From NCBI GenBank assembly GCA_021018995.1, contig CM037585.1, forward strand, positions 124,152,831 through 124,216,830: 64,000 bases of DNA, given 5' to 3'. The DNA is from Chloranthus sessilifolius (taxonomy: Eukaryota; Streptophyta; Magnoliopsida; Chloranthales; Chloranthaceae). The notes under the pieces are model-generated. The model searched no databases, had not been told where the DNA came from, and was given only the letters and a program-made list of their open reading frames with translations. The translations under genes were made by a program, and so were the position numbers. Below, in pieces: positions 1 to 64,000 of the stretch; within the stretch, counting starts at the first letter, position 1; each line of letters begins with the position of its first letter.

Positions 1-660
1 GTAAAACACGATCCGAATACAGAGAATACTTGGTACATCCACATACATGCAGAAATCAAAACAGATAATATATATGGCATAAATAAATCTCCAATTCTAA
101 TATCTAATATTACAATAACTAACAACGATCACGGTGATATACCAACATCACCAAACAGTGGTGTATAATGAGTATATAATAATATATTGTACCAAGCCAC
201 ACTCACCAAACTCCACAAGTACTTAATCTACGACCCCGAACATCATAGCACTCCTCAATTCCTCAATCTGCAAGTCCGGTGTCCAAATAGAAGCTATACC
301 TGTGACGTATAGTCGAAGAGTGAGCAACATCCTAGCTCAGCAGAGGAAACTCAACACATTTTTCCATCTTATCATAACGAAACATAGATTTAATGTCATA
401 ATCAAACATTTTCTTATTTAAAGTTGAACTCATTTCAAAGGTACTTTTCTTATCAAACAAAGACTGATTTCAAATACTATTTTCTTATCACACGAACTAA
501 TTTCCATATCACACAAAACTGATTTCAAAACTGATTTCCTTTTTCACACAAAACTGATCTAAAAGCTGATTTCCTTATCATACAAAACTGATTTCAAAAC
601 TGATTTCCTTTCCACATACAAAAGTGATTTCAAAACATTTATTTATCACATAAAGCTAAT

Positions 661-1260
661 TTTCAAATCTACCCCGGCGGCCCACATGGTACTTTACTCC
701 GCCCATAGCGGTCCACGAAAAGCATAATCTGCCCACAACAGTCTACATACACATAATTCGCCTATAGCGGTCCACATATATAATATCCGCCCATAACGGT
801 CCACTATAATCTCACGACTTATGATTTGATTCACGAAGTATAATTCGAAGAGTACGTAAAATCTCGCGAAATCGGTCCAAGGGCGTACATGAATCTCGCC
901 ACAACAGTCCAAGGGTATATCGAGTCACAACAAGGTCCAAAGGAGTACGTAAAATCCCGCGAAAGTGGTTCAAGGGCGTACATAAGTACAACAAAGTCCA
1001 AAGGTGTACGTAAATCCCGTAAAAACGGTCCAAGGGCGTACATAAGCACAACAAAGTCCAAAGGAGTACGTAAAATCTCGCGAAAGCGGTCCAAAGGAGT
1101 ACGTTAAATCTCGTAAAAGCAGTCCAAGGGCGTACATAAGCACAACAAAGTCCAAAGGTGTATGTAAATCCCGTAAAAATGGTCCAAGGGCGTATATAAA
1201 TCCCGCCATAGCGGTCCAAGGGTGTACATAAATCCCGTCACAGCGGTCCAAGGGTGTACC
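661..1260. repeat. Tandem array in element A left LTR
   Basis: An imperfect tandem array of roughly 30-60 bp units built around the words GCGGTCCAAGGGCGTACAT and AAAGTCCAAAGGTGTACG, separated by variants of AAATCCCG. At least ten word copies are visible. The same array sits at 6360-6975 in the right LTR with a different order and number of units. Short overlapping open frames on both strands here are products of the repeat. Confidence 0.9.
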
Positions 1261-1799
1261 TTCTCACAAATATACAAGACTCAACAATTTCGAGTTCACA
1301 TTCTAGTTTATATTTCTAAATCACGGTCCAAAGCTCACATTCTTGGTTCCAAGGTTTTAAAACTCACCATTTAAAAATCAAGTTTAAAATCGAATACCAC
1401 AGTACAAATTTTAGGTTAAGTTCACAGTTTAGAATTCATCATTTTCGACTCAAGGATTTCAAATTTCTATTTTGCAAAGAGTTCAAGTTATAGTTTAAAT
1501 TACTATCAAACTTACATCAAAATACATCAAGAAAACTTATCATTTTTCTACCAGACACATCAAAGAAAATTATCATTTTTTCATATAAATACCTCAAAAA
1601 AACTATGAATCAAAGTTAAACATGCAAGTTTGTGTTGAAGTTCCCCTACCTCAAAGCACGCTCAACACAATCTACATTCCACGCATGGTTCAACACTTCA
1701 CTCCTACATTCAAAATACCCAAATTTTCCTTAGAAATCTACTAAAGGATCCAAGGAATACATCTCTAAGGAGCTCAAACAAAACTAAACAAAACATATA

Positions 1800-2400
1800 C
1801 TCTATACCTCGCTCGATCGAGCCTTTGGCCTCGCTCGAGCGAGCACACCCCTCGCTCGATCGATTAAAATTGAGCCCTCTGAAACTCACGCAAGCCCTCA
1901 CGCGAGCGATCCTTATTTAACGTAAGGCTTTGCGCGAGCAAGCACAGAACAAATCTCCCCATATCTGTCTCTCAAGCGAGCGAGCTATAACAGTCGCGAG
2001 AGCGAGAAATAGAAATGGCTCAGATCTACCATTTTTCTTCTCTCGATCCTTCTCAACTCTCTACCATCCTTTTCCCACATTCACACATACATTGAGGCAT
2101 CAAGGGTTAACTCTAATCACTAATAACCTAGGCATCTTTGAGTGTTTTCTCAAAAGAGGCGAAAACGAACAAGTTCATACTAAGAATTTGATGTAACTTT
2201 TCCCTTAATTTTTTACATTTAATTATATAGATTCTTAAGTTAGTCAAAACATAAAAATTGTAGAGTTCGTTGTCCTCTTTCTAACGCTGTAAGAATCATG
2301 TCAATCGGAGTTCAAAATAAAATGTTATGGCCGAAATACCGATACAGGTTCTGACACTCGCGCGAGTGATTATAGCTCGCTCGAGCGAGCGACTGTGCTC
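1800..2400. repeat. CG-palindrome word cluster in element A LTR
   Basis: Words such as CTCGCTCGATCGAGC, CGCTCGAGCGAG and CTCGCGCGAGTG recur at about 1805-2010 and 2348-2395. They stand out from the AT-rich surroundings. The matching positions in the right LTR are about 7522-7725. Elements G and D carry their own, different CG-rich words in their LTRs. These may be regulatory or methylation-related; the sequence does not show which. Confidence 0.7.
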
Positions 2401-3385
2401 GATTTACACATTTTTGGACTTTTAAAAATCTATTTTACATTAAAATTTAATCTTTTTTATCTTAATCTTTTGCACACATCTAAGCAACCTATATTTAGTT
2501 AAATACATGAAAGAATTGCGTTATTTACCTCTTTAAATCGACGATCTACTCGTAGATCGGATCATCTTCTTCGTTAAATAAAAAGGGTTTCTAAAACCCA
2601 CATCGATCCTTTTCGAATTCTACAATCACGACCAAGCTAACGAATTCGTCAGTGATCCTTCCTCAAGCACCACACCCAAATCACGCTACGATTTGTGGCT
2701 CAAAACACATGATCTCTTCGTGAGAAGAAAAAAAGGTTTTCAAAACCCCCAACGGCTTCGAATCACGCCACAAGACTCCCCAATGTTGAAATCGACGACA
2801 TTTCTCTTCCTTACACAAGCTCATACATTATTTTCCACGAAATCTCAAGCTCGCCGCACACGGATCCGGCCATTCCTTCTCTTTCTTCTTCTTCCTCTCT
2901 AAATCCCAAAACCCTCTCCTTTTTTTTTTTTTTTACAACCGGGTAGCTTCCAAGAGAAGCATCCCCCTTTCCTTTAACTCATTGGGACTAGTTCCTATAC
3001 AACTCACATACACCCCACTTTGGGTATACTACTTCCAATCCCAAGGATCTAGCTCCCTTGTAAAATCGGTATACTTAACTCGAGTGTTACCTCATAAAAA
3101 TGATCTTTGATTCGGTATGGGGCCTACACACCCAAAACATCTACCCATTGGATTTGATGTTGAGCCAAAGTACCAACACATGGTGTTTATGAAACCATCT
3201 AATGCTTAACACTTAGTCTAAATCGGTCATTTTCCACTCAAGACCAAACCCAATGTAACTTACATAAGTAATTTCATAAAATCGAGCACGTGACCAGTCA
3301 GGCACGCACACCGAGGTATATTGCTCAAAGTCGGGCATGCATCCCGAGGTACACTATTTAAAGTCAAAGTTTTCAGGCTATTATA

Positions 3386-3400
3386 TTCTTCCCACCTTAT
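3386..3400 (-). other. Polypurine tract of element A
   Basis: Read on the minus strand, AAGGTGGGAAGAA lies directly before the start of the 3' LTR. This is the usual position and composition of the plus-strand primer of an LTR retrotransposon, and it supports the minus orientation and the LTR boundary at 3385/3386. Confidence 0.8.
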
Positions 3401-3982
3401 AAAATTTTCGTCCTCGAAAATTATCCTAAGTAACTAGGTCTTACCATGCACTTCAAAATGAACACTCACGTCTAGATATGAATCGATTTATATACAAAAT
3501 AAATTCGGGGTTGTTACATTCTTCCCTCTATAGGAATTTTCGCCCATAATGATGAAACGACTAACGCACAACGAAAGAAACAAATTTCCCATAATCATTC
3601 AATTAACTATCCATAGTGAGTTGACAACGATAGACTGAATTTATCCCCAACTACATTATCCATCATTCTGGAAAATGAACATACTCCGAGTAAGGTATCC
3701 ATCACACATATTTTAATATTCGAAATAAACTTTATTATGTTGTACCATAATAAAGTTTGAACATTGTCATAAAAGAAAAGGAAGACTTTGAAACCGTTAA
3801 TGTCCAACATTAATTGTATTAACAATTCCCACATACATTAGTAGAAAAGAGGACCTAATAGCATTGATTCGATACCCAAAATATAAAGATTGACATTTTT
3901 TATTTTATTATTATTTTATTTTTTTTAAGATTAAGCGCACAAGAATAAGATACATATGACACACGTATTGATCGCTAATTTC
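3401..3982 (-). other. Element A internal region 3' of gag, no pol
   Basis: This AT-rich stretch lies between the gag stop and the polypurine tract. No protease, reverse transcriptase, RNase H or integrase motif is visible in any frame, although in an autonomous gypsy element several kilobases of pol would lie here. The longest frame (3607-3834, minus) has no recognisable motif. Confidence 0.7.
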
Positions 3983-5184
3983 TCACGCTGAAGGTGTCCT
4001 ATCCTTCTTCGGTTTCGAACAGTCCCTTACCAGATGCCCCATCTGACCATAATTGACACATGCACCCGTAGTCCACATACATTTGGCTGCTCGATGTCGT
4101 CCCCCGCATCTTGGGCATGACTTACCAGTTGCAAATGATGAGGTGGGTGGAGCCTGTTGTATTTGTGGCACTCTAGTTCTCATAAGATTTGAAGGACAAA
4201 AGGTCACTACAGGCACAGACGCAGGTGGTCTTGCATAAACGGTCTGAGTAGACTGAGGGGGTGCTCGTAATAAGAGTCTTGGTATCTCGGGTGCCTGCTC
4301 ATGGGCATATGATTGTATTTGACTTGCTCTTTCTCTTTGCTGTTGGTCCCTTCTCTTATACATTTCTTCCACGTCTTCTTCCACCACAAGAGCCTTGCTC
4401 ATTATTGTGCCATAAGTTTTCAACTCAAAAGCAACGACTTTTCTCCTGATATCCGGCCTTAAGCCGCGTTGAAATTTCTTAGCTTTCATCAGATCGTCAC
4501 CACGAACTCAGGAGCAAAGCGAGCAAGCCTCATAAACTCAACTCCATACTCTCTCAAAGACATCCTCCCCTGCTCAAGCTGTAGGAATTTTACTTCCATT
4601 TGATTTCTTACTACCTCAGGAAAATACTGTTTGTTGAATTCTCTAACGAATTCCTCCTATGTCCAAGGCAATCTTGGGGTCTCTTGCGCTCTAGTCCACG
4701 ACACGGACTTCCACCATGGGCCTGCCTCCCCATCTAGCATATAGGCCGCCCAACGTACACTCTCATCCTCAGTGCACGTAACTACACTGAATACCTTCTC
4801 CATTTTGCTTAGCCAATTTTCTGCGTCCATTGGCTCTGCTTGCCCTGAAAAACTCGGAGGACGCATCCTCCTAAACTCGATGAATGCAGAAGGTATCTGC
4901 TAAGTGTTACCCACTGGAAGAGTAGGAGGTGGCTGATGCTGGTCATTGGCATTAGGAGTTGCCAACGATGTCGCTTGCTGAGCCATGGTGGCTGCCATGG
5001 TTTCCATGGTATGCATCATCCTCTGACGTTCTTCTCTTTCTTCATTTCTTTCTCTTACTCTTTTCTATTCTCTTTGATCTCTGCCTCCTGGGGCATCTCT
5101 ATTCCCCAACGGTACTCTATTTGTATTTGACTGGGAACCTCTACCACCTTGACCATCTCTAAAGCGTTGACCTCTACCAGACAT
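3983..5184 (-). pseudogene. gag of element A (Ty3/gypsy), broken
   Basis: A retrotransposon Gag starts at MSGRGQRF on the minus strand. It keeps the typical core: RMRPPSFSGQAEPMDAENWL, a WW motif in GPWWKSV, EEFVREFNKQYFP, REYGVEFMRLARFAPE and KKFQRGLRPDIR. Two zinc-knuckle-like boxes follow: CPRCGGRHRAAKC, and CVNYGQMGHLVRDC, where the second Cys has become Tyr. In-frame stops and at least one frameshift (around 4490-4500) interrupt it. It is close to the Gags of G and D. With no pol behind it, the element could only have moved using enzymes from a relative. Confidence 0.9.
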
Positions 5185-5600
5185 AATGATCTGTTATAAC
5201 AATGAAACAAAAGTTTTAATTAGCAATCGGTTATTATATTCAGACAGAACTTTCAAAAGCTCACAAAATATACTCTGACAAAATCTAATGTCACATCTAT
5301 GGTCCTACAATCACACTCCGCACACATAACTAAGACTCACAGTCTCATGGGAGACTTAACGCCTAAATTCCGACAACCTAATGTCATTGAGAGACACGAC
5401 TCTGAATTTCTAGAAGATTTCATAATAGGGATTGCGAACCCCTCCTAAGTTCCAATATAATCTAATGACATTACAATTGAGTCCTAAATTTTCGGGTCCC
5501 AACAAGACCTAATGCCTAGGCCTTGATACCAACTGTGACAGAATCACAGTTGGGTCTCTTACGTCCCTATAGAACCTAATACCATATCTCTGATACTAAC
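5185..5600 (-). other. Element A 5' leader and primer-binding site (duplicated)
   Basis: Next to the LTR (minus strand, ending CTGTCACA) lies GTTAGTATCAGAG, a degenerate initiator-Met tRNA primer site. About 70 bp further in, at 5521-5543, a second LTR-end plus primer-site junction reads TGTCACAGTTGGTATCAAGG. This one matches the tRNA-iMet consensus TTGGTATCA better. The flanking words ACCTAAT are duplicated too, so this is a tandem duplication of the LTR/primer junction. Either copy could be the functional boundary. Confidence 0.8.
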
Positions 5601-5828
5601 TGTGACAGTCCGAATTTTTTCCAACCTGAATATTTAGACATTTTTTTTTTCTTCTTTAACTTTACACCTAAATCAAATGGGAAAACTCGGACCCTCGGGT
5701 CGTAGAACACGATCCGAATATAAAGAATACTTGGTACATCCACATACATATAGAAATCAAAGCAGATAATACATATGGCATAAATAAATCTCCAATTATA
5801 ATATCTAATATTACAATAACTAACAATG

Positions 5829-5864
5829 ACCACCGGTGATATATCAATATCACCAAACAGTGGT
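5829..5864 (-). other. Conserved LTR hairpin, element A copy
   Basis: Outer stem ACCAC/GTGGT and inner stem GGTGATAT/ATATCACC. It lies 228 bp from the U5-side LTR end. Equivalent hairpins lie at 225-265 bp from the LTR end in D and G with different but still pairing stems. Confidence 0.65.
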
Positions 5865-6359
5865 GTACAATGAGTATATAATAATATATTGTACCAAGCC
5901 ACACTCACCAAACTCCACAAGTACTCAATCTACGACCCCGAACATCATAGCACTCAATTCCTCAATCTGCAAGTTTTGTGTTCAAATAGAAGCTATACCT
6001 GTGACGTATAGTCGAAGGGTGAGCTACATCCTAGCTCAGCAGAGGAAACTCAACACAATTTTACATCTTATCATGATGAAACATAGATTCAATGTCATAA
6101 TCAAACCTTTTCCTATTTAAAGTTGAACTCATTTCAAAGGTACTTTTCTTATCAAACAAAGACTGATTTCAAATGCTGTTTTCTTATCACACGAACTGAT
6201 TTCCATATCACACAAAATTGATTTCAAAACTGATTTCCTTTTTCACACAAAACTGATTTAAAAGTTGATTTCCTCATCATACAAAACTGATTTCCTTTTC
6301 ATACATAAAAGTGATTTCAAAATATTTATTTATCACATAAAGCTGATTTTCAAAGCCGC

Positions 6360-6975
6360 CCCGGCAGCCCACATGGTACTTTACTCCGCCCATAGCGGTC
6401 CACGACAAGCATAATCTGCCCACAGCGGTCCACATACACATAATTCGCCCATAGCGGTCTACATATATAATATCCGCCCATAGCGGTCCACTTTAATCTC
6501 ACGACTTACGATTTGATTTACGAAGTATAATTCGAAGAGTACATAAAATCATGCAAAAGCGGTCCAAGGGCGGACATGAATCCCGCCACAGCGGTCCAAG
6601 GGTGTACCGAGTCACAACAAGGTCCAAAGGAGTACGTAAAATCTCGCAAAAGCGGGTCAAGGACGTACATAAGCACAACAAAGTCTAAAGGTGTACGTAA
6701 ATCCCGTAACAACGGTCTAAGGGCGTACATAAGCACAACAAAGTTCAAAGGAGTACGTAAAATCTCGCGAAAGCGGTCCAAGGGGGTACATGACTCACAA
6801 CAGTGTCCAAAGGAGTACGTAAAATCCTGCGAAAGTGGTCCAAGGGTGTATATAAGCACAACAAAGTCTAAATGTGTACGTAAATCCCGTAAAAACGGTC
6901 CAAGGGCGTATGTAATCCCGTCACAACGGTCCAAGGGTGTACATAAATCCCGCCACAGCGGTCCAAGGGTGTACC
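6360..6975. repeat. Tandem array in element A right LTR
   Basis: The counterpart of the array at 661-1260, with the same words (GCGGTCCAAGGGCGTACAT, GTCCAAAGGAGTACGTAAAA) but a rearranged unit order. Internal unequal exchange since insertion would explain the difference. Confidence 0.9.
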
Positions 6976-9479
6976 TTCTCACAAATCTATTAGACTCGAT
7001 GATTCCGAGTTCACATTCTAGTTCAGATTTCTAAATCACGGTCCAAAGCTCACATTCTTGGTTCTAAGGTTTTAAAACTCACCATTTAAAAATTAAGTTT
7101 AAAATCGAATATCACAGTACAAATTCTATGTTAAGTTCACAGTTCAGAATTCACCATTTTCGACTCAAGGATTTCAAATTTTTATTTTGCAAAGAGTTCA
7201 AGTTATAGTTCAAATTACTATCAAACTTACATCAAAATACATCAAGAAAACTTATCATTTTTCAACTAGACACATTAAAGAAACTTATCATTTTTTCATA
7301 TAAATACCTCAAAGAAACTAGGAATCAAAGTTAAACATGCAAGTTTGTGTTGAAGTTCCCCTAACTCAAAGCATGCTCAACCTAATCCACATTCCACGCA
7401 TGGTTCAACACTTCACTCCTACATTCAAAATACCCAAATTTTCCTTACAAATCTATTAAAATATCCAAGGAACACATCTCTAAGGAGCTCAAATAAAACT
7501 AAACAAAACATATACTCTGTACCTCGCTCGATTGAGCCTTTGGCCTCGCTCGAGCGAGCACACCCCTCGTTCGATCGATTATAATCGAGCCCTTTGAAAC
7601 TCACGCGAGCCCTCGCACAAGTGATCCTTATTTAACGTAATGCCTCGCACGAGCGAGCACAGAACAAATCTCCCCATATTTGCCTCTCGCGCGAGCGAGC
7701 TATAACAGAGGCGCGAGCGAGAAACAGAAACGGCTCAGATCTACCATTTTTCTTCTCTCGATCCTTCTCAACTCTCTACCATCCTTTGCCCACATTCACA
7801 CATAGATTGAGGCATCAAGGGTTAACTCTAATCACTAACAACCTAGACATCTTTGAGTGTTTTCTCAAAAGAGGCGAAAATGAACAAGTTCATACTAAGA
7901 ATTTGCTGTAACTTTCCCCTCAATGTTTGACCTTTAATTATATAGATTTTTAAGTTGGTCCAAACATAAAAGTTGTAGCGTTTGTTGTCCTCTTTCCAAC
8001 GCCATAAGAATCGTGTCAATCGGACTTTTAAAAACCTATTTTACATCAAAATTCAATCTTTTTTATCGTAATCTTTTGCACATATCTAAGCAACCTATAT
8101 TTAGTTAAATACATGAAAGAATTGCGTTATTTACCTTTTTAAATCGACGATCTATTCATAGATCGGATCATCTTCTTCGTTAAACAAAAAGGGTTTCTAA
8201 ACCCATATCAATCCTTTTCGAGCTCTACAATCACGACCAAGCTAACGAATTCGTCGGTGATCCTTCCTCACACGCCACACCCAAATGACGCTATGAATTG
8301 TGGCTCAAAACACATGGTCTCTTCGTGAGAAGAAAAAAAGGTTTTCAAAACCCCCAACGGCTTCGAATCACGCGACACGACTCCCCAATGTCAAAATCGA
8401 TGACATTTCTCTTCCTTATACAAGCTCATACATTATTTTTCATGGAATCTCAAGCTCGGCGCACACGGATCCGGCCATTCCTTCTCTTTCTTCTTCTTCC
8501 TCTCTCTAAATCCCAAAACCCTCTCCTTTTTTTTTTTTTTACAACCGGGTAGCTTCCAAGAGAAGCATCCCCCTTTCATTTAACTCATTGGGACTAGTTC
8601 CCATACAACTCACATACACCCCACTTTGGGTATACGACTTCCAATCCCAAGGATCTAGCTCCCTTGTAAAATCGGTATACTTAACTCGAGTGTTACCTCA
8701 TAAAAATGATCTTTGATTCGGTATGGGGCCTACACACCCAAAACATCTACCCATTGGATTTGATGTTGAGCCAAAGTACCAACACATGGTGTTTATGAAA
8801 CCATCTAACGCTTAACACTTAGTCCAAATTGGTCATTTTTCACTTAAGACCAAACCCAATTTAACTTACATAAGTAATTTCATAAAATCGAGCACGTGAC
8901 CAGTTGGGCACGCACACCAAGGTACACTGCTCAAAGTCAGGCATATATCCCGAGGTACACTATTTAAAGTCAAAGTTTTCAGGCTATTACAGGTGTTTTG
9001 TCACGATGGGATATATTATTGTGGGGACACGTGATGGGATATCAGCGACTCTCTCCCTCTAGTCGGTGTGTGGGGTTACGCGATGGGACAAGGGAGAGTA
9101 ATTCTGATCGTGGTGGTAGAGGTAGCACAGAATGACTTATCTTGCGACTACTTTGTCATCATTCGAGTGTCGTTATTGCAATGGGACTGCAGGGGGCAGT
9201 CTTTCCCTTTGATTTTTATTTTTTGTGCAATTTTGTTTGATTTTGTTTGATTTTATTGTATTTTTGTTTGTTTTGTTGTATTTTTTTTATAATTCATGTT
9301 GTTTATTTATTATGTTCCTCCTTACGAATTGGGCTAGGTCTATCCCTGCTATTTATTCCTCGTTGTTCGGTTGCTTGTGTTTGTGTATATCAGTTCGGTT
9401 CTATTGTTGTAAATTTACGAGTGTACATGTGTGCATGTGTGCCTTCTCGGCTTGCATATATTTCTTGGTTCTAGGTTGC

Positions 9480-9860
9480 CAATTCCATGCATGGGCTTTG
9501 GCGCTTAATCCAATTATGCACAAGACTAGGTGCGTGTGTTGGAAGGGTCAGCGGGCTAATTCCCCGCATGTATGATGGCGTGGAATCCAATTACGCGCCA
9601 TTTGTTCTACGCATGATTGAAAGGCCAAGGGGTCAATGGAGCAGGTGTCCAGAAGTCTCTTTGGATTCCGCACACCAACGAATGTCCGTGATCCCAATTC
9701 TGCACTATATGATTTGCATGGTTTCGGTTTATGGCCTGCGTGGGTGGACGAAGAGCTAATTGTGTGCCAGCTATCTAGTGCTCAATTTGGATTACGCGCC
9801 AGTTAGTTGGCGCTTGATTCAATTCTGCGGAATCGATGGTGCGTGTAATTGATCGACGTC
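9480..9860. repeat. Degenerate repeat cluster in region E (left)
   Basis: Variants of GGAATCCAATTACGCGCCA, GCGCTTGATTCAATTCTGCG and AATTCCCCGCATG recur every 30-70 bp. The same vocabulary appears at 14380-15045, so the two clusters may be remnants of an LTR pair or of one dispersed satellite-like sequence. Confidence 0.5.
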
Positions 9861-11589
9861 TATATCAGCTAAGGATTTCTCTTATTTGACTTACGGATTT
9901 CAATTTTTTCTATCTTTCTTGCTCTCTTGCTTCATGAGTGATCAAATTTCTGTGTGTCCTTGATATCCTTCAATCTGTTCATCGAATTGTGATGTTGTTT
10001 CTTCCGATCTTCGTGATTTCGCGCATTCTTTGTCCTGAGGCTATCTCTAATGGTGTGATCAGAGGTGTCGCTATGGCTTGGGGGGTGTTGGGATCGAGAG
10101 ACGGCACATTTCCGTCCCTTTTAGATGGAAAGGGTGCTACCCAACCATTCCTCCCACTTTTCTGTTGCTTCTTATTGGACCTCCAACGCGTCACATTTTG
10201 GGCTTGTGTTCGTTTTAAGTTTTATATTTTCATTTTAGGTTGTAGGTTAGGTTTCATGTCTTCGTTTTCGATTGTATGTTAAGGGGGTATGCTTCCAGTG
10301 ACACCTATACAAATTTTAAGTTATGAATAAAACGGTATTTTTTCTCTTATTATGTTTATTTCAATTATGTTTGTTTATGTTTATTAATGTGTTTTTTTGT
10401 GGTTGCGTCGGAGAATGAATCGATAGTGTTGGGGTAGTGCGGGAGTATGAGTTTATTCTTCGGCATGTTGCTTGTATCTTGTTTATTTTATTTTGAATGT
10501 TTTCCGTCCCATGGCAGAAAAATAAAAAATAAATTGAAAAGTTTAAAAAAATGCTACAGTTTGAGGTGTTGCTCTCGTGACCTGAGTATCGCTACCAAGG
10601 TGTTAGCGCTCTTAAAAAAATGCCCCAGTGTCAAGTGACAATGGGACTCTTATCAGTCTCTTAGAAATCCTGGAGTGCGTTAGTAATGATCCCATGTTGG
10701 GAAGTAGTTTGATTATTTCGGCCACATGCCAGACTCGATTTTGTAAGTGTTGAACGATCATCGTGTATCGTAGCTTTTTTGAGGTTGGGATGGGTGGTAG
10801 ATAATGTGTGATTGCACATTTGCCATTCGAGAGTTTTCGGTTTTATTCCGAAGAGATTTTGAAAATCATTTGACTCATCGTCCTAAAGAGAAATAAAGGG
10901 GTGAAGAAGAGATAAGGTTTATTGATCTGAGGGTAGTTTCTTATTTAACCAATTTTTGAAATAGTAGCTAACTACTTTATTCTCGGGTGAGTAATGCGGT
11001 GTCATAATTGAGCTCTCCGTCATAGTTCAGCACCATCAAAGTCTCAGATTCTATGGTTAGCAGGAGTTTTGTCCTCCTCCAGCCACCGTACAATGATATC
11101 TAGTAGCGTGAAGATGTTAAGGATGCCCTCGCGGCTTTCTAATACTTCCCTAATAAGATTATCAAGAATTCCCTCACAATTTGCTAATGTTTCCCTTAAG
11201 TCATTGACTATTCATTTGTCGTATTACTCTCGCTCGGTTGTGTTTCTTTTCTATGTGTATATTGAAACAACCTGCTAACGCAAGAATTGTGAGGTTTGAT
11301 GGAACCTTAAATTTTTATTTTTTTCTGCTCTATCATCTACTCTAATGGCTGAAGAGGGTGTATGAGAATTCAGGGTTTTCTATATTTCAAAAAGGTTTCA
11401 TGATTCACTGATCCTTTCAATCAACTTGCTCGAATAGGAAGGGGGTCAATGGGTTAGATGATTCCCAAAGTGGTTTTGAAAATAATGGCCTACGACTAGA
11501 GAATGCCTTGCGATGACTACAAAGGTGATAGATGTATGAGCATGCCTATTTAGGCTACGAGACATAATAATCATTGAGTTGTGATTCCA

Positions 11590-11810
11590 AGGGTTAGGAA
11601 GTCTTTCCCTTGTAGCTATTTTTTGGGCATGTTGCTAAAATAGTAAAAGTACTTCCCATGTGGGGTTTCGATTTCCTCCAGGCAAGGCGATCATGTGGGC
11701 GTTGTTTCTTAGCACTAGCTCCCCAACTTTGAATTCTGGGTCGTGTAAGAGTTTTAAATGGTGACATGAAATATGAGGTTAGAGACACTGTTGGGTAAAA
11801 GAACATTTTT
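11590..11810 (-). pseudogene. Possible gypsy pol C-terminal remnant
   Basis: One minus frame reads DPEFKVGELVLRNNAHMIA and then NPTWEVLL. This resembles the stretch FxVGDLVLR...P.WEGPY found near the end of plant Ty3/gypsy polyproteins. The frame is short and followed by stops, and no upstream RT or integrase is present. The call is an inference from one motif. Confidence 0.4.
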
Positions 11811-12539
11811 TGTTTTCAAGTATATATTTTCGGATTTTTTTTTTTTTTTTTTTGCTTTTTTTGTATATATTTTCAATTTTTTATTGATTTACTATGATAC
11901 AACATTACTTTTTTCAAGAAGAGACTAACTCAGAATGTCTAACTAGTGGGACATATTGAACGGTCGGAGTGATCGTCTATCTATGATTTGTCGATTTGTT
12001 GCTGGCCCTCAGTCACCCTCGATCAGATTGATCTAGGATGAGAGAGAAGTCATGTTTAGGTTTGTGATTTGGATGACATAAGATTTATCAAATAAGGTGT
12101 GGAGTCATTTAATTTCTTCTTTTGATGAGTCTTTTATGGTCGGAGTTTCCTTGTCAGGTGGAACTTTCTTTAACCTCTCAATGGAGTGGAGCATGTTGTA
12201 AAGTTGGGGTATGAGACATGGTCCTTCCCATGAGACTTTATGTAATGTTATTATTTTTAGTTGGTGGTTATTCGAGAATATTTTTGGGTTGTATTGTTTT
12301 GATTTGATGAAAGGAGTCAATTGAAGGGGAGTGTGATGTTGATTTCGTAAAGAGAGTGTCAAGGTGAGACAAAGGCAGAACAAAAGGAGAAGACAAAGAA
12401 GTGTAGACCATGGTGGACCCTTCCCTAGCGTGTGGACTTTTAGTTTTGTTTGATTCTGCTTATTTTGTTTAATTCGCACTTTGGATTTATCATGAGGTTA
12501 TTTTAAAGTTTTGTTTGTAATTTTTCGGGGAAGCTCTGT

Positions 12540-13440
12540 GTCGACTGTTTAACGTAGCGGTTTAGTTGCCGGTTGGTGTTTTAGGAAGGTTTTGATTGTG
12601 AGGTCTATGGAGATTTGGATCTGGTGATCATAAGCAATTTCAGTTGTGATGTTGATTTCATGTTGTCGCAAGATTTGAGGATTTTGTGACATATTGATTT
12701 GGATGTTGATTGGAGTCGTAAGATTTGAGCTTGGTTTAGTTTCAAGAGTGGGAGGTATGATGGTTTGGTGGGTTAGTGTATTGATAGGTTCGGTGGTTGA
12801 TTCAAAAGCGAGTGAAGTTGGGGTCTCGACAGAATTTGTCGAATCCGAAGGACTGTTTTGACCATTCCCTCTTAGCCATGTAGTCATCTAGAAGTCGAGG
12901 CACGTCATCTATGTTTATGGTAGAATCGTGTTTTGAGGTCTCGGGGGAGGGTTGTCTTTGGTGGTAGTCGTTATAGGGGATGTGAGGGGTACGTGTGTTA
13001 TGTGTCAGAGGAGTCGGATCGTATAGAGAAGTCGCCGTCCTTTCCTCTTGTTGACTTCTCGGGGTAACTCATCGTTCATCCCCCAGCCTTTGGTCTGCTA
13101 TAGCTTTGTATAAATTAGAGAAGGACTGTAGGAGGGCATCAACTTCTTTTCCTCCATTCATCAGCTTGTTAGCCATGTGGTCCATAATTTGGCTAGCCGT
13201 TGAGTTATGTCCGTCGTCACTTTCTCCGCTACTGTTGTTGTGATTTGTGTTTCATGGAAGGAAGGGGTAATTTTCGCGTTCACTGACCGTATTTACCCTA
13301 GCACGACGTTGAGCTATCCAGGGATACGGCCTAACGTTATACTCAGGATCGCTAGGGAGGCCCCATGAGGGTGGGTTGATATCCTTAAAGTTTAATTTTC
13401 TAATGCCCGATGTTTTTAATAATTTTCTATTGGTACGCAC
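12540..13440 (-). pseudogene. Gag-like remnant of region E
   Basis: The minus strand gives a run of linked frames. It starts MRTNRKLLKTSGIRKLNFK, passes PYPWIAQRRARVNT, then SGESDDGHNSTASQIMDHMA and a helical NLYKAIADQRLGDER, and then LLDDYMAKREW near 12880. Several stops interrupt it. The style (basic start, Asn/Thr/Gln-rich linker) suits the N-terminal part of a retroelement Gag, but no zinc knuckle or capsid signature is clear. An unknown accessory ORF is an alternative. Confidence 0.35.
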
Positions 13441-13741
13441 TTTTTCTGGGTTCCTTTCGGTCCCCAGAATAAGTGGTCCAATTTAGTCCAAGTGGACTCT
13501 GGCTAAGAGCGATGGAGTAATAAACTAAGAAATATTAAATTGCTGAAATTAAAGAGGCAAATATTAAATGAAGAATACCTGGGTTGATGCGATCGCCAGC
13601 TGCAGTTATTTATCGACGCTGTAACACATCACTGATCATGTTTTACGGAGAGCAGGGGCTTGTGGGTTGAACCCGTTTACTGAACATCGGCCAGCCAACT
13701 TCAGCAGCTTTAGGTTGCCTTTAATCCAACTAGTTTGGCCT

Positions 13742-13868
13742 TCTTGCTTCTGCTAGGACTCTAACGAATCTAATCTCCTAATCCTACTGGAAGTCTAATT
13801 GACCTGGTCTCCTGATCCTACTAGGAGTCTAATTTATCTAGTCTCCTAATCCTACCAGGAGTCTAATT
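13742..13868. repeat. Short tandem repeat, about 34-bp unit, 3+ copies
   Basis: Successive units contain CTCCTAATCCTACTGGAAGT, CTCCTGATCCTACTAGGAGT and CTCCTAATCCTACCAGGAGT, each followed by CTAAT. Each unit is nearly self-complementary (TCCTAATCCTACTAGGA). Confidence 0.8.
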
Positions 13869-13895
13869 AAAAAAAAAGAGTTGTGGCCCGTTATG

Positions 13896-13944
13896 CTAAG
13901 GAGGATCGGCCCCATTCCCGGGTATCCTCCGTAAGCTCCCTTAG
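13896..13944. other. Hairpin-forming segment
   Basis: CTAAGGAGGAT and ATCCTCC...CCCTTAG can pair around the GC-rich loop CGGCCCCATTCCCGGGT. It sits between the tandem repeat at 13742-13868 and an A-rich stretch. The function is unknown. Confidence 0.4.
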
Positions 13945-14034
13945 GCAAATCGGTTGGCTAAGGGTTATTTTAAAAGTATTAGAGATTAAAAACTGAATTT
14001 GAATTTAGAGAATAAGATATTTAAGGATCAAAAT

Positions 14035-14220
14035 TAAGAGTTTAAAGGTTTTAGAATTAAAACTAGAACTACGGGCTACGAACTAGAATTAAAAAATTAG
14101 GAACTAGAACTAGAAGTTAAGAATTAGAACCTAAGAGATAAGAACCAAGATCTAAGAACTAGAAATCAAGAACTAAAAATTTAAATCTAGAACTAAAAAT
14201 TAAGAACTAGAAAGAGATTA
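14035..14220. repeat. A-rich AGAACTA repeat tract
   Basis: About 185 bp made of variants of AAGAACTAGAA and AAATTAAGAACT. It is low complexity and has no coding potential. Confidence 0.75.
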
Positions 14221-14379
14221 CCTGAAGTTAAGTGCTTCTTCCTCCTTCCAAGACCCTAGAGAAGAAACTGGAGCTTGGGAAAGGCCTGAGCTCGAGAGGG
14301 AGAGGATTGCTACTAAGTTCACTCTCTAAAAATAAGTGGATTCGTTTTAAGGTCGAGATATAGGGTCTTTTTATAAGTA

Positions 14380-15045
14380 ACGGGCTAATTTCGTGCATAT
14401 GGACATGTGCAGAATTGGTCAATTCCGCGCAAGTGAAGTTGCGTTTAATTGAATTCCTCGTAGTGGGATATGCGCTTGATTCAATTTGAGTCGGCCTGTG
14501 AACTAGACGTCCTTGTTGTAGTGTACCTGGGAACCAATTTCGCACAGTGGCATATGCGCTCGATCAATTTTTGCACAGTGGTGTATGCACGTAATTCTGG
14601 TGTTCAGGCGGTCTAAGGAATTAGAGGCTAGGTTCGATTGGGAAGCAATTTCGCGCATCTAGTGAAGCGTGGAATCGAAATCCATGCAATGGCATATGCG
14701 CGAGATTCAGGTCCTTGGGCGGTTTGGGAGGTAGAGTCTCAGTCCATGTCTGAACTGATTACGTGTATAAGGGAATACGTGGAATCGATTTCGTGCAAGT
14801 GTATATGCGCAAGATCGGGGTCTTTGGGCGGTGCACGAAAGGCAGCCCTAGTCCAAGGGGGACTAATTCCGCGCAACTGTGTCTGCGTGGAATCAGATTA
14901 CGCACAAGTGTATCTGCTTGGAATCAAAGTCGTAAGTGGTCCACAGGAAGAGTAGCCTGGTCCAAGTGGGACCAATTCCGCGCATGTGGCCACACATGGA
15001 ATCGATTTCGAACAAGTGTATCTGTGCGGGATTCGGGATTTTCCT
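14380..15045. repeat. Degenerate repeat cluster in region E (right)
   Basis: Roughly ten imperfect units contain GGAATCGATTTCGTGCAAGT, GTATATGCGCGAGATTC and GACCAATTCCGCGCA. They share vocabulary with 9480-9860. Plus-strand open frames across it simply run along the repeat. Confidence 0.6.
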
Positions 15046-15245
15046 AGGTTAGGTCAGGTCCAAGCTGTAGAGCTATTGTTTCAGCCAGGGTCTTAACCAT
15101 TTACTATTGTTTCAGTAATGGTCCCCGTGTTTAGGGTTTTAAGGTCTTTAGAGAAGGTCAGTCTTTTTTCGGAGATCGTGGGCAAGGTCAAAGGTTGACC
15201 GAATAAGATTGTATACTCCGAGAGGGTAAAATTGGGGTGTCTTAA

Positions 15246-15545
15246 AATTGTGCCATGTAGTATATCATGGGCTTCATACACATAGCAGCTTCGCTTCCTA
15301 AGTGACGCATTAGTGCGTAGCGCACGGGTCGTCGTTGCTATGAAGCGCGTCGCATAAGGGTCATAAAAAACAAGGCGCCCACGCTTCAAAATGAAGCGAC
15401 CATGCTTTAGAAGCATCATCGCTTCTAAAGCGCCATAAACCATCAAGAAATAAGCGCCAATGCGACGCGCCCAAGCTTTCGAAATGAAGCCATGCTTCGA
15501 ATTTCTAGCGCCTGTGAATCCTACATGAAGCAAATGCGCTATTTA
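15246..15545. repeat. GAAGCG/CGCTTC-rich flank of element F (left)
   Basis: This stretch is dense in AAGCG, CGCTTC and GCGCC words. The part GGTCATAAAAAACA...CGCTTCAAAATGAAGCG (about 15358-15435) recurs in the same orientation at about 18008-18080 on the far side of the transposase. It may be an end or subterminal region of the Mutator-like element. Confidence 0.6.
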
Positions 15546-15630
15546 TAATATTGATTCACTATCAACCTATGATACCGCACTTTCCATCGTCCCCTATTCT
15601 GTTTGGCTCTGTCCAGCGGTAACATCCATC

Positions 15631-17929
15631 ATCCTGACCCTCTTTAGCGGACAAGTTGTGATTTTATGACCCAATTCACCACAACCCTTACAATAGCGTC
15701 TCTTCTTGTTTGATTGTTCAAAACCAACTTCCATTCCAGACTTCATTCTATCATTGTTGCTTAGCCTACCTTTGTTGGCATCTCATATTGGATCACGCAC
15801 TGTAATGTTGGCATACTCTTATAATAAAATTATGTTGCTTGCCTGGGAGGAGCTGCCCGGAGAGGCCGCGATGCTAGTGCGTCTTTCATTGTCCTCTTTT
15901 ATTCTAATGGTCTCTATGCCTTCTAATAGTTTCATCATCCCTTCTAACGTGTAATCCACCAAGCGATTCAATTCTATCCTCAACTGAATTAACTTCAGTG
16001 CAGCTTCTCTCAGCTTCCATATTTTCATCGTAGATATAGAATTGGAATCCTATTTCTCACCGACCCCCAAACGTATAGTACTATATCTATCATCTTTCGT
16101 CCATCGAGGTAGAATGTACTTAGAAGGAATTTGGTCTACCTCTACCTTGAAGTAAACATGGAAGATGTGAGAACACAACAAACCCTCTATCTCGCAGTGC
16201 TTGTAATCACAAGTGATCGTGGCATCTCCACATTTGAACCAAACTTTGAATATTCGATCGCTATCCTTCATGCCATCCCCACCACTTCTACGCACTTAGT
16301 TTATAATAATCACCCCGGCTTCCTCTTCGATCACCTTTTGGGACTTAAAAGAGGCAAACTTTCGAAACTCAAAGTGAAATTTGTCGAACATGATTCTCGT
16401 ATACACAGCAGCGACATAGCTCTCAATTGAATTTCAGAACAAGAGCTTCGACGTCGTAGAAATTGATACAAGGTCCTCCCTATTTTATCTATCGCGACGA
16501 GATTGGACGGCAAGATCGTATTGCTTGACAAATTTCGTCAAACTCGTTTGGCCATTGACATAGGTATCGAAGAAAGAATTTATACTTTCTTCGCGTTGCA
16601 TAGTGGTCATGTCGGCCCAAAAGGTATCACTCGAGTAGGATGAAATCCATTTCCTTGTAAGATCGTACATTTGTTTGAACCAAGTGTAGTCTTGCAATTA
16701 AAACTCCTCGATGAGTTCTGCCCATCTCCTTTCGAAATCATCAACCGTTTGACTGAACTTGTAATAATTGTACTTTCTCTCGAATTTCTCAAACTTCACC
16801 TTTAACTGACAGAGATGGTTCAATTCATTCCTCCCTAAGTGATATATGCAGAGGCGATGCGCAGTCCCCGGAAGAACTTAGGAGATGGACTTGCTCATCT
16901 CGTTGTATTGATTAGTGATAATTGTATTAGGTTTCTTATGACCCATGAACTTCAACCATGTGTTAAACAACTAAATGAATGTCTCTTTCATCTCATCTGC
17001 AAGCAACATATATCTAAAAAGCGTCGTCTGCCAATAATAGCTGACCCCTATAATAGGACAAAAGATAGCAACAATTTATTTATTTTGTAAGTGGTATCGA
17101 ATACCACCACATCACCAAATTGTTGATACGCCATCAGTGACCTGTGATCAGCCCAAAATATACTATGCATATAATATTCTTCGTCTAGTTCAGCTTCAAA
17201 GAAAAAACCATCTCCTTTATTCTACCTATCAATGAAGGATTCGATCACGTTCATGCACATCGGATGAATGTTACTGTCCTTTCTCACCTTCTTTAGGTAA
17301 TTCCGAGTTTGTTGAGGGCTTACTGTCACCCCAACCTCTCCATCCAAACTCGATAAAATAGCATAAATCTTGGAAGGTGAAACTATGTCATCAAATGCTC
17401 TTATCAATGATTTACTTGCCCCGTTCATCTTATCATGTGATCGTAGTTCATTCACCTTTGTAGGTGTATACAACTGATGATTATGCTACTCTCTAAATTT
17501 CATTACCTCCCACAACTTTTGGTCGTCGACCCTAATTTTCAACCTTACCTCACATCCCCATCTATTATCTCTTGAACACTTTATATCTTTGTGTATTTTG
17601 CGCTTGTCAGACTGCTTGAACCCGTCGAATGAACATACATATTTTCTCTTTATAATTTCCCCCTTTGTGGATTTGTAAGTGTTACTTTTCCTAACGCTGA
17701 AACCAACTTTCTTGGCGTAAAAATTATAGAAGTTAGATGCCTCGTCTTCATGTTTGAATTTCAAGCCGATACGTGGCTTCCATTTCTCGATGGTATTCTC
17801 GGACCCTTCACAACTATCCAATATTTTTATATCACTATCACAACCAAGTAAAACTCTTTCTAAAGAAATCGTCTCAGGGGTGAGATTTAAATCAACAATA
17901 CCTACATTGAATCCTCCAATGGAGTCCAT
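15631..17929 (-). pseudogene. FAR1/FHY3-type MULE transposase, broken
   Basis: A Mutator-like transposase of the FAR1-related type, read on the minus strand from MDSIGGFNVGIVD. The FAR1 zinc-finger domain is visible: FKHEDEASNFYNFYAKKVGF, then RKYVCSFDGFKQSDKRK and, after one stop, HNHQL. The transposase core follows: GDVVVFDTTYKINK (first catalytic Asp), KPNTIITNQYN (the usual Asp is Asn) and TAHRLCIYHLGRNELNHL. Next come a helical part (WISSYSSDTFWADM, REESINSFFDTYV), a SWIM-like box ITCDYKHCEIEGLLCSH, and near the end (about 15640-15700) a zinc knuckle CKGCGELGHKITTC. Several stops and frameshifts break the frame. It once cut and pasted the element; a domesticated FRS gene is less likely given the damage. 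Confidence 0.85.
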
Positions 17930-17959
17930 TACAAACTCTGCATTAGACGAAAAATAAAA

Positions 17960-18290
17960 TCAGCTATAGAGTCCACGAAAACGATTTATAATGAAGCGAT
18001 AAAGCGGCCATAAAAAACATCAGCGCTTCAATATGGAAGTGATGACGCTTTTCAATCGTAGCGCCATCGCTTCTATGTCCAAGCATTGTCGCTTCCTATC
18101 GCTTCACATATGAAGTGTGTGCTTCTACGTCGATTATAATTTATGTATTTTCAAATGCTTATAATTTTATGATCTCCAACCTATAAATAAGTGAAGAAAT
18201 TCATCAACCACGAGCAGATGAGTAAACCGCTTCACATACGAAGTGATGTCGCAAATTATTTCGAAGCACTGCCGCCTGGGCGGATCTATA
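17960..18290. repeat. GAAGCG/CGCTTC-rich flank of element F (right)
   Basis: AAGCGATAAAGCGGCC, AGCGCTTCAATATGGAAG and CATCGCTTCTATG recur here as in the left flank. The shared segment lies in direct, not inverted, orientation relative to 15358-15435, which is unusual for Mutator ends. Confidence 0.55.
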
Positions 18291-18360
18291 ACATATATAT
18301 GTTATAGTTTATAATTTTATGATTTGTAAGCTGAAAATAATACACAGAAACGTTCAAACT

Positions 18361-18660
18361 TACCTAAAATGTCACTCTTTTGCACTTCTATCAAGCCCCA
18401 GCTCCAAGAAAAAAGTGAAATATGTCTCTTCTGCGCTTCTATCCAGGGTGAGCTCTAGAAAGAAATAGAAATATGCCTCTTATGCGCTTTTATCCAATAC
18501 GTGCTCTAGAAAAAATAGAAATTTGTGTCTTCTGCACTTCTATAAAGTACGAGCTCCTTTTTAAAAATAGAAAATTATCTCTTCTACACTTCTATCAATA
18601 AGAATTCTTTGCACAAATAGAAAGTTGTCTCTTTTGCGCTTTTATCCAGTAACAACTTCA
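18361..18660. repeat. Tandem repeat, about 60-bp unit, five copies
   Basis: Units contain TCTCTTCTGCGCTTCTATCC, then AGCTCTAGAAAAAAATAGAAA. Copies start near 18372, 18424, 18476, 18533 and 18578, and degrade towards a GA-rich tract. Related words (TTCTGCGCTTCTATCTAG) reappear at 18787-18815. Confidence 0.8.
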
Positions 18661-18775
18661 GTAAGAGAGAGAGAGAGAGAGAAAGTTACGCGCTCATCAA
18701 TGCTCCAGTGAGAGAGAGAGAGAGAGTTTGGTGCGAGTTCGGTGTGCACTCCAGTGAGAGAGAGAAAGTTGTCGG
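18661..18775. repeat. GA microsatellite tract
   Basis: (GA)n runs at about 18665-18682, 18710-18726 and 18756-18764 within CTCCAGTGAGAGAGAGA units. The runs are simple repeat grown inside the preceding tandem array. Confidence 0.85.
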
Positions 18776-18925
18776 CTTCTGTGCTTTTGTGGGTTTCTGC
18801 GCTTCTATCTAGACCGTCATCCAGTGACAGATTAACTGTGCAAAGAAGCATAAGCGACAAAGAGGAAATAGAAATGAGGGAGAAAAAGAACCTGAAGAGG
18901 GAGGGAAAGAGAATGAACTTATACC

Positions 18926-18930
18926 ATTTT
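18926..18930. other. Target-site duplication of element G (left)
   Basis: ATTTT directly before the LTR start. The identical ATTTT follows the right LTR at 31711-31715. The 5-bp size is standard for Ty3/gypsy integration. Confidence 0.93.
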
Positions 18931-19534
18931 TGTAACGTCTCGAAAATTCGGTACATAAACGTTTCCACCTCGATAAGCGGACCAATGGGTCAAACATTTG
19001 ACCGAGTTAACTTAGACTTGGTTGACTTAAGTTACTTGGTATGTGATGGATTTATTATGCGAGGGAGGTGTAGTGGATACAGACAAAGGCATGTTCACAC
19101 ACATATATGTTAGTAAGCTATAGGTGCTTAACACATAAGGCATGTGTTAAGATTATAAGACAAAAGAGAAAGAGAAGTTATTTCTCTTAGGTTTGTTGTT
19201 TAGAAAATTTAAGGAGAGTAAATGAGAGAGAGAGTTGGGTTGTAAAATCTAGAGAATGGTATTTAATACAAGCGATTGAGCTCGGAAACTTAGCGGATCG
19301 AACTCGGGATCAAGAGAGTGGAGATTTGGGGGTTTGTAAAACCCTAGTGGCATAGAACAAGAGAAAGACGTTCAACTTTTCGAATGGGATAAGAGCTACA
19401 AATCCAAGTGTGTTTAAATTGATAAATAAAGAATTTAAAACTATTGTATATTAGTTAAATGAGTAAGGAATAGGATAGATGATGAAGAAGGAGAAAGATC
19501 ATGTTTAGATCTGGAAGTGTATAAAATCGATTGA

Positions 19535-19925
19535 ACGAAATTACAAATCATTCGATCGGTTTTAACCATAGAAGAGATAGGGAAAAAAGCAAAAGAATTA
19601 TGAAGGAAATGTTCGAACGATTTTAGAAATCGTTTGATTGATTCGAATTCTGAAGGAATCGATCGAAGGACTTTGAGAAATCGTTCGATCGATTTAGGAA
19701 CCTGTGTGAACGATTTGAAAAATCGTTCAATCGGTTTGCTAACTGACAAAAGTATTGTAGAATGAATAGTTTTGGGATCGATCGAACGAAATAGAAATCG
19801 TTCTATCGATTTTAGAGTTTCGTTTAAACGATTTTGCAAATCGTTCGATCGATTTAAATTCGTTTGATCGATTTACAAATCGTTCGATCGATTCAGAAAT
19901 CGTTCGATCGATTTGGATAAAATTC
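19535..19925. repeat. CGTTCGATCGATT word cluster, element G 5' LTR
   Basis: About fifteen variants of AAATCGTTCGATCGATTT, which is nearly palindromic, packed into 390 bp. The same word family recurs in the right LTR (29805-30195) and, within the same element, just upstream of the extra ORF (26745-27140). Confidence 0.85.
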
Positions 19926-20516
19926 AGAGTTTGTTAAGATTTTACATACGAGTAATTATGTATTGGTGTTAGGATTATAACCCAATGTTCTTACATTGAT
20001 AGTGATGAAATAAATGTGTTTGGCCAGGTCTAGTTTAAGCCGGACCTTGTGATGGTTGAATGCTAACTCGGATTGGAGAATCCGAATGTGTAAACGCGAG
20101 TGAGGTAGGGGGAATATCTGACCTCGTACCCTTAATTACGATAACATGTATATGATGATAACCTATGAATGCATGTTTTTCTTACAGTTGAGTTGAATTA
20201 TAATGTGTTCACTTTCAAATTAAGTTGAAAATGTAAAATGTAGAGTAGTATAGAAAAATGAGAAATGTTATGAGAATGTGAAGAAGTGAACTAATAAAAG
20301 AGTTCAATCATCCGAGGGATGTATGTGTACAATGGGCATCCGAAGGGTGCATCAGAAAGTGTGACATCCCAGGGATGTACAGTAGATGCAAGGATCCACG
20401 AACTTGAACATATGTAAATGAGGTTGAACAGGCTGGGAACTTATAATTATTTAGCACGATCACACGGTGAATAACTATATGTAGCACATAATTGATTTAA
20501 AGTTTTGAGAATACCC

Positions 20517-20590
20517 AACCGACGCGGCGGTATATCCGTGATTGACGCGGCAGGATATCCGTGACCGGTACGGCGGCGAATCCGTGCACC
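20517..20590. repeat. Short tandem GACGCGGC/ATATCCGTGA repeat
   Basis: Three imperfect units (GACGCGGCGGTATATCCGTG, GACGCGGCAGGATATCCGTG, GTACGGCGGCGAATCCGTG). The right LTR has a contracted version at about 30785-30835, so unit number changed after insertion. Confidence 0.75.
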
Positions 20591-20948
20591 AGTAGACATC
20601 CCAAGGATGTATAGTAGTAATGTACCCGTCACCTATGAGAAAGGAACGTGGGTCAAGTTAATAGCAAAAATAGTCTAATTAGACGACGATGGAGGGTATT
20701 CCATCGGGGCTCGATGCTATATTGCTCAGAGATTATTTAAGTTACTATTTTAAGTCATGAGACCAGCTTTGTTGAAATCATAAGCATTAATGAACATCAG
20801 ATGTCATGAGTAGAATGATAAAAGCACTCTATTTATTTTATTGCATCTCCAATGGTTTTCAATCAAATTACATTGATGAATTCATGCTTTATATATGTCA
20901 TTAAATGTATGTGAGTAAGTAAGATTTACCTGATCAGATATTATCCCT

Positions 20949-20994
20949 ATTGAGCTAGGATGTAGCTCACCTCTTTTGACTATACGTCACAGGT
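20949..20994 (+). promoter_or_regulatory. Conserved LTR block: hairpin plus GACTATACGTCACAGGT
   Basis: The hairpin TGAGCT-aggatgt-AGCTCA (20951-20969) is identical to that in element A's right LTR. It is followed by GACTATACGTCACAGGT. Element D has the same layout (hairpin arms TGAGCT/AGCTCA, then the same motif). The motif contains TACGTCA, a bZIP-type core, and ends in CAG/GT, which could also be a splice acceptor. Conservation among otherwise unlike LTRs suggests function. Confidence 0.6.
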
Positions 20995-21090
20995 TCAGAG
21001 TTAGGAGCTGCTGCTGGTGAGGTTGATCCCGAGGACTTAGATTACGTTCCGAGGGAAGAATCTGAGCCTCCTCCTGAGAAGTTCTTCTAG
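20995..21090 (+). other. Conserved acidic mini reading frame in G 5' LTR
   Basis: Thirty-one codons directly after CACAGGT, with no ATG. They read SELGAAAGEVDPEDLDYVP, continue REESEPPPEKFF and stop. The G 3' LTR copy (31240-31335) keeps length and frame. Element D's LTR encodes a comparable frame at the same place with LGIEESGGEEDPDHIP and an ESD..LED tail. It may be a terminal exon joined by splicing; no donor has been assigned. A chance frame is possible but less likely given D. Confidence 0.5.
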
Positions 21091-21200
21091 GAGTTTTGCT
21101 GCGTACTTTAAAATTTTGTAAGGGAGAGATTTAAGGCTTGACACGTCAAGCCATGTTTTGTTTATTTTGCAAGAATTAAGATGCCTGTAATATTCTTTTG

Positions 21201-21244
21201 CCGAACCATTTTGGGTGACCGCAGTAACGACACTGATGGTTCGG
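21201..21244 (+). other. Conserved LTR hairpin, element G 5' copy
   Basis: A 9-bp stem CCGAACCAT/ATGGTTCGG lies 265 bp before the LTR end. The D counterpart pairs GAACCAC/GTGGTTC and the A counterpart ACCAC/GTGGT, so a C-to-T change in one arm is matched by a G-to-A change in the other. Confidence 0.6.
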
Positions 21245-21465
21245 GCTAGTTCTTTTGTCCATACAGAGATATGGGATTAGAACTATTTTTTGGATTAATG
21301 TTTGATATGATATATTGTAGAACTGGAGATATGTTCTGCACTATATTCTTATTTTTCTTCTGTATGGTTGGGATGTACCAAGTGTTTCGCATGTTACATG
21401 GGGCACGACCTCGAGGGTCGTGCTGATGACAAGGATTTTGGGTTACCGAAATTCGGACTGTCACA

Positions 21466-21480
21466 GTTGGTATCAGAGTA
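21466..21480 (+). other. Primer-binding site of element G
   Basis: TTGGTATCAGAGTA begins one base after the LTR end. It matches the 3' end complement of plant initiator-Met tRNA (TGGTATCAGAGC), the usual primer of plant Ty3/gypsy elements. Confidence 0.92.
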
Positions 21481-21570
21481 GTTCCTTAGGATTCCTGACA
21501 AGTCTTAGATTATTGTCAGAGTAAAAGGGATCTTCTGCTAATGAAACTTTGGTTTCATGTGCAGAGCGCT

Positions 21571-22881
21571 ATGTCTTCTGGAAGAAGGGGTCAATCAAGA
21601 GGTAGCCAGAATAGGACCTAGAGAGGTGAAGAGGAGTTTTAAGCAGGGTCTAGTAGTAGATACCAAGAAAATTCTCGTGAAGGAGATCGGAGGAGTGAAA
21701 CGGCCGATCGTATCGCATTGGCTATGGAGACTATGGCCGCTGCGATGGATCAGCAGACGCAGCAGACTGCGATACTGGCTGAGCAGATGGCACTATTGGT
21801 AGCTAATAATGTCAATAATGTCAATAGTCATCAGCCACCACCACCGCCTCCTCCAGCGTTGTTGCCCTCGTCGTTTGTTGATTTTAGGAGATTGAGACCT
21901 CCTAGCTTCTATGGGCAGACGGATCCGTTGGAAGAAGAAAATTGGTTAAACCAGATAGAGAAGCTTCTAGATAGATTGCAAAGTACAGAAAATGAGAAGG
22001 TAGGATAGGCTTCCTTCCAGCTTGAGGGAGATGCCGATCCATGGTGGAAATCTATACTGAGGAGGAAGGATATTGAGGACCCACATTGCCTATGGACTTG
22101 GGCAGATTTTGTTAGAGAATTCAATAGGGAATATTTCCCTAAGCAGGTACGAGTACAGATGCGAAGAGACTTTGTGAATCTCTAGCAAAGAGGCATGTCC
22201 GTTCGAGAGTATGGTGTAGAGTTTACACGATTGTCCCAGTTTGCACCAGAGTTAGTGTCCACAGAGATCATGAAGGCAGCCAAGTTTGAAGAAGGCCTAA
22301 GACCAAACATTCGTGAAAGAGTGTCAATTTTCGAACTTGAACGTTATGCGGATGTGATGGGAAAGGCAATAGTGGCTGAGAGGGATATCTATGGTGTATA
22401 CAAGAGAAGGGATCAATCGGATGGAGTGCCGCCAGACCATGGGAGGGTGGGTGAGTATGACTCGGGGAATAAAAAGCCGAGATTTACGACACCAGCACCA
22501 CTCCCTAGACAGATAGCATATACAAAATTTTCTAGCCAGTTGTATCTGCATTGGCGAGACCCATCAGATATGAGAACTCTACAGCCACCATAGGAGTGTC
22601 CGCGAGCCAAGGCTTCTCAAGGGCTGCCTCTTCTACACCAAAGGAGACTTGTGTCAAGTGCGGCAAGCCTCATAGGACAGTTGATTGTAGACGGGGTATG
22701 CAAGGATGTTATCAATGTGGAAAGATTGGCCACATTATCCGAGATTGTCCTGAGATGGCAAAGGAAAGAACGGCTTCTTCTCCTGCACCAAGACCAATCC
22801 AATCTAAGAAGCCGGTAATGCAGGGAAGAGCCTATGCAGTTATGGCTTAGGACGCTCAAAATTTCAACGATATCATACAGG
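21571..22881 (+). pseudogene. gag of element G, first exon
   Basis: Gag starts MSSGRRGQSRGSQ and is rich in Arg, Gln and Ser early on. It continues RLRPPSFYGQTDPLEEENWL, DADPWWKSIL, WADFVREFNREYFPKQVR, REYGVEFTRLSQFAPE and KFEEGLRPNIR. Two zinc-knuckle boxes follow: CVKCGKPHRTVDC and the complete CYQCGKIGHIIRDC. In-frame stops occur near 21619, 22006, 22183 and 22850, with a frameshift before the knuckles (about 22555). The product would form the virus-like particle and bind the genomic RNA. It runs into the intron at 22882 rather than directly into protease. The organisation matches the Gags of A and D. Confidence 0.92.
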
Positions 22882-23042
22882 GTGAGTTTTTGCTTAGATT
22901 GATTTTTTTTTTTAATCGTGTTAGATATCTCGAAAATGTATTTCTGTTTAGTTTTATTTTGAGAAGCATCCACCTAAATAACATATGTGTTGCATGAGTG
23001 TGTGTTGCATGAGTGGAATGCTGAACTAGGTATGCCTTATAG
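22882..23042 (+). other. Putative intron between gag and protease, element G
   Basis: A 161-nt AT-rich insert starts GTGAGTTTTT and ends TGCCTTATAG. Removing it joins NDIIQ-G to TLQVYG in frame, with the junction after the first base of a Gly codon (phase 1). No coding similarity to the relatives exists inside. Element D has a non-homologous-looking 134-nt insert with GT...AG ends at the same codon position and phase (52718-52851). Spliced RNA data would settle it. Confidence 0.75.
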
Positions 23043-26000
23043 GTACCTTGCAAGTGTATGGGAGGGGAAGTGATGTCGCGTACGTAGCAAGAGCACTAAT
23101 TGATCCGGGATCTACCCATTCATATGTCACACCTCGATTCGCAAGGAAGATGAAAGTTCAGCCAGAGACTTTGGATTTTGTCTTGACAGTGTCCATTCCG
23201 ACGGGAAAATCGGTGGATACAGACTTAGTTTGCAAGTCAATGGTCGTAGCTATTAAAGATGGGGATATTTATGGGGAAGTTTTTGAGTAGTCAGTAGATT
23301 TAATTTTGCTCAACATGCAAGGATTCGACGTGATCCTTGGCATGGACTGGTTGTCACAACACTGTGCAACAGTCGATTGTTAGAACAAGGTGGTCACCTT
23401 TAGGCCAAATACGAGACGTTCTTTTCGATTTGTAGGAGTAAGGACGAAGTTTCTACCACTCGTGTTCGCTATCAAAGCGGAACATTTGATCAAAAGTGGA
23501 TGTAATGGCTATCTGGCTTTCCTAAAGGATGACAAGGAAGGGAAAAATGTTGCTTCAGAGATTTCAGTAGTGTGTGAGTTCGACAACGTCTTCCCAGACG
23601 AATTACCAGGACTACCTCCGAAAAGAGAGGTCGAGTTTGCTATCGAATTGGCACCAGGAACGGAGCCAGTTTCTAAGACCCCATATAGGATGGCTCCGGC
23701 AGAGTTAAAGGAGTTGAAAGAGCAATTACAGGAGCTCTTAGACAAAGAGTTTGTGAGACCGAGTGTATCTCCTTGGAGTGCGCCGGTCTTGTTTGTCAAG
23801 AAGAAGGACGGGTCAATGAGGTTGTGCATTGACTACTGTCAGTTGAGCAAGCTCACTATAAAGAACAGGTATCCATTACCAAGGATAGATGATCTGTTTG
23901 ACCAATTACAGGGGCAAGATATTTTTCTAAGATCGACTTGAGATCGGGATATCATCAACTCAAGGTCAAGGCAGAGGATGTTCAAAAGACTGCTTTTAGG
24001 ACGAGATACAGACACTACGAATTCTTAGTGATGCCGTTTGGGTTGACGAATGTGCCGTCGTCATTTTTGGATCTAATGAATCGGGTGTTTAAACCACACC
24101 TTGACTCTTTCGTCGTTGTGTTCGTCGACGATATCCTCATATACTCTAAATCAAAGCAAGAACATGAAGTGCATTTGAGAACCGCTCTACAAACACTGCG
24201 TGAACACCAATTGTACACCAAACTCAGTAAGTGTGAGTTTTGATTGGAGGAAGTAAGCTTTTTGGGGCATGTTGTCCCAAAGGAAGGTGTCACGGTGGAT
24301 CCAGCAAAGATCAAAGTTGTAGTGCAGTGGGAACAGCCTAAGACAATGACTGATATACGTAGTTTCCTTGGTCTAGCTGGGTATTATCGATGCTTTGTGG
24401 AGGGATTTTCAGCGATATCGGGGCCACTAACGAGGCTTACACGAAGGACGTGAGATTCGAGTGGACCGAAGCTTGTGAGAAGAGCTTCCAAGAGCTTAAA
24501 ATGCACCTCACTTCAGCTCCAATACTTGCAATTCCAACAGGCAGTGAGAGTTTTGCAGTCTATAGTGACGATTCACATCACGATTTAGGTTGTGTGCTTA
24601 ACCAATATAAGAAAGTAATTGCATATGGATCGAGGCAGTTGAAAGAACATGAGAAGAATTACCCAACGCATGACCTTGAACTAGCCGCAGTCATTTTTGC
24701 ATTAAAAATTTGGAAGCACTACTTGTACGGGGAAACTTTCGAGATCTTCACTGACCATAAAAGCCTCTGATATTTGTTCACGTAGAAGGAGCTAAACATG
24801 CAACAACAAAGGTGGATGGATTTTCTCAAAGATTATGACTGCTCCATTCAATATCACCCAGGCAAGGCAAATATTGTCGCGGATGCTTTGAGTCGGAAGG
24901 GTTCGGCTCAGTTAGCTAGTCTAATATTGGGAATGCACAGGTGGAAATTATTTGAAGACCTGTCATTGTATGACGCGACGATTGAGGTACAAGCTTCAGG
25001 TACTCTATTGGCCAATATTTTAGTGAGACCGACAATTTTCGAGCACGTACACGAGCTGCAAATGAGAGACTCTGAGTTAGTCAAGATTCGGCAAGAAGTG
25101 ATGGACGGTACTAGGCCGAATTTTTCTATAAGGGAAGATGGTTCCTTATTATTCAGAGGACGTCTGTGTATTCCAGTCGATGCTGGTCTAAGACAGACCA
25201 TTTTGGATGAAGCTCACAAGTCTCAATATGCATCCATCCTGGTAGTACCAAGATGTATCAAGACATGCATAAGAGCTACTGGTGGAGAGGTCTGAAACGC
25301 GACGTAGCGGAGTACGTGTCAAAATGTTTGACTTGTTAACAGGTGAAATTCGATCATCGACACCCTGCTGGATTATTGCAACCTCTACCCATACCAGAGT
25401 GGAAATGGGAGTCGATCTCCATGGATTTCATAGTAGGGTTGCCACGGACGGCAAAGAGGCACAATGCTATATGGGTTGTTATGGATAGACTGACGAAGAT
25501 AGCTCATTTCTTACCCTACAACACGATGTATTCTGTTGGACAACTTGTGGAACTTTATATGAAGGAGATAGTGTGGTTGCACGGCATTCCGAGCAGCATA
25601 GTATCTGATCGTGACCCATTGTATACCTCTAAATTTTGGCAAAATTTTTAAGAAGGAATGGGCACTCGATTTGATTTTAGTACGGCATTTCATCCACAAA
25701 CTGACGGGCAAACAGAACGAGTAAATCAAGTGATAGAAGACATGCTCAGGGCGTGTATGCTCGAATTACAAGGCTCGTGGGATCAACATCTACCATTGAT
25801 CAAATTTACATATAACAACAGTTTTCAAGCAAACATCAGAATGACACCGTATGAAGCTCTCTATGGGAGGCGATGCCGATCACCCATCAACTGGGAAGAA
25901 ACTGGAGAAAAATTTATGTTGGGTCCGAAAATTCTTGAGAACAATGATATGTTTGTACGAATGATTAGAGATAGGCTTAAAGCAGCTCAGAGTCGGCAAA

Positions 26001-26464
26001 AGAGCTATGCCGATTTTAAGAGAACAAGTCTCGATTTTGACGTTGGCGATCACGTCTTTGTGAAAGTATCACCCATGAAGGGTGTGATGAGGTTCGGACG
26101 GAAGGGGAAGTTAAGTCCTCGTTATATAGGACCCTTTGAGGTTTTGGGTCGAGTCGGTGAAGTAGCCTATCGCATCGGTTTTCCTAAGTTGTTTAATAGT
26201 GTCCACAACGTTTTTCATATTTCAATGCTCCGGAAGTATGTAAAGGACCCCACGCACATTTTAGGCGGTCAGCCGATTGAACTACATGAGGATATGACTA
26301 TGATTGAAGACGCTACTCAAATTTTGGATCATAAGGACAAAACTCTGCGTACTAAAATCATTCCATTAGTACTCGTCAAATGGGGTACTCATCCAGTCGA
26401 GGAAGCAACTTGGGAACGAGAGGCCGAAATCAAGGAATTGTATCCTCATTTGTTTGAGCAATAG
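23043..26464 (+). pseudogene. pol of element G (PR-RT-RH-INT-chromodomain), broken
   Basis: Domains run in Ty3/gypsy order. Protease is ALIDPGSTHSYV, where the catalytic D-S/T-G has become DPG. Reverse transcriptase has [45 protein letters not shown] and an intact [10 protein letters not shown]. RNase H includes [14 protein letters not shown] and IFTDHKSL. The integrase zinc region is followed by [25 protein letters not shown] and TDGQTERVNQ, which supply the D, D and E. A C-terminal chromodomain-like part (KIIPLVLVKWGTHPVEEATW) points to a chromovirus, probably the Tekay/Del group. Stops and frameshifts lie near 23290, 23380, 23935, 24243, 24450, 24770, 25290 and 25650, so it is dead. The last frame (25658-26464) is intact and ends the polyprotein. 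Confidence 0.93.
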
Positions 26465-26744
26465 AATACAAGTGCTACTCCCAAATTCTGTTTTGTCATT
26501 CTCAGTTGAGACTCAACTTGTGTGAACAAATGTATGTAAATTGGTTTTGGATGATGTTTTGTAATGATACGTGTTAATATCTTACGTTTCGGTCTAAGCA
26601 TTCGAGTATGTAGGGTTGAACTATGAGTAGGTTCTCAGCATGGAGCTTCCACCTTGTTGGTAGAGCTACTTTCAAGTTGATTGTCTCACAACACAACTAT
26701 GGATCATAGGACATGTAAGTGTGATCTCAAGAAAATTGTTGAGA
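26465..26744 (+). other. Element G spacer after pol
   Basis: About 280 bp without coding potential between the pol stop and the palindromic word cluster. No motif was recognised. Confidence 0.6.
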
Positions 26745-27140
26745 AATTAGTTCGATCGAAATTAGAATCGTTCGATCGAATTTCTGTAGGCTAAAACCTT
26801 TGAGGTGTTGCCAGAAAACCGTTCGAACGATTTTCAAAATCGTTCGAACAAAATGCAAAGCCCAGTGAGTATTCCAGCTGTTGCCAGAAACCGTTCGATC
26901 GATTTTTCGAATCGTTCGAACGAAGTGTGTTGGCCAGTGGAGTAGAAAATGGCCTTAAAATTTGCCCAGTAAATCGTTCGATCGAACCTTCAAACCGATC
27001 GAACGAAATTTTGGGAGGGTACTTTAACAATGGAAATTCGTTCGATTGAAATACAATTCGTTCGATCGAATTTGTGGACTGTCATTTAAATTTTTGGAAA
27101 CCGATCGAACGAATTTCAATTCGTTCGATCGATTTTAAAA
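26745..27140. repeat. CGTTCGATCGAA word cluster upstream of the extra ORF
   Basis: About a dozen variants of CGTTCGATCGAATT and AAACCGATCGAACGAA lie between pol and the extra ORF. The words are of the same family as those in this element's LTR (19535-19925). Element D has its own LTR-type words at the equivalent place (48880-49030). Confidence 0.8.
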
Positions 27141-27142
27141 CC

Positions 27143-27151
27143 TATATATAT
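27143..27151 (+). promoter_or_regulatory. TATA box, candidate internal promoter of element G
   Basis: TATATATAT immediately follows the palindromic cluster and lies about 255 bp before the extra ORF's ATG. Element D has TTATATAAG (minus) about 230 bp before its homologous ORF. The shared order of word cluster, TATA, leader and ORF suggests separate transcription; this is inferred only from layout. Confidence 0.5.
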
Positions 27152-27405
27152 GGCATGCGATACATTTTACCATTCACTTAAATCTTCAACCTCTTCGTTT
27201 TCTTTCTTCAAAGGAGAGTCTTTGGACTGTGTAAGTCGCCGATTTCCGTCAACTCCGGCCACCTCCGAGCAAACTTTTCTTCATCTTAGGTAACCTCAAA
27301 CCCTTCTAGGTTTACTACACTTTCCAAGGGGATTCATTTCCCCTATTTTAGCTAGCATTTGAGCTAGATTTGACTTAAAACCCTAGTTTTAATTTTTGCC
27401 CCACA

Positions 27406-28745
27406 ATGCCACCTAAAACTCGCCAAGCATCGGCGAGTGCGGCACCCAAGAAAACCACTACGGGTTCTTCTTCCCAACAGCCACCGAAGAAGCCACCTAC
27501 GGGTTCTTCGTCGGCACCACCTTCCCAAGCACCACCCCCATCACAACCAAGGGAACGACCAAATGAGTGGTGGTCTGACAAAGACTTTGAACCCGATTGG
27601 ACTATAGATCTAAAGATTTTCGCCAAGCGGGATGAGACCCGGTGGGCCTTTGACTATATTTACACCGCGGGTTTGACGGGCATCCTTCGCCCCTGTCACG
27701 ATACTTTTTACCCTAGGATAGTTCGATTGTTCTATCAGAACATGGAACTGGTTAAGGACCCGAGCATCCTCAAAACCAAGATTGATAATCGGCCTTATAC
27801 GTTTACTTTTAATGACGTGGCCGATGCATTGGAATGTTTCCATACGTATAACCACAAAGATATCGCCCTGGCTGAACCTTTTCCGGCCACATTGGATTAT
27901 AAATATGTCGCTGCTCAGATGACCCATGGCCGAACGGGTTCGGGTCACTCAATTAAGCGGGTCGACTTGCCTTGCGAGCTTTGGATGCTCGAATCTATAA
28001 TCCAATGTAATTTATACCCGTTACGCCATAAAATCGAAAGAGTCGGTGAAGTTCAAATGGCACTTTTTTCGGCTTATAGCGGTCGATGGTTTAACGCACC
28101 GAAAATGGTCCTTGAGGGGATGAAATATGCTCGCAAGTAGATGCTTGAGGGCGTCAAGAAACCAATTGATGATATGCCGTATGCCCGACTCATTTCCTTA
28201 ATGGTCGAGGATTACGCTGGTGATGACACCTACATCCTCTCCAAGTGTGAATTCAAACTGACGGGTAACGTCCAACCATACACCATGGTGGATTGGAACA
28301 TAACATATGTTAAATTGACCAAGAAGCCCTTGGTGGAGGAACCGCCGCCACCTGAACAACAACCTGCGGATCAACCACGTGGCTCTGACCTGCTAGCCCA
28401 TGATACTCCACTTTATGATGAGCCTCCTCGACACCCGGAACATGAGTAAGTGCCACCACCACACGGAGGCATTCCTAGGCCGACCGTCGCCGATCTCTAT
28501 GTATTGTTGGAAGCCAATACGCATCAGATGGCAGAGAATAATCATCCTCTCAACCGCCGACTTGATTACTACGACGCATTGCACGCTGAGGAGATGCGTT
28601 TCATTTATCCTTCGACTATCTCCAGTGTATGGCGGCAGCGCAGGCTTGGGTCCGGGATGCATCGACTTCGGGTACGGGCGCTCATGGAGATGGTGGTGCT
28701 CAACCCGATGTTGGTACTGATCCTCCTAGTGATGAGGAGTCTTGA
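27406..28745 (+). pseudogene. Additional ORF 3' of pol, element G (function unknown)
   Basis: About 446 codons from MPPKTRQASASAAPKK. The N-terminus is Pro/Ser/Thr/Lys-rich. The conserved core has NEWWSDKDFEPDW, LRPCHDTFYPRIVRLFYQ, FTFNDVADALE, TGSGHSIKRVDLPCELWML, NLYPLRHKIERVGE and ALFSAYSGRWFNAPKMVLEG. The end is acidic (DVGTDPPSDEES) and reached through a one-base deletion near 28614. In-frame stops lie at 28138-28140 and near 28447. Element D encodes a homologue at the same place. No transmembrane helix, zinc knuckle or enzyme motif is visible, so an env role is not supported. The core vaguely recalls the 'putative plant transposon protein' family; that is an impression. Confidence 0.8.
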
Positions 28746-29193
28746 GGGTTCTTTCCATTTCTGTGATATGTATTTATGGGGTGTATTTTTGGGCGGGTAC
28801 AGAACAAATTTGAAAACTGTAAATGTTTAACACAGGTACTTGGGACTGATGTCCTTTTGAACAATCGTGGCATGGTTGCCACTCCCAATTATCTCCATAC
28901 TTTTTGTTATATATGTATTTTGTGTTTTCATGTGGGTCATGATTCGTGAGTTATGTTGTTGTGTGTATTCTATGATTTAATGATGTGATTGTTTGTTTGC
29001 GACTGAGTTTCTTACAGGGTGTGTGTTTGCACAACTAAATTATGTGCGATGTGTGTACGTATATGTGATAGTTCCTTTTTGTCCAACCTCTGTTGCTCTC
29101 AATAGCCTTGTTGTGTGGGTATGCTCCCATCCCGGTGTGTGTGGGGGGGGGGGGGTGCCCTTGCGTTTAAAATTTTCGCGGACTAAAATTCCC
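28746..29193 (+). other. Element G 3' untranslated region
   Basis: TG-rich non-coding sequence from the extra ORF to the polypurine tract, including a G run at 29143-29155. No gene is visible. Confidence 0.6.
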
Positions 29194-29203
29194 GAGGGGA
29201 GAA
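29194..29203 (+). other. Polypurine tract of element G
   Basis: GAGGGGAGAA directly before the 3' LTR, the expected plus-strand primer. Confidence 0.88.
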
Positions 29204-29804
29204 GGTAACGTCCCGAAAATTCGAAACCTAAACGGTCCACCTCGATAAGCGGACCAATGGGTCAAACATTTGATCGAGTCAACTTAGACTTGGTTGACTT
29301 AAGTTACTTGGTATGTGATGGATTTATTATGCTAGGGAGGTGTAGTGGATACAGACAAAGGCATGTTCACACACATATATGTTAGTAAGTTATAGGTGCT
29401 TAACACACAAGGCATGTGTTAAGATTATAAGACAAAAGAGAAAGAGAAGTTATTTCTCTTAGGTTTGTTGTTTAGAAAATTTAAGGAGAGTGAATGAGAG
29501 AAAGAGTTGGGTTGTAAAATCTAGAGAAGGGTATTTAATACAAGCGATTGAGCTCGGAAACTTAGAGGATCGAACTCGAGATCAAGAGAGTGGAGATTTG
29601 GGGGTTTATAAAACCCTAGTGGGATAGAACAAGAGAAAAAGGTTCAACCTTTCGAATGGGGTAAGAGCTACAAATCCAAGTGTGTTTAAATTGATAAATA
29701 AGGAATTTAAAACTGTTGTATATTAGTTAAATGAGTAAGGAATAGGATAGATGATGAAGAAGGAGAAAGATCATGTTTAGATCTAGAAGTGTATAAAATC
29801 GATT

Positions 29805-30195
29805 GAACGAAATTACAAATCATTCGATCGATTTTGACCATAGAAGAGATAGGGAAAAAAGCAAAAGAATTCTGAAGGAAACGTTCGAATGATTTTAGAA
29901 ATCGTTCGATCGATTTGAATTCTGAAGGACCGATCGAACGACTTTGAGAAATCGTTCGATCGATTTAGGAACCTGTGTGAACGATTTGAAGAATCGTTCA
30001 ATCGGTTTGCTAACTAACAAAAGTATTGTAGAATGAATAGTTTTGGGATCGATCGAACGAAATAGAAATCGTTCGATCGATTTTAGAGTTTTGTTCGAAC
30101 AATTTTGCAAATTGTTCGATCGATTTAAATTCGTTCGATCCCAAAACTATTCATTCTATCCCAAAACGATTTTAGAAATCGTTCGATCGATTTGG
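29805..30195. repeat. CGTTCGATCGATT word cluster, element G 3' LTR
   Basis: The counterpart of 19535-19925, with the same near-palindromic words. It is interrupted by the inverted templated insertion at 30131-30167. Confidence 0.85.
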
Positions 30196-31239
30196 ATAAA
30201 ATTCAGAGTTTGTTAAGATTTTACATATGAGTAATTATGTATTGGTGTTAGGCTTATAACTCAATGTTCTTACACTGATAGTGATGAAATAAATGTGTTT
30301 GGCCAGGTCTAGTTTAAGCCGGACCTTATGATGGTTGAATGCTAACTCGAATTGGAGAATCCGAATGTGTAAACGCGAGTGAGGTAGGGGGAATATCTGA
30401 CCTCGTACCCTTAATTACGATAACATGTATATGATGATAACCTATGAATGCATGTTTTTCTTATAGTTGAGTTGAATTATAATGTGTTCACTTTTAAAAT
30501 AAGTTGAAAATGTAAAATATAGAGTAGTATAGAAAAATGAGAAATGTTATGAGAATGTGAAGAAGTGAACTAATAAAAGAGTTCAATCATCCGAGGGATG
30601 TATGTGTACAATGGGCATCTGGAGGGTGCATCAGAAAGTGTGACATCCCAGGGATATACGGTAGATGTAAGGATCCACGAACTTGAACATATGTAAATGA
30701 GGTTGAACAGGCTGGGAACTTATAATTATTTAGCACAATCACATGGTGAATAACTATATGTAGCACATAATTGATTTAAAGTTTTGACGCGGAGATATCC
30801 GTGACTGCAAGATACTGATGGTGAATTCGTGCACCAGTAGACATCCCAGGGATGTATAGTAGTGATGTACTCGTCGCCTATAAGAAAGGGACGTGGGTCA
30901 AGTTAATAGCAAAAATAGTCTGATTAAACGACGATGGAGGGTATTCCATCGGGGCTCGATGCTATATTACTCGGGGATTATTTAAGTTACTGTTTTAAGT
31001 CATGGGACCAGCCTTGTTGAAATCATAAGCATTAATGAACATCAGATGTCATGAGTAGAAAGATAAAAGCACTCTATTTATTTTATTGCATCTCCAATGG
31101 TTTTCAATCAAATTACATTGATGAACTCATGCTTTATATATGTCATTAAATGTATGTGAGTAAGTAAGATTTACCTGATCAGATATTATCCCTATTGAGC
31201 TAGGATGTAGCTCACATCTTTTGACTATACGTCACAGGT

Positions 31240-31335
31240 TCAGAGTTAGGAGCTGTTGCTGGTGAGGTTGATCCCGAGGACTTAGATTACACTCCGAGGG
31301 AAGAATCTGAGCCTCCTCTTGAGAAGTTCTTCTAG
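31240..31335 (+). other. Conserved acidic mini reading frame in G 3' LTR
   Basis: Thirty-one codons after CACAGGT reading SELGAVAGEVDPEDLDYTP, then REESEPPLEKFF and stop. It is equal in length and frame to the 5' LTR copy. If an RNA starting upstream were spliced to the preceding CACAG, this would be its last coding exon. Confidence 0.5.
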
Positions 31336-31710
31336 GAGTTTTGCTGCGTACTTCAAAATTTTGTAAGGGAGAGATTTAAGGTTTGGCATGTCCAGCCATG
31401 TTTTGTTTATTTTGTAAGAATTAAGATGCCTGTAATATTCTTTTGTCGAACCATTTTGGGTGACCGTAGTAATGGCACTGATGGTTCGGTTTAGTTCTTT
31501 TGTCCATACAGAGGTATGAGATTAGAACTATCTTTTGGATTAATGTTTAATATGATATATTGTAGAACTGGAGATATGCTCTGCACTATATTCTTCTTTT
31601 TCTTCTGTATGGTTGGGATGTACCAAGTGTTCCGCATGTTACATGGGGCATGGCCTCGAGGGTCGTGCTGATGGCACGGATTTTGGGTTGCCGAGATCCG
31701 GGCTATCACA

Positions 31711-31715
31711 ATTTT
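31711..31715. other. Target-site duplication of element G (right)
   Basis: ATTTT, identical to 18926-18930. Confidence 0.93.
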
Positions 31716-31894
31716 TGAATTGTTTTATCACCATATCATGACAAGGATTTGCCCTTGGGGACAACGCTTCCATCTTCCAACAGGTTTAGCATCCAGTACG
31801 TACCTACTACCTACTTTACCTACCACTGACATTAGGAAAACCCCGTTGTGGTTAACTCAGGTTAGTGCAAAAGTACTTTCCACGTGTCCACGCC

Positions 31895-31944
31895 CCATTG
31901 GGAGATCGTAGAGAAATCTCTACACCCGGGCGCATTTTCCCCTT

Positions 31945-32028
<84 letters not shown>

Positions 32029-32690
32029 TGCTTCACTGTCGAGGTGCTAGCGCTTCGCTATCGGGCGTTCACATTTTTGGAGTAAAATATACCTGAAAAA
32101 GTAAGTCTGACACTTTCTTAGAAAAAGAGAGAGAAGAAAGGTATTTTTAAAATGCTTTTAAAAAAATCAAGAATGACGGCTGAAAGGGAATATAACTTTA
32201 AAAATATTTTAAAAGTTTAATTCTAGTTAGTAAAGTGCGCCCCATGCCACCCATCACTTCACAAAAAGTGTGCTATATTTCGCGCCCAACCATATCAATT
32301 GGTGTAGAGGTATCTCTACACCTGAACGCATATCAATTCAGCGCCTCATTTTAGGAATGTCGGCACTTCGCTTTCGAGATGCTAGCGCTTCGTTATCGGG
32401 CGCTCATATTTTTTGAGTAAAATATACCTGAAAATGAAAGTCTGACACTTTCTTAAAAAGAGAAAGATAAAAGAAAGAAACTTTAAAGAGATTTCTACAA
32501 AGGTCAATAATGACGGTTGAAAAGAAATATAATTTTTAAAATATTTTAAAATTTAATCCTAATTAGTAAAGTGAGCTCTATGCCACCCATACTTCTAAAA
32601 AAAGTGTTACGTGTCGCACTCGTATCAATTTACGTAGAAATATATTTCCGTCTGAGCGCCTTTTCTCCTTTGCTTATATATAATATTTAA
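31895..32690. repeat. Tandem duplication, about 360-bp unit, two copies plus a partial
   Basis: Unit words in order are TCTCTACACC-GGGCGCATTT, GTGCTAGCGCTTCG, TCGGGCGTTCACATTTTT, GTAAAATATACCTGAAAA, GTCTGACACTTTCTTA, AATGACGGCTGAAA and CCATGCCACCCAT. They recur from about 32262, and the start of a third unit is seen at 32620-32690. Copy one contains a long TA run. Not coding. Confidence 0.75.
31950..32026. repeat. TA microsatellite
   Basis: About 38 TA units without interruption inside the first copy of the tandem unit. Open frames made of Ile-Tyr repeats here are artefacts. Confidence 0.97.
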
Positions 32691-33098
32691 AAAAGAACAT
32701 GCCGTTGATATTAGGGCAATGTATTTTTAAGTGATGACCTAAATGGGTTAGCTACATAAGACAATATAAATGATTACAATCTAACATGAAGTGTTGCAGG
32801 TAGCGAGAATGTGTCCCATCAGCTATCAAATGCATAACAAATGGGGAGACATTGGGTCCCATCCCATCTATACTGATTTATTATAGATTGGATGGTGAGA
32901 GATTAGTTCAGATCTATGTTTATAGGAAGCCTTTTACCGACCAAAGGTGTTGAACTTATTTTATGAAATGATTTTCCCCCGCACTCTGTCGACAACAACT
33001 GTTACCAACGGTCAGAATTTTAAAGGAAATATCAAATACAAATATATAAGCTGGTGTTAGTACCATACCACTTATTATAGCTATCCGACCGAGGAAAA
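32691..33098. other. Intergenic, nothing recognised
   Basis: AT-rich sequence with no open frame of note, repeat or RNA signature. Confidence 0.5.
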
Positions 33099-33475
33099 AT
33101 TGATAGACTGCTTTAAATTAGACGATCGAGTTCGTTATTAACTCTTTCACATAATTGATGTTGAGATCGTAGACCTATCATAAGACCGTCAGATGTTGAT
33201 TACACTTGACACATATCTCTAAAAGTTAAAATTGATGTTGAGATTATAGACCTACCATAAGATGATAGATGTTGATTACACTTGACACACATCTCTAAAA
33301 GATAAAATGAACATAAACAGCATACTATCAAATGTAGTTTGCATTCTCTTTTTGGGATGTGTACTACATGAAATTAGCATCTAACATCATGATCGTAGGC
33401 TCATGATCTTAGGATCTATTGTGCCGAATATTGGGATGATAAATGATTTCCATCATCTAATTTAAAGCAATCAAT
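33099..33475. mobile_element. Foldback MITE 1
   Basis: The ends are inverted copies: ATTGATAGACTGCTTTAAAT on the left pairs with ATTTAAAGCAATCAAT on the right, and the arms continue with TTAGACGAT/ATCATCTAA. The left arm contains a 75-bp direct duplication (33163-33310, TGTTGATTACACTTGACACA). No coding capacity; a non-autonomous DNA transposon of the family also seen at 33622, 41320 and 58020. Confidence 0.75.
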
Positions 33476-33621
33476 AAATTTTTTTTTCTTTATTTAAGTG
33501 AGGTAGTTGTAATATAAAGTGGTGCAGAATAAGAAGAAACAAGAGCAATGTCTTGCTATTCTATTTGGGTGTAATGTGGGTACATGTGCTTGTGCATACA
33601 TGATTACTGAAAGTTCCCATG

Positions 33622-33953
33622 GTTGAAACCCACTGAAATCTATTAATTGTTTGGAATCAAACGATAGAGATAAATTTTCACCCCAAGCTTTCACACAATG
33701 GATCTTGAGATGTGACAATATTTTATTACATGTGGCAAGGATCTTAATTAAATGACCATAAAATCATATTTGAGCATGATGTATGCTATGTGAATTTGGG
33801 TCCACTTTTTGGAATATGTGCCACGTGGAATAAAACTCTGGCTGACTGAAGGTATACTCATGGCCTCAAGATCCTTTGTTTGGAAGATTAGGTGAAAAAG
33901 AATCTCCATCGTCTGATTCTAAGCATTCAATATGGGTTTCAATGGGTTTCAGA
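33622..33953. mobile_element. Foldback MITE 2
   Basis: The left arm (TTGAAACCCACTGAAATC, GGAATCAAACGATAGAGAT, GGATCTTGAGATG) is the inverse of the right arm (CCTCAAGATCC, ATCTCCATCGTCTGATTC, GGGTTTCAATGGGTTTC). No open frame across it is conserved. A target duplication was not identified. Confidence 0.75.
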
Positions 33954-34055
33954 CGTAAGCGCTTTCAGTAATCCTGTGGGCGCGAACAGAGGTGCCAAAT
34001 GCATGCACGACGCAAGGTTCAATCATCCCTAGAAAGTTTAAGAAATAAAAAAAAG

Positions 34056-34318
34056 GAGTCATTACTTGCACAAGATAAGTTGGCCCTTGCACATAGCTTA
34101 AAATAAAAACTTGGCATTTTGGGTATTTGTGCCATGTGAAAACACCATCTAACCAGTTTGATATAAAGATCATGATCTAAAAATTTTTGATGCAAAAAAT
34201 TTGTACCAAGCAACTAGGATCTAAAGATCATTCAGACGGCTAGATGGTGTTTTCACATGTCCGAGGCCCCCAAATGCTAAGTATTTCTTACGAACTTTTC
34301 GTGTGCAAGTAATGGCTC
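34056..34318. mobile_element. Foldback MITE 3 (GTCATTACTTGCAC family)
   Basis: Starts GAGTCATTACTTGCAC and ends GTGCAAGTAATGGCTC. The arms pair over about 110 bp, including CATGTGAAAACACCATCTA against TAGATGGTGTTTTCACATG. The centre is short. It shares its terminal word with the MITE at 35804-36200. Confidence 0.85.
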
Positions 34319-34954
34319 GATAAAAATATTTAATATTCTTATAATGTTCAACGGACAAATGATCATGATGAGACATTGACCACCATTAAGGCAATAACAA
34401 GAAAATTGAATTTTTTTTTCATTGTTATTTGTTTAACCTTAGCAACATGCATGTGGCACTTAAACTTCTGTTTGAGCTGAGGTGCCATGACGGCAGAATG
34501 ATGTTTCCTCAATATTTGAGTGCCTCTAATAACAAAAACATTTTAAAATAAATAAATAATTTATGACTTATTGGCTAGTTTTATACTTGTAAAGTATGTG
34601 TTCTAGGTTCAAATCTGTCCATCAATATTTTTTTATTTATATAAAAAATAAAAAGGACAAAAGGTCTAACCAAATTGAAATGTAGATGAGGACGCGATGA
34701 GATCAGGAGACATAATTAGATCTCATCATGCTTCCGTGTACGTTTATGTCATTTTTTCATATGTTTACAATTTTGAATTATTATTTTCAAGTAATAGTGT
34801 AAGACATATGGGTGACTCATTGACATAAAGAAAAAGCAAAATATTCGAAATTTCAATTAGAACAAAAAAAATTCTATAATTTAAATCAAGGTGTTAAATT
34901 GGGACCCGGGTATCAGTCCATGGAAGACCCATATGAATCGCCGATGCACCGAGA
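34319..34954. other. Intergenic, nothing firm recognised
   Basis: AT-rich spacer. GTTCTAGGTTCAAATCTG near 34607 resembles a tRNA-type B box as in plant SINEs, but no A box at the right spacing or clear tail is seen. Confidence 0.4.

Positions 34955-34999
<45 letters not shown>
34955..34999. repeat. TA microsatellite
   Basis: About 21 TA units in AT-rich spacer. Confidence 0.95.
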
Positions 35000-35001
<2 letters not shown>

Positions 35002-35803
35002 CACATGTTATAGTAAAATTATAGTTTAGATTTATAACCTAAATTGCTAAATGATTTTTTTACTAAAAATGATTTTTTTATATTTTTAAATTCAAAAAAT
35101 TATAGGTAAGATATAAATAGTTGTATGAATTCCTCTATAAGTTTTATCTTCTTCTTTTATTTTTTACATTTATTATTATTATTTTTAGAAGGATTAAAGT
35201 GAAACAAACAAATATTATTAAGAATTATTTCATGAAAAAATAAATAATCTATACAATAATATAAAGACTACTAAATTTCCTCTTTATATGTCAATCTAAA
35301 ATGTTAAAATGAGAGTTAAGTGGATTGGTAAGTATAAGGTTTATTAAGTATAATGTTTGCAACTAGTGGAGACATGACAACTCTAGAAAATGAAAAAATG
35401 ATAGAAATGGTGTTGGGTGGTTGGACATCCACCACAGCTTATCAATAGCTCTCTGAAGGGTGTGCCCTATTTATGTTTTTAGGCCTAATGTTGAATCTGA
35501 GTTTGGTCTTCGAACTGACTTTTGTATTGCCTGTGTGCTCTCTACTGGCACTTGGAGCCTTCCCATTACTTCTTCCCCTTTGCTGGCTGAAGCATGGTGT
35601 ACCACTCAAAATGTTGTTGTCCCTAATCTCCACCCTCCGATTAATTGTACTAAAATACCATCTAAAGTTAAAGGTGTAATAAATTTACATGGTAGCTATT
35701 AATCCAACGATGGAGGATGTCCTAAATCACCTAACACTCATGTTGCTTACTTAATACTAACTCATTTTCCCTTTTACAACTTTCACTCATATAAGAAAAG
35801 GAA
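35000..35803. other. Intergenic, no recognisable gene
   Basis: AT-rich apart from 35430-35700, which is less AT-biased and open in several frames on both strands (up to 80 codons). None has a recognisable domain, start context or splice partner, so I leave it uncalled. A decayed gene fragment is possible. Confidence 0.4.
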
Positions 35804-36200
35804 GTCATTACTTGCACTCGCTTTTTTATGTGATTGTACCAAGGTTAAAAAACAGAATGTACTTTAGTAGGGATATGTGGCATGTGAAAACATAATTTGG
35901 ACCATCTGATTTAAAGTTTATGATCTATAGATCCTTAGTGAATAAGATTGGTACGAAATAAAATCTTCATCATATAATTAAATATAATCAAAGGCTATTA
36001 TTTGATTCAACGATTGACAATAATAGATCATATAATAAATATCGTGTTTTGCTCCAATCTTATCTACTAAGAGATTTATAGATCATGAATTTTAAATCAG
36101 ACAACTAAGATTGTGTTTTTCACATGTCACATGTCCCTAAAATACAAAGTCTTTCTTTAACCTCGGTGCAATCACTTAAAAAGTGTGTGCAACTAATGGC
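35804..36200. mobile_element. Foldback MITE 4 (GTCATTACTTGCAC family)
   Basis: Left arm: GTCATTACTTGCACTCGCTT, GATTGTACCAAGGTTAAA, CATGTGAAAACA, CTGATTTAAAGTTTATGATC. The right arm is its inverse, ending GTGTGCAACTAATGGC. The arms are about 160 bp and imperfect. It has the same family ends as MITE 3. No coding capacity. Confidence 0.85.
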
Positions 36201-36269
36201 GCCCAAAAGAAAATCCCAGCTCTATAACTGTTGGCCGGCTTTAATTAACCAGAAACTAGGCCAGTGAGA

Positions 36270-36610
36270 ACTCTACTCCCCATTGAACGGGTTGGGTCAA
36301 CCCGATATTTTACTAGAGTATAAAAATTTGACCCATCCGGTCAAGTCAAGTTAAGTCAATTAGGAGGTATTGTTAGGTACGGTTTTTTCCAGGTTGGGGC
36401 TGGCCGACCCAACCCGATACTATATATATATGAAGTATAAAAATAGGGGGTTTTCCAGAGGTTGGGTCTGGTTTTTTTGGGTCGGGAAGCAGGTCAGATC
36501 AGGTATTAGGGTAGGGTTGGGTCAGTTTTAGTACACCATCGGGTCGGGTCGGACATTTGCAATTATCTTATTGGGCTGCCAAAAATCTTGACCCGAGACT
36601 AACCTAATCC
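36270..36610 (-). mobile_element. GGGTCGGGTC-rich hAT-like fragment
   Basis: On the minus strand it contains GGGTCAAGATTTTTGGCAGC followed by CCCAATAAGATAATTGCAAA, closely matching the inside of the complete MITE at 57272-57571 (GGGTCAAAATTTTGGCTGCC). Its ends are too diverged to give terminal repeats or a target duplication. Confidence 0.55.
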
Positions 36611-37007
36611 CCATTTTCACTAATCCTACTCATATCGCGGAAAACTCAACAGATATCCAGTAATACCTTTGCCCACTCTATTGAGTAGTCAGTACAGTAG
36701 TCACCTATTTGATTATTTCCCCTCCCTCTCCCTGGATATGGCAGAGCCATTAAATGAGGGCGTCACCCCGGAAACACCCGATTGTCAAAAACTGATACAG
36801 ATCACACATATCAGGGCCACAAAATCTGCAAAAGTCAATTGTCCAGACAAGTTTAGCACCTCAACATGTGGATAGAAGAGAAAGTGGAAAAAACCACATG
36901 ATCGAAAAACCACATGATCACATGTTGGATAAAATAAGTGAAGTCCATGAGCTGCATTCCCCAATCCCATCATCCATCATCAATCATTAATCAACTCAAT
37001 CATATAG

Positions 37008-37047
<40 letters not shown>

Positions 37048-37157
37048 CATCAATCATTTCACCCCCCAGAAATCACATAAAAACAGTGACCCCAACCAAC
37101 AAAATTTAATCAGATTTGCTCTCTCTCTCTCTCGCTCTCTTCTCTCTGGTTTTAGCC
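36611..37157 (+). promoter_or_regulatory. Upstream region and 5' leader of the DUF1221 gene
   Basis: A (CT)n tract at 37011-37041 and a second CT-rich tract at 37119-37150 precede the start codon. Pyrimidine-rich leaders are common in plant promoters and 5' UTRs. No convincing TATA box was found; GATAAAATAAG near 36928 is the nearest candidate. Confidence 0.5.
37011..37041. repeat. CT microsatellite
   Basis: Fifteen or so CT units in the leader of the kinase-like gene, followed by CATCATCATCATC. Confidence 0.95.
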
Positions 37158-40100
37158 ATGGCTGCAGCTCTAGAGTGCTGGTCGAGCCGCACCAGCACCG
37201 ACGAGGATATGGTAGAACAGGTACTGATGAAAACCTTAGACCGATCAGAAGGTTTATTATCCAAAGAACCGGCGACCGCAGCATCTTCTTCGTCTTCTTC
37301 GTCTTCGTCTTCGTCTGCTGTACAGAAAACGTGGCAGAGATTCGGACGCAACGTGGCAGGAGCCATTGCCACACTTAAGAACTCTTTGAATCTCGACTCG
37401 GCACGAGAAAATCCAACGGCTAGGGTCGACATTTGCAGGAAGCTCGTTTGGGGAGGTATCGTACGCAATCTCACTCAACTCTACCCTGGTAGTCAGCTGC
37501 CTGAGAAGCTCATTTCGAACATTCGGAAGCATTTCGATTCGTTGCCGTTGAGGTGAGGAGGTTTTTTTAGGTTGAATTCGAATTGGGTTTTTGTTTTTTT
37601 ATATGAATTTTGTTTAAGTGAGCTGTTGTTTAGGTTGAATTCGAAGCGGGTTTATTGATGTTTGGATGAATGCTGTTGAGGTTGATTTCGAATTGGTGTT
37701 GTTGGATGAATGTTGATGATGAGAGGAATTTTTGAGGTCGAGTTCGAATTGGTCTGTTTGTTGTTTATGTTTATTCTGAAGTGGATTTCGATCTGAAAGC
37801 TGGTTTTTTCGAATTTTTGAGATTAAACTCAAGTTGGGGTTTTTGTTGTTTTGGACTGTTTTGCTCAAGCGGGTTTCGATCTGAAAGATGATTTTCGAAT
37901 TATTGAGATTGAATTCAAATTGGGTTTTCTGTTGTTGTGGCGAGGAATTTTTGAGGCTGAGTTCGAATTGGGTTGTTTGTATAAATGTTGTTGTTTTGAG
38001 TTATGCTCAATTGGATTTCGATCTGAGAGAAGGTTTTGAATTTTTGAGATTGAAATCGAGTTGGGTTTTTTTTTTTCTTGTTTATATTGAATGTTGTTGT
38101 TTTGGACAGTTATGCTCAAGCGGGTTTTGACATGAAAGATGTTTTTCTACACATTCGATTGATCGAACAGTCAGCAGTCGACGATCACCCGGCGATTTTG
38201 ATACAAGAGATGTCGGGTGGTAGCGAGATGATGCAGGGATCTGTTTTCAAGCTCTCATTTGCTTGCAATTCTGCGATTTCGTGGCCGGCAATGTCGGGGG
38301 CTCTTGATAGTGCCTCAATCTGTTGTAAAAAGATACAGATCTTCGAGAAAAAGGGTTTCACTCTCGGGGTTATTCTTGTGTTGGCGCAGTCTGGGCAAGA
38401 GAAATCATTCAAAACTCGGATTGAAACTGCTTTGAAATTTTCCCTCAAGAAGCCGAAACCTGCTTCAATGAAGCTCCCATTTGGCCTCTGTGGATGCCAA
38501 GAAGAGACCACCAAGAACCACAACCAGAGGGAAGGAGAATTTGATAAACCAATTGATTCTGAAAACACAGCACCCCCGCCACCACAGGTGTTTCATCTTG
38601 AAAACCCTCTTCCCACTTCATCATCTGTCATCTCGGTCGATGAATGGCAGACCATTCGATCAGGTGAGGAGGAGATTCAGAAATGGCTGTTAAACCCTGA
38701 TCAGATTGAGTTCACCGACCAGACCGGACCCAATTCGTTCAAGGGGATGTGCAAGGGGAAAAGGGTGTTGATTGAGAGAATTCGCGGATGTGAGAGGGGA
38801 AATCCTTATGAGTTTGAGATCCGGCGAGATCTGCTTGATCTCATGAGTTGTGGTCACAAGAACATTTTACAATTCTATGGAGTTTGTATCGACGAAAACC
38901 ACGGATTGTGTGTTGTGACCAAGTTGATGGAAGGCGGGTCAGTTCACGAGATGTTGCAGAAGAGCAAGAAGCTTCAAATCAAAGAAGTAATGCGGATTTC
39001 GGTGGACGTTGCAGAAGGGATGATGTTTATGAACGATCACGGAGTTTGTTATAGGGATCTCAACACACTACGGATTCTATTGGATAGACAAGGAAACGCT
39101 TGCCTCGGAGACATGGGCATTGTTACTTCTTGCAAGAACTCTGGCGAGGCGATGGAGTATGAAACGGCCGGTTACCGATGGCTAGCTCCGGAGGTTAGTC
39201 TCCTCTGTCCTGATCATTTTATCATTCTAATCATGCTTAATTGCAGAGCTCTGATTCATTTTGAGTTATACAAACAAAACATGTTCATCAACATTAAGCT
39301 CTTAATTACAGAGCTCTGATTCATTTTGAATTATACAAACAAAACATGTTCACCAACATTAAGCTCTTGTTGTCCACACTCCACATTGATGCACATGCAC
39401 ATTTGAAGGACAAATTTGTGGGCTTGTAGTCTGCCCAGTAGCGATCAGATGATCCTAATCTTCTACTCATGGATATGTTTATGAATTATGAGGAGCCTTC
39501 GATTAGTGCCAGTTTTATGCTACTATGACAGCCAAGAGTTGACCCATCAATTAGGTGGTTTTAATATATGAGCATTTATGCCCGAGTTAGTTTACTGGTT
39601 CGCTTGATTTGTGGTTCGCCACTATCAAGCGAACACAATTGACAAGGGGCAGGGCAAGTTTCAAATGTATATATTAATTATATAACATTAATTTGTACTT
39701 TTTAAAGAAATATGAATATGAGTATATGACCACTTGGTTTGTTACGGAACTTCAAAAACTTTTGAGGTCTCGGGTCCAAAAGAATGGCTACATTGATGCA
39801 CATCTCTAGATCGACAATGCAAAAGAATGGCTCGAAAAATATTCTCCATCTTGATCAATGTGGTCAAACTTCAAAAAAAATCTAAATTAATGGTATGTTG
39901 AATTTACCTCGTACCTGTTAATTTTAGATGATGTTTGACTGCTTTGAATGAGATGAAGGAGATCATTTTTCGTCCAAATCTTTTGCACCAAGAATCTTTA
40001 CATCATGGCACACCTCTCGGTGAGCAAGTGCCTAAAATTTCTTTTATTTTGTTATTTGTCATTAGTAGAAGAAGTGCCGGTAAAACAACTATTGGCAACA

Positions 40101-40708
40101 TCTATCGACCCTCGTCGCTTGTCCCGCTTAGAAGAAAATCGTGGCTCCGCCCCTACTTTTTGGTCCCCTTAATGCTACTTTAACAAAAGCATACTTAATG
40201 ACTATTATTATCGAAGCACGCTTAATGAAGGCAGTATTACCTTTTCCTATTCGCTCTCAACTATATATGCTTTTGCTAAAGAGAAGTCCTTTTTGCCGCC
40301 TACTTGATGAACTCTCACCCCAGACATGCTAAGCACCAAAATCATTGCCTACAAAACCTGTCTTTTTCACAGTGCAAATGGTCCAGAATAGAAGATGAAC
40401 TGGTTTTCTTTTCCTTGCGATATCAGATCATTGCAGGGGACCCAGAAAGCGTCGCGGAGACGTGGATGAGCAATGTGTACAGTTTCGGAATGATACTTTG
40501 GGAAATGGTGACAGGGGAAGCGGCATATGCTTCGTATTCTCCGGTCCAGGCTGCAGTGGGGATTGCGGCTTGTGGGCTGCGGCCGGAGATACCTAAGGAT
40601 TGTCCGCAAGTTCTGAGGTCCCTTATGATCAAGTGCTGGAACAGTTGCCCGTCCAAGCGCCCTCACTTTTCGGAAATTCTCCCTATCTTGTTGCGGCCGA
40701 AACAGTAG
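37158..40708 (+). CDS. DUF1221-domain protein kinase-like protein (probable pseudokinase)
   Basis: Three exons: 37158-37552, 38110-39193 and 40427-40708, giving 586 residues; all junctions are GT...AG. The ATG in AGCCATGGCT is preferred over an in-frame upstream ATG in the CT-rich leader (37116). The N-terminal half matches the plant DUF1221 region (ALECWSSRTSTDEDMVEQ; after splicing LSYAQAGFDMKDVFLHIRLI). A Ser/Pro linker follows, then a kinase fold from about residue 320. ATP and catalytic sites are altered: the VAIK-type Lys is missing (KRVLIERI), HRD is YRD (residues 446-448), the catalytic-loop Asn is Arg (YRDLNTLR), and DFG is DMG (Asp466). YRWLAPE and WMSNVYSFGMILWEMVTGE are kept. This is the layout of Arabidopsis DUF1221 kinase-like proteins. 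Role: probably a regulatory or scaffold protein. It is the only intact host gene here. Confidence 0.93.
37553..38109 (+). other. Intron 1 of the DUF1221 gene, with repeated acceptor-region units
   Basis: Splicing joins TTGAG to TTATGCTCAAGCGG and restores LSYAQAGF. Inside the intron the region around the true acceptor recurs in degenerate form near 37767, 37855 and 37999. An example is TTTTGCTCAAGCGGGTTTCG with ATCTGAAAGATGATTTTCG, against the genuine TATGCTCAAGCGGGTTTTG with ACATGAAAGATGTTTTTC. This is a tandem duplication of the exon 2 start. Confidence 0.85.
39194..40426 (+). other. Intron 2 of the DUF1221 gene
   Basis: Donor GAG/GTTAGT, acceptor TATCAG/ATCATT. Splicing gives WLAPE-IIAGDPESV in frame. 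A nearer AG (GCAG at 40436) would break the frame. The intron starts with a 65-bp direct duplication (39241-39305 and 39306-39370, GAGCTCTGATTCATTTTG). The rest is AT-rich without a recognisable element. Confidence 0.88.
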
Positions 40709-40948
40709 ATGATCTCCCTTTGGTCTCTCTCTCACACACCACACTTGGAATCAATCTCCATGCAGCTAGCTATTTGATCGTGTTGATAGCTGTGTAAAGA
40801 GCATCTAAGAAGTGATGCCTCTCCAAGATGTATGTAGATTATATATGGATGTTTTTTGCAGGAATCAAAGATACTGTCTCTTTACCCTTTGCATTTGTGT
40901 TTTTGAATTTTTTAGACAATCATAAACTTTTCTGATGATAGTCCGGGA
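40709..40948 (+). other. Probable 3' untranslated region of the DUF1221 gene
   Basis: Non-coding sequence directly after the stop. No canonical AATAAA was seen, so the transcript end is not assigned. Confidence 0.45.
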
Positions 40949-40949
40949 C

Positions 40950-41215
40950 TATTGTTAGGGCTGGCAATGGGTCGGTTGGGCCAAAATTTGGGGTCCAACT
41001 CTGGCCTCTTTGACCCAACCTGAAAATTTTTCCCGACTTGACCCAAACTGGACTCCCTTCCATATATTCTAACCTAGTTTGCCATGTCCGACCCGACCCG
41101 ACCTGAATATTTGCTAAATGGGTCAGGTTCAGTTTGGCTTTAGGATTTCAATAAATAGATCGAGCCGGGTTCAGCTGGGTAGGGTTCGGGTTCTCAAACC
41201 CTAACCCGCTATGAC
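40950..41215 (+). mobile_element. GGGTCGGGTC-rich hAT-like fragment
   Basis: Starts TTAGGGCTGGCAATGGGTCG, matching the terminal repeat of the MITE at 57272 (TTAGGGCTGTCAATGGG), and is full of GACCCGAC/GGGTCGG words. No matching inverted end was found, so it is a one-ended remnant. Confidence 0.6.
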
Positions 41216-41319
41216 CTTATCTCTTTGTATAGGATAAGTTATTTCCTAAGGGTAGCGATATGTACATCCTTATATACCTTTGAAAAACACAAGCATATCC
41301 ACCATGAAAAATCATTAGC

Positions 41320-41582
41320 TGCCTTCAATCAGACGGTGGAGATAATTTTGTCCCAATTTTCTACATGGCACACCTACCATATCGCCAAATTTTGATTACA
41401 GCTGACACACATCCCCAAAAGTGATTGTGATCATGGGCGTCATACCTATCAAACAGTCACTTTTAGAGATGTGTGCCACATCGAACAGCATGCGACCATC
41501 TGATAGGTACCATGATCTCAAGCTCTACTGTGTGAAAGATTGGGACGAAATATAATCTCTTTTTGTCTGATTCAAGACCGTT
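41320..41582. mobile_element. Foldback MITE 5
   Basis: Left arm words CTTCAATCAGACGGTGGAGA, TTTTGTCCCAATTTTC and GACACACATCCCCAAAAGTG pair with right arm words CACTTTTAGAGATGTGTG, GATTGGGACGAAA and TCTGATTCAAG. The arms are about 120 bp. Same family as MITEs 1 and 2. Confidence 0.8.
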
Positions 41583-41992
41583 AACAGTTTTTATGATGGA
41601 TATGTATGTGTTCTTCACAAGTTTATCGGGTGTATATAACACTACCCATTTCCTGAATGCCCTTTATGTCTTTGTAAAAGTGCATAGAGGTGGAAATGGT
41701 TCGGATCCTCAGGATCCAACTCCCTTGGGCTTGACCACTTCATTCATTGGACCTGATTAACAATCTGGTCCAAGTTTGGTCACTGTGTTGAACCCAACTC
41801 CACTCGAAATTGAATGAAGTTTGGGTCAGGTCTAGGCTGCCCATAATTGGACACGCACGACGAAGACTTGAACCAGAGCATGAACCCATAGTTGTGTGTC
41901 TGTACAAATCTGCCATGTAAGCAACTGCTATTTTCCCTTTTGTTATAACCTACTGTAACCGGTCGGTCATTGGACATAGAACATTCTTGATC

Positions 41993-41996
<4 letters not shown>
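41583..41996. other. Intergenic, nothing recognised
   Basis: No coding, RNA or repeat signature stands out. Confidence 0.45.

Positions 41997-42026
<30 letters not shown>
41997..42026. repeat. AT microsatellite
   Basis: About 14 AT units. Confidence 0.95.
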
Positions 42027-42027
<1 letters not shown>

Positions 42028-42404
42028 AGGCCAGAAACTATATACGTATGGATGTAGCCTTGAGGGAAGTGTCCACGTTAGCTCGGTATCATGTGACACC
42101 CATCACGATGATTGGGCATCACAGCAACTTAGACAAGATTAATCGGGTTCCACCCAAAAAAATTGGACATGATCTAATTCACAACCACCGTCGAAAATGT
42201 GGTCAACGACGCCTAAAATTAATGTACTAAGTTGGTTAGGCATTAGCTTATCTTTGACCAATCAAACAAGGGGCGAAAGAGTTTAAAAAAAGAAAAAATT
42301 AAATTACATGTCTCGTGACTGGTTAATCCATTTGGCATGTGATCATGCCTCCTGGACTATGGATGTATTTCTCAATTCTCTTTTCATATAGTATACGCAT
42401 TAGA

Positions 42405-42530
42405 AAAAATAAGACTATTAGCGGCAGCTAAAAGCTGTCGCTATTAACAAAAAATTGCTGCTATTAATCATGTCTCTTCCAAAAACTACCGCTATTAGTC
42501 CTGTCGCTACCAAAAACTGCCTTAACAGCA
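42405..42530. mobile_element. GCCGCTATTA-type MITE fragment
   Basis: A near-perfect palindrome TTAGCGGCAGCT/AGCTGTCGCTATTA at 42415-42446 is followed by repeats of CTGCTATTA, CCGCTATTAG and AAAAACTGCC. Such words are typical ends of plant MITEs. Element D begins just beyond it. Confidence 0.55.
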
Positions 42531-42770
42531 AGTGTGGTTGAAACATGTCTGAATTTCTTACATTGAAATTTGCGCCATTGGATCGCTGATTCCGACGGTC
42601 CTTGAACTGAACACATAGTATGTCAACTCACACAGTGGAAATTAAGTTGATACCTCTTGCAAAACTGATAGAGTCATCATATATATGACAAAAGATACTA
42701 CAAATCTATATAACAAGACAAAATGACGATTTTGTCCTTATGCATAACATAAGTCTGATAGAACCGAAAT

Positions 42771-42811
42771 GAACCACCGGTGATAGCCAACCATCACCCA
42801 AACAGTGGTTC
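42771..42811 (-). other. Conserved LTR hairpin, element D left copy
   Basis: Outer stem GAACCAC/GTGGTTC and inner stem GGTGAT/ATCACC, 225 bp from the LTR end. It is equivalent to 21201-21244 in G and 5829-5864 in A. Confidence 0.65.
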
Positions 42812-42913
42812 ACAATATTAATTTATATTTCATGAATCCCTTATTCTAATTTAAATACAAAGGCCGGACGTACCGAGCCTTAAACAAAATCTCAATCTGT
42901 CTCTCAAGGTCCC

Positions 42914-43015
42914 CTAAGGGAAGTAATCCTCTAGCAGAAGATCAGATTCCTTATCTGGAATATGATCTGGATCTTCCTCACCGCCAGACTCTTCGATTCC
43001 TAAATTCACATCTGT
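42914..43015 (-). other. Conserved acidic mini reading frame in D left LTR
   Basis: Thirty-three codons after CACAGGT, without an ATG: TDVNLGIEESGGEEDPDHIP, then DKESDLLLEDYFP and stop. It shares LG, GE-DP, a P and ES with the G frame at the same LTR position. In the right LTR (about 54605-54707) the start is kept (LGIEESDREEDPDYIP) but the end is shifted. Confidence 0.5.
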
Positions 43016-43060
43016 ACCTGTGACGTATAGTCAAAGGGTGAGCTAACAGTCTAAGCTCAA
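43016..43060 (-). promoter_or_regulatory. Conserved LTR block: hairpin plus GACTATACGTCACAGGT, element D
   Basis: Minus strand: TGAGCT/AGCTCA arms, then CACCCTTTGACTATACGTCA and CAGGT. The same layout is at 20949-20994 (G) and 5999-6038 (A). Confidence 0.6.
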
Positions 43061-43614
43061 TATGGGGAATATCAATAGCATGCATAACATATTTCTAAAG
43101 CATAAATCTTATGACTGAATTTAAAGTACATTTTTACATAACTGAACGTTTAAATGTTTGATTCAAAACTAAATAGAATTCAAGTTACACATTCGTGATT
43201 GGTTTCGTAGTTTTCATATTCTTGCTTAACTCGGTTTTACATGCTTCTTGGGCAGCAAAGTGACTTAAAATCATAATTTAACTAATCTTCTAAGCATATA
43301 TAATATTGGGAACCACATAAATACTGATGGGAATTTTCGAACCACCGTCGTTCAATGAACAATTGTACAAGAATGTTAAGCCCTTGAGCTAAGTTAACAG
43401 GATCACTTGTGCCGAAGTGCTAAGCCCCTAAGCTATGTCAGCAGAGTCACTTGTGCCTCATGTTGACCATTGGCTAGTCTAAATATACAGATATCCCACC
43501 GTACCGGTACACGATAGGAACTCATTTCATGTGAATCTTAAATCATTGTGCAAATTCTAACATATAGTTTATCACTGTGAATTATACTAATTTATAGCTA
43601 ATTTCGGAATTTCA

Positions 43615-43860
43615 CGCGCTTGTTTAACATGTTCACGTACACGCTTATCACATTCACGCACACACTTGTTTGTCATACTTATCACATTCTCATACATGCT
43701 TATCACATTCACACACATTGCTTATCACGTTTGCATGTTTTTCACGTTCACACTCATTACTTATCACACTTATATGTTCACGCACACTTATCATATTCAC
43801 ACGCACGCTTATCATGATCACACACACGTGTTTATCACACACACACATGCTTAACATAAT
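43615..43860. repeat. CA-rich minisatellite in D left LTR
   Basis: Repeats of ACGCTTATCACATTCACAC and related words. The right LTR has the same tract (55300-55560) plus a longer (CA)n. His/Thr-rich open frames here are artefacts. Confidence 0.85.
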
Positions 43861-44059
43861 CACATTATCTATACATCTCATAACAAATGACATATTATTG
43901 AATTTTTCCTCTTATGAAAACATGGCAATCGCGCGAAACAGAGTAATAACCCCTACGTGCATATCCAATTCATAACCTACATTCTAAGGTATTTAAAGGT
44001 CACTAACGAGTGCTTATAAGATCATATACACCAAATATTTGGAAGAATCTCGGAGAAAA

Positions 44060-44250
44060 ATCTGAAATAGCCCAAACTCGCTCAGTCGCGCATGCGAAAC
44101 CTAAGGTTGCACGAGCGACTTCTCATAGTCATACTCAGTCGCGTGAGTGATTGTTCACAAATGATTTTCACGCCTATTCTGAAGCCTAGCTCGTGCGAGC
44201 AACTTCAAGTCACACGTGCGAGTTTTAAGGTGGCACGAGTGACTTTCGGG
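44060..44250. repeat. CG-rich word cluster in D left LTR
   Basis: Words such as CAGTCGCGCATGCGA, GCACGAGCGACTT and GCTCGTGCGAGCAACTT. The same words stand upstream of this element's extra ORF (48880-49030), including the identical GTCGCGCAAGCGACTT seen in the right LTR. Confidence 0.75.
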
Positions 44251-44539
44251 ACTTTGGGGTTTCTTCTTATAATCTTTTCTTTCCTTCCCCCCTTTTACCT
44301 AACTCTTATCCATATCAAATGCAACATTTCTAAGGCATTAATTGTCTTCATTCATAAACATTAATTCATAATTAATACACTTAAAATCACAAGATCTTAC
44401 CTTGTTAATCTTTATGGATCTTTGATCGAATGAACGCATCAATCGATGCCTCCTCTACACGAATTGAAAAGGCTTGAGGCCCGCCTTCTCGCAAGTGTAT
44501 CGGGATGTACGCAACGATCAAATCCCTCCTAGCACACAC

Positions 44540-46345
44540 ACACAGTGGCAGAACCACATATACATGAGTGCAAGTGAGCGTCCTCACTCAAACCCAAAAC
44601 CTTTTTTTTTATATTTATATTATAAAACTTCCTCTATTCTCTCTCTTCTCCCTCTTTTCTCACTCAAACCTATGCCCTCCCTCTTCTCTCACTCTAACCC
44701 ACACCCTCCCTCCTTCCTCCCTCTCTTTTCTCTCTCTAAACCCCTTGTCTCCCTCTCTAAACAAGCACGGCAGCACCCTCCCTCTATTTTCCCTCTTTTC
44801 TCTCTCTAAAAGGCTAAAGGCCTAAAATCTTTCTAAATCGGCAGCCTATTTCTCTCTCTGAAACCCCTCTCTAAAATTAGCGACCTATTTCTCTCTCTAA
44901 AACCCCTCTCTTTCTCTAAAATCAGAGGCCTATTTCTCTCTCTAAACCAGCGCGGTAGCGCCCTCCCTCTATTCTCTCTCTTTTCTTTCTAAAAGGCTAA
45001 GCCTACAACTCTCTCTAAGTCGGTGGTCTATTTCTCTCTCTAAAATTGGCGGCCTATTTCTCTTTCTAAAACCTCTCTCTCTCTTTTCTCTCTCTAAAAC
45101 CCCTCTGCCATAGTGCCACTGGCGCCGGCTGTCAGCCACACCCACTCACCACTCCCACCCCACTCACACGCTATAGATCTCCATCTTCAAAGTTTTTTTA
45201 TTTACTTTTAATTTTTTTGCTCTTTCATTAATTATATGAAATTACTAATTATACTGTTACACATCAAGTTTCTTTTATATTCACATCAATTAAAAATAAT
45301 ATTGTGCCTCCTCTTCGAAAGAGGTTCCTCTTGCCAATAACTATTTATTCTATTTCCATATGGTTGAGAAAGATTTAGTGACACATAAGAATAAGTTTCA
45401 TAGTTAAGATGATGATTTTAAGGACAGATTAAATTGGATTTCCCTATTATGATGGTAGTTTTAATTTTAATAGCAAATTACTTCATGGTTGAAGCCTGGG
45501 GCATATTAAAGTAAGTTTGTTAGCTGAGATGATGGCTATAATAAAAACTTAATTGGAGTTTATGGCTGAAATGACAAAGAATGACAAATATAATAATTTT
45601 AATAGCAGATTAAATTAGGTTTAATAACAGAGATGTGCTAGTTTTATGGTTTAATGGTCATTATAAGCGTTTTAATAATGGGTTGCGAGTAAAAAAAAAA
45701 CTTATATTTTTGTTTAAATCTTTTTATATTTTCAACCAAAATCTTGTTCTACTTAGCCTTCTTTTTAGACGACCTAGTGGAGAGATGAAACCGTTAATTT
45801 CTTTCTTATTATTTAAAAATGGCTAAAATTAATAAAATTTCACTAATTTTGGCAATTTTCGTTAATTTCATTGAATTTTTTTACAATTTCGGAGAAATGA
45901 CCGAAATTTCGTTTAAAGCTTCGTCTGAACCCCATTTCAATGAATTTCGCTGAAATTTGTCACTATCACTTGCGCCCCGGCTGGGTCAAAATCCGATAGA
46001 ACCATCAGTGGTAGTCGGTTGATTCTATGCGAGGGTCAAACGAAAAACAGAGACACTTTATACTATTATTTATATGAAAACAAACCTCCTCGGATCGCTC
46101 GCCCCGACCGACCAATCGTTTCGGAAGGACTACTAATTGGTAGTCCGCATAAGAAGAAAGGGATGTAGGTACTGCTCGGATCATCAAAGCTCAATATATA
46201 TGGGTATAGAAAATCAGAAGAAGAAGAGATGACACAGTGGAAATTGTGGATGACTTTGACGATCGGTCCATTGTTGGTCTCCCCGATGACTAATCCGAGA
46301 TTTATGTGAGCTACAAATTCCCATTCCAGCGGCTTGTTCGCTCAT
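44540..46345. mobile_element. 1.8 kb insertion in element D left LTR
   Basis: The right LTR is continuous across this point (TCTCTTAGCATACACACGTC, near 56285). Here CTAGCACACACACACA is followed by 1.8 kb before TCACACACATGTCCTC resumes. The flanking ACACACA could be a short target duplication or native repeat. The insert begins GTGGCAGAACCACA and has a long CTCTCTCTAAA-rich part (44590-45115). No transposase frame or clear inverted ends were found, so the class is unknown. Confidence 0.7.
44590..45115. repeat. CTCTCTAAA-rich minisatellite
   Basis: Units such as CGGCCTATTTCTCTCTCTAA and AACCCCTCTCTAAAATT recur, strongly pyrimidine-rich on the plus strand. It lies within the insertion. Confidence 0.8.
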
Positions 46346-46856
46346 AGATCACACACATGTCCTCAACTCCTCCCACTCTATAGTGATTTAGATAGATTCT
46401 ATCAAAGGGCCTCTAGAGATGGTTCTTACTCTTTGTACAAATTGAACTTGATGCTCCAACCATCAGGATCTTGCGTCGATTAACAAGAAGGAGAACCCTC
46501 TTGCATGGTAGATCGCCTATGATCTCGGTCTCAAGGCACATGGTTCTCGCTCTCTCTCTTCTATTTTCAAGAAATTTCAAAGGCAATGGCATAGAAAATG
46601 GTTTACACTTCTCTTATAAACTTGGTTGGCTTTCTTGTGAAGCACACACAACCACACTTGGTGTTTCACACATACTTTGGTTCGCTTGCGAATCCCATAC
46701 ACACAACTTAGGTGTTCATTTATTCTCACTCATTCGATCGTTCCAACGATCCTCCCACACACTAAGTGATCCTGCCAAATCCGGAACAATACAATGTGTC
46801 GCACTGACACGTACACCTAGTTAATCTATACCATTTTCTAAATTTGGGGTGTTACA

Positions 46857-46871
46857 TTCTCCCCTCCTTAC
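46857..46871 (-). other. Polypurine tract of element D
   Basis: Minus strand GTAAGGAGGGGAGAA directly before the 3' LTR. Confidence 0.88.
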
Positions 46872-47387
46872 AAAATTTTCGTTCTCGAAAATTGATCACC
46901 AGCTCATAGGTTTTCCTACATATGTACACCTAACTACATATACATTTCCGTCGAGTGTACATTTGATCACGCACACGTATACACACATCTTCCAGATTCA
47001 CACAGGCACACATCAATGTCAAGACCGAATCATGATATTCACATTGAATTTGTCACTATCAATTTATCCATACGCTACTCACAACCATTACCAATTACAA
47101 CTAAAAGCAGATAGTCATTTAACCATTTACAATAAAATCCGTATATAAACCATTCAACTATTTTCACATTGATTATAATTTATACAAAAACTATTCGTAA
47201 CCGAATACCATTTAAAACTTTACAATTTTCTAGCATGGCATCCATGCTATGATCTACAAAATACAAAAATTTACAACTGTCTTTCCCCAAAATTTCAAAC
47301 CATTGTTTAAACTCTACATATCCAAAATTTATAACATTCCAAATTAAACATAACAAAACCAAATATTCAACAACTATAGCCTCTCGG
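46872..47387 (-). other. Element D 3' untranslated region
   Basis: AT-rich non-coding sequence between the extra ORF stop and the polypurine tract. No gene is visible. Confidence 0.6.
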
Positions 47388-48636
47388 CTAGTCCTCGTCA
47401 CCACTCGGTTGCTCCGTATCATCACCACCTGCTCCAGAACTAGAAGCCTCTGGCACGTATGCTCGTGCTGCAGTCATGCGCTAGAGATAATCCGACGGGT
47501 ACATGTATCGCATCGCGTCGCTCAGCATGACCTTGTGGTAATAGAGTTGGCGTCTATTCTGTTCGTTCTGCTGCTTTATGCGGGCAAGTTGTATGTCTTG
47601 CAAGTCCATGCGTCGGAACAGCTCCGCTGCGAAATCAGCGCCACCGTATGGAGGAATCGGTGGTGGTACTAGGTACTGAGCCGCTTAATCTGGCTCCACA
47701 TGGGGCTGTTGGGGTGGTTGTTGCTGCTGCTGTTGTTGTTGCGCCTGTTGCGAGACTTCCTCGATTTGGGGCGCTTCACGCTCGCACTTAGACTAGTGAG
47801 GCTAACCTTTAAGTCATCATACTTGTATGTCTGAATGTTACCGGTGAGTCGGGGTTTAATTGGCAACATCAGGAACTTCTTGCGCTCTTCATTCATGTTT
47901 TGCTCGATCATATACGTGATCAATCGAGCGTAGGGCAGACGTTTAAGGGTTATTTTCTGCGGACCCTGTCTGGCATTATTCCTTGCGTACACCATTCCTT
48001 CTGCCACAACAACAAGGGGGGAGAACCACTTCTCCTGATAGGCTGAATACAAGGCCTGGAGAAGAACGTCCCTTCTCTCCTGCTCGTGTCCCATTGGAGA
48101 CAAGTTCTTTCAGAAAATGATGTCGAGAGGCCACATATAGGAGGGCAACTGAACTCTCTTAACTGATAACCCGGACCCTGTCTTCCCCTTGATCATATCG
48201 GCCACAATCTCATGGAAAGCTATTTTCGCAGGATTCGGGGGTTGTAACGGCCCATCCTCCACATAACTTGATGGGCATCCCATCACGATCGCGATATCAC
48301 CTAGATCGAATTGAAGTTTTTGCCCATCGATCTCGGTCACAAACTCCGTTTGATTGACACTCATCTTCAATTTCTGGTAGAATAGGCTTACAAGCCTAGG
48401 GCAATAATAGGTATGAAATGGCTCTAAGAGCGATTTCATATTGGCAGCGGTGAGATATTCGAGGGTCCAATTTGTAGTCTCGTAACCCTCGAATACAATA
48501 CTGTCGACCAACCATTCGGTCTCAAACTTCTTTGAATCCACCATTCAGTGGGTTGCTCCCTCGCGACTGGTGGAAGATCCACTTTGGGTCGCTTAGATGA
48601 CAAGGGTTTAGAAGCCGATACTTTCCTCAGGCCCAT
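47388..48636 (-). pseudogene. Additional ORF 3' of pol, element D (function unknown)
   Basis: About 416 codons, homologous to 27406-28745. Start MGLRKVSASKPLSSKRPK. Shared core positions include PTEWW, KKFETEWLVD, LEPFHTYYCPRLVSLFYQ, TGSGLSVKRVQLPSYMWPL, the QERRDVLLQALYSAY stretch and KWFSPLVVVAEGMVYAR, followed by LPYARLITYMIEQN and RLTGNIQTYKYDDLK. A Gln/Asn-rich linker and an acidic end (GGDDTEQPSGDED) follow. Breaks: a frameshift at the WW motif (about 48540), a stop at 48107-48109, a frameshift near 47800, and stops near 47682 and 47490. The match with G extends to the last residues, so the whole length is an old shared gene. The function is unknown. Confidence 0.8.
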
Positions 48637-48866
48637 TTTAATGACTTACTATTAAAAAAAAATAAAGAAATAGAACTAAAACAACAAATCTTACCCTTTT
48701 TATGTAAGGAGATCTCGGAGAAAACCCTTGGCAATCAAATGTTCGCGAATCCGAAGCTAATCCATAGCAAAATCAAAGGGGAAAAATAGTTTGCACGGTT
48801 AGGGAAAAGCCCTAGCTTTCAAAATTCTCTTTGCACCCAAAAATGAAGAGAAAATGACCCACACGC

Positions 48867-48876
48867 CTTATATAAC
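48867..48876 (-). promoter_or_regulatory. TATA box, candidate internal promoter of element D
   Basis: Minus strand GTTATATAAG, downstream of the CG-rich word cluster (48880-49030) and about 230 bp before the extra ORF's ATG. The layout mirrors element G. Confidence 0.5.
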
Positions 48877-48879
48877 TCG

Positions 48880-49030
48880 ATAGTCGTGCGAGCAACATCT
48901 TACAGTCACTCGAGTGACCAATAAGTTGAAATGGCATTGAAGTTGTCGCACAAGCAACTGTGGTGCCTAGTTTTTCTCGTGTAGCTTTCTGAAGCAGTCG
49001 CGCAAGCGACTTAAACCTCGCATGCGAGTT
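48880..49030. repeat. CG-rich word cluster upstream of D extra ORF
   Basis: GTCGTGCGAGCAACA, GTCACTCGAGTGACC, GTCGCGCAAGCGACTT and CTCGCATGCGAGTT. They belong to the same family as in this element's LTRs (44060-44250, 55780-55990) and differ from element G's words. Confidence 0.75.
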
Positions 49031-49332
49031 CAACAATTTCTTTGGATTTTAAATGTTTTCTGATCTAATTTCTTCTACCGTCCTTTCCGAATATTTTTCG
49101 ACTTCTTTTATATCCTTTATTTGAGTTTTACGGCGTACATACATCTACCTCTTTTAATCTATTACTGATGATACACGTGAATTTAGCGATTCATAATTAA
49201 ATCGTTCTACATAATGTCAATCATCGCATAATAACACATTGATCATCTTATTAGGTACGTGAAATTTATCTAACAATCACAAGAAAAAATTTCGTCTTTA
49301 TTCCAATTTGACAACATTAATTACATCAAAAT
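49031..49332 (-). other. Element D spacer after pol
   Basis: Three hundred bases of AT-rich non-coding sequence between the pol stop and the word cluster. Confidence 0.55.
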
Positions 49333-52300
49333 TTATGCGAAAAGCTGTGGATATGCGTCACGTATGTCCGACTCGCGTTCCCATGTAGTTTCTTCTGGTG
49401 AAATTTTTTTTCATTTCACCAGTACCAACGAAATATATTTGGAATGCAGCACTTGCTCTTTCATGTCGAGAATTTGCACTGGGTCCTCTCTAACTGTCAA
49501 ATCCTCATAGATTTCAATCAGTTGCTCGTCAATAATGTGAGTCAGGTCCTTCACGTACTTCCTTAACATTGACACATGAAATACATTTTATACTCTTGCG
49601 AATTGAGGAAGTAGTGCAATCTGGTATGCAATTTCACCAGCTCGACCCAAAATGTCAAACGATCCTATGTAGCGTGGGCTAAGTTTTCCACACTTTTCGA
49701 AACGCATTACACCTTTCATAGGTGAAATCTTGAGGAACACAGTCTCCAATCTGAAAGTCTATACTTGTCCATTTCAGATCGACATAACTCTTCTGTCTAC
49801 TTTGTGCAATATTTAACGTCTCTCAAATCCAACGTATAGCTTCAGTGGCATTTTTAAGAATCTCAGGACCCAAAACAAAATTATTTCCTGTTTCTTCCCA
49901 ATTGAGCGGAGATCTACATCTCCGCCCATATAACACTTCGTAGGGAGTCATACCAATGCTCGTCTAGTAATTGTTATTATACGCAAACTCGATTAAGGGT
50001 AAATGCTAATCCCATGATCCTCGAAAATCAAACATGCATGCTCAGAGCATATCTTCAATAATTTGGTTTACCCTTTCGATTTGTCCATCCGTTTGTGGGT
50101 GGAATGTTGAGCTGAAGTCTAATCTTGAACCCATTCTCTTGAAATTTTTATTAAAAGTGTGATGTATACAACAGATCGCGATCTGAAACCATACTCAACG
50201 GAATACCATGCAATTGAACGATCTCTTTCAAGTACATTTCGGTAAGTCTACTCGATGTATACTTGGTATTGTACGACAAGAAATGGGCTGACTTGGTCAA
50301 TCTATCTATGACTACCCATATGACATTGTGTTCTTCTGTCGTCCTTGGTAATCCAAAAATAAAGCCCATGAAAATGGACTCCCATTTCTATTCTGGTATC
50401 GGTAGAGGTTTTAATCCCGATGGATGTCGGTGATCCACTTTCACCTGCTGACATACCAAGCACTTTGAAATGTACTCGGCGACATCCTTTTTCAAACCAC
50501 TCCACCACAAGTTTTTCTTCAGATCTTGGTACATCTTGGTATCACTTGGATGAATAGCATACTTTGACTTATGGGCCTCGTCTAGAATGGTATGTCGGAG
50601 ATTGGCATTTGTCAGTATATATAAGCGCCCTCTGAATAATAATGATCCATCCTCCTTGATGGAGAAATCTGGTCTAATACCGTCAGTCACACCTTGTTTA
50701 ATCTTCACCAATTCTACATCTTTCATCTGATGCTCGTAGATATCATTATAGATCGTCGGTTGGATAATGATGTTTGCCACTAGGGCTCCAGATTCTTTCA
50801 CTTCGATCATAGTGTTGTATAGTGAAATATCTTCCAAAAGTTCCCATCGACGGATTCCCATGATAAGACTTGATAATTAAGCCGAACTCTTCTGACTCAA
50901 AGCATCTATTACAACATTCGCCTTGCCGGGTGATATAAAATAGAGTAGTTATAATCCTTGAGAAATTCAATCCATCTTCGTTGTCTCATATACAAATCTT
51001 TCTGAGTGAATGGGTACTTAAGGCTCTTGTGATCGGTGAATATATCAAAGGTCTCCCCATACTGGTAATGTCTCCATATCTTAATGCAAAGATCACACAA
51101 GTTCAAGGTCATGTGTGGGGCAATTCTTTTCATGATCCTTGAGCTGTCTCGAGCCATAGGCGATAGCCTTCTGGTTCTGGTTAAGCACACAGCCTAACCC
51201 GCTATGTGATGCATCACTAAACACAACATTTTTTTAATGCCATTGTGAATTGCAAGAATTGGTGCAAAGGTAAGCCTTTTCTTAAGTTCCTAGAGGCTTT
51301 TCTCACACGACTCAGTCCATTCAAACTTCACATTCTTCCTTGTAAGTTGTGTAAGCGGACATGAGAGTTTAGAAAATCCCTCTACAAACTCTCTGTAGTA
51401 GCCAACCAAACCTAGCAAACTTCTTACTTCTGTGACCGTCTTCGATTGTTCCCACTGTAAAACGACTTCTATCTTAGCGGGATCTACTGTGACCCCTGCT
51501 TCAGAGGACAACATGTTCCAAGAAGCTCACTTGTTCTAACTAGAACTCGCACTTGCTAAGCTTTGCGTACAATTGGTGTTCTCGTAATATTTGCAGAGAT
51601 ATCTGTAGATGTTGTTCGTGCTCTTCCTTCCTCTTCGAGTAGATGAGGATGGCATCTACAAATACTACCATACATGTATCAAGATGTGGTTTGAACACCC
51701 TATTCATGAGGTCCATAAAAGAAGTTGGTGCATTAGTTAAGCCGAAAGGCATCACTAAGAATTCGTAATGCCCATATCTGGTTCGGAATGCCGTCTCTTG
51801 AATATCTCTGGCCTTAGCATTTAACTGATGGTAGTCAGATCTCAAGTTGATCTTAGAAAAAAACCTTGCTCCTTGCAATTGATTAAAGAGATCATCGATC
51901 CTTAGAAGTGAATAACAGTTATTGATCGTCAACTTGTTCAACTGATGATAATCGATGCACAACCTCATTGACCCGTCCTTCTTGAAAAATAAGATCGATG
52001 CTCCCCAAGGAGAAACACTTGGTCTTATGCACCCTTTGTCCAAGAGTTCCTGCAACTACTCTTTCAACTCCTTCAATTTCATTGGAGTCATCCGATAAGG
52101 TGCTTTAAATACTAGCTCCGTACCTGGGGCTAAGTCAATTGCAAACTCCACTTCTCGATCTGGTGGTAACCCTGGTAGTTCTTCAGAAAACACATCTAAA
52201 AACTTGCAAACAACTAGAATATCGGCGACGTCATTCTTTTTGTCCTGTTGTTCTTTCAAAAATGCGAGGTAGCCACTGCACCCATTTCTCATCATACGTT

Positions 52301-52717
52301 TGGCTTGTATTGCGGAGATGAACGGTGCGACGTTGGCCTTGTCACCACTAAATCGGAATGACTTTTCTTTCAGAGGCCGGAAGGTAACTACTTTTCATAG
52401 GTAATCAAAACTTGCATGGTAAGCTGATAGCCGGTCCATGCCAAGGATTGTATCGAATCCTTGCATATCTAATAAAATAAGATCTGCCACCGTCTCACGA
52501 TCTTCAACTAGAACAACAATTGATCGACAAAACATATTCGTGTTCACCGAACTTCCCGTAGGAACTGATACGACCAGAATAAAATTCAATGGCTCCGGAG
52601 TAACTCCCAACTTTGTCACAAACTGTGAAGTCACGAAGGAGTGTGTCAAACCCGAGTCTATTAACACCCGTGCTCTGTGTTTACAAGTGTCGTCACGTTG
52701 ATGCATAAGTAGGGTAC
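49333..52717 (-). pseudogene. pol of element D (PR-RT-RH-INT-chromodomain), broken
   Basis: Order as in element G. Protease VLIDSGLTHSFV keeps D-S-G. Reverse transcriptase has LPPDREVEFAIDLAPG and [12 protein letters not shown], but the active site reads [10 protein letters not shown], so the second catalytic Asp is Ala. RNase H includes [10 protein letters not shown]. Integrase has the zinc region ending CLVCQQVK, then SIFMGFIFGLP in place of MDF (first catalytic Asp lost) and VSDRDLLYTSHF. The end is a chromodomain-like segment (PEETTWERESDIRDAYP). Stops and frameshifts are scattered (for example near 52380, 52060, 51530, 51200, 50900, 50160 and 49400). The catalytic changes suggest long inactivity. 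Confidence 0.92.
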
Positions 52718-52851
52718 CTAAGTGTCAAAACATAAAATTCTACTTAGAGTGTATACGGTGTGTTTTGAGGTTTTCATAAATTGTAATTACCTATGATGAT
52801 AGTTGCTAACTAAATTCAGATGAGAAATAAATAATTTTAACCAAGTTATAC
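52718..52851 (-). other. Putative intron between gag and protease, element D
   Basis: 134 nt on the minus strand, GTATAACTTGG...TGACACTTAG. Removal joins NNVIY-C to TLLMHQ in frame, phase 1, at the same codon position as in element G (IIQ-G/TLQVYG). The inside is AT-rich and carries no conserved protein. Confidence 0.72.
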
Positions 52852-54102
52852 AATAGATGACGTTGTTGAACGTCTGAGCATCTAGGGCATTGACAGCATA
52901 AGCACGACCTTGAATGGTAGGCCTCGCGGATCGTGTAGGCCTAGGTATGGCAGCTGATAGCATTCCTTCTTTTCTTACTTCAGGGTAATATTTGATTATG
53001 TGCCCCATCTTGCCACACTTAAAACATGCTCCCGTACCACGCCCATACTTTGACATCTTGTGCGATTTTTCACAACGAGCCTATGTTTCTCCTGGCATAG
53101 ACGATGTCGCTCGTGAAAATCCCTGAGTAACTGAAGCTCCTGATGTAAAAGTGGGACCAGGCGGACGATAAAATCTTGTAGGTGGAGGCAAAGGCGGCCT
53201 CAAATAATTCATCTGATTCGGTTGCCTTGGTGTCGATACTGTAAACCTCGGCTTCTTATTTACCAATTCATAGCTATTTAACCTCGCTTGATTCACCTTT
53301 CCCCTTTTCTGTTGGTCCCTTCTCTTGTACGTATCTTATATATCCTCCTCGGCTACAAGAGCCTTGCTCATCATTCCTGCGAAAGTCTCTAACTCAAATA
53401 TCGAGACTCTATGCGAATGTTCGGCCTTAAGCCGCGTTGAAACTTCTTAGCCTTCATTATATCGGAGGCCACATGCTCGAGAGCAAACCTTGAAAGTCTC
53501 ATAAATTTTGTCCCATATTCTCGCATTGTCATCCAACTTTGTTCAAATTGGATGAACCTCACTTCTATTTGGTTCCTCACCACTTTAGGAAAATACTATT
53601 TATTAAACTCCTCAACAAACTCTTCCCACATCCACAAAGCATTTTGATTTTCTTGTTCCCTTGTCCTTGATACCGATTTCCATCATGGATCGGCCTCCCC
53701 ATCTAACCTGAAAGCAGCCCATCTAACTTTTTCATCCTCAATGCATAGAAGTACATTGAATATTTTCTCCATTTCGTTGAGCCACTTTCCAGCTTCCATT
53801 GGATCTGTTTGTCTTGAGAAACTTGGAGGACGCATCCTCCGAAATTCTATAAATGCTGAAGAGGTAGGTGAGGGCTAATAATTGTTGGCATTATTTGCAG
53901 CCATCAACTCTGTCTGCTATGTCATTGCATTGGCCACAGTCTCCATGGCTCGTGCCATTTTTTCCCTTTCATCTCTTCCTTGATTTTCCTCCTCTGGAGG
54001 ATTTCTCTCACCAATTGGGATCTTATTCGGACCCATGGTGATCCCTTCACCATTCCTAGTATTTCGGACACGACCAACTCTCGGTCTACCTCTAGCTGAC
54101 AT
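52852..54102 (-). pseudogene. gag of element D, first exon
   Basis: Starts MSARGRPRVGRVRNTRNGEG. The core includes RMRPPSFSRQTDPMEAGKWL, QNALWMWEEFVEEF, REYGTKFMRLSRFALE and KFQRGLRPNIR. The zinc knuckle CFKCGKMGHIIKYY has lost its last Cys. Stops and frameshifts occur near 53880, 53600, 53400 and 53070. It ends in ALDAQTFNNVIY at the intron. Confidence 0.9.
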
Positions 54103-54218
54103 CTCAATTTGTTAACATGAAACAAAAGTTTCATTAACAGAAGATCCCTATACTCTGACAAAATTTTAAACTAAGAGTCTAATTTTAGGTCTTGTCAGAA
54201 ATTTTTATGGTCATATGC

Positions 54219-54230
54219 TTTGATACCAAC
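54219..54230 (-). other. Primer-binding site of element D
   Basis: Minus strand GTTGGTATCAAA directly after the LTR end, matching the initiator-Met tRNA primer site. Confidence 0.88.
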
Positions 54231-55506
54231 TGTGACAGCCCGAATTTCCTACTTTGAAACCTGTATCGTCAGATTGCCAATTCGACGATCCTTGAACTGA
54301 ACACATAGTATGTCAATTCACACAGTGAAAATTAAGCTGATACTTCTTACAAAGCAGATAGAGTCATCATATATATAGTAAAAGATACTATAAATCTATA
54401 TAACAAGATAAAATGACGATTCTGTCCTTATGCATAACATAAGTTTGACAGAACCGAAACGAACCACCAGTGATGGCCAACTATCACCCAAACAGTGGTT
54501 CACAATACTAATTTACATTTCATGAATCCCTTGTTCTAATTTAAATACAAAGGTCAGACGTACTGAGCCTTAAACAAAATCTCAATCTGTCTCTCAAGGT
54601 CCCCTAAGGGAAGTAATCCTCTAAAAAGACTAGATTTCTCCTCTGGAATATAATCTGGATCTTCCTCACGGTCAGACTCTTCGATTCCTAAATCCATATC
54701 TGTACCTATGACGTATAGTAAAAGGGTGAGTTAACAGTCGAAGCTCAATAGGGGAAATATCAATAGCATGCATAACATATTTTCAAACCATAGATCTTAT
54801 GACTGAATTCAAAGCATATTTTTACATAACTAAACTGTAGATGTTTGATTTAAAACTAAACAGAATTCAAGTTACACATTCATGATTGGTTTCGTAGTTT
54901 CATTGTTCTTGCTTAATTAGGTTTTACATGCTTCTTGGGCTTCAAAGTAACTTAAAATCATAACTTAACTAATCTTTCAAGCATATATAGCATTGGGAGC
55001 CACATAAATATCGATGGGAATCCCCGAACTACCGTCGTTCAATGAACAATTGTACAAGAATGTCAAGCCCCTTAACTAAGTTAACAGGGTCACCTGTGTC
55101 GGAGTGCCAAGCCCCTGAGTTATATTAGCAGGGTCACTTGTGCCTCATATTGACCATTGGCCGGTCTAAATATACGGATATCCCCCCATATCGGACACGA
55201 TGGGGACTTATTTCACGTGAATCTTAAATCATTGTGCAGATTCTAACATATAATTTATCACCGTGAATTATACTTAATTTATAGCTAATTTCGAAGTTTC
55301 ATACATTTGTTTATCATGTTCACGTACACGCTTATCATGTTCACACACACACTTGTTTGTCATACTTATCACATTCTCACACATGCTTATCACGTTCACA
55401 CACATTGCTTATCACGTTTACATGCTTTTAACGTTCACACCCATTACTTATCACACTTATCATGTTCACGCACACTTATTATATTCACGCACACTCTTAT
55501 CATGAT

Positions 55507-55548
<42 letters not shown>

Positions 55549-56730
55549 CTTATCATGATCACATTATTTATACATCGAATATCAAATGACATATTATTGA
55601 ATTTTCCCTACCTCTTACGAAAACACGTCAATCGCGCAAAACAGAGTAAGGATCCTTACGCATATATCCGATTCATAACCTACATTCCAAGGTATTCAAA
55701 GGTTACTAATGAGTACTTATAAGATCACACCAAATATTTGAAAGATTCTCGAAGAAAAATCCAAAATAGCCTAGACTCGCTTAGTCGCGTGTGCGAGTTC
55801 CAAGGTAGCGCGAGCGAGTCACATGGCACCCCACAATCTCACGAGCTCACTCGAGCCTCTGTGCTCTCTTACTTTATCTCATTCCCACATCTTGAGACAG
55901 TCGCGCGCGCGAGTTCTAAGGTCGCGCAAGCGACTTCTCAGAGTCATACTCAGTCGCGCAAGCAACTGTTCACAAGTGGTTTTCACACCTATTCTGAAGC
56001 CTAGCTCACATGGAGTTTCTTCTCATAATCTTGCTTTCTTTCCTTCCCCCCGTTTTACCTAACTCTTATCTATATGAAATGCAACATTTCTAAGGCATTT
56101 ATTGCCTTCATTTATCAACATTAATTCACAATTAATGCACTCAAAATTACATGATCTTACCTTGTTAATCTTTATGAATTTTTGATCGAATGAACGCAGC
56201 AATCGATGCCTCCTTCACACGAATCGAAAAGGCTTGAGGCCCGCCTTCTCACAAGCATATCGGGATGTATGTAACATTCGAATCTCTCTTAGCATACACA
56301 CGTCCTCGACTCCTCACACTCTACGGTGATTTAGATAGATTCTAGCAAAGGGCTTCTAAAGATGGTTCTTACTCTTTTTACAAATTGAACTCGATGCTCT
56401 AACCATCAAGATCTTGCACAAATTAACAAGGAGAACCCTCTTGCATGGCACATCACTCGCGAGCTCTCTCTCTTCTATTTACAAGAAATTTCAAAGGCAA
56501 TGGCATAGAAAAGGGTTTACACTTCTTTTATACACTTGGTTGACTTCCTTGTGAAGCACACACAACCATACTTGGTGTTTCACACATAGTTTGGTTTGCT
56601 TGCAAACCCCATATACACAACTTTAAGTGTTCATTCATCCTCACTCGTTCCAACGATCCTCTCACACCCTAAGTGATTCTGTCAAATCCGGAACGGTACA
56701 ATGCGCAGCACCGACAAGTACACCTATACA
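54231..56730 (-). mobile_element. Element D, 5' LTR (right copy)
   Basis: About 2.5 kb; its U5 end on the minus strand is GGGCTGTCACA. It matches 42546-46856 minus the insertion. The outer end diverges from the left copy after GTACACCTATA, losing about 40 bp including TGTAACACCCC, so the boundary is approximate and no target duplication was found. It carries the hairpin (54461-54501), the acidic frame (about 54605-54707), the minisatellite and the CG-rich words (55780-55990). Confidence 0.9.
55300..55560. repeat. CA-rich minisatellite and (CA)n in D right LTR
   Basis: ACGCTTATCATGTTCACAC-type units followed by an uninterrupted (CA)n at about 55511-55545. The left LTR lacks the long CA run. 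Confidence 0.88.
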
Positions 56731-57271
56731 CCTTATTTTTATAGTGACGAGGTCAGCTCCAATTAATGCCATTATATAAATTAGATCATGATTGTCAACA
56801 TATAAGCCATGTGGCACACACATTTGATTAATCCAAGTCAACTAGTAGCCTATTATTAACACGCCTTTCTAATCATTGATTAGTGCACATTAATTTTAAC
56901 CATTAAAACAAAAATGGACAACTGTTCATCTCAAAATGCATATACAATATGATTCAGATCCTCCAATAACTTTTAGGCCCACTTTTGTTCCATATATTAA
57001 CTATTATATAGTGACTTGGATTGTTGAAAGCTATTTGTCACGGCCTAATGAGCAGATACTCTTGGGTTAATGCCTTTAACAGCAATCATGTGTCATTATT
57101 CTATAATTTATATAAGCCAAAGACCTAACTGAGATCCAACCAAGACCTAGATCTAGACCTAGACTCGATTCCAAGCTCAGGCAACCTTAAATAAAAAATC
57201 TAGCTCAATTTTGGTTTGGGTCACACTCCACTCATACCCTGCCGGATTCGATTCATTTGCACTACTAAAAG
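56731..57271. other. Intergenic, nothing recognised
   Basis: AT-rich, no coding or repeat signature beyond a possible TSD word at its end (57264-57271). Confidence 0.45.
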
Positions 57272-57571
57272 TTAGGGCTGTCAATGGGCCAGGTCGGGTC
57301 AAAATTTTGGCTGCCCAATAAAAAAATCGCAATTGCCCTACCTGACCAGTGGTGCATCTAACCGGACCTAGTAAAAACCCTTATTTTTATATTTTTTAGA
57401 TATAAAATATCGGGTCAAGCCGACCCAGAAAATACCCAACCCTACAATACCTTTTAGTCGACCCAACCTGAAGGTCGGATCGGATGTCTCATGCCCGACC
57501 CGGCACAATGGGTCAAGTTTATGTACGGTGTCAGGTCAGAAATGGGGCCGATCCGATCCGTTGACAGCTCT
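57272..57571 (+). mobile_element. hAT-type MITE with target-site duplication
   Basis: A 300-bp element starting TTAGGGCTGTCAATGGGCC and ending CCGTTGACAGCTCT (inverted AGAGCTGTCAACGG). It is flanked by the 8-bp duplication ACTAAAAG (57264-57271 and 57572-57579). Inside are GGGTCGGGTC-type words. Eight-base duplications and these ends fit non-autonomous hAT elements. Related fragments lie at 36270-36610 and 40950-41215. Confidence 0.88.
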
Positions 57572-57729
57572 ACTAAAAGCACACTCGTGACACTAAAAAA
57601 CGCAGGGACACTTCACTTTTTAGGGTATCTTTTAGCACCTTTTCCGCTGAAAAATGCTTAGTTTAGGCATGCAAGATTTATAAACCTAAATAACATGTGA
57701 TTGACCCGCATGGCTTCTTGTCAAAGATA

Positions 57730-57966
57730 CTACGCAATAACTGTAGCCAATTTCATTTTCTCTTCCAAAGCCAAAAGACAGCCGAGAAGCAATATTTTTA
57801 GGAGGACTACTTCAACAGTTGAATTTGACTTGTAAACCTTAGAAACTCCAATGGGAAGCAATATTTTTATGAGTACTACTTCAACAGTTGAATTTGACTT
57901 ATAAACCTTAGAAGCTCCATTGGGTAGTTCTGTTTGCGCGAATGCGTTCTCTAAAAGCGCCCACAT
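57730..57966 (-). other. Unassigned open frame with an internal 75-bp duplication
   Basis: A 78-codon minus frame in which a 25-residue unit (KVYKSNSTVEVVLLKILL type) occurs twice because 75 bp are tandemly duplicated (57784-57858 and 57859-57925). The unit length keeps the frame. No domain was recognised. It may be an exon fragment. Confidence 0.35.
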
Positions 57967-58019
57967 GTACGGCCCTTTAAAAATTGTTAATCGCTTCAGA
58001 TTTTATGATTAAGAGGAAT

Positions 58020-58290
58020 TACACCCTATTCTATCACAAAATGGATCTTGAGATTATATCTTACAATCAATTTTTTATTTTATATCTCACTAATCCGCAA
58101 TAAATGTCCTTTATGTGCAATGGCGCACATTATGCTCAAACGTGATTTTAGAGCCATATTTTGGGAATATGTGAGATGTGGAATCAAAAAGTGATTGTCT
58201 TTTAGGTGCAATGTGACCTCAAGATCTTTATATAGAAGATCTCGGTGAAACAAGATGTCCAACATATAATTTGAGGCGATCAATGACTTT
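58020..58290. mobile_element. Foldback MITE fragment 6
   Basis: AAAATGGATCTTGAGATTAT on the left and GACCTCAAGATCTT on the right are inverted matches, and GGAATATGTGAGATGTGGAA matches MITE 2 (GGAATATGTGCCACGTGGAA). A degenerate member of the same family. Confidence 0.6.
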
Positions 58291-58823
58291 AAAGAGGTTT
58301 CGAGGTAGGTAGGTAGGTACTTTCAGAGAACACGTGGATACCTTTAGAGCTACCCAACGCTATTTTTGGGAACCTGATAAAAGCTCTGGTGCAACAGAGC
58401 CTACAACCGGGTAAATTGTAGAGGCCTTCTCCTTCACTTGTATGCGCCATGTCCTCGAGCTTCCGCAAATATTCTATCTTCTTACATCTTTTGAGTAATA
58501 AAACGTCGTTTAAAATCTCGTTTGTTTTAAAGATCATCTCCAACCCAGCTTCTTCTGGCCCTTGTAACGGCTACTTTTGTTATTTGAAGAACCTCTTGCT
58601 CCCTTTTCAATCCACTTTTTCACACTATAGGATTAGAAGAGTGGGTTTCATTCTTTAAATTTGAAGTCACTATTTTCACACTTTAAAAATTAATTAAAAA
58701 ATATAAAATCTTAAAATTTGAAGAGTACGATTAGAGAATCCTACTATCCTCACCTCTCCAAACTCTAGCCCACTCTTCAAATGTGTGTCACATCATCTAA
58801 CAGATAATTTTGAAGAGGTGGAT
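58291..58823. other. Intergenic, no firm gene
   Basis: Contains an 84-codon minus frame (58289-58543) with no recognised motif. The rest is AT-rich. Confidence 0.4.
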
Positions 58824-59610
58824 TGTGTTAGAATAATTGGTTCGGGTTACAAGAAAAAATAAAATTTAGAATGAAGAAATACGCAGATTCGATTCGAGAC
58901 ACGTTGAATATCGTTGTCTTTAAATCGAGATTTGCCCCTAGCTACCATTATGATCAAGTGGTCACCAATAGATTACTGGCAAATCAGTTTTAGGATACAA
59001 TGAACTGACAGCGTATTTGTGTGATTAGATTTGGTGAATCTGATCACGCAACCAAAACACCAAATAGCACTAAGGAACTCTCAAACGAAACTTTAAAATC
59101 TGAAAAATAGAATAGAAAATGCTATGGTAAAAATCAGGGTCTCGGGTCCCTTTTATAGAAATAAACAGGTGTAAATTAACGGACATATCCGTTAAAAGAA
59201 ACTGAACGGACATATCCATTTACAAAGGAGTGATTTAAAATTTAAATGAAAATAAAATTGTAAAATTGCGATTATTCTTTTGTTCCAAAAATTAACTAAT
59301 TGCGCCTCATCGCCACGCCACATACATGTGCATGTGCTCATGCCCGTCCCGACCCGACCCGACCCGACTCGGCTCGGTACGCGCGCGCGTGTGTGTGTCT
59401 GATAAAGTACATGGCGACAGAAACCACAAAATTCGATCCCCTGGGTGAAGGCTACAAGCCTTGAGCCAAACTTTCAAAACATAATTCAAAACCCAAAACT
59501 TATTCAAATGATGTGAGACTATTCACCACAAAGTAAAAAATAAAACAAAGTTATATTTCAAAATTGTTGGACAAAAAATAAAATAAAGTTATATTTTAAA
59601 ATTTTCAACA
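58824..59610 (-). mobile_element. Element H (Ty1/copia), 3' LTR
   Basis: The inner boundary is clear: on the minus strand TGTTGAAAATTTT follows the polypurine tract TTTGTGGGGGAT. The outer boundary near 58824 is a guess from a TG at GATTGTGTTAG. A TATA box (minus TTCTATAAAAGGG, 59148-59160) sits inside, as expected of a copia promoter. The other LTR is outside the window. Confidence 0.65.
59148..59160 (-). promoter_or_regulatory. TATA box of element H LTR
   Basis: Minus strand TTCTATAAAAGGG, a near-consensus plant TATA box. Confidence 0.6.
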
Positions 59611-59624
59611 ATCCCCCACAAATT
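59611..59624 (-). other. Polypurine tract of element H
   Basis: Minus strand TTTGTGGGGGAT just before TGTTG, a typical copia arrangement. Confidence 0.8.
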
Positions 59625-60224
59625 TTAAAATATCTAATAATCTCCCACTATTTTAAAATATAAAATAGAGCAAAGTTAGAAATATGTGCATAAATAAAAT
59701 GTCTTATAGACTTGAATTTTCACTTTAGTGAAAATAATTCAAAGTTTGACAAGGTCTTTAGTGAAACTAAATCTTGAACTAATGATCTTATACGATAAAT
59801 CGGAACTATTTCATACACGTATTTCACATATTTGGTATTCAATAAATAGGTTAGCACATTTAGGCTCTATGCTAGTACCCTGATTTCCATAAGTGTTTAT
59901 GAGATAAAGTCATGTCTCATTAAAAGCGGCTCCACCTTCACACTTATATAGGTAGACCTATATGAGATGTCCCTGTAACTTTAATATTTCAACACAAAAG
60001 TGTTATATGACTATTAAAAGCAATGTTCAACCTCCCTTTATCCATTACAAGTAAAACACTACCCTCCTGGGATGTATATGATATTTATTTCTCATCAATG
60101 TAGTGCCTTTTAGCCGCCACATATTTACAACTTATTTTTTCCTTTGAACCTAAACATTGACTAAATAAATATTAGGTAGGGTTCCCATCATAAGTGGTTG
60201 TGTAGGTTTAATGGTTTTAAACAC
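59625..60224 (-). other. Element H 3' non-coding region
   Basis: AT-rich sequence between the RNase H end and the polypurine tract. No gene is visible. Confidence 0.5.
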
Positions 60225-63200
60225 ATCCCGATTGATGTCTTATAAATCTCATCTCTGCCAAGGCCTTTAGTAAACAGATCCATCGAATTTTCCACAAACC
60301 TAACCTCAATTACTGAGATTACTTCATTTCTAAGTAATTATTTTATATAGCTATGTCTTAAACCAATCTGTCTATTTTTACCATTATACGTTTGACTATA
60401 AGTCTTTGATAAAGTTGTTTCACTATCACAATATATAGAGATAGGTGACAAGGGTTTAATCATAATTGAAATTTCTATTAGTAAATTTTTTAATCATTTC
60501 GCTTATTTTTCACTTGCCGCTAAGGCAATAAATTCCGATTCCATAGTAGAATGTGTGATGCAAGTTTACTTCTTTGATTCCCATGAGATCACAACACCTC
60601 CAAATATGAATATCCATCCACTTGTGGATTTTAATTCATCTGAATTAGATATTCAACTTGCATCGCTATATCCTTCTAAAACTTGAGGATATTCAGAAAA
60701 TGCAAACCATAACTAATAGTATTTTTTAAATATCTAAAAACATGAGATATGACATTCCAATTAACATAATTAGGATTACTTATAAATCTACTTAACTTAT
60801 TTACTGTAAATGCAATGTCTGGCATTGTAAAGTGCATTGCATACATAAGGCTACCAATAACCCTTGAATATTCTAACTGTTGCACACATCTTCCATCATT
60901 TTTAGATAGCTTAATACTAATATTTAAAGGTGTATTGGTAGGTTTTAAATCAAAATAATTGAATCTTTTTAAAATCTTTTCAACATAATGAGATTGAGTT
61001 AAAGTTAACGTATTCTCATTTCTTATAATTTTGATTTCCAAAATTACATCTGCCTATTCCATGTCTTTCATGCTAAAAGATGAACTTAAGAAATTTTTAG
61101 TTTCTAAAATAACTTCTAAATTAGTTTCAAAAATAAGTAAATCATCTACATAAATACATATTATAACATCATAATTATTAGAAAATTTATAATACATACA
61201 TTTATCTACTTCATTAGTTTTGAAACCAAATTTAGTAATTATATTATTAAACTTTTCATGCCACTATTTTGGTGTTTGTTTTAATTCATATAGTGATTTA
61301 ATAAGTTGACAAACTTTCTTTTCTTGTCCAGGTAGAACAAACCCTTCTAATTGTTTCATATAGACCTCTTCTTGTAAATCACCATTTAAGAAGGGGATTT
61401 TAACATCCATTTGATGAATTTTTAACCTGTTTATAGTGGCTAGTGCAATTAGAAGTCTTATGATAGAAATTCTAGCAACGGATGCGTAGGTTTCAAAATA
61501 ATCAATACCTTCTTTTTGTCTATATCCTTTGGCAATCAATCTTGTCCTAAATTTCTCAATAGTTTCATCTGTTCTGATTTTCTTTTAAATATCCATTTAC
61601 ATCCTATGGATTTTAATCCTTCGGATAAGTCTACCAATTTTCATGTTTTGTTACCCATTATTGAATTCATTTAATCATTGATAGCTTCTTTTCAAAAGAT
61701 ACTATCTCTATATTTCATGACATCGTTAAAATTTATAGGATCATCGTCTACATTTAGACATAAATGTTTCTTAGTACTTTTGGTCATATTTTCTTCAATT
61801 AAATAGATATAATAGCATTCTGAAATACTAGTTTCAAATCGTTGACGTTTACTTCGTTGAGGTTCAATGATGACCTCTTCATTACTTGAAGATTCAATAA
61901 TTTCTTTAGATTTAGAAGATTTTTCATCTTCATAAGTTTTACTTTCAATATTTAATTTATTAGATAGAGTAGTGAACTTAGATTCATAAAATATAGCATC
62001 TCTAGATTCTATTATAGTATTTTATTCATAGTATCATTAGATTCCATAACTAGAAATCTGTAAGTTTTACATTTTTTTGCATAGCCAACAAACGCACATT
62101 CAATAGGTCTAAGGCTTATCTTAGGTATTTTAGGATCTACTAATTTAACAAGTGCGCTACACTCCCACACTTTAAAATAGGTTTTCTATTCTTCCAAAGT
62201 TCATAAGGTGCAGTTAAAGGTTTCTTATGTAAAATTTTATTCAAAATATGAGTAGCAGTTAACAAAGCTTCACCCCATAAATTTTTATTTGAATTAACGT
62301 TGGCCAACATTGCATTAGTTATTTATACTAATATTCTATTTTTTCTTTTTGCAACTCCATTTTGTTGCGGCGTGTAAGGGGCTATTACCTTATAACAAAT
62401 TTTATGAATTTCACAGAAATCAGAGAACTCATTTGACATGTATTTTCCATCCCTATCAGATCTAATGGTTTTTATTCTTTTATTTAATTAATTTTCTACT
62501 AATGCTTTATAAACTTTAAATTTTTCAAAAGCCTCATTTTTTGTGTTTAATAAATAAATATGAGCATATTTTAAAAAATCATCTATAAAAGTAATAAAAT
62601 ATTTTTTCCCTCCTCTAGTAGGAATATTATTTAAATCACAGATATCACTATATATTAAATCTAATAAATATGAATTTTTTATTACACTAGGAAATGACTT
62701 TCTAGTAATTTAATCTTAGCACATACACTACAAGCATTACTATCAAAATATTCATATTTAGGAATTAAATTTAAATTAGTCATGCATTTTATCTATTGAT
62801 AATTAATATATCCTAATCTATCATGCTATAAATCAGAAACAGAGACCGAGTAAGAAGAAGAAGAAATTTTATTAATTGGATCAATTATATTTAATTTGAA
62901 CATGCCTCTTAGGGCATATCATTTCCCAACAAATTCACCATTCTTGGATAAGATAAACTTATCCGATTCAAATACAAGTTTGAAACCATGCTTAATTAGT
63001 AAACCACCCGATACAAGATTCTTGCAACTGTCGAGTGCATAGAGCACATCAATAAGCGTCACGACTTTTTCAGATATGAAATTTAATTTTACTTTTCCAT
63101 GCCCTATAATCTTTGCCGTAGATGAGTTCCCCATGGAGAGATCTTGATCATCATCAGCTTTATCATACATCACAAACATGTCACGATTATTACAGACATA

Positions 63201-63300
63201 TTTTGTGGCACCTTGTCGATCCACCATTCATTGATGTTTCCAATCAGATTTACCTCCGAAAGAACGGCTACAAAGTTGTTTTTTTCTTTTACTATATTCG
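60225..63300 (-). pseudogene. pol of element H (Ty1/copia: PR-INT-RT-RH), broken
   Basis: The minus strand shows copia order, with integrase before reverse transcriptase. The protease region has GATKYVCNNRDMF and LIDVLYALDSCKNL. Integrase has APYTPQQNGVAKRKNR and LWGEALLTATHILNK. Reverse transcriptase has KGYRQKEGIDYFETYASVAR, HQMDVKIPFLNGDLQEEVYM and an intact CIYVDDLLI. RNase H ends with SRVIGSLMYAM, YLKNTISYGLHF and MDLFTKALAEMRF. Many stops and frameshifts interrupt it, with the longest clean parts at 61264-61539 and 60676-61041. The clade was not assigned. Confidence 0.9.
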
Positions 63301-64000
63301 CTTGATTCTTCAATTTTTTAAAGAGGCGACATCCCGTTTGAAGTGTCCGGGTTTCCCACAGTGACAACATCCACCGGTTTTTGGTACCATAGTCTTAACG
63401 AATTTTTTATTCTCCTTGGATTGAGAATATCCTTTCTTCCTCTTCTTTGATGGTCCACTAACCTTAAACTCAACCAAGTGTGCCTTTGATGTCATATCAA
63501 TGTGATCTTCGATTTTGTTCATAACTGAAGATTTTTCCTCAATATGTAAATAAAGAAGAAGATTTTTCATAGAAATCTTCTAAATATTATGCTTAAATAT
63601 TTTTCGGTAATCTTTCTAAGATGGAGGCAACTTGACTATTACCGTACTAACCAGAAAATCCTCATCGAAATGAGAACCATTAGCGATCATATAATTTATA
63701 ATCACTTGAAAATCATACACTTGGCTAAGAATTGATTTATTATCGACCATCTTAAAATTAAAAAATTGACTGATTATGTAATAATTATACCTTGCATCTT
63801 TAGTTTTGTATTTCTTCTCGAGTGCGTTCCAGAGTTCCTTGGATGTGTTGTAGGCGTGATAGACGTCGAACAACGAAACCGATAAAGCATTCAGAATGTA
63901 ACCCTTACAAGTGTAGTGGTCTTCTTCCCATTTCTACTTTTTTCGGCCTTTATTGAGTATTGATGATTCGGTAACAGTTGGGCACGAATTCGTAATAACA
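63301..64000 (-). pseudogene. gag of element H (partial, runs off window)
   Basis: Copia Gag of the UBN2 type: KELWNALEKKYKTKDARYNY, SQFFNFKMVDNKSILSQVYD, LVSTVIVKLPPS, then a basic stretch SKKRKKGYSQSKENKKFVK and a zinc knuckle CCHCGKPGHFKRDV whose last Cys is Val. The start lies beyond position 64000. A frameshift falls near 63600. Confidence 0.85.

Follow-up and report, generated by a model that had tools for sequence, protein, structure and literature searches.

Family-specific palindrome arrays and an extra gene downstream of pol in chromovirus retrotransposons of Chloranthus sessilifolius

The chief new finding is the presence of DNA arrays of 12–16 bp palindromes in the spacer between pol and an extra downstream gene, and in the LTRs, of chromovirus-type retrotransposons; each family has a palindrome of its own. 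The DNA analysed, referred to here as the window, is a stretch of 64,000 nt from Chloranthus sessilifolius (assembly GCA_021018995.1, contig CM037585.1, positions 124,152,831–124,216,830, forward strand), in which two elements, G and D, carry both the gene and the arrays.

Element G is flanked at both ends by ATTTT, its target-site duplication, and its two LTRs are 93.3% identical.

18931–31710, + strand: element G, as delimited by LTR ends and PBS context, with 5' LTR at 18931–21465, internal region, and 3' LTR at 29204–31710
21545–26464, + strand: interrupted gag-pol of G, ending with an integrase SH3 domain and a chromodomain (about 26318–26458)

The SH3_Tf2-1 domain of G pol scored 87.6 bits, and the chromodomain at the C-terminus of its integrase exceeded the cut-off (PF00385, 26.5 bits vs 25.1), on which ground G is assigned to the chromovirus-type Ty3/gypsy elements; G and D presumably belong to a Tekay/Del-like clade. 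D is the older insertion, given that its LTRs are only 81–82% identical. A segment of about 1.8 kb (44541–46338), missing from the D 5' LTR, seems to split the D 3' LTR and is probably a later insertion. The share of residues common to the two elements falls from 64–77% in the reverse transcriptase through about 60–66% in the integrase to about 40% in most of gag and, in the extra gene, 35%. Between pol and the extra gene lies a non-coding spacer of about 900 bp in G, compared with about 700 bp in D. Element E (1–8989, − strand), in which an LTR pair (aligned parts 90.5% and 94.6% identical) surrounds about 2.3 kb containing gag only, is a non-autonomous relative. Elsewhere in the window, a 421-codon open frame with DUF7377 and a protein kinase domain (38054–39316, + strand) is possibly a host gene, and ORFs at 17048–17959 (− strand) presumably encode, by their look, a FAR1/MULE-type transposase-related protein.

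The extra gene lies in the following pieces.

27406–28137, + strand: first open piece of the G extra gene (aORF), 244 codons, encoding a basic proline-rich N-terminus and most of the conserved core
28141–28446, + strand: second piece of the G gene, in the same frame beyond an in-frame TAG
28590–28745, + strand: last piece of the G gene, encoding the acidic end, in a different frame
47388–48636, − strand: broken extra gene of D, in pieces 48633–48439, 48544–48113, 48109–47672 and 47684–47484, with the end reaching 47388

A preliminary description of this DNA had presented the two stretches as a long ORF, conserved with common motifs and occupying the same place in two diverged elements. Length is the part that does not hold, since the G copy is interrupted by stops (TAG at 28138–28140, TAA at 28447–28449) and the frame change, and the D copy by a frame change past TEWW, an in-frame TGA (48112–48110) and a second frame change near 47684. 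Homology is borne out: a tblastn search with the G frame matched the D locus with 34.8% identity over 250 aligned positions (E 2.6e-46), and an N-terminal WW piece (E 3e-4) and a C-terminal helix piece (E 9e-5) were matched separately. The motifs quoted at the time are present in both stretches, and both genes are located 3' of pol, in sense to their own element (G on the + and D on the − strand).

Palindromes, which the preliminary description does not mention, were found both upstream of the extra gene and in the LTRs, in numbers far above those expected from dinucleotide shuffles.

26748–27132, + strand: G spacer array, 12 palindromes TCGNTCGANCGA (at most 2 mismatches), 0.57 expected; neighbours paired, 20–21 bp apart
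19527–19911, + strand: G 5' LTR array, TCGNTCGANCGA, 14 sites, 0.93 expected; 8 of 13 gaps 20–22 bp
29799–30190, + strand: G 3' LTR array, TCGNTCGANCGA, 13 sites, 0.68 expected; 6 of 12 gaps 20–22 bp
48884–49009, − strand: D spacer array, 4 sites of TCGCNCGNGCGA type; GTCGCTCGAGCGAC with at most 3 mismatches gives 4 observed, 0.00 expected
44086–44242, − strand: D 3' LTR palindromes, 6 sites by TCGCNCGNGCGA scan; TCGNTCGANCGA scan of the whole LTR gives 5 observed, 0.62 expected
55785–55965, − strand: D 5' LTR palindromes, 5 sites by TCGCNCGNGCGA scan; TCGNTCGANCGA scan of the whole LTR gives 5 observed, 0.50 expected
1809–2388, − strand: one LTR of element E, TCGCTCGAGCGA, 8 observed, 1.0 expected over the LTR; 3 of 7 gaps 20–22 bp
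7524–7720, − strand: other LTR of element E, TCGCTCGAGCGA type, 5 observed, 0.85 expected over the LTR

Scanning the D LTRs with GTCGCTCGAGCGAC (at most 3 mismatches) gave 4 and 2 sites. The coding regions are nearly free of sites, with 0 in gag-pol of both elements, 0 in the extra gene of G and 1 in that of D.

The extra gene is abundant in the genome (2.17 Gb in 32 contigs searched). At least 150 matches to the G piece were obtained with 80–100% identity (47,821 first-look candidates), with open frames reaching 508 codons among the matches listed, together with at least 150 matches to the D piece (58–100% identity) and 131 to the counterpart in a third family, represented by locus L064 (87–100%). 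Many matches of the L064 family are stop-free, with frames of up to 607 codons, and this family looks younger than the G family. Twenty G-family copies, selected for a stop-free matched piece and a long frame, were fetched, and all 20 have frames of 419–508 codons. Pairwise pN/pS over 19 of these (L015, whose WW motif reads KWW, was left out) was 0.130 for the core, 0.43 for the linker, 0.23 for the C-terminal part and 0.179 overall, and pN reached pS in none of the 171 core pairs. Uncorrected values were used because corrected dS was mostly undefined, with synonymous sites near saturation (pS about 0.6). The core is thus constrained similarly to the integrase (0.146, 14 copies), in line with the purifying selection that the preliminary description had put forward for checking in intact copies, and such low ratios cannot be produced by picking open copies alone. 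The closest pair, L010/L011, gave a dN/dS of about 0.5 (0.056 and 0.118), as expected of young copies no longer under selection. Association with gypsy pol, the other check proposed, was likewise found, with a G-type integrase match no more than 2.3 kb upstream of the extra gene in 21/21 copies (at least 250 residues in 14, partial in the rest). Moreover, integrase distances agree with extra-gene distances (Mantel r 0.81, 0 of 2000 permutations, 12 copies), and between families the gene retains 35–46% identity at the same position.

A gene-blind sample was drawn with an SH3_Tf2-1 domain search (at least 150 matches), from which 12 loci were taken according to list position, irrespective of content. 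The extra gene was found in two of them, L062 and L064, and was not found in the other 10 sampled integrase loci, consistent, for this genome, with the earlier statement that chromoviruses normally have no such gene. By eye, an L064-family match lies on the same strand, about 2 kb or less downstream, for seven listed integrase matches, one of them L064 itself. A tree of 22 integrase rows places the 12 carriers in a single clade (98/96), of which only L062 and L064 are independent carriers (eight others were picked because they have the gene, and the remaining two come from the window), and the 10 non-carriers fall outside, with L053, L055 and L057 as neighbours of the clade. This topology points to a single gain of the gene in one chromovirus clade.

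The product is a protein of about 440 residues. Its basic proline-rich N-terminus is followed by a conserved core of about 250 residues and a variable acidic linker, and the C-terminal stretch is predicted, with low confidence, to form long helices. The first 50 residues carry a net charge of +5 to +7 in 14 full-length G-family members; the core, with a net charge of −6 to +5, is not clearly basic, which counts against DNA binding. No transmembrane-like segment was seen in 16/16 members by hydropathy alone (maximum 19-residue Kyte-Doolittle mean not above 1.03), in agreement with the preliminary reading. Its passing impression of a likeness to the ‘putative plant transposon protein’ family turned out to have substance at sub-threshold level, as PF20167 (Transposase_32) was matched by 15 of the 16 members with a best E of 1.8e-6 and scores of 15.2–21.9 bits (20.6 for the first member), short of the gathering score of 45; the window D piece gave no PF20167 match. 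These sub-cut-off alignments cover, in single members of three families, positions 2–173 (L064), 7–173 (L036) and 13–158 (L023) of 177. From such profile matches the extra protein appears to be a distant PF20167 relative, below threshold and no formal member. Neither VANC/DUF1985 nor an RNA-binding domain was among the Pfam matches of the members. Protein database and IMG/VR searches, in collections that may hold few plant proteins, returned no homologues, and the single match of a PDB sequence search (E 0.055) was taken as chance. Two AlphaFold models were poor (mean pLDDT 41.8 and 44.9) and do not establish a DNA-binding fold, which counts against a regulatory role. One strand-strand-helix stretch bears what we take to be a resemblance to the plant mobile domain proteins (MAIN/MAIL1; PMC7156037), to which no relationship is claimed.

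Throughout the families carrying the gene, the arrays recur at the same two places. All 20 fetched G-family copies have sites in the spacer and in the downstream LTR, with spacer counts of 5–14 (lowest in L020 with 5, and L016, L018 and L025 with 7 each) and 0–1 site within the extra gene. D-type sites occur within 1,500 bp upstream of the gene in 12/12 D-family loci, in L031 only at about 950 bp. The two independent carriers have palindromes of their own, TCGATCGATCGA in L062 and ATTGATCGATCAAT in L064, each in spacer and LTR. A motif-free test, counting 10-mers that are at least 80% palindromic, alike and 19–22 bp apart, flagged 2 of the 12 integrase loci, L062 (score 12) and L064 (30), both of them gene carriers; the other ten scored 0 except L057 (1) and L061 (3), in which the motif scan gave 4 sites, in an LTR resembling those of E by eye, and 6 scattered sites, respectively.

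A comparable pairing was found behind a different pol. PF20167 itself has at least 150 matches over its cut-off in this genome, and the best of them, in the 12 loci examined, belong mostly to one family of 394-residue proteins (loci L041–L052 and L065). DNA upstream of one of the 12 loci, L042, was checked (L065) and encodes, besides an integrase, a reverse transcriptase of Ty1/copia type (RVT_2, E 8.8e-39 and 1.8e-24). Upstream of the PF20167 gene, GGACGTCC occurs in 11 of the 12 loci, L041 being without an array. The boxes of this family, ACGGACGTCCGT, have a CGG-CCG core, as do the Sirevirus boxes in PMC2829016, one of which is listed as GTCGGACGTCCGAC; judged by this core only, the family is probably a Sirevirus. 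The palindrome thus differs in each of five families in this genome. The motif-free test flagged 16/20 G spacers and 9/12 copia spacers but 0/12 D spacers, because the D palindromes are imperfect.

Neighbouring sites favour one distance. Counting successive gaps up to 120 bp, gaps of 20–22 bp, i.e. two helical turns of DNA, account for 83/193 in G spacers, 105/170 in G LTRs, 15/33 in D spacers and 41/85 in copia spacers. In the window G spacer, 6 of 11 gaps are of this size, compared to 0.80 for random placement (none of 5000 placements as high). Phasing over all distances was mixed (R at 10.3 bp: D spacers 0.82, L062 0.51, G spacers 0.46, copia 0.43, L064 0.20), with no helical phasing past nearest neighbours for the G LTR sites (R 0.06), and our claim is therefore confined to neighbour spacing. 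In 21 aligned spacers, motif columns are more conserved than the others (0.772 over 152 columns vs 0.587 over 603; Mann-Whitney p 1.7e-20), a comparison that favours the motifs, whose columns were defined from these very sequences, and in which columns are non-independent. The CpG observed/expected ratio of the window G spacer falls from 1.28 to 0.45 when sites are masked, meaning that CpG is depleted outside the sites and not inside; the effect is smaller in the G LTRs (1.18 to 0.88 and 1.01 to 0.70) and the D spacer (1.36 to 1.22).

Palindromes of the two regions change together. In 21 G-family copies, the fraction of sites that are fully symmetric is correlated between spacer and LTR (rho 0.81, p 8e-6, not corrected for descent). 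Nine protein columns split the symmetric from the asymmetric copies at 75% or more, four in the core and five in the C-terminal half, and three of the four core columns fall in the conserved TGSGHSI-KRVD stretch, which ends in SRAH in the symmetric group. For these residues (184–187 in L019 numbering; copies L009–L028), SRAH or KRVD was compared with the palindrome symmetry class, and residue 184 fits in 18 of 19 copies, the exception, L016, combining symmetric palindromes with the other residue type. Since about two independent switches lie behind this pattern, the link between loop and palindrome is a lead only.

TATA-like sequences adjoin the spacer arrays.

27143–27150, + strand: TATA-box-like sequence of G, 10 bp past the last palindrome and 263 bp before the ATG
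48874, − strand: TATA-like sequence of D, 9 bp beyond the spacer array and 238 bp before the ATG

Such a box is located 261–276 bp before the start in 14 of the 20 G-family copies as well as in window G; in L062 and in both window elements, G and D, it follows the final palindrome by 9–10 bp. In the stretches inspected for L064 and for copia copy L042, no such box was seen. Directly after the LTR arrays, TATAA was found within 60 bp in just 1 of 20 copies. These positions suggest that in several families the extra gene probably has a promoter of its own.

Taken together, the best explanation for the arrays, the family-specific palindromes, their joint change and the pairing with a PF20167-type gene in two superfamilies is binding of the protein to its own palindromes. 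It is proposed, at what we judge to be an even chance, that the PF20167-like extra protein works in the nucleus as a dimer, recognising specific DNA sequences and regulating the element that encodes it. It would bind the arrays of the LTRs and of the spacer between pol and gene; the palindromes would suit a dimer, and their 20–22 bp spacing the contact of adjacent dimers. Binding beside the internal TATA box may control transcription of its own gene, and binding in the LTRs that of the whole element, either through activation or by protecting these CG-rich stretches from methylation, in the way VANC proteins act on VANDAL transposons. The copia pairing (11/12 loci), the basic N-terminus and the predicted C-terminal helix count in favour of such a regulator. 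Several observations count against it. Arrays without the gene in cis occur in element E, in L057 (4 sites) and in four env-less Sireviruses of PMC2829016; conversely, env occurs without boxes in six Sireviruses of the same source, and copia L041 lacks an array. At the cut used, the motif-free test missed 12/12 D loci, 4/20 G copies and 3/12 copia loci, and to these are added the L016 mismatch, the unphased G LTRs, the lack of TATA after LTR arrays and the weak hhalign match of the extra proteins to the copia PF20167 proteins (probability 2.8%, E 0.016).

The main rival is binding by a host factor, in which the palindromes are promoter boxes for a host transcription factor that drives LTR and internal gene, and the gene product acts elsewhere (particles, RNA binding or transport). 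This is possible, if clearly less probable than an even chance: PMC2829016 reads the Sirevirus boxes, found there also in four env-less elements, as possible sites of stress-related plant factors and support of an internal promoter, a TATA-like box adjoins the arrays in G, D and L062, and element E has arrays with no gene. However, five family-specific palindromes and their joint shift in two regions fit an element-borne partner better than one host factor, and arrays and gene co-occur in the sample of 12 integrase loci. An env-like gene as in Athila or Sirevirus, encoding an envelope-like or movement protein for cell-to-cell transfer of particles, would agree with the position and sense of the extra gene and with its distant likeness to PF20167, reported also for a sense gene of sunflower Athila (PMC11728184); we nevertheless regard it as improbable, as the 16 members have no transmembrane-like segment (hydropathy maximum 1.03) and a basic N-terminus, and the arrays would be left unexplained. 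A similarly poor candidate is a role in suppressing RNA silencing or in binding RNA. Such a role has been put forward for the 5' extra ORFs of certain Tekay elements, whose products in maize and sorghum are structurally like double-stranded-RNA-binding proteins (PMC11728184), but those ORFs are 5', the arrays would again go unexplained and an RNA-binding domain was not among the Pfam matches. That the gene is a passenger, nested fragment or captured sequence without function is very unlikely, for although both window copies are broken, pN/pS is 0.13–0.18 across copies near synonymous saturation, 35–46% identity is kept between families at the same place, and integrase and gene distances agree (Mantel r 0.81).

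Extending the proposal of a self-regulating DNA-binding protein, it is tentatively suggested, as possible though doubtful, that PF20167-type genes behind pol, rather than coding for envelopes, supply the trans-acting part of a self-recognition system. Elements of both Ty1/copia (Sirevirus-like) and Ty3/gypsy (chromovirus, perhaps Athila) would share it, the protein of each family reading its own palindromes, two turns apart in the LTR and beside the internal promoter, and opening or de-silencing its own copies; the core loop TGSGHSI-KRVD or -SRAH may belong to the reading head, and gag-only relatives like element E may be served in trans. The combination of a PF20167-type gene with spaced palindromes in chromovirus and copia thus offers one concrete, testable functional idea, and an alternative to the usual view of such post-pol genes as virus-like envelopes. 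If true, it would help to explain the high copy numbers of such families.

For extra ORFs of plant Ty3/gypsy elements, the principal survey is said to be Steinbauerova et al. 2011, which may hold related elements; in the open-access literature our searches turned up neither a chromovirus described as carrying a PF20167-type gene 3' of pol nor a proposal that PF20167 proteins bind the palindromes. The preliminary description had called the gene the best candidate for an undescribed component; that it is wholly undescribed is not supported, as a sense PF20167 gene between pol and 3' LTR is reported for a sunflower Athila element (PMC11728184) and another follows a Ty1/copia pol in this genome, at the one locus checked. 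That Athila gene is likewise Ty3/gypsy, sense, in the interval from pol to 3' LTR and related to PF20167; Athila, however, is a non-chromovirus lineage, and the chromovirus proteins described here are under the PF20167 cut-off. A PF03078 (Athila) search was empty in control genomes too and says nothing on Athila arrays. The Tekay extra ORFs (PMC11728184) are also conserved in one chromovirus group and absent from sister groups but sit 5' of gag-pol, whereas this gene is 3' of pol. The TRP28 ORFs of Retand (PMC11963269) share the interval from pol to 3' LTR, and a regulatory, DNA-binding role was suggested for them; unlike the sense gene here, they are antisense, contain PF04195 and belong to a non-chromovirus lineage.

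The closest parallel for the arrays is in Sireviruses, whose palindromic CG-rich boxes reach high copy number in the LTR, also cluster 5' of the post-pol gene, vary between elements and are CpG-island-like (PMC2829016). Placement in the LTR and 5' of the gene, and palindromy, are alike, but Sireviruses have a Ty1/copia pol and a CGG-CCG core, while the arrays here accompany a chromovirus chromodomain integrase and have TCG/CGA or TTGATCGATCAA cores, listed as TCGNTCGANCGA, TCGCNCGNGCGA and TTGATCGATCAA; against the boxes of that source can be set the 20–22 bp spacing measured here in the G, D and copia arrays. The available text of PMC2829016 does not propose that the env-like protein binds the boxes, and both this source and PMC7264820 call the function of env-like genes open. 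VANC-like action of extra ORFs in LTR retrotransposons has been raised as a question in PMC12844716, in the available part with no motifs. VANC proteins bind motifs repeated in the non-coding DNA of their own VANDAL elements and remove methylation (PMC5735166, PMC10398659). The likeness is one of logic: an element-encoded protein and short motifs in its own non-coding DNA, family-specific and changing in concert, and, as here, arrayed in non-coding regions with nearly none in coding regions. VANC binding is known from ChIP-seq and gel shift (PMC5735166, PMC10398659), whereas the present arrays were read from sequence alone, and the nine-base motif of VANC21 is arrayed in one orientation, compared to palindromes at two-turn spacing here. 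Should the proposed self-regulation be true, retrotransposons would join VANDAL transposons as carriers of sequence-specific self-regulation.
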